Shown one piece after another: positions 1 through 22,652 of a stretch of DNA of 22,652 bases. The notes below the pieces were generated by a model that saw nothing but the letters and a program-made list of their open reading frames with translations, searched no databases and was not told the DNA's origin. Within the stretch, counting starts at the first letter, position 1, and every line of letters begins with the position of its first letter. This stretch comes from a virus. The translations under genes were made by a program, and so were the position numbers. The stretch spans positions 1 through 22,652 of the IMG/VR virus record IMGVR_UViG_3300042475_002707. The stretch is one strand, 5' to 3'.

Positions 1-575
1 TTATGACGTTCTTCAACGGTAATCGCTCCCAGAATGTCGTAGAAGTAAGGAGCTTGAATTGCAAGCTGACCTTGTAGGTATGGACGATAACGACCATCTT
101 TATCAAGACGAGCCATTGCAGTCAATACAACCGCTTCTAACGGATTTGATGGATGCATTGTTAAGTCACGGAGGTCTCGTAAAAGACCGCCCATATGACG
201 AAGCAACTCTCCCCATTGCTGCTGTGTCATTTGATTAACACCAGCAATGTTTTCCAAGCACTTCACTTGAAGCTCAGATACAGAGTCAATAATAAGACTC
301 TTGAAATGATGCTTACCAAGTTGAAGCCATTGGTATGTTTTTAGAACAGTATCGTAATCACGAACTGTGACTACAACAGTGTCCCATGTTCCATCTGCTA
401 GAGGTGGTTCCTCACGCAGTGGGTCCCAATACTTGACGACGATAGGCAAAAATCTGTGACCGCCTTCTACGTCAAGCATGAGTCGTGGGTAAGGTGCGGT
501 AACAGCAAGACTTGATTTACCAACCTTGCTCTCTCCATACACCATTACAGTAAGAGAGCGTTGAATTTCGCTCAT
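1..575 (-). CDS. RecA-fold (Sak4/AAA_24-like) phage ATPase, partial at C-terminus
   Basis: This frame opens with ATG at 575 and stays open to the left edge, so only the first 191 residues are present and the C-terminus is missing. The protein begins MSEIQRSLTVMVYGESKVGKSS. GESKVGKSS (about residues 14-22) is a P-loop, and the hydrophobic strand ending in LIIDS (about residue 97) is a good Walker B. This arrangement fits the phage RecA-like NTPases (Sak4/AAA_24 group) used in phage recombination and replication as ssDNA-associated ATPases. The ATG lies two bases after the stop of the upstream Cas4-like nuclease gene, with AAAGGAAG in that gene's tail as a ribosome-binding site, so translation is probably coupled. 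The family assignment rests on the P-loop and context. A different RecA-fold ATPase remains possible. Confidence 0.72.
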   Translation of the reverse strand, partial: MSEIQRSLTVMVYGESKVGKSSLAVTAPYPRLMLDVEGGHRFLPIVVKYWDPLREEPPLADGTWDTVVVTVRDYDTVLKTYQWLQLGKHHFKSLIIDSVSELQVKCLENIAGVNQMTQQQWGELLRHMGGLLRDLRDLTMHPSNPLEAVVLTAMARLDKDGRYRPYLQGQLAIQAPYFYDILGAITVEERH

Positions 576-577
576 CG

Positions 578-1507
578 TCACTCGCTTCCTTTTTTGTCAG
601 TTGTATCGTAATAAGCATATGGGTCTGCGACCTCATATGCATCGCTAATTGCTTGTTCGGCGGCGCTTCCGTCGTCAAACATTGGGCAAATAGCGAAGAA
701 TTGGCATTTCCATTTGCAATCACGAGTTGGTCGTGGATATGCAACATATGTATGTTCTGCTCCTGTATCAAGAGCTTTACGAACATTCATAAGATCAGCG
801 ATGGTTCCGTGGATTCGATTCCAAAAAGAACGCATTGTAAAAATGTTATGGCGAATTTCTACTTGATCGTAGAAAGGTGGACGAGCATTTGCTGTGCGCT
901 TTACTTTCTTTAGCATTGTAAAAATGCCACCTTCAGAACGCTCTGCCTCATCAGCCTTAGTTGATTCAAGAAGCATATATGTCATTACTTGCTCATTCAT
1001 ATGAGCTAAGTTTGCAAAGTCACTAAGAGAGCCACCTACTGTTTTAAAGTCACGAAACATACGAACACCATCGCCTTTGCGACGAACTCGCATATCAAGC
1101 TTTCCCTGTAGCTCAACTTCTCCATTAAACAGTGGAGCAATAATTGTTTCTTCTGTAGAAATCATTTCAAGTTCTGCATCAATTCCATTTTCTTCAACCC
1201 ACTGCTCATAGCCTTCAAGCATGATGCGACCCATCTCTGCTTCTTGCTCTAATTGATAAGTGTCTTGAAAATCAACAAGAAGTAGTTGACGATCTGTCTC
1301 AACTAAGTCTGCGTGTGCTTGAATAAGTGGAAGACCTTGAGCGTAGTGAGCATCGAGTGCTGCGTGGATACGACTACCAAAAGCTAATGCGCCAGTCATA
1401 TCTCTGTACTTTGGTTGCAAACGGCGGTAATACGCAAGCCACCATTTACGGCGACAATCTTTAAATGTTTGTAGTTCAGAATTTGAAAGTCTTACTACAT
1501 CGCTCAT
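578..1507 (-). CDS. Cas4/RecB-like PD-(D/E)XK exonuclease with predicted Fe-S cluster
   Basis: The 309-aa protein has the full set of Cas4/AddB-type nuclease features. An N-terminal cysteine (C18, in FKDCRRKWW) is followed by GSRIHAALD with H48, then LQGKLD with D138, RDFKTVGG with D153 and K155 (the D/ExK motif), and a QxxxY helix near Q173-Y177. A C-terminal cysteine trio, C264, C268 and C274 (CKWKCQFFAIC), completes the set. In this family C18 plus the C-terminal trio bind a 4Fe-4S cluster, while H48/D138/D153/K155 bind the catalytic metal. The likely role is 5'-3' or ssDNA end resection in phage recombination and replication. The start ATG overlaps the stop of the SNF2 gene by ATGA, and the RecA-like ATPase follows two bases downstream, which suggests a resection and strand-exchange pair. 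It is not part of a CRISPR locus. Confidence 0.88.
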   Translation of the reverse strand: MSDVVRLSNSELQTFKDCRRKWWLAYYRRLQPKYRDMTGALAFGSRIHAALDAHYAQGLPLIQAHADLVETDRQLLLVDFQDTYQLEQEAEMGRIMLEGYEQWVEENGIDAELEMISTEETIIAPLFNGEVELQGKLDMRVRRKGDGVRMFRDFKTVGGSLSDFANLAHMNEQVMTYMLLESTKADEAERSEGGIFTMLKKVKRTANARPPFYDQVEIRHNIFTMRSFWNRIHGTIADLMNVRKALDTGAEHTYVAYPRPTRDCKWKCQFFAICPMFDDGSAAEQAISDAYEVADPYAYYDTTDKKGSE

Positions 1508-3306
1508 AGCGCCCCTGCCTTATCATCCTTGAGCAACTTCATTAGTTGATCTTTGTCTCGAACGATTTGTTCGAAGTTATCTGATTTTGTCTCTAGTACT
1601 TGTAAAACTCTTTCTTCAATTGTTCCTTCTGTTACATAATCCATAATAAATATTGAGTCGTGAATTTCACTTCCAATACGATGCACACGATCTAGTGCTT
1701 GTTTATGGTCAACTAGTGACCAAGGTCGTTGAAGCATAACTAAACGTCGGGCTGCAGTCAAGGTAATACCTACTCCACCAGCCTGTGCCGTAAACAGAAT
1801 CCACTTAATACGACCTTCTTGAAAATCATCTACTGCCTTTTGACGCTCATCTTCATTTTGAGCACCAGTAATAAGTCCGTGAGGGATTTTTGCCTTTGTC
1901 ATGGCAGCACTTAAAATTTCAATAAGCTGTCTAGATACGGCGCAAACTGCAACTGAGTCATCTCCAAAGTCCCCATTGCTGATGTCATCCATCAGTGAAT
2001 CGACTTTACAGGAAGGTTCTGTCAAAACCGTTTTCAACTCACCACTTGATTCATCAACAACCATATCGGCGTAAGAACTGGCAAACTGTAGCAATCGAGT
2101 TGTTTGAGTTAAAATACTTGGAGCGGTTAGCGCATCACCAGACTCAAGCTCAGCAATCATTGTGTCACGCATCTGCTCATAAGCTTTTCTTTGCTTAGGA
2201 GACATTTCTACATCTCTGCGTTCATTTATAACTGGAGGTAAATGTGGAAGCACAACCTTTTTAAGCATACGACGCATAACAGGGTTTACAGATTTATAAA
2301 ATTCGTCTTGCATCATTGGTTTAACGCCAATAACCATCATTCCACCAAAAGCATTGAGCATTATGTCAATCATTCGATCAATCCATTTTGTCTTAGATGG
2401 CCAATCTTTAGGTGATAGCCAGTGAAGAATAGACCAAAGGTCTACAACATTGTTAGCAATTGGAGTACCAGTTAAAGCAAAACGAATTTCAGCATCACCT
2501 GTTGCGGACCACAAAGCACGACTTTGTTTTGATTTAGGATCTTTAGATCTATGAATTTCATCGGCAACTACAGCCTTAAAATCAATTGCATTTAACTCTC
2601 TTGGATGCACTTCGCAACGAGTTTCGGTGACAGCCTCATTAAGACCGCCACAAGCTTTGCAGTGAACTAGAGCAATAGAGCCGTATCCAGAAAGCCTTGA
2701 GTGAGAGCGTAAAGATTCCCAATTAATAATATAAACATCTGCATCTGAATCAAATTGTTTTTTACGTTGAGCCGAGCTTCCCTTAATTACTTGAGTCTTA
2801 ACTCCTCCGGGCCACCATCTAGCAAACTCTCTAGCCCAGTTCTTTTTAAGAGTGTTAGGGCAAACAATTAGGGCTGGAAATACGTCTTCTCCAGACTCTT
2901 GTAAAGCCTTAAGAGCACGAATGGCTTGAGCGGTTTTTCCTAAGCCCGGCTCATCTGCCAATAGAGCCCTACGAGCCGTTTTAAGGAACTGAACCCCTGC
3001 TCTTTGATGAGGAAATAGATCTTCGTCCCCGTCGGCGCTTTCAAGCTCTCTGAGGGCGTTTGAGGGGGTAATACGGGTGTTTAACTCATTAGTAGCCCAC
3101 TCAGTAAGGTTAGGACCAATAGTCAATCCATCTCTAAATGTAGAGCGTAAAGCAAGACAAGTAGTCCAACTAAGTGGAGCTCTCCAGACTTGGTCCTTAG
3201 GGCTCCAGGAAGCCCCTGGAAGGCTCTTACAGAGCTCTTTATAGCGCCAGTCGGTAGTTAGAAGGATGTGCTTTTTATCGGCATCCACTTCGGCTATTAC
3301 AGACAA
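1504..3306 (-). CDS. SNF2-family DNA helicase/translocase with zinc-knuckle insertion
   Basis: The 600-aa superfamily 2 ATPase has motif I DEPGLGKT (118-125), DEIH (249-252), LTGTP (279-283), the motif V region FTAQAGGVGITLT (505-517) and motif VI QALDRVHRIG (536-545). These are typical of the SNF2/SMARCAL1-like translocases common in phage replication modules, where they remodel forks or move on dsDNA. The first ~90 residues resemble a HARP-like substrate-recognition region. Between motifs Ia and II there is a C-x2-C...C-x2-H pattern (C216, C219, C231, H234), probably a zinc knuckle. The start appears to be TTG: in-frame TAA and TGA stops lie just upstream, the next in-frame Met is more than 300 residues in, and GAGGG sits four bases before the TTG. 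A weak start codon may reduce its expression relative to the polymerase. It overlaps the downstream nuclease gene by ATGA. Confidence 0.9.
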   Translation of the reverse strand: MSVIAEVDADKKHILLTTDWRYKELCKSLPGASWSPKDQVWRAPLSWTTCLALRSTFRDGLTIGPNLTEWATNELNTRITPSNALRELESADGDEDLFPHQRAGVQFLKTARRALLADEPGLGKTAQAIRALKALQESGEDVFPALIVCPNTLKKNWAREFARWWPGGVKTQVIKGSSAQRKKQFDSDADVYIINWESLRSHSRLSGYGSIALVHCKACGGLNEAVTETRCEVHPRELNAIDFKAVVADEIHRSKDPKSKQSRALWSATGDAEIRFALTGTPIANNVVDLWSILHWLSPKDWPSKTKWIDRMIDIMLNAFGGMMVIGVKPMMQDEFYKSVNPVMRRMLKKVVLPHLPPVINERRDVEMSPKQRKAYEQMRDTMIAELESGDALTAPSILTQTTRLLQFASSYADMVVDESSGELKTVLTEPSCKVDSLMDDISNGDFGDDSVAVCAVSRQLIEILSAAMTKAKIPHGLITGAQNEDERQKAVDDFQEGRIKWILFTAQAGGVGITLTAARRLVMLQRPWSLVDHKQALDRVHRIGSEIHDSIFIMDYVTEGTIEERVLQVLETKSDNFEQIVRDKDQLMKLLKDDKAGAL

Positions 3307-3336
3307 CTTACCCTCTTTTCCCTGTCATTATGTCAC

Positions 3337-3379
3337 ATGCGGTTCTAAAACTTTTTTGAAGATGTTTATCTTACCGCAT
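3337..3379 (-). repeat. Inverted repeat in the ruvC-like/SNF2 gap, possible RNA structure
   Basis: The 74-nt gap between the RuvC-like and SNF2 genes holds a perfect 7-bp inverted repeat (ATGCGGT / ACCGCAT at 3337-3343 and 3373-3379). Nested inside it is a 5-bp hairpin AAGAT-GTTT-ATCTT (3359-3372). It is not followed by a clean T-run on the minus strand, so it is not a convincing intrinsic terminator. It could be an mRNA processing or stability element in an otherwise overlapping operon. A CATAAT hexamer in the gap lacks a matching -35, so I do not call a promoter. Confidence 0.35.
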
Positions 3380-3380
3380 A

Positions 3381-3845
3381 TTAGTCTAGCAGAACTCTTG
3401 GTTTCCAGCCAGTTTTAACCAGCCTAAGTAAAGCGTGTCGTATTGCATCATTTGCATGCCCTTCTCCCCCAACGTACCAAGTCCCTACTTTTTTGAGGGC
3501 TTCGTTAGGAAACATTGCTTTGGCATCTGCTGGGGACTGCATAGCAATCTTTTCTGGGTTATATCCGTGTTCTCTACAAATATGTTTTAAAACCCCTATT
3601 TGTTCAAGGCTGTAGGGCGCTTGAGAATTACGAACAGTTTGAGCATTGATGGTAAATCTTTCACAGACAACAGTAAAGTCGTCAAAAAGGTTCCAACCAT
3701 TCATAAATGTATTTAATGCCAGTCCATACTCTTCAGGCTGAGATTCACTAGAATAAATAATTGTTGGAGTTTCTTCAGGTCCAGCTAAAGACATAAAAAT
3801 AATTCCGCTTGCTTTGCCTGGATCTACTGCTAATACATGTTTCAT
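3381..3845 (-). CDS. RuvC-like Holliday-junction resolvase (RNase H fold)
   Basis: The 154-aa protein begins with a strand and the RNase H-fold motif AVDPGKASGI (first catalytic Asp, D8). A second acidic residue follows in VVCERF (Glu about residue 62), and the C-terminal helix GGEGHANDAIRHALL carries the last His/Asp pair. This is the pattern of phage RuvC-like resolvases, which cut branched DNA intermediates during replication, recombination or packaging. The length suits the compact phage versions. Its ATG overlaps the DNA polymerase stop by ATGA, so it is translationally coupled to the polymerase. A 74-nt gap separates it from the helicase gene. Resolvase activity on four-way junctions is inferred from the family; other RNase H-fold nucleases have similar motifs. 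Confidence 0.8.
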   Translation of the reverse strand: MKHVLAVDPGKASGIIFMSLAGPEETPTIIYSSESQPEEYGLALNTFMNGWNLFDDFTVVCERFTINAQTVRNSQAPYSLEQIGVLKHICREHGYNPEKIAMQSPADAKAMFPNEALKKVGTWYVGGEGHANDAIRHALLRLVKTGWKPRVLLD

Positions 3846-5680
3846 CGGTACTTTTGCCCCCAGTTTTCTAGTGGACCGTCAACATCTGCTGTTAATGGAA
3901 CTGCCCATCCTTCAGTTGTAGTCATACATTGACGAACTAAATGCTTAATCTCTTCAGCATCCTTGCGTGGAGCTTCAAGAACAATTTCATCGTGTACTGG
4001 AACAATTAGATGATCTGTTAAATCTGCTTGATCAAGTTTTACAAGATTAGATTTAAAAACTTCTGCTGCTCCACCTTGGATTAAATAGTTAACAAGAGTG
4101 TAAGTGCGGTCTTCATCGCAAGGAATGCGACGACCAGTCCAAGTATGGACATATCCTTGACCCTCATTGCGAAGTCTAGTTTGTCCTATGTTATCAATTT
4201 GTCTTTGAAAAACTGCCATACCTGGATAATTAGCATCAAATGAATCAGAGACAGAACGCATTTGCGCCTCTGGAACTCCAGCAGTAAGAGCTTGCTTAGC
4301 AACACCTGCTCCATAGAGTCGTCCATAAACAACACCCTTGATTAGGTTACGACGCTTATCTGACTTTTGCATATCTGGTTCTTGATAAACCTGACGACCA
4401 ATTTCAGTAAACGGATCAGAACCAGTTGCATCTGCTTTGTGAAATAGCGAAATAAGATTTTCATCTTCAGATAAAGATGCAAACATACGAAACTCAACTT
4501 GATCTAAGTCAGAGGTAATAATTACATTGCCTTCTTCTCTAGGAATAAAAGCTGTGCGAACAGTGTCATCTCCTTTAGGAAGAGTCTGTAAGGCTGGATC
4601 TGTAATAGACATACGAGATGTGCGAGCGCCTAATGTTTTTACAGAAGGATGAACTATGCCATCAATAGACTTTTCCATAAAGTTAGAAAAGTAGGTGTTA
4701 GCCAGTTTGTCAGCCTTGCGTTGCTTAAGAACATTTTCTGCAAGGTTTTTAACATCGCTGTTGCCATTAATCATTAAAAGCTGAAGCTGGTCTTTGCTAG
4801 CAGATTTAGCTCCAGATGGAGTTGTTTCTGTAATATCTGCGCCAAGACCTTCAAGTAGACGAACTAGTTGAATGTTACTTGTAATGCTTACTCCATTGTA
4901 TGTACTTGATGCCCAATTTTTTACGGAATCTGAATATTGAATAAGTTCATCAAATTTCTTTTTAGAGTAATTTAAATCAATGCGAGCACCATTTAGCTCC
5001 ATACGAGTAACAATTTTGCGTGTTGCCATCTCTAGCTCGTAAGCACGATTGTATGGTCCTTGTGGACCACACTTCTGGTAGAACTGTTCCCAAAGACGCA
5101 TTGTCAAAACTGTATCTAGAGCACCGTAGACCCAGTAAGGCTCGTAGTTAGTTGGAACAGTTCCCCAAGTCCAACCATTCTCAATTAGTCCTTGGTCAAG
5201 ACTTTCTTGCATTGCAACAGCCTTTCCATCTACATAAAGAGCAGAGAGAGGCTTTAGCGCACCAGAACCTAAAGGATTAATAATGTGAGCCATAATCATC
5301 GTGTCATGAGCACGCTCCCATGGAATCTTCCATCGAGATTGAATATCAAACCAACGGGCTTCAAATGCAATGTTGTGACAAACAACAGGTCCATCAAATT
5401 TACTCATTGCTTCATAGAAAACACCGCCCCACTCATCCCAAGGAATAGACCAGCCAGTCATACCGTCTCCTACTTGAACAAGGCGTAATTTTCCATGCCA
5501 AGGAGACAATGCATGCTCTCTTTTACCGCCAGGCAATTCACCTGTTTCAGTGTCAATTGCAATTGCGTTGTGTGGTCTTTTTTCACTTAACCATGAGATA
5601 AATTGCTGCGCTTTTTCTGCAGAATCTACAAGGTGCAGTTTTACGTTTCCCAGTCCGTTCGTCACTTGGTTGTCGCTCAT
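3842..5680 (-). CDS. polA: Family A DNA polymerase (PolI-like) with 3'-5' exonuclease
   Basis: The 612-aa replicative polymerase of T7/PolI type lacks the 5' nuclease domain. The DEDDy proofreading domain shows DTETG (43-47), HNIAFE (102-107) and YGALD (185-189). The polymerase domain has motif A DLDQVEFR (391-398), motif B with R443/R444, K448 and Y452 in KGVVYG, and motif C VHDE (562-565). Y452 aligns with E. coli F762; an aromatic residue here, Tyr as in T7, is often associated with virulent phages, whereas Leu is associated with temperate ones. Motif A has Asp where most relatives have Ser (D-x-S-Q becomes D-x-D-Q). The ATG at 5680 is preceded by AGGAA. The gene opens the replication operon, and the RuvC-like gene overlaps its stop by four bases. 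Confidence 0.96.
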   Translation of the reverse strand: MSDNQVTNGLGNVKLHLVDSAEKAQQFISWLSEKRPHNAIAIDTETGELPGGKREHALSPWHGKLRLVQVGDGMTGWSIPWDEWGGVFYEAMSKFDGPVVCHNIAFEARWFDIQSRWKIPWERAHDTMIMAHIINPLGSGALKPLSALYVDGKAVAMQESLDQGLIENGWTWGTVPTNYEPYWVYGALDTVLTMRLWEQFYQKCGPQGPYNRAYELEMATRKIVTRMELNGARIDLNYSKKKFDELIQYSDSVKNWASSTYNGVSITSNIQLVRLLEGLGADITETTPSGAKSASKDQLQLLMINGNSDVKNLAENVLKQRKADKLANTYFSNFMEKSIDGIVHPSVKTLGARTSRMSITDPALQTLPKGDDTVRTAFIPREEGNVIITSDLDQVEFRMFASLSEDENLISLFHKADATGSDPFTEIGRQVYQEPDMQKSDKRRNLIKGVVYGRLYGAGVAKQALTAGVPEAQMRSVSDSFDANYPGMAVFQRQIDNIGQTRLRNEGQGYVHTWTGRRIPCDEDRTYTLVNYLIQGGAAEVFKSNLVKLDQADLTDHLIVPVHDEIVLEAPRKDAEEIKHLVRQCMTTTEGWAVPLTADVDGPLENWGQKYR

Positions 5681-5694
5681 TTGTTCCTAACTTC

Positions 5695-6165
5695 TTAAGG
5701 GATCATCTCGATTCTATAGATAGAATCTATTTTTTCATCATTCAGGGCTGCTCTTTCAAGCAACCTTTGTGCAACGTTAGTAAGGTATCTTGCACCACCA
5801 GAGTCGTATTTGTAAAGTGCATCTAATACTGGTTCTGGGTCTTCGCTTACTTGGGCCCAATTTCTATCTGTTTCTGGAAATATAATAGGCATATCAAAGC
5901 TAGGATTGCACTCCTCACAAGGAATAGCATCGTCTCTTAGATCATCAACAATTCCTTCCTTTAAACCATAACGCTTAACTAAAGAACAGGTGGGTGAATG
6001 AAAGACTGTAGAGACACCTATACGAGAAAGAATATAGGACCCATTTTCAGTTTTGTAAAGCTTGAACTCGATCCAGCGTGTCGAGCCACGGCGCCACGAG
6101 GTTGACTCCCCTAGCAAACGCCCGTTAAACTGAAGAGTTCTTGAGCCATCTTTAACCTCATGCAT
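5695..6165 (-). CDS. Small protein with predicted zinc site (EXLDI-like N-terminus), function unknown
   Basis: I take the ATG at 6165 as the start, giving 156 aa; the frame is open further upstream, but there it would overlap the preceding gene and encodes unlikely sequence. The N-terminal part has RWIEFKLYKTENGSYILSR, a pattern reminiscent of EXLDI-type proteins. It is followed by HSPTC...PCEEC, three cysteines and a histidine spaced like a zinc-binding site, and then an acidic, helical C-terminus. Similar small proteins occur in actinophages next to replication genes, but I know no established function. The start overlaps the end of the preceding gene by eight bases, and the DNA polymerase begins 14 bases after the stop. 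It could be a regulator or nucleic-acid-binding protein; that is a guess. Confidence 0.62.
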   Translation of the reverse strand: MHEVKDGSRTLQFNGRLLGESTSWRRGSTRWIEFKLYKTENGSYILSRIGVSTVFHSPTCSLVKRYGLKEGIVDDLRDDAIPCEECNPSFDMPIIFPETDRNWAQVSEDPEPVLDALYKYDSGGARYLTNVAQRLLERAALNDEKIDSIYRIEMIP

Positions 6166-6580
6166 TAGGGACTTCTTCCCCTGTTTCAGGATCGTGAGTA
6201 TGATCTGAATCTTCACCATGGGAATGACCTTCAGATATTTCCATAGTTGCATTTGGTTGTTCATTTTTAAAATAAATATAGTTCCACCAAAGATTAATTT
6301 CATTGTTTGCCCATAAAAGTTCAAACCAACCGATAGCTGGCCAAGCTTCAGAACCTACAGGTTCATCTAATGCAATAAGTCTTAATGTTTCAGATTTATC
6401 TTGAATATATTGTATGCAATTGTTCATATGTGCATATATTAATTCTGCTGAAACGGCTTCTTTATCTTCGGTGTTTTCAAAGTTTATGCCCATACTAAAT
6501 TCTTCACCAGAAGATGCAGTAAAAATTTTTTTAATAGCAGGTCGTGAACCTACTTCATAGCTAGCTTGATAATTTATCAT
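6158..6580 (-). CDS. Hypothetical 140-aa protein downstream of tail fibres
   Basis: I do not recognise this family. The protein is acidic, with a Trp-rich centre (EAWPAIGWFELLW and NLWWNYIYF, about residues 79-103) and a charged, His-rich C-terminus (GHSHGEDSDHTHD) that could bind metal. There is no signal peptide or membrane segment. The ATG at 6580 lies inside the end of the second fibre gene (20-base overlap), with GGAGAG about six bases upstream. Position and coupling suggest a fibre chaperone or accessory structural protein, but nothing in the sequence proves it. Confidence 0.6.
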   Translation of the reverse strand: MINYQASYEVGSRPAIKKIFTASSGEEFSMGINFENTEDKEAVSAELIYAHMNNCIQYIQDKSETLRLIALDEPVGSEAWPAIGWFELLWANNEINLWWNYIYFKNEQPNATMEISEGHSHGEDSDHTHDPETGEEVPNA

Positions 6581-8126
6581 ATTTTTCTCTCCGTCTCTTA
6601 ATCTTTTCTTTGATTAAGCTTATCTCAGTTTGTTGTACCTTGACTAGTTCAAGGACTAAGGTTGATAAAAGACCATAATTTAAAGAAGCAGGTTCTCCCT
6701 TTTCATTATATCCAACTAATTCTTTGAAACCAAGATCTTCTACCTCTTCAGCAATGTATCCGTACATCCATTCTCTATGAAGGCTTTCTTGCAAATACCT
6801 AACTTGGTTTTTGTATTTATATCTTTTTAATTGTAAATTTAAAAGTTTTTTTATTTCTGGAACTTGATAGTCAGATATGTCTTTTTTAACTTTTAGTGTG
6901 GAGGCGTTTTGTCCACTACTACCTGATATAACTGAATAAAAATGGACGTGACTTCCATTAGCTGAAGTATGCCCAGTATGAGCAGAAGAATCACCAAACT
7001 GCCCATTGCTTAATTGAGTAGGGAAAGCTGGACTACCAAAAGACATAGGGTGAGTGTGCTGAGCAACTCCAGTAGTACTTATATTTGAGTAACCGCCTTG
7101 GCCGTGAACGTGATTACCTGCTGCAGCATTAAAACCTGCAGAACTAACTGATAAACCTAAAGCAACTAAACCACTTCCTCCACCCCCAGTAACTAATGTT
7201 TTAGTCATAGGAAAGCCAACAGATAATCCACTATTAACAATTCCACCACGAACTGATCGCAATGAGCTTATTTTGGCGTCAGTAACTGCTCCTGTAGCAA
7301 ATTTTTCTGTAGATACAGCATTAGTAGATATCTCTGCTTCTGGAAATACAGGCATTCTAGCAACAGCTAAAACTCCAGTCGTTAGTTTTTGAGTAGAAAG
7401 ATTTGGAATACGAGCTGCATCAAAGGTACCAGTTGTAAATGCAGAAGCATCTAAACTTGGAATACGAGCTACATCAAAGATACCAGTGGTTATTTTAGAA
7501 GCATCTAAATCTGGAATTTTATCAGCTGTAATTGATGGAATTCTTGCAAGATTAAAAACTCCAGAAGTTATTTTGGAAGTGTTTAAGTTAGGTATATTAT
7601 CTGTACTTAGGATTCCGCTTACTTTAGATGCAGATAGAGAACTAATTTGGCTATCTTGTACTTGTCCAATTAATTTTGAAGAAGACATTCCAGATATTTT
7701 AGAATCTTGAATATTTCCTTCAAGTTCACTATTACCTACAGCACCTGCGAGTATAGTACGAGAATCTACTGCATTAGTGGCAATTTTGTCATTAGTTACT
7801 GAATCATCTCGTAGCTCAGCGGTACCTACCGAACCAGGCGCAAATGAGTCAGCATTAACTGCATTACTAGCAATAAGAGCATTTGTTATTGAATCTTGCT
7901 CTATTTGTGTAGTACCTATTGCATTTGCTGCAATGGTTCTTCTAACAATTGCATTATCAGCAACTATATCTTCTTCTACAGATCTTAAAGACAAATTTTT
8001 ACTTGCTACAGCTTTTGAAGCAAGACGCGAGGCAGATGGTCGTGTTTCTAGATATCTAACTCTTTTTTGAATATCTGTAAGATTTCCAGAAATAGTCTTT
8101 CTGCGGGATCTACGACGGGTTGCCAT
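6561..8126 (-). CDS. Tail fibre paralog 2 with S74-type self-cleaving chaperone
   Basis: The 521-aa fibre is a tandem paralog of the gene just upstream. I start at the ATG at 8126, which matches the paralog's start, rather than a TTG two codons earlier. Order: basic N-terminus (ATRRRSRRK); alternating short repeats of the ADNAIV / NAVNADS kind; then repeats of the ARIPxLDASKITTGxF kind (to about residue 270), typical of trimeric beta-fibres. A Gly/His-rich tip follows with HVH, HTH, HTGH and HVH. Last is a C-terminal domain from STLKVKKDI with the conserved RYKYKNQVR and MYGYIAEEV and a coiled coil. That domain matches the peptidase S74 intramolecular chaperone, with Ser409 and Lys414 spaced five apart as in known autocleaving members. 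The 5' end overlaps the upstream gene by 17 bases, so the two are coupled. Confidence 0.85.
   Translation of the reverse strand: MATRRRSRRKTISGNLTDIQKRVRYLETRPSASRLASKAVASKNLSLRSVEEDIVADNAIVRRTIAANAIGTTQIEQDSITNALIASNAVNADSFAPGSVGTAELRDDSVTNDKIATNAVDSRTILAGAVGNSELEGNIQDSKISGMSSSKLIGQVQDSQISSLSASKVSGILSTDNIPNLNTSKITSGVFNLARIPSITADKIPDLDASKITTGIFDVARIPSLDASAFTTGTFDAARIPNLSTQKLTTGVLAVARMPVFPEAEISTNAVSTEKFATGAVTDAKISSLRSVRGGIVNSGLSVGFPMTKTLVTGGGGSGLVALGLSVSSAGFNAAAGNHVHGQGGYSNISTTGVAQHTHPMSFGSPAFPTQLSNGQFGDSSAHTGHTSANGSHVHFYSVISGSSGQNASTLKVKKDISDYQVPEIKKLLNLQLKRYKYKNQVRYLQESLHREWMYGYIAEEVEDLGFKELVGYNEKGEPASLNYGLLSTLVLELVKVQQTEISLIKEKIKRRREKYDKLSS
7278..8021 (-). repeat. Fibre repeat region of paralog 2
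   Basis: This segment encodes two successive repeat types. Near the N-terminus are units resembling NAVNADSFAPGSVGTAEL, and then units resembling LDASKITTGIFDVARIP, about 17-18 residues each. Such repeats form the shaft of trimeric phage fibres. The reading frame is intact throughout. The same two repeat types occur in paralog 1 with different copies. Confidence 0.7.
7621..7700. repeat. 80-nt block identical to 9104-9183
   Basis: This internal segment of fibre 2 is identical over 80 bases to 9104-9183 in fibre 1, at the same 1483-bp offset as the 5' block. It encodes SGMSSSKLIGQVQDSQ and the residues just after it. DNA between the two blocks has diverged. Confidence 0.95.
8032..8125. repeat. 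94-nt block identical to 9515-9608
   Basis: These 94 bases, covering the 5' coding end of fibre 2, are identical to 9515-9608 at the 5' end of fibre 1. The match ends at the start codon, where the first base differs (ATG here, GTG in fibre 1). It marks a duplication that has been kept uniform. Confidence 0.95.
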
Positions 8127-9609
8127 GCTCAAGCTCTTCTAATTGTCGTAACTCTTCTTTTAAAGAATCTATTTCTTTTTGCTGCTCTTTAACTAACTCT
8201 AAAACAAGAGTTGATAAAAGTCCGTAGTTAAGACTGTTAGGCTCTTTATTTTCATCATATCCAACAATTTCTTCAATGCCAGTCTCAAGAACCTCTTCAG
8301 CTATATAGCCATACATCCATTCCCGATTAATGCTGTCTTGTAAATGTCTTACTTGATTTTTATATTTATATCTTTTAAGTTTAAGATTTAGTATTTTCTT
8401 TACATCTTCAATTTCGTAATTTGAAATTTCTTTTTTTAGTTTTAATGTGGAGCTATTGAATTGGGTAGTTCCTGAAACTGTAACTGTGTGTGAATGCGCT
8501 CCAGTATTACCTCCCGAGTGGCCACTGTGGCCACCACCACCTACGCTAGAAGAAATAGAAACAGGGTGAGTGTGCTGAGCAACTCCAGTGGCACTAGCAT
8601 TAGAGTAACCGCCTTGACCATGAACATGGTTACCTATAGCAACTTGAGTTGCGCCAGGTCCAGTATTAACAAAAACAGTGGCTCCTGTTTTATTTAAAGG
8701 AGTATTAACTACTAATCCACTAGAAACAATTGATGCAAAAGCTGAACTAGCTATCTTTGCTGAAGTTATAGATCCATCTTGTATTTTAGTATTAGAAATA
8801 GCATTTGGTGCTATTTTACTTTCTGGAAGCTGTGGAAGTCTTGCAAGGTCTACAATTCCACTTATAAATTTAGAAGCATCTAAACCTGGAATACGAGCTG
8901 CACCAAAGGTACCACTTATAACTTTAGAAGCATCTAAGTTCGGAATTCTTGCAAGACTAAATATACCAGTTGTTATTTTAGAAGCATCTAAGCTTGGAAC
9001 TCTATCAGCTGTAATTGCTGGAATTCTTGCGACATCAAAGACGCCAGAAGTTATTTTGGAAGTATCTAAATTTGGAATGTTAGCGGTAGAAAGAGTTCCT
9101 GAAACTTTAGATGCAGATAGAGAACTAATTTGGCTATCTTGTACTTGTCCAATTAATTTTGAAGAAGACATTCCAGATATTTTGTCATCTGTTATACCGC
9201 CAGCAAGCTCTGAATTACCTACGGCACCTGCAGCTATAGAATCGGCATTTACAGCATCTGTAGCAATTTTTGAATTAATTACAGCATTATCTGCAAGAGC
9301 TATCGTTTCAACAGCACCAGAGGCAATTGAATCAGCATTTACTGAGTTAGTAGCAAGAAGCGAATTTGTGATGGAGTCTTGTTCTATTTGTGCAGTACCA
9401 ACTGCTGAGGCTGCAATAGATCGTCTTACAATGGCATTGTCGGCAACGATATTTTCTTCTACAGCACGAAGAGCTAAGTTTCGAGTCGATACAGCTTTAG
9501 AAGCAAGGCGAGTAGCAGATGGTCGTGTTTCTAGATATCTAACTCTTTTTTGAATATCTGTAAGATTTCCAGAAATAGTCTTTCTGCGGGATCTACGACG
9601 GGTTGCCAC
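8110..9609 (-). CDS. Tail fibre paralog 1 with S74-type self-cleaving chaperone
   Basis: The 499-aa trimeric fibre starts at GTG (9609) with AAGGAG seven bases upstream, two bases after the hub stop. Order: basic N-terminus (MATRRRSRRK); shaft repeats such as NADSIASGAV and NADSIAAGAV (residues about 55-135); repeats of the LDASKITTGIFSLARIP kind (about 175-265). A His-rich tip follows with H328/H330, H346/H348, H361/H364 and H372/H374. The C-terminal S74-like chaperone begins at S387 with K392 five residues on, and ends in a coiled coil (from about 466). In this family the C-terminal domain guides trimer folding and then cuts itself off before the Ser. The fibre is probably a host-receptor-binding protein attached to the tail tip. 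Antisense open frames here are by-products of the repeats. Confidence 0.87.
   Translation of the reverse strand: MATRRRSRRKTISGNLTDIQKRVRYLETRPSATRLASKAVSTRNLALRAVEENIVADNAIVRRSIAASAVGTAQIEQDSITNSLLATNSVNADSIASGAVETIALADNAVINSKIATDAVNADSIAAGAVGNSELAGGITDDKISGMSSSKLIGQVQDSQISSLSASKVSGTLSTANIPNLDTSKITSGVFDVARIPAITADRVPSLDASKITTGIFSLARIPNLDASKVISGTFGAARIPGLDASKFISGIVDLARLPQLPESKIAPNAISNTKIQDGSITSAKIASSAFASIVSSGLVVNTPLNKTGATVFVNTGPGATQVAIGNHVHGQGGYSNASATGVAQHTHPVSISSSVGGGGHSGHSGGNTGAHSHTVTVSGTTQFNSSTLKLKKEISNYEIEDVKKILNLKLKRYKYKNQVRHLQDSINREWMYGYIAEEVLETGIEEIVGYDENKEPNSLNYGLLSTLVLELVKEQQKEIDSLKEELRQLEELEHGNPS
8800..9504 (-). repeat. Fibre repeat region of paralog 1
   Basis: Residues about 36-270 of fibre 1 are built from short repeats. 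The first part has I/V-AD-NAV-type units and the second has 17-18-residue units ending ARIPxLDASK. The regular spacing produces a long open frame on the opposite strand (8678-9553) that has no independent support. Confidence 0.7.
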
Positions 9610-9611
9610 AG

Positions 9612-11675
9612 TTAGTCTCCTTCTATATTTCTAGTAAGACCAGCTTCTTCTCCAGCTCTATCTACTTTCCAATCTGTAATAAGTTCTAGATCTACAGTCT
9701 CTGGAAAAGCAGGATTGTCTGGAACTGAAACTTTATATGCTGCAATCTTTCTAACAATAATGTCATCTCTTGGTTCTTGATCATCTGCAAGACGAGCTAA
9801 AACAAATGGGTCGTCAATGATTAATGAGCACCAATCTCCTGGAGCGTAGCTTCCAATTACAGGAGTTAAAGATCCATTCACAGTTAATTTAAACTCTCCA
9901 ATAGGAGGCTTTGACTCGTAAAGATACTCTTTAGCGTATTCATATAAAACTTCTTCATCCCCTGTGTTATTTACTACCTCAACTAAATCTAGTAGAGGCC
10001 AGCTTCTACCAAAAGGATTATTAAGTAATGAAATATCAGCAGCAGCAGCGTATGGCTGACTAGCTGCATCGGATAAGTCAGAAATATTTCCTTCTACAAA
10101 GAAACGAGTTGCAGAATCTTCTGCACTCTCTTCTACTGTAAAAGTAGAAATGCTACCTGGATATTCAAATACAACTTGATTAAACCCAAGACGTTCTGCA
10201 TCTGTTAAATCTCTAGAGGTATCTTCTAAAGGGTTAGGGTTTTCAATATTAAGGAGAACAAAAGTTCTTGTAAATGATGCTGTAGTAAAATCATAGTCGC
10301 AATCAATTCGGTACTCGAAGCCGTTAATATCATTTGAGTAGTCCTCTAAAATCTCTCCAACGCTCTTAAGTTCGTAGCCTCGTAGATATTGAGTATCTTG
10401 ATAAAGATTGCTAGTTTCGTTTGTTCCTACAACTATTCCTATATCAGAGTTAGAAGAATACGGTCCATAAGTCCCATAGACTAATTTACTTCCTGTGGTC
10501 AGCAACCCTCCAGATACTGTAGTAGAGGGTATATTTCTAACGTTAGGTAGATCGTAACTAATAGTGTTAGAAGTAGTAGCTGTAATAGTAAAGTTTCCAT
10601 CAAAATTTTCATCTAATCTTTCACTAAAAAAAGAATCTACTCCAGACAAAGTTATTCTTTGACCAATGCCAACACCGTGAGGGATGTGAGTAGTAACTGT
10701 TGCTACGTTGTTAGTAAGAGCTTTATTTGTTATGTAAAAACTTCTTACACCCGGCAAGGTAGTTAAAGCTATATTTGCGCCTCTGTCCTCAAATACAACC
10801 GTTTTAGTGTCTGGAACCTCTACCACCGTGTGATACCCATTAAAGCTGGTATCTACTTCAACAAGCTCAAACTCTTGTCCAGGAACTAATTCGTGATCTT
10901 CTAAAGTTTTTAAAATTACTCTTCCCTCATCTCTTTTCTTAGAGACGACAGAGACTTCTATAGTATTACCAGGCTCTATTACATCATTAGCAAAAAAACC
11001 TGGACGTGCATCGGTAGTAACTGAAATGTCTGTAGCAACTTGAAAAAGAAGGTCTCTAACAAAATCGTAGGTGTCTATAAGTTTTCTTACAGCACCGCTA
11101 GTAATTAAAGTAGACCCAACGTTAGGTGCTGCTACAACATAGGTAAAGCTTGTAGGAGATGGTACAGATACAATTTTATGCGTTCCGTCTACGGAAGGGT
11201 TTGTAAAAGTTACTTTTACAAAGTTGTTTTGCTTAAATCCGTGAGCTTCTTCTGTAACGATTGTGGCTGTTCCATCTGTCACAGAAAAAGAAGAAACTCC
11301 AATAAACTCTGACCCATAAACAAGAGTTTGCCAGATGTGTCTATGATAAAAGTAGCTAATAAATTCAGAAGCATCAACAGAAAGAGTTTTGCTACTTTCA
11401 TTATAACTTCTTGCCCAAACTATTCCACCCCATACGCAAACATCATTACGCATAACATATAAGCCTGTACGACCAGGCATAGTTGACTCGTAAAGGTTTA
11501 ATTTACTAGTAGAAGCAATTACAGGAATAGTTCCAGAAAAAGATCCAGCTTTACGAAGCTGTCTTTCGTAGCTAACACCAGAAAAAGGAACTTCTGCTAA
11601 AACCTCATTAGAAACGAGGTCAGTTAAGAAATACCTATAATTTACATCTGTCAGTGTCGTGTCGATTGATGTCAT
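9612..11675 (-). CDS. Tail hub/minor tail protein, ReqiPepy6 Gp37-like, with inserted beta modules
   Basis: The 687-aa protein has the features of the siphovirus ReqiPepy6 Gp37-like (Tal/hub) family. These are the N-terminal strand-rich start with SYERQLRKAGSFSGTIP (35-51), GLYVMRNDVCVWGGIVW (71-87) and a C-terminal hub part with RGYELKSVGEILEDYSNDINGF (432-453). The tail ends with VDLELITDW. It should cap the distal end of the tube and connect to the fibres. Three copies of the AHGF module interrupt the fold: one at about 126-181, between IWQTLVY and DTYDFVRDLL, and two at about 246-377, before YGPYSSNSD. That accounts for a length above what I expect for the family. The ATG at 11675 follows the distal tail stop by 12 bases, with AAAGGAT as its ribosome-binding site. 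Confidence 0.82.
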   Translation of the reverse strand: MTSIDTTLTDVNYRYFLTDLVSNEVLAEVPFSGVSYERQLRKAGSFSGTIPVIASTSKLNLYESTMPGRTGLYVMRNDVCVWGGIVWARSYNESSKTLSVDASEFISYFYHRHIWQTLVYGSEFIGVSSFSVTDGTATIVTEEAHGFKQNNFVKVTFTNPSVDGTHKIVSVPSPTSFTYVVAAPNVGSTLITSGAVRKLIDTYDFVRDLLFQVATDISVTTDARPGFFANDVIEPGNTIEVSVVSKKRDEGRVILKTLEDHELVPGQEFELVEVDTSFNGYHTVVEVPDTKTVVFEDRGANIALTTLPGVRSFYITNKALTNNVATVTTHIPHGVGIGQRITLSGVDSFFSERLDENFDGNFTITATTSNTISYDLPNVRNIPSTTVSGGLLTTGSKLVYGTYGPYSSNSDIGIVVGTNETSNLYQDTQYLRGYELKSVGEILEDYSNDINGFEYRIDCDYDFTTASFTRTFVLLNIENPNPLEDTSRDLTDAERLGFNQVVFEYPGSISTFTVEESAEDSATRFFVEGNISDLSDAASQPYAAAADISLLNNPFGRSWPLLDLVEVVNNTGDEEVLYEYAKEYLYESKPPIGEFKLTVNGSLTPVIGSYAPGDWCSLIIDDPFVLARLADDQEPRDDIIVRKIAAYKVSVPDNPAFPETVDLELITDWKVDRAGEEAGLTRNIEGD
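10545..10940 (-). repeat. Two AHGF modules in the hub
   Basis: Residues about 246-298 (DHELVPGQEFELVEVDTSFN...) and 317-377 (NVATVTTHIPHG, then a short insertion before FDGNFTI) are two diverged copies of the module found in the distal tail protein. The first has lost the canonical HGF, while the second keeps PHG and the NF-T-I strand. Confidence 0.6.
11133..11300 (-). repeat. One AHGF module in the hub
   Basis: Residues about 126-181 contain GTATIVTEEAHGFKQNNFVK and the closing PSPTSFTYV. They match the module consensus and sit between two elements of the Gp37-like fold that are normally adjacent. Confidence 0.65.
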
Positions 11676-11687
11676 TTTTATCCTTTT

Positions 11688-14309
11688 TTAACCTAGCCAA
11701 CCAGACCTATAAAATACCTTAAGCAGTCCAGTACTTACAGAGTTTTTATCATCGGCAAACTCTATCTCATTATCTCCAGGTTGTAGAAAGAAAAAATCAG
11801 TAAGTACATCGAGCTTTGCTCTAGCACCTTCATAGTTGCCATTTAAAGCAACATCTCTTGTAAGAGTGTCTACCTCTAAAATGTCTGGGCCAAAGTCTAC
11901 TAGTGCACCACTTAAACCTGGAGTAAAAGGTATATTAGCTTTTTTAACTGCAATGCCAGAAGCCTCTACTTCACTTCCATCTCCATTAACAATATTTCCA
12001 TTAATATTTGCAGTTCCACTAGCATATGCAGCAAACGGAAGTCCCCCACTTACTCTAGCTTCGCCAACATCATTAGTGTTTGGAACAGATCTAGAACGTC
12101 TTACTAAAGCTCCTGAAATAGATGCAGTGCCACTAGGTGCTGCAGGGTCAATAGTTCCAGAGCTGGGAGTTGTATAGGTAAATGTGTTTGCCCCTGTAAC
12201 TGTTGCAATCCAAATTCCATTTAAAACAGCATCAAGACCATTTACTCTTACATACTGACCATTAACTAAATTATGAGAAACAGATGTAGTAATTGTTACA
12301 GTGTTTCCAGTCCTAGCCCTAATTGAAATAGGAGGTGTAACTATGCTCGCATCAATTGCAGGTTTTCCTGTGCCATCAAGACGGATTACGTTAAATTGTG
12401 GAGTATCTAAAACAGTATAAGTTCCATTATATGCAGCTCCCAAACCAGAAATTGTAACGCTTTCTCCAACAATAAAGCTATGAGTTCCACCAAAAATAAT
12501 ATCAAAAACACCAGCAGCTACTACAGCAGAAAAAGGTCTAATAGAAAGCAAAGTAACTTTTCCAGTTGTAACCCCAATAGGAGCTTCATTAGCCCCAACA
12601 GAAGCAAAAGCATACGTTGTGCTGCTTAAAACCGCAGTAACAGTAAATGTCCCATTGTATGAAGTGTTAGCTACATCTTCAATAACTATAGTATCTCCAA
12701 CGCTAGCTTGAATGCTTTCAGCTACTGTAATAGAAGCTTGATTTGAAGATCTAGAAGTTGTTGTTATAGAAGAAGAGTAAAGTCTAGGTACATCATAAGT
12801 AAAAGATGAAGTAGTTGGAAGAGATTTAATTATAAAAGTTCCATTAAATGGATTTTCAAAGTCAAGGGCAACTTGATTAGCAGTTCTTTCCATGCCAGAT
12901 ACAGCAACAACTTCGTTAACAGAAAATCCGTGTGTAGAACTCATTGTAATAGTGGCAACATCATTAGCCATTGAACGTGAAGAAATAGCTCTAGCATCTG
13001 TTCTTGTTTTAGAGTAACTAAAAGTCGTGGTTGATGGGATAGATATAATTCTAAAAGCTCCGTTGTAGTTTTGATCTAGTCCAGCAATAGTTACCTCTTC
13101 ACCTTCAACAAATCCATGTGCTTCGCTAGTGGTAAGAGTTGCAATGTTAGAAATTAAAACAGCTCCAGTTACAGTTCTAGATGTGCTTCTATCTTTTGCA
13201 AATGTAAAAGTTGTGGCTGTTGCACTAGTAATTGTGTAGCTACCACTAAAAACAGAATCTATGTCTTTTAAGAAAACAGTGTTACCGCCAACAAACCCGT
13301 GAGCTTCTTTTGTAAACACTGTAGCAACATTATTTACTAACTTTTTTGCTACAACAGTTTTTGTGATAGCTCTGTTTAAAGGAAAAAGACTGTATTTAAA
13401 TGTTGTAGATGTAGGAACTTCTGTAATAAAAAATTCGCCATTAAGGTCAGATTCTGCAAGACCGCTAATTTCTACTGTATCTCCTTGTAAAAGACCGTGA
13501 GCTGTTGTAGTAGTTAAAGTAACAATATCTTCCAAGGTATCTTCATTAAAATCTAACTGTTTATTAACAATTGAAGAAGTTAAACGTCCTCTAAGTCCTG
13601 AAACAATATAAAGCAGCTTGTCTGTAGTTCTGTTGTATATTCGAGCAGGTCCAATAATAGGACCAGAAATTTCAAAATTAACTGGAACTTCTACATTTCC
13701 AATATTAGTAATAGTTTCAATTCCTGTAGCACCAGTAGTTCTATTGACCGCTGGTATTTCAATTCTTTCATAGCCGTCTGGATCCGAGTCATTCCACGCA
13801 TACTTAATTGGGTCAGCTGCTTTTAGACCAATTGAAAAATCTGTTCTGCCTCGTGCAGTAGTTGTTTGAATGCTTGGACCACCACTTAGACGTACAAATG
13901 AAGAACGTTTGTTGTCAGATTCAATACCTGTTTTAAGCCAAGCACCACGATATACAAGGTTTGTTGCGTCAATGAGACGGTCACGAGCTGCTTCTACTAA
14001 AGATGGGTCAGGAGTTAAAAAGCTTCCACTAAGAGTCAAAATTCTTGCTTGGTAGCGACCTTTAATGTCGTAGGAACCGTCACCAAAACCACGAGGAATA
14101 TCTGGCATATCTGGCTCTGGATGTTGCCACCATCCATCAATTTCTGTAATTACCCAAACAACACCATACTCATCAATAGTGTTAAAAAGAAATTCTCCCA
14201 AGGCAATATCGCCTTGTAGCTTCATTCCAGTTAAATGCGGCTGTGGAAGAGGCGTTAAAGAACGATCTACAATGCTGTTTTCTTCTCTTTGATTAAATAC
14301 TTCAGCCAT
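11688..14309 (-). CDS. Distal tail protein (Dit-like) with seven tandem inserted modules
   Basis: The 873-aa protein has Dit/Sipho_tail-like ends. The N-terminus (1-240) includes the belt region IDGWWQHPEPDMPDIPRGFG and RYQARILTLSGSFLTPDPS (86-104). The C-terminus (about 808-873) has DILEVDTLTRDVALNG, FFFLQPGDNEIEF and VFYRSGWLG, the strands that close the family's galectin-like domain. Between YIVSGL (about 238) and DILEVDTL (about 809), which would normally flank a short turn, sits an insertion of some 560 residues. It holds seven modules (about 246-713) plus a Gly/Ala-rich linker. The protein should form the ring joining the tube to the hub. Its ATG overlaps the tape measure stop as TAATG. 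Confidence 0.82.
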   Translation of the reverse strand: MAEVFNQREENSIVDRSLTPLPQPHLTGMKLQGDIALGEFLFNTIDEYGVVWVITEIDGWWQHPEPDMPDIPRGFGDGSYDIKGRYQARILTLSGSFLTPDPSLVEAARDRLIDATNLVYRGAWLKTGIESDNKRSSFVRLSGGPSIQTTTARGRTDFSIGLKAADPIKYAWNDSDPDGYERIEIPAVNRTTGATGIETITNIGNVEVPVNFEISGPIIGPARIYNRTTDKLLYIVSGLRGRLTSSIVNKQLDFNEDTLEDIVTLTTTTAHGLLQGDTVEISGLAESDLNGEFFITEVPTSTTFKYSLFPLNRAITKTVVAKKLVNNVATVFTKEAHGFVGGNTVFLKDIDSVFSGSYTITSATATTFTFAKDRSTSRTVTGAVLISNIATLTTSEAHGFVEGEEVTIAGLDQNYNGAFRIISIPSTTTFSYSKTRTDARAISSRSMANDVATITMSSTHGFSVNEVVAVSGMERTANQVALDFENPFNGTFIIKSLPTTSSFTYDVPRLYSSSITTTSRSSNQASITVAESIQASVGDTIVIEDVANTSYNGTFTVTAVLSSTTYAFASVGANEAPIGVTTGKVTLLSIRPFSAVVAAGVFDIIFGGTHSFIVGESVTISGLGAAYNGTYTVLDTPQFNVIRLDGTGKPAIDASIVTPPISIRARTGNTVTITTSVSHNLVNGQYVRVNGLDAVLNGIWIATVTGANTFTYTTPSSGTIDPAAPSGTASISGALVRRSRSVPNTNDVGEARVSGGLPFAAYASGTANINGNIVNGDGSEVEASGIAVKKANIPFTPGLSGALVDFGPDILEVDTLTRDVALNGNYEGARAKLDVLTDFFFLQPGDNEIEFADDKNSVSTGLLKVFYRSGWLG
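12171..13574 (-). repeat. Array of seven AHGF beta modules in the distal tail protein
   Basis: Seven copies, with HGF-equivalent positions near residues 270, 336, 397, 459, 531, 609 and 678, have a period of 61-78 residues. The best are copy 2 (NNVATVFTKEAHGFVGG) and copy 3 (SNIATLTTSEAHGFVEGEE). Later copies drift to HSF, HNL or no His. Shared positions are an alternating strand ending in T, the HG turn, G-x-x-V, a Gly after a hydrophobic pair, NG, and a closing TTFxY strand. Confidence 0.8.
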
Positions 14310-17300
14310 TATGCAGCACCTTTACGAAGTTGGAAAGCAAGTTGACGGGAGACAAGAGAAGCAAGTTCACGTTCATCCATTCCTGGAGATGGATTAACTG
14401 TTATTTGAATTCCTCGTGACTCTCCAGCAATCATTTCAATCATTGCCTTATCACGTTTTGATAAACCATCTGGGTCAAGAGGCTCTACACGCTCTGGACG
14501 GCCAGCCTCTCCAATACGAGCAAGCATTCCTCCAGGTGTAGCTGGAACTATTCCACCTTCTGCCAGTGGAGTTACATATGGAAGTCTAAGAGTTGGACCT
14601 TCAAAAGCAGGAATAACAGTTTTACCAGCAATTTTAAGTCCTTCAAAACTTGGCAGTTTAAATGATAAATTATTCCATCTTTCAATTACCCAATTAAGAG
14701 CAGATTTAAAACTAGTTTTTATTCCTGCCCAAATATCACCAATTTTTAACTCACCTATTTTACCGAATATTTCTTTAACTTTATCGTAAAACCCTACTAC
14801 TTCGTTTTTAAATCCAATTAATCTATCTACCCATCTTTGAATAGTTCCTATAATCCCTAAAATAACGTCTTTAACTATGTTAATTGCACCAACAAGAATA
14901 AACTCAAGAAGAGGAACCAAAGTTACAGATAAAAAGTCTCCTATTTTTTCAAAGACACCAGAAACTCCACCAAGTGGCTCTAGAAGTTCATTCAAAGCTT
15001 CACTTATTTCGTCCCAAGCTTCTTTTAAAGCCTTTAGAACATTTTCAAACATATCTTTAAGAGCTTCTCTTAGTTTTTCACTATTCTTATATGCTAAGAT
15101 AAATACTCCTACAACTGCTGCAATTGCAATTCCTATAAGTACAAATTTTGCACTAAGAAAACCAACACCATAAGTTAGAAAAGCAACTTCTTGCTTTAAT
15201 CTTTTAACTCCAGGAATTGCACTAGGTAAAGCCATAATACCGTTCATAATTCCTATCATGGCACCTTTAAGTGAGTTTGCATAAAAAGTAAAAGCTATTT
15301 TAGATATATTTATTGCAGCAGTAAATGCAAGCAAACTACCACTAACCAACAAGAAAGCTTGTCCAAGCTCTGACCCAAGAACTGTATTTAAAACTTTTAA
15401 AATGCCAGTTAAAGTTTTAAAGAAAATATTTATAGATTCTGATTCTGTAACTATTAAAACAAATTTTGCAATTTCTTCTAAAAACTTGCCAAAAGATTCA
15501 AGTGCCCCACCTGGCTTAGATATTTCAAGACCTACTTCATTAAAAGTTCTAGTTACATTTTTTAAAGATTCAATAAAAGATAAATATCCTGGAGAAGCGG
15601 CTATTTGTAAAAACCCTAAAGCTATTAATCCAATAACTTCTAACACTCCTTGAGCCCCTATGGTTAAGTTTGTAAGGAATGGCGCAAGTTTTCCTTCTTC
15701 ATTTAATGCTTTAGTTGTTTTTTCCCAACTCTCTGTTACATCTATAAACCACTGTAAAAACGTATCTGCTGCTCCACCTGGAGCAACTGTTGCAGAAATA
15801 ATAGTTCCAAAAGCGCTAAAAGCATTTCCAAAACCTTCTCCTAGCTTTTTTACTATATCTGTAGCTGTCTTAAATATCTCATTAAGCTCGCCAGTTGCAT
15901 CTTTAAGCTCCACAGTTTTTCTAAAAGCTTCTGCTTTCTTTTCAATAAACTGGGAAAATTCTATTGTGTATGGGATAAAAGCAGCTTGAAGAGTTACAAA
16001 AGCTGAAGCAAGATCAATAAATGCTCCACCCAAAGCATCAAGAATAGGGGTAAAGGAATCAAATAAATCGTTTATTTCTTTTTGTTTTCTAGCTGATGTA
16101 AATACTTCTGCAAATTCAAGAGATAGCTCTCCAAGTTTTCCTGCAATTCTTACTAAAGCTCCTTCTAAGCTAGAAGGGGAGTTCGGGTTTAAGTATGTGT
16201 CGTAAAGAAGTTTTACTGCTTCTGTAAACTTAGGAAAAAATGCTTCTTGTAGTTTTTTACGAAGCTCTTCAAAGGCTTCTTTTAAACTAATAATATACTT
16301 AACAAAATCTTGAGCAGCTGGGGATAGTTTATCTAGAGCAGCCTTATACTCATCAAAACCAGATCCTTTAGCAGCCGCAGCTTGAGCCTTAATTGCAGCT
16401 TCAACTTCTCTATTAGCAAGCTCTAAAGCACGAAGATTTTGACGATCTACTTCTCCACCAGCTGTTACTGCGTCTTGTGCTTTTTTAAGATCTTCTAAAG
16501 CTTCTCTATAAGAAATAGTTGATCGTGCAGCATCTATTTGAGCATCGCTTTCTGCTTGTTTAGAGTCTGCAAGTTTTTCTTGTGCAGCAATTACTAATTT
16601 ATTGCCATCTACACCTTCACGATTTGCTTTAGCTGTTGATTTACGCAAGTCGTTGTTTTTATCAATTGCACGTCGAAGATTGAGATCTGCTTCAGCAAAT
16701 GCAAGTTCTGCCTCACGGCGAGCACGAGAATTTGGTGGAAGATCTTGAACACGTTGCAGAGAGTCACGAGCTTTTTCAAACTCAAGACGTGCTTTCTTTT
16801 CAGAAATAACTCCGCCTTCAAGTTCAAAACGAAGTTGCTGGATTGCTTCTTTAGCTTCTTCACGAGCTTCTGTAACTGCTTCAAGGGCTTTTTCAGTATT
16901 TCTAACAGCACCTTGATAAGCTCTTTCAGCTCTTTCTACTGCAATAGCTGCATCTGCAACTGCAATAGATGCATCTGATTCTGCTTCTACTGCATCTGCT
17001 TTTCTTTTATTGTTTTGACGAATTGTGTCATCTAAATTGTAATATGCATCTGATAATCTTAAATTTGCTTCAGTAAGTCTGTCTGCGTCTTGGGCAGCAT
17101 TTGATCCAATTTTAGCTCCAGCACTTATTGCTTCGCCTACTCCACCAAAAGCAGCTCTTAATACTCCAGCTCCAGCGGCAACAGCTAAAAATGCGCCAGA
17201 AAGTCCTAATAAAGCAGGAGTAGCAGCGGCTGTTATTGAAATTAAAACACCTAAACCACCTATTACTGAACCTAAAACTCCACCAAGAGCAGTTAAGGCT

Positions 17301-17572
17301 GTAACTACTATATAACCAGTTCTAGCGAGAGATAAAAATCTTTCTCTAGCCGTAGTAAACCTGTCTACATCAGCTTGAGATAAAGATTTACCAAATAAAT
17401 AACCTATATCTCCACTTGATTTACTTCTAAAACCTCTACTAAAACTTGCACCAGCGTCTGCACCAGCACGTTCTCCAACTCTATCAATACCATCAAATGC
17501 ACGTTGAATATCGTTTTTTACGCCAGTGGTGACGGCACGAACAATTACGGATGCTTCACCTACAACTGCCAT
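14309..17572 (-). CDS. Tail tape measure protein
   Basis: The 1087-aa protein is the longest gene in the tail block and follows the frameshifted chaperones, the diagnostic position for a tape measure. A hydrophobic stretch (about 85-145) precedes a long charged coiled coil rich in Ala, Glu, Lys and Arg (about 160-405). Further amphipathic helices follow, then a predicted membrane helix (about 809-830, FVLIGIAIAAVVGVFILAY) and the typical C-terminal end AEGGIVPATPGGMLARIGEAG (1004-1024). I see no lysozyme or peptidase domain. The protein sets tail length and is thought to be ejected into the cell envelope at infection. The ATG at 17572 has a near-perfect Shine-Dalgarno. Confidence 0.93.
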   Translation of the reverse strand: MAVVGEASVIVRAVTTGVKNDIQRAFDGIDRVGERAGADAGASFSRGFRSKSSGDIGYLFGKSLSQADVDRFTTARERFLSLARTGYIVVTALTALGGVLGSVIGGLGVLISITAAATPALLGLSGAFLAVAAGAGVLRAAFGGVGEAISAGAKIGSNAAQDADRLTEANLRLSDAYYNLDDTIRQNNKRKADAVEAESDASIAVADAAIAVERAERAYQGAVRNTEKALEAVTEAREEAKEAIQQLRFELEGGVISEKKARLEFEKARDSLQRVQDLPPNSRARREAELAFAEADLNLRRAIDKNNDLRKSTAKANREGVDGNKLVIAAQEKLADSKQAESDAQIDAARSTISYREALEDLKKAQDAVTAGGEVDRQNLRALELANREVEAAIKAQAAAAKGSGFDEYKAALDKLSPAAQDFVKYIISLKEAFEELRKKLQEAFFPKFTEAVKLLYDTYLNPNSPSSLEGALVRIAGKLGELSLEFAEVFTSARKQKEINDLFDSFTPILDALGGAFIDLASAFVTLQAAFIPYTIEFSQFIEKKAEAFRKTVELKDATGELNEIFKTATDIVKKLGEGFGNAFSAFGTIISATVAPGGAADTFLQWFIDVTESWEKTTKALNEEGKLAPFLTNLTIGAQGVLEVIGLIALGFLQIAASPGYLSFIESLKNVTRTFNEVGLEISKPGGALESFGKFLEEIAKFVLIVTESESINIFFKTLTGILKVLNTVLGSELGQAFLLVSGSLLAFTAAINISKIAFTFYANSLKGAMIGIMNGIMALPSAIPGVKRLKQEVAFLTYGVGFLSAKFVLIGIAIAAVVGVFILAYKNSEKLREALKDMFENVLKALKEAWDEISEALNELLEPLGGVSGVFEKIGDFLSVTLVPLLEFILVGAINIVKDVILGIIGTIQRWVDRLIGFKNEVVGFYDKVKEIFGKIGELKIGDIWAGIKTSFKSALNWVIERWNNLSFKLPSFEGLKIAGKTVIPAFEGPTLRLPYVTPLAEGGIVPATPGGMLARIGEAGRPERVEPLDPDGLSKRDKAMIEMIAGESRGIQITVNPSPGMDERELASLVSRQLAFQLRKGAA

Positions 17573-17576
17573 GCCA

Positions 17577-17585
17577 TCACCTCCT
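17577..17585 (-). promoter_or_regulatory. Strong ribosome-binding site of the tape measure gene
   Basis: The minus strand reads AGGAGGTGA, a full match to the anti-Shine-Dalgarno, ending four bases before the ATG at 17572. It overlaps the stop codon of the T chaperone frame, so the site is used independently of frameshifting. Confidence 0.85.
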
Positions 17586-18018
17586 AGCTACCTAATGGTG
17601 CATCTAATATGTCTCCGAAAGGATTTTCGGAGTCTGGATTGAAGTCCGTCGGTGGGACATAAGACTTCGTTGGTCCTTTTTCAGGATCAAAAACAGATAT
17701 ATCTTCCTCAAAACCATTTGCTGATGTTTGAGAATAAGTATTACTGTTAGATTTAAATCTATAATCTTTGTTGTATAGACTTTTATAGATAATGCCTCTA
17801 GCTTTATCACGAGCTTCTGCTTGTTCTGCACTCGATGTATTAAAATCGGTTTCCATATAGTAATGAAGGACATCTAACATGTCTGACATATCCATACTCT
17901 CCAATTTTAATCCGTTAGTTAAGGCTTTACCATTTACATAAGGCCAGAGGTCTACTGCCCACTCTGTGATTGCTCTGGCCCCGACGTAGGGCGGCCTGAA
18001 TACTGTTCTACTAGCCAA
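17584..18018 (-). CDS. Tail assembly chaperone T frame, made as GT fusion by -1 frameshift
   Basis: This frame overlaps the end of the G frame by 67 bases in the -1 register. Its only nominal start is a TTG without a good ribosome-binding site, so the natural product is the G-T fusion. With a slip at GGG (17979-17982) the fusion would be about 239 aa and read TSG-ARAITEW across the junction. The T part carries ITEWAVDLWPYVNG and a central helical region, and ends in an acidic Pro-rich tail. In lambda-type phages G and GT hold the tape measure before tube polymerisation. Its position between G and the tape measure supports the call. Confidence 0.82.
   Translation of the reverse strand: MASRTVFRPPYVGARAITEWAVDLWPYVNGKALTNGLKLESMDMSDMLDVLHYYMETDFNTSSAEQAEARDKARGIIYKSLYNKDYRFKSNSNTYSQTSANGFEEDISVFDPEKGPTKSYVPPTDFNPDSENPFGDILDAPLGS
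17942..17993 (-). promoter_or_regulatory. Candidate -1 frameshift signal with stem-loop
   Basis: Within the G/T overlap the minus strand has two slip candidates: C-CCT (17988-17991) and G-GGG (17979-17982). At both, a P-site tRNA could re-pair one base back. A perfect 8-bp inverted repeat, GGCCAGAG (17973-17980) with CTCTGGCC (17942-17949), loop 23 nt, lies at this point. The stem starts about seven bases after C-CCT, a typical stimulator spacing, but includes G-GGG itself. There is no classical X-XXY-YYZ heptamer. Confidence 0.6.
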
Positions 18019-18302
18019 GCGGTAATTTCGCCTAGTGTTTCTACAGTTACAATCTTGTCCTTATCATCAATAAGCTTTTCAAATCTTTCATAGCTTTCTG
18101 CTAGAAGAGCTCTTGAAAAGATATCTTTAATGGTATCTGCTGCATCTGTAGCGTTTCCACTACCAGCTTTTGCAACAAGACTTAAAAGCGCATTACCTTG
18201 TAGGTTTTTTACGCACTCGAAGTCTTCACCATGAAGTTTAAATGAGATTGGATCGGTGTTTTGAGCTCCACCATCTCCAAAATCTTTAAATCGTGTTGTC
18301 AT
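17952..18302 (-). CDS. Tail assembly chaperone G
   Basis: The 116-aa protein lies between the HK97-gp10-like gene and the tape measure. It begins MTTRFKDFGDGG, has a beta start (ISFKLHGEDFECV) and then helical regions with GNALLSLVAKAGSG and ITAWLVEQYSG, the usual layout of actinophage tail chaperones. AAGGA lies about six bases before the ATG. The reading frame ends with TAG at 17954-17952, and the second chaperone frame overlaps it in the -1 register. The unshifted product is G alone; a fraction of ribosomes should make the longer GT. Confidence 0.82.
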   Translation of the reverse strand: MTTRFKDFGDGGAQNTDPISFKLHGEDFECVKNLQGNALLSLVAKAGSGNATDAADTIKDIFSRALLAESYERFEKLIDDKDKIVTVETLGEITAWLVEQYSGRPTSGPEQSQSGQ

Positions 18303-18331
18303 CAGTTTTTCCTTTTCTGTCGTTGTGTTAA

Positions 18332-18715
18332 TTATATCTTGGCTTTAAGAGCATTACTTAAATAACGATTAGCTTTAGTTCCTGGATGCTGAACTGAATG
18401 TGCATAAACAATCTGTCCTCTTGAAACAAACCTAAGCATTTTTCCGCTTTTTGGGGTTATTACTCTAGGAGCAGTTCCTTCATGATGTGCTAGTGCGTAA
18501 TTTAAGGTTGACCCAACCCAGATACGTTGACCTCGTGGATCTCTCATGTGTCTCATATGGATAGAGCTACGAAGATTTCCAGTTCTTACACCTACCATTG
18601 CTCTGGCAGCTGTAATTATTTCTTTTCCTTTATTATTTAGAAACCGACCTACTTCTCCGTTAGGATTGTTAAGAAAGTTATCTAAAACTGTATCGTAAAA
18701 CTTAACTCTAGCCAT
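18332..18715 (-). CDS. HK97-gp10-like tail completion/connector protein
   Basis: The 127-aa basic protein has the family pattern: N-terminal helices, VGVRTGNLRSSI (about 42-53), YALAHHEGTAPRVITP (73-88), GKMLRF, and the C-terminal VQHPGTKANRYL. This family sits at the head-tail joint or tail completion complex in HK97-like phages. Its ATG overlaps the stop of the preceding terminator gene as TAATG, so the two are translated together. A short 29-bp gap separates it from chaperone G. Confidence 0.82.
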   Translation of the reverse strand: MARVKFYDTVLDNFLNNPNGEVGRFLNNKGKEIITAARAMVGVRTGNLRSSIHMRHMRDPRGQRIWVGSTLNYALAHHEGTAPRVITPKSGKMLRFVSRGQIVYAHSVQHPGTKANRYLSNALKAKI

Positions 18716-19221
18716 TATGGAACCGCCATAGTTATAGTCATACTTACTGTTTGAAACCCACCCTCAGGAGAGCTAGTTTCTACTGTTGCAATAACTCCAA
18801 GACCAAAGTTTGCTGGATCCCATTGATCCAACAGTCTTGAGCTATCCAACAGAATCCATGCGTCGTATGCAGAAATTTCTGAACCATCTTGAATTGCATC
18901 TCCAGATGGTGCTCTGCCATTTGTTCCTACTGTAGGAACTTCACGAGAAACTTGAACTAAAAGAGTTACTGAGCGAGGATCATTGCATCTGCGTGGAGAG
19001 GTTGCTTCATCTCCTGGAGATCCAATGTACATTTGCAACATAGAAACAACTACCTGCTCGCAATCAACAGCTGGTGTACCTAATGTCCAATAGCGACGAC
19101 CAGGAAGTGGCATCGTGTAAGAAGTATATGTATTTATTACAGCATTAAGAACGTTTTGCATAAGAACAGCTAAATTCTTAGCATCGTTAGATACTGTAGC
19201 TGGGTTCACATCTAGTCCCAT
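18715..19221 (-). CDS. Tail terminator-like protein
   Basis: The 168-aa protein resembles actinophage tail terminators. It has an N-terminal helix (NLAVLMQNVLNAVINTY) and VDCEQVVVSMLQMYIGSPGDE (53-73). Next are the PRSVTLLVQVSREVP strand, AYDAWILLDSSRLLDQ and a C-terminal pair of strands in ATVETSSPEGGFQTVSMTI. The family forms a hexameric ring that stops tube growth and joins the tail to the head. AGAGGA lies just before the ATG. The order adaptor, terminator, gp10-like, chaperones fits a siphovirus connector cassette. The call rests on pattern and position, not a strict motif. Confidence 0.7.
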   Translation of the reverse strand: MGLDVNPATVSNDAKNLAVLMQNVLNAVINTYTSYTMPLPGRRYWTLGTPAVDCEQVVVSMLQMYIGSPGDEATSPRRCNDPRSVTLLVQVSREVPTVGTNGRAPSGDAIQDGSEISAYDAWILLDSSRLLDQWDPANFGLGVIATVETSSPEGGFQTVSMTITMAVP

Positions 19222-19249
19222 ATGTCCTCTTGTCCTTTAGTTTCTTTAG

Positions 19250-20389
19250 TTATACGGTATAAATTGGAATTGTTCGTTCGCCTAATTGCATAATAATGTT
19301 ACTAGAAATTAGCGGAACAATCTCGTCGACAGCTGGATTTGCAAGACTTGGGCGAACAGCGTACATATCTAAAATTCCTGGGTCACGAGGACCTAGTACA
19401 TCTAATACATCTTTATAAGTTGTACTAATTCTTATTGTATTTTCTACTCTATCAACTGCAGCTGCGTTAGCAATTGTTGTAGTTGTGAGGTTATTAATGT
19501 CAGAAAAATCAATTTGTATGGTCCAGTTATTGTCAGAATCTAAGAAGTCTCCATTAATTTCTGAGAAATAATAAAGATTAGCTGCGCCATCGGCTGTTAC
19601 ATAGAGATCAAATGCGCTAAGTGGATAGAGAGGAGATGCTCCAGTAATACGACGAGCACGAGGTTGATCAGGGCTAAAGACACGAGCGCGGGCGCGAGCT
19701 TTGTCTGGGTTAGCTGTTTTAAGAAAAAGATCAATTGCATATATACCAGTGCGAAGTTCATCAATAAAATCTTGGCTGTCAAGAAGGGTATATGAAACAC
19801 CTTGACGAGAGATAGATGTAACTCGTTGTGGAAGAGCACAGGTGTCATCATTTTCATAAAGCTTTACAAGCTCTGTAGCAAGAACACGGGCAGCAGCACG
19901 ACCTGCAGTAGGCGCTGGTGTTCCGTAGGTATAAGTAACTTCTACTTGAGATGGTGACCAACCTGCTCCGGGTACTCCAAGAATTGTTGAGTGGTCAGAT
20001 AAATAATATTTGTTTGGCTCGATAATGTTTCCATCAAGATCACGAAGGGTATGCACTTTAATTACCTTGCGACCACGAAGACGTACACGAGAGTTTGCAG
20101 AGGTTCCATCACCTTGGAAGTCATCATCTGCGTAGCGATTAAATCCGCCAGATGCAATATTTACAATGTTGCCATCTACTAAAACTGGAGTGTAGGTAAG
20201 GCTTGATCCGCCTGAGCGAAGATAAGGATCGTAAGAAGATACATATCTCTCTGTTACTGTTGTTACACCGCTAAATTTACGGCCTGACATTCCCCAAAGA
20301 AGATAAGAGGCTGTTTTACAAGCTTCGTAGGCGTAATCAGAGTTAGTGTATGTACCTAACTCTTCTGGTGTTACCCAAAGATTACTCAC
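19250..20389 (-). CDS. Head-to-tail adaptor with extra C-terminal domain
   Basis: The 379-aa protein starts at GTG (20389) with GAGGTGAGA upstream. The first ~235 residues match actinophage head-tail adaptors: TPEELGTY at the start, ASYLLWGMSGRKFSG (27-41) and EVTYTYGTPAPTAGR. LPQRVTSISRQGVSYTLLDSQDF, LRTGIYAIDLFL and a basic segment ending PRARRITG follow. The adaptor sits under the portal and links it to the tail. The remaining ~140 residues (YPLSAFDLYVTADGAANLYYF...) form an extra beta-rich, acidic region that I do not recognise and that makes this protein long for an adaptor. The gene follows the tube gene across an 84-nt gap with a stem-loop. Confidence 0.78.
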   Translation of the reverse strand: MSNLWVTPEELGTYTNSDYAYEACKTASYLLWGMSGRKFSGVTTVTERYVSSYDPYLRSGGSSLTYTPVLVDGNIVNIASGGFNRYADDDFQGDGTSANSRVRLRGRKVIKVHTLRDLDGNIIEPNKYYLSDHSTILGVPGAGWSPSQVEVTYTYGTPAPTAGRAAARVLATELVKLYENDDTCALPQRVTSISRQGVSYTLLDSQDFIDELRTGIYAIDLFLKTANPDKARARARVFSPDQPRARRITGASPLYPLSAFDLYVTADGAANLYYFSEINGDFLDSDNNWTIQIDFSDINNLTTTTIANAAAVDRVENTIRISTTYKDVLDVLGPRDPGILDMYAVRPSLANPAVDEIVPLISSNIIMQLGERTIPIYTV

Positions 20390-20413
20390 ACTCTCACCTC
20401 GTCTCTAAGTAAG

Positions 20414-20463
20414 AAGGCGGGCACAAACCGTAGTTTAAAAACCATCGGCTCGATGCCCGCCTT
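20414..20463 (-). terminator. GC-rich stem-loop after the tail tube gene, possible terminator or processing site
   Basis: On the minus strand, AAGGCGGGCA and TGCCCGCCTT form a perfect 10-bp stem with a 30-nt loop, starting 10 bases after the tube gene stop. A smaller hairpin CATCG-AGC-CGATG, one base before a run of five T, overlaps its base. The two can compete, as in an attenuator. The outer stem is followed by TTCTTACTT, only moderately T-rich. Its place just after the highly expressed capsid and tube genes fits partial termination or mRNA processing. Confidence 0.55.
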
Positions 20464-20473
20464 TCCTAATGAA

Positions 20474-21520
20474 TTAAGCGGTTGGATCCTCGGTTGACGC
20501 AATAATGAAGTCAACTGGTAGATCCGCGTTGTATTCTTCGCTACCTGGAACGTTGAATGAAGATGTTGAGCCTTGTGAGTCAAAATCTGTCACTGCAAGG
20601 TATCCACGGTTACGAAGTACTGAACCAACTGGGCTAACTGCTGTAGATGCAACATCTGATGCAGTCTTTGCATAGCGGAAGGTTGTTGTGGTTGGAACTG
20701 CTGTGATTGTGTAAGTACCGTTAAATGTTGAATCAACGCCGCTTACAGTCACGCTCTGACCAACTTCAAACCCATGTGCAGCACCTGTTGTAAGCGTTGC
20801 AATGTTTGATGTTAAAGCTTTGTTTGAAACTGTCTTTGTTGAGTTATTAAACCAGCGGTAGAAGCCTTTTAGACCTGTAGGTGAGTATGAAGTACGAGCA
20901 TATGAGTATGAACGCTCAGTAGCTACTGGATACTCCCAACGGCCATCTAGACCTGAACCAAAGTTAACATTTCCAAGTCCATAACCTTCAAAGGTTGTGG
21001 CAAGCATTCCATTTTCAATTACGCGGTCTCCGCTTTGGCGAAGCTTTGCGTATGGGAATACCCAGTGGAAGTATGGGTTAGTTGAAGCACGGCGGCCATC
21101 TGCGACAGCAAAAGACCAGCATTCAAGAGCAACACCGTTGCCTGAAGGGTCATCGCCAACGGAAGGTGCGGCCCAACCGACTGACTTATTCTGTGGTGAT
21201 GCAAAAGAACCGAAGTTCTTACGAAGCAACAAACCGCCAGAGATTAGTTGTGAAAGTTCTGTATCTGGTTCGCAAATTGCGAGTTCCATTGTAATTCGCT
21301 TAAGTGTGTCAGGGGCTTTGTATGACACGCATACAGTGCCGTCTGCTGACTTCTCAACGATTTCGTCACCCTCTTCATATTCAGGGGTGAAAGATGTGCG
21401 GAGGAACGCCGAGGTTGTGTAGCTGTCTCCTGCTCCATTGAGCAAATTGCCAGCGGCGTCCAGTCTTGTGACTCGGATCGCCACACCTTGGACGCTAGCC
21501 GCATAGTCCTGAGTGGCCAT
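20474..21520 (-). CDS. Major tail (tube) protein with an inserted AHGF module
   Basis: The 348-aa protein begins MATQDYAASVQGVAIRVTRLD and has FTPEYEEGDEIVEK (44-57), LKRITMELAICEPD and HWVFPYAKLRQSG (152-164). The pattern matches actinophage major tail proteins, which stack as hexamers into the tube. Residues about 233-290 are a single AHGF module (ATLTTGAAHGFEVGQ, FNGTYTI, TTFRY). After it come the last strands (NRGYLAVTDFDSQG) of the tail protein. AAGGAGA lies upstream of the ATG. The gene stands between capsid genes and the head-tail adaptor rather than directly before the chaperones. A different beta-rich virion protein is a possible alternative. Confidence 0.75.
   Translation of the reverse strand: MATQDYAASVQGVAIRVTRLDAAGNLLNGAGDSYTTSAFLRTSFTPEYEEGDEIVEKSADGTVCVSYKAPDTLKRITMELAICEPDTELSQLISGGLLLRKNFGSFASPQNKSVGWAAPSVGDDPSGNGVALECWSFAVADGRRASTNPYFHWVFPYAKLRQSGDRVIENGMLATTFEGYGLGNVNFGSGLDGRWEYPVATERSYSYARTSYSPTGLKGFYRWFNNSTKTVSNKALTSNIATLTTGAAHGFEVGQSVTVSGVDSTFNGTYTITAVPTTTTFRYAKTASDVASTAVSPVGSVLRNRGYLAVTDFDSQGSTSSFNVPGSEEYNADLPVDFIIASTEDPTA
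20651..20824 (-). repeat. Single AHGF module in the tail tube protein
   Basis: Residues about 233-290 closely match module 3 of the distal tail protein: both read SNIATLTT..AHGF and close with TTTF.Y. Because the tube protein is present in many copies, this single module would be the most abundant one on the virion if it faces outward. Confidence 0.8.
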
Positions 21521-21548
21521 TCCAGTGTTCTCCTTTGTTTATTTCTTA

Positions 21549-22427
21549 CTAGGTTGTGGGTAGTGCTAGACGAATTGTGTAAAAGATACTTGGATCAAAG
21601 TATACCGCAGCTGAACGAACCGCTCTGACTGTTAAGTCATTTGTATTCGTACTTACAGTTGCACCTTGACCTAGGTTCTCATTTACAATTTCAACTTTAC
21701 TTAGGTGTATATCAACAGGGCCAGTTGCAAACATCCACTTATTTGAAGCAGAAGCAGTGGTGTTGGCATCTTCTAAACGCCCAGCACCTGTGTAACCAGA
21801 TCCAATGACAACATCTGTTCCTAAGCGAGTCATTGCTTTACCTGTTTTTCCTCCATCTGCTGGTAGGTAGATGATGCGAGATCCTAGGATCGAAGCAACA
21901 TCGCGGGTCATGTGAATGACTCCGTTTGTTCCTGCTGGCGATGAAGAAATTGCTTGTTCCAACAGCATAAGTGCTGTTGCTGGAGCTAGAGCACCGCTAT
22001 TTACTACGGTTGCTACTCCTGTTTCCCTTAAAAAATCATTCCCATTTGTTTCAGCAATTGAAGCTTTGCCTTCCCAAAACTCAAGCTCTACTGCTTTTTG
22101 TGTTGCTGCTTCTAACTGCTTTCTAGCGATTGCAAAACGATCTTCACCATTAATACCAAAATATGAACGAGTATCTGTTACTTGAATAAAGAAAGGTTCG
22201 TACTCTTTGAATTGTGGAAGAGTTGATGTTCCTACAACTGCACTAGCAGCTGCGTCATTTACTGTAAATATTTCTACTTCTGGTTGTGAATCAAACTCGT
22301 AGCTAAAGCCACGAACCCAACGCTCATCGTAATTTGCGGTGGTATGAGTCATAACCCGAGCGACACTTAGAAGTCCGCAAGGTGCCTGAACCAAATCTGG
22401 TGCTGGATAGATTCCTCTAAACGCCAT
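21549..22427 (-). CDS. HK97-fold capsid-like protein (possible pentamer/minor capsid subunit)
   Basis: The 292-aa protein has the layout of an HK97-fold shell protein. A long spine-like helix (RKQLEAATQKAVELEFWEG, 102-120) is followed by an A-domain-like segment (GVIHMTRDVASILGSR) and C-terminal strands ending VRAVRSAAVYFDPSIFYTIRLAL. It resembles proteins annotated in actinophages as capsid pentamer proteins, encoded just after the hexamer protein. AGGAGA precedes the ATG at 22427. It follows the partial gene at the right edge, whose C-terminus also looks capsid-like, so this phage may build its shell from two related subunits. If the partial gene is not a capsid protein, this would be the sole major capsid protein. 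Confidence 0.68.
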   Translation of the reverse strand: MAFRGIYPAPDLVQAPCGLLSVARVMTHTTANYDERWVRGFSYEFDSQPEVEIFTVNDAAASAVVGTSTLPQFKEYEPFFIQVTDTRSYFGINGEDRFAIARKQLEAATQKAVELEFWEGKASIAETNGNDFLRETGVATVVNSGALAPATALMLLEQAISSSPAGTNGVIHMTRDVASILGSRIIYLPADGGKTGKAMTRLGTDVVIGSGYTGAGRLEDANTTASASNKWMFATGPVDIHLSKVEIVNENLGQGATVSTNTNDLTVRAVRSAAVYFDPSIFYTIRLALPTT

Positions 22428-22498
22428 TTCTAGTTTTCTCCTGTTTCTTTCTAAGTGTCTGCTCGGGTTTTGACTTAATTACTTTAGGCTACCGAATT

Positions 22499-22652
22499 TT
22501 AGTATTCGATTGCCGCAGCGGTTGCGCCACCTGTTGTGTCACGGAGAGCTGCTGCTACACCGTTCACTGAGATGGTTGATGTGACCTTGAGTGACTCAAC
22601 GCCAACCTTTGCTACACCTTCGAAGGTTTCAACGAACATCTTGTAGTCGTTG
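22499..22652 (-). CDS. C-terminal end of a probable major capsid protein, partial
   Basis: Only the last 50 residues are present; the gene continues beyond the right edge. The reading frame ends TAC-TAA at 22499-22504. The visible sequence, NDYKMFVETFEGVAKVGVES and then KVTSTISVNGVAAAL, resembles the last strands of actinophage HK97-type major capsid proteins. The 71-nt gap to the next gene holds that gene's ribosome-binding site and no clear terminator. With so little sequence, a scaffold-linked or other head protein cannot be excluded. Confidence 0.5.
   Translation of the reverse strand, partial: NDYKMFVETFEGVAKVGVESLKVTSTISVNGVAAALRDTTGGATAAAIEY

Follow-up and report, generated by a model that had tools for sequence, protein, structure and literature searches.

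A family of small modules in the tail tube, distal tail and hub proteins of a phage, with a predicted endosialidase-barrel or E1-FCCH type fold

The window, i.e. the whole stretch of 22,652 nucleotides analysed here (IMG/VR record IMGVR_UViG_3300042475_002707), encodes three tail proteins which share a module of about 60 residues; all features described below lie on the minus strand. The three are the tail hub or minor tail protein (687 aa, 9612..11675; phrog_1885 minor tail protein, 5.5e-33), the distal tail protein Dit (873 aa, 11688..14309; Pfam SPP1_Dit, 3.4e-9) and the tail tube or major tail protein (348 aa, 20474..21520; phrog_792 major tail protein, E 2.4e-21). The tube is 66-67% identical over nearly its full length to the tubes of Microbacterium phages, and relatives of it are encoded on 518 stretches in one scan. 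For these three proteins nothing informative came from NCBIfam, and no useful relative emerged when full-length Dit and tube were searched against PDB sequences. Eleven copies of the module are found, one in the tube, seven in Dit and three in the hub, the outermost of which bound a region of about 10524-20833. They have in common an alternating strand with a TT end, HG, G-x-x-V, NG and a final T-F-x-Y strand; the distribution, the motif and the coordinates are all as an earlier note on this DNA had given them.

The single copy of the tube, T1, occupies residues 230-299 (20624..20833) and is followed by a C-terminal tail that is common to relatives. The hub harbors H1 (residues 127-196, 11088..11297), H2 (residues 241-304, 10764..10955) and H3 (residues 317-384, 10524..10727). 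A profile made from the seven Dit copies only scores T1 at 76.8 bits and H1, H2 and H3 at 29.3, 21.1 and 41.3 bits, respectively. For background, tube and hub were shuffled 500 times each; HMMER gave scores for 393 and 358 of these shuffles, with maxima of 8.4 bits (tube) and 9.2 bits (hub). This comparison, which the earlier note had proposed, thus lies far above background, and because the Dit-only profile gives 21-77 bits versus at most 9.2 in shuffles, the 11 copies form, as judged from sequence, one homologous family of small domains. Pairwise identity between the copies of the window is 10-52%. Among 120 aligned modules the histidine is conserved in 96% and the glycine of NG in 97%, the asparagine of NG in 51% and the glycine of HG in 67%. 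No module of at least 15 bits was seen outside tube, Dit and hub homologues in 2,696 ORFs of at least 90 aa from 121 loci, a survey that omits a set of 25 loci and has three Microbacterium loci left off its list. One row, L155:3347-4420, initially taken as a hub homologue, proved to be none and was dropped.

The Dit model superposes on SPP1 Dit with a Z of 15.8 and an rmsd of 3.8 for 227 residues between 31 and 872, and the protein consists of an SPP1-like core with extra domains in its C-terminal domain, the array lying between residues ~240 and ~808. D1 (residues 245-319, 13353..13577) sits at a place where 67 of the 69 complete homologues of Dit have a module. It is directly followed by D2 (residues 320-382, 13164..13352), D3 (residues 383-443, 12981..13163), D4 (residues 444-517, 12759..12980; with an 11-residue loop insertion in the alignment) and D5 (residues 518-583, 12561..12758), and further on by D6 (residues 597-656, 12342..12521) and D7 (residues 663-720, 12150..12323), the latter marking the region where six-module relatives are one copy short. 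With their own profile D2 to D7 score 80.1, 91.8, 85.2, 65.3, 76.6 and 72.9 bits. The last strand of D1 is probably found at residues ~800-806, beyond D2-D7, and the D2-D7 array would seem to have grown within D1, between its strands five and six. Past the array, residues 721-808 (11886..12149) form a strand-rich segment with eight predicted strands, which is outside the module count and is perhaps a degenerate barrel.

In the AlphaFold2 models the copies of both Dit and hub are predicted as separate domains and not as integral strands of the parent fold, the outcome that the earlier note's reading called for. Those of Dit are strand-rich, the array being mostly at pLDDT 90+ (D2 at 91-95 by block), and a long strand often runs from the end of one module into its successor (377-386, 439-448, 512-521). 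The hub copies are small beta domains (H1 at pLDDT 69-91 by block) in a model which is poor apart from the modules, with a mean pLDDT of 58.

Among solved structures, the modules are matched best by the barrels of phage endosialidases, at Z 8.5-10.3, and by FCCH domains of E1, at Z up to 9.3. The phi92 endosialidase (4hiz) reaches a Z of 10.3 with Dit and 9.4 with the hub, K1F endosialidase structures 8.5-8.7 and 9.5, and the endosialidase barrels superpose with an rmsd of 2.0-2.3 over 76-83 residues. E1 FCCH structures give 8.3-9.3 with Dit and 7.2-8.7 with the hub; D5, for instance, matches the E1 fragment 4p22 with a Z of 9.3 and an rmsd of 2.6 for 77 residues over 510..590. The margin is modest, as other proteins reach a Z of up to 7.7 (9jlf) and 7.5 (riboflavin synthase) over the modules. 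In the whole-Dit Foldseek search the endosialidase and E1 rows rank only at E 0.03-0.05; the top row (E 7.5e-12) is the Dit of Bxb1, which was rejected as a module carrier with a module-profile E of only 0.93, and to which the available text of a preprint (PMC13252515) assigns three CTE-like domains. These structure matches cover H1, H3, D1 and D5; for H2, D2-D4, D6 and D7 the fold is deduced from the models and from homology in sequence.

A profile of 36 modules (A7) matches the phi92 endosialidase (4hiz) by sequence with an E of 1.4e-4; its matches to TAL effectors (best E 0.0026) arise from a short HG motif and were discarded. The best PDB match of the 11-copy profile is 9gtr, a VgrG/Gp5-type protein (E 0.0079, 23 positions). 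Pfam End_beta_barrel matches one of the 11 modules weakly (E 0.07). Dit as a whole scores 32.5 bits with Pfam E1_FCCH (PF16190) against a whole-protein cut-off of 29.5, tube and hub being unlisted for this family; of the single modules four of 11 match at E<=1 (best 0.0062), none passing the cut-off. Searched as a record, the window matches at four places (three in Dit, one in the tube), all under the cut-off, and the same search on control genomes gave matches in 4 of 14, over the cut-off in one. The resemblance to FCCH suspected earlier thus gains support from the Dit score and from the superposition of the modelled modules on E1 FCCH, and the models point to a beta barrel of the endosialidase-barrel or E1-FCCH type. 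With Pfam FeoA, an SH3-like barrel, the hub scores 15.0 bits (E 0.027), under the curated cut-off of 23 bits, and H2 alone, one of the 11 modules, gives a weak match (E 0.0018). Ordinary Ig-like or FN3 tail domains are scarcely credible as an identification: the location in the tube resembles that of known Ig-like decorations (described in the accessible part of PMC9022992) and a weak ChiW_Ig_like match is found in the tube (E 0.4), but endosialidase barrels and FCCH head the matches of the modules, and tube, Dit and hub are without a Pfam Ig or FN3 match over the cut-off.

Homologues of each host protein which lack some or all modules exist, and on this basis the modules are regarded as insertions. 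The Dit of Arthrobacter phage Popper contains no modules, the hub of Streptomyces phage Raleigh is a module-free homologue, and the tubes of GodonK, Racecar and Forza comprise 214-218 aa without a module. In the tube of phage DSL-LC01 the T1 stretch is gone while both flanks are retained, and the Dit of this phage carries one module. Convergence of integral strands of each parent fold on one pattern could be imagined from the shortness of the motif and the identity of 10-52% between copies; the cross-protein profile scores, the separate predicted domains, the module-free homologues and the retained flanks in DSL-LC01 make it exceedingly improbable.

Module sets (tube, Dit, hub) differ by lineage, namely (1,7,3), (1,6,3), (1,1,5), (0,1,2) and larger ones, as counted by locus, where some loci share a contig and are not independent genomes and 25 loci are omitted. 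Of the 106 loci whose tube is complete, 102 have a single tube copy. Among nine related loci, 87 of 94 copies have their nearest neighbour at the equivalent position of a different genome, and for one of 94 it is another copy in its own genome. Between genomes, most copies thus cluster according to position; the spread is largely old, with inheritance that is, by these comparisons, mainly vertical. A mobile module whose spread is ongoing, with recombination moving copies among tube, Dit and hub, would account for the differing copy numbers and for two cross-protein groups in a tree of 60 columns (hub H3/H5 of locus L112 with Dit D6 at a support of 0.92, and the H3 copies in the hubs of three Microbacterium phages with D1 of DSL-LC01 at 0.93). 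It is nevertheless very unlikely in view of the nearest-neighbour counts and of the lack of long DNA repeats, the sole module pair among repeats of at least 30 nt being one of 33 nt at 82%. The spread within the tail cassette proposed in the earlier note needs to be amended in the light of the position-wise grouping. As the number of copies in Dit and hub varies by lineage and a few hub copies group with Dit copies, occasional later exchange may have taken place.

Purifying selection acts on every module region (dN/dS 0.09-0.16). The modules are conserved less than the cores of the host proteins, a point in favour of the reading preferred below; positive selection was not seen among the close relatives compared (nine for the tube, eight for Dit, seven for the hub). 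The tube C-terminal tail (dN/dS 0.264) and Dit 721-808 (0.237 versus 0.051-0.128 in the rest of Dit) change faster than the modules, an observation which, like the purifying selection, counts against a role in adsorption. The modules are Ser/Thr-rich with 0.1% Trp and 8.1% aromatic residues, so that the aromatic residues typical of sugar binding are scarce; no common sugar-binding patch is visible in module residue conservation, the residues that are conserved (H, G, T, F/Y) being structural in appearance.

We favour, with somewhat better than even confidence, the joint reading of a barrel family inserted long ago into three tail proteins and serving as accessory adsorption elements on the surface. 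The barrels would have entered loops of three unrelated actinobacteriophage tail proteins, mostly long ago: in the tube the module follows the core, in Dit the modules lie in the C-terminal domain, and in the hub they occupy two sites of the N-terminal half. A surface decoration is likely, the modules probably standing out from the outer surface of the tail and its tip, where they may provide many weak contacts with the host envelope; in other siphophages, such a role has been proposed in the case of Ig-like domains and demonstrated in that of some CBMs. Contact with the envelope or with glycans is suggested by analogy with the barrel of the K1F endosialidase, which the accessible text of PMC12632334 describes as a hotspot of host discrimination and as one of the enzyme's three sites for polysialic acid; the same text has this barrel as largely tolerant of mutation, which counts against adsorption. 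Some phages without the tube Ig-like domain infect more poorly, according to the available part of PMC9022992. Alternatively, the modules may be structural spacers or stiffeners, which determine how far the Dit arm extends or support neighbouring subunits without direct host contact. Purifying selection in every module region, the Ser/Thr-rich and almost Trp-free composition with its structural-looking residues, the rod-like bridging of successive Dit modules in the model and the nearly constant single tube copy agree with such a function, but DSL-LC01 manages with no tube module and one in Dit, copy number varies widely and the barrel of K1F, a relative of the modules, binds polysialic acid; we consider spacers possible, though rather doubtful.

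One small barrel fold would be dispersed over tube, Dit and hub in a common phage group, its role being testable with the natural module-free relatives. By fold, endosialidase barrels, tail decorations and E1 FCCH are tied together, a link that would aid in naming regions of 'virion structural proteins' without known function. A bolder and quite unlikely proposal is that phages are a reservoir of this barrel and the source of the eukaryotic E1 FCCH half-domain, with actinophage tails, cyanophage gp7, Klebsiella and Yersinia phage proteins and endosialidase tailspikes as virion carriers on which it diversified and, in the present phages, a general-purpose grip placed along tube, tip ring and hub simultaneously.

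The closest known system is the endosialidase barrel (K1F endoNF, phi92), likewise from a phage protein and matched by the predicted fold and, for phi92, by sequence similarity; there, however, one barrel resides within a capsule-degrading tailspike, whereas here many copies are carried by tube, Dit and hub with no enzyme. E1 FCCH (PF16190) is alike in fold and, in the alignment, in its HG and NG motifs, but it contacts ubiquitin in E1 (accessible text of PMC12355090), and the single phage modules stay under the Pfam cut-off. Searches of titles and abstracts (FCCH with phage or tail, PF16190) found no FCCH-type module in phage tails, and FCCH is treated as part of E1 in the available portions of PMC12355090 and PMC11354881. 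Decorations on several tail proteins are already known from Ig-like domains and CBMs; none of the papers searched showed the barrel fold on all three of tube, Dit and hub. As far as the accessible text of PMC9022992 goes, Ig-like domains are one fold class occurring across tube, baseplate, fibre and capsid proteins (Fraser et al. 2006, cited therein), tube formation and infection are possible without them, and their function is unclear; they differ from the modules in fold, and the tandem array in Dit is a feature of the modules here. Evolved Dit proteins likewise hold extra domains, CBMs, in C-terminal loops of Dit (PMC7291167, in part), and lactococcal 936 phages have CBM-decorated neck and major tail proteins, the tube being likewise decorated here (PMC6669499, in part). 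All three CBM decorations occur together in only one of 113 phages in the portion of the source available. The decorations of evolved Dit and of the 936 phages possess CBM/BppA-type folds, whereas the modules described here have a different predicted fold, occur in up to seven tandem copies and are distributed over tube, Dit and hub.

The tail cassette lies on the minus strand and comprises the tail tube (20474-21520), the head-tail adaptor (19250-20389, 379 aa), the tape measure (14309-17572, 1,087 residues), the distal tail protein Dit (11688-14309), the hub (9612-11675) and two adjoining, mutually similar tail-fibre genes (6561-8132 and 8110-9609), each with a terminal Peptidase_S74 (endosialidase chaperone) domain. 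The adaptor matches phrog_783 (254 positions) up to residue 247, and its last ~130 residues form a C-terminal extension.

The earlier note counted about 11 copies of a small β-module in the tube (one), Dit (seven) and hub (three), and all of these are present: T1 at tube residues 230-299, D1-D7 at Dit residues 245-720 and H1-H3 at hub residues 127-384. The proposed kinship across the three proteins also held, as a profile built from the seven Dit copies alone scores T1 with 76.8 bits and H1, H2 and H3 with 29.3, 21.1 and 41.3 bits, respectively, versus a best score of 9.2 bits for shuffled tubes and hubs (500 each, HMMER reporting scores for 393 and 358 of them). At the sequence level this similarity is far above chance. 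Tube, Dit and hub also share PHROG 9998, annotated as of unknown function (E 3.6e-5, 3.8e-22 and 2.7e-11). The modules contain 26% Ser/Thr and 0.1% Trp, and their conserved residues look structural.

In the AlphaFold2 models, a module typically comprises about six strands. The Dit model (alignment of 35 sequences) reaches a mean pLDDT of 86 with most module blocks at 90 or above; the hub model (19 sequences) is poor (mean 58), the modules being its well-predicted islands with blocks of 68-91 except for 56 at residues 351-360. Among the structural matches listed, which cover H1, H3, D1 and D5, the best is to the phi92 endosialidase, with Z 10.3 for Dit (rmsd 2.1 over 83 residues) and Z 9.4 for the hub, followed by K1F endosialidase (Z 8.5-9.5) and the FCCH domain of ubiquitin-activating enzyme E1 (up to Z 9.3). 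Since other proteins, 9jlf and riboflavin synthase, attain Z 7.7 and 7.5 over the modules, the margin is modest. Foldseek with the whole Dit places endosialidase and E1 at E 0.03-0.05. By sequence, a 36-module profile finds the phi92 endosialidase at E 1.4e-4; the 11-copy profile ranks a VgrG-type protein (E 0.0079) ahead of the S. pombe Uba1 FCCH domain (E 0.047), and the wider profile weakens Uba1 to 0.41. The entire Dit scores 32.5 bits against Pfam E1_FCCH (cut-off 29.5), and no single module exceeds that cut-off. One module, H2 as judged from the place of the hub match, weakly prefers FeoA.

Superposition of the Dit model on SPP1 Dit (Z 15.8) matches 227 residues between 31 and 872, and residues ~240-808 are therefore an insert in the C-terminal domain. 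Each of the three host proteins has homologues free of modules. In Actinomycetia phage DSL-LC01 the tube has both flanks without a module between them, and the tubes of GodonK, Racecar and Forza end at 214-218 residues. The module profile gave nothing above 0 bits on the Popper and Raleigh Dits and the GodonK and DSL-LC01 tubes, and listed no match on the Raleigh hub, which runs continuously across the sites of H1 and H2-H3 (29% identity, making the joints approximate). The place of D1, with a module starting at most ~30 residues from where the N-terminal core match ends, is occupied in 67 of 69 complete Dits; in the other two the module lies ~430-440 residues downstream of that place. Only the copy at the D1 place is retained in six Dits of 385 residues (loci L040, L093, L102 and L110-L112), and alignment of four of these pairs the segment following D1 with residues ~800-806 of the window Dit. 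Together with structural matches to the first barrel spanning residues 241 to 808, this suggests, as an inferred step, that D2-D7 grew within D1, between strands five and six.

Copy numbers were counted by locus in complete proteins with modules of at least 15 bits, several loci coming from one contig. The tube carries one module in 102 of 106 loci and none in four. Dit (n=69) carries one in 6 loci, six in 25, seven in 36, and eight and ten in one each; the hub (n=36) has two in one locus, three in 29, five in three, and 8, 10 and 11 in one each. Where all three proteins are complete (28 loci), the tube, Dit and hub sets are (1,7,3) in 14, (1,6,3) in seven, (1,1,5) in three, and (0,1,2), (1,7,10), (1,10,11) and (1,7,8) once each. 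One tube of 291 aa (L018, 644-1519) lacks ~58 core residues just ahead of its module, either by natural deletion or by assembly error. In Microbacterium phage A3Wally (L119) short repeats occur in Dit, hub and another minor tail protein (16394-20317, 20338-22572 and 22623-26366); most Dit repeats follow the Dit C-terminal domain (858-911) rather than precede it, many at a spacing of 36 residues, and the minor tail protein has five weaker matches (13-27 bits). Arthrobacter phage Racecar, with its module-free tube, has a 12.8-kb minor tail gene (L121, 17726-30526). Outside the actinophage group, Klebsiella and Yersinia phages encode two module proteins per fetched stretch (L151, 3488-4348 and 7730-8162; L152, 3467-4327 and 7713-8162), annotated as hypothetical or, for one in the Yersinia phage record, as 'endosialidase'. 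The profile also finds a module in cyanophage gp7, a very large gene in S-RIM8 (L153, 2100-10147; residues 967-1015 of the part read, 43 bits).

A tree of 120 modules (60 columns, many supports weak) joins, across nine related loci, the tube copies with one another and most Dit and hub copies according to their position, with D5 as an exception. In these loci the nearest neighbour is the same position in another genome for 87 of 94 copies, another copy in the same genome for one, and neither for six. DNA repeats of at least 30 nt between two module regions are limited to a single case (33 nt at 82%). The spread over tube, Dit and hub is therefore mostly old. Later exchange is possible for two cross-protein groups, namely H3/H5 of the L112 hub with Dit D6 (support 0.92) and the hub H3 copies of Microbacterium phages with D1 of DSL-LC01 (0.93).

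Tail length follows the tape measure at ~1.5 Å per residue, and a tail contains six Dit and three hub subunits. On this general basis the 1,087 tape-measure residues give an estimated tail of ~160 nm; its rings, about 40 in number, would hold ~240 tube copies, compared with about 42 modules from Dit and 9 from the hub. Six Dit and three hub subunits are also stated for mycobacteriophages in the available text of PMC13252515. The modules evolve somewhat faster than the cores, yet under purifying selection (dN/dS 0.155 versus 0.104 in the tube, 0.10-0.13 versus 0.05-0.09 in Dit and 0.09-0.14 versus 0.03-0.07 in the hub); the C-terminal tail of the tube (0.264) and Dit residues 721-808 (0.237) are faster still. 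A role as spacer or stiffener appears less likely, and accessory host contact, to which we give slightly better than even chances, is preferred because of three analogies: polysialic acid binds to the K1F barrel, which is also a hotspot of host discrimination, though mostly tolerant of mutation (PMC12632334, accessible portion); two carbohydrate-binding modules (CBMs) of 936 phages, one on the tail and one on the neck, bind host cells (PMC6669499, abstract); and an aid to adsorption has been proposed for Ig-like domains (excerpt of PMC9022992).

Our literature search on FCCH/PF16190 with phages and tails found no description of this module on phage tails. Extra β-domains decorating tail proteins are of a known kind: as far as the consulted sections of both sources go, CBMs in 936 phages decorate the neck, the major tail protein and Dit, with all three in 1 of 113 phages (PMC6669499), and Ig-like domains are present in five classes of virion protein (PMC9022992). 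Compared with these, what seems new is that, in a common actinophage group, this barrel fold occurs in tube, Dit and hub together, with a tandem array of up to seven barrels in Dit.
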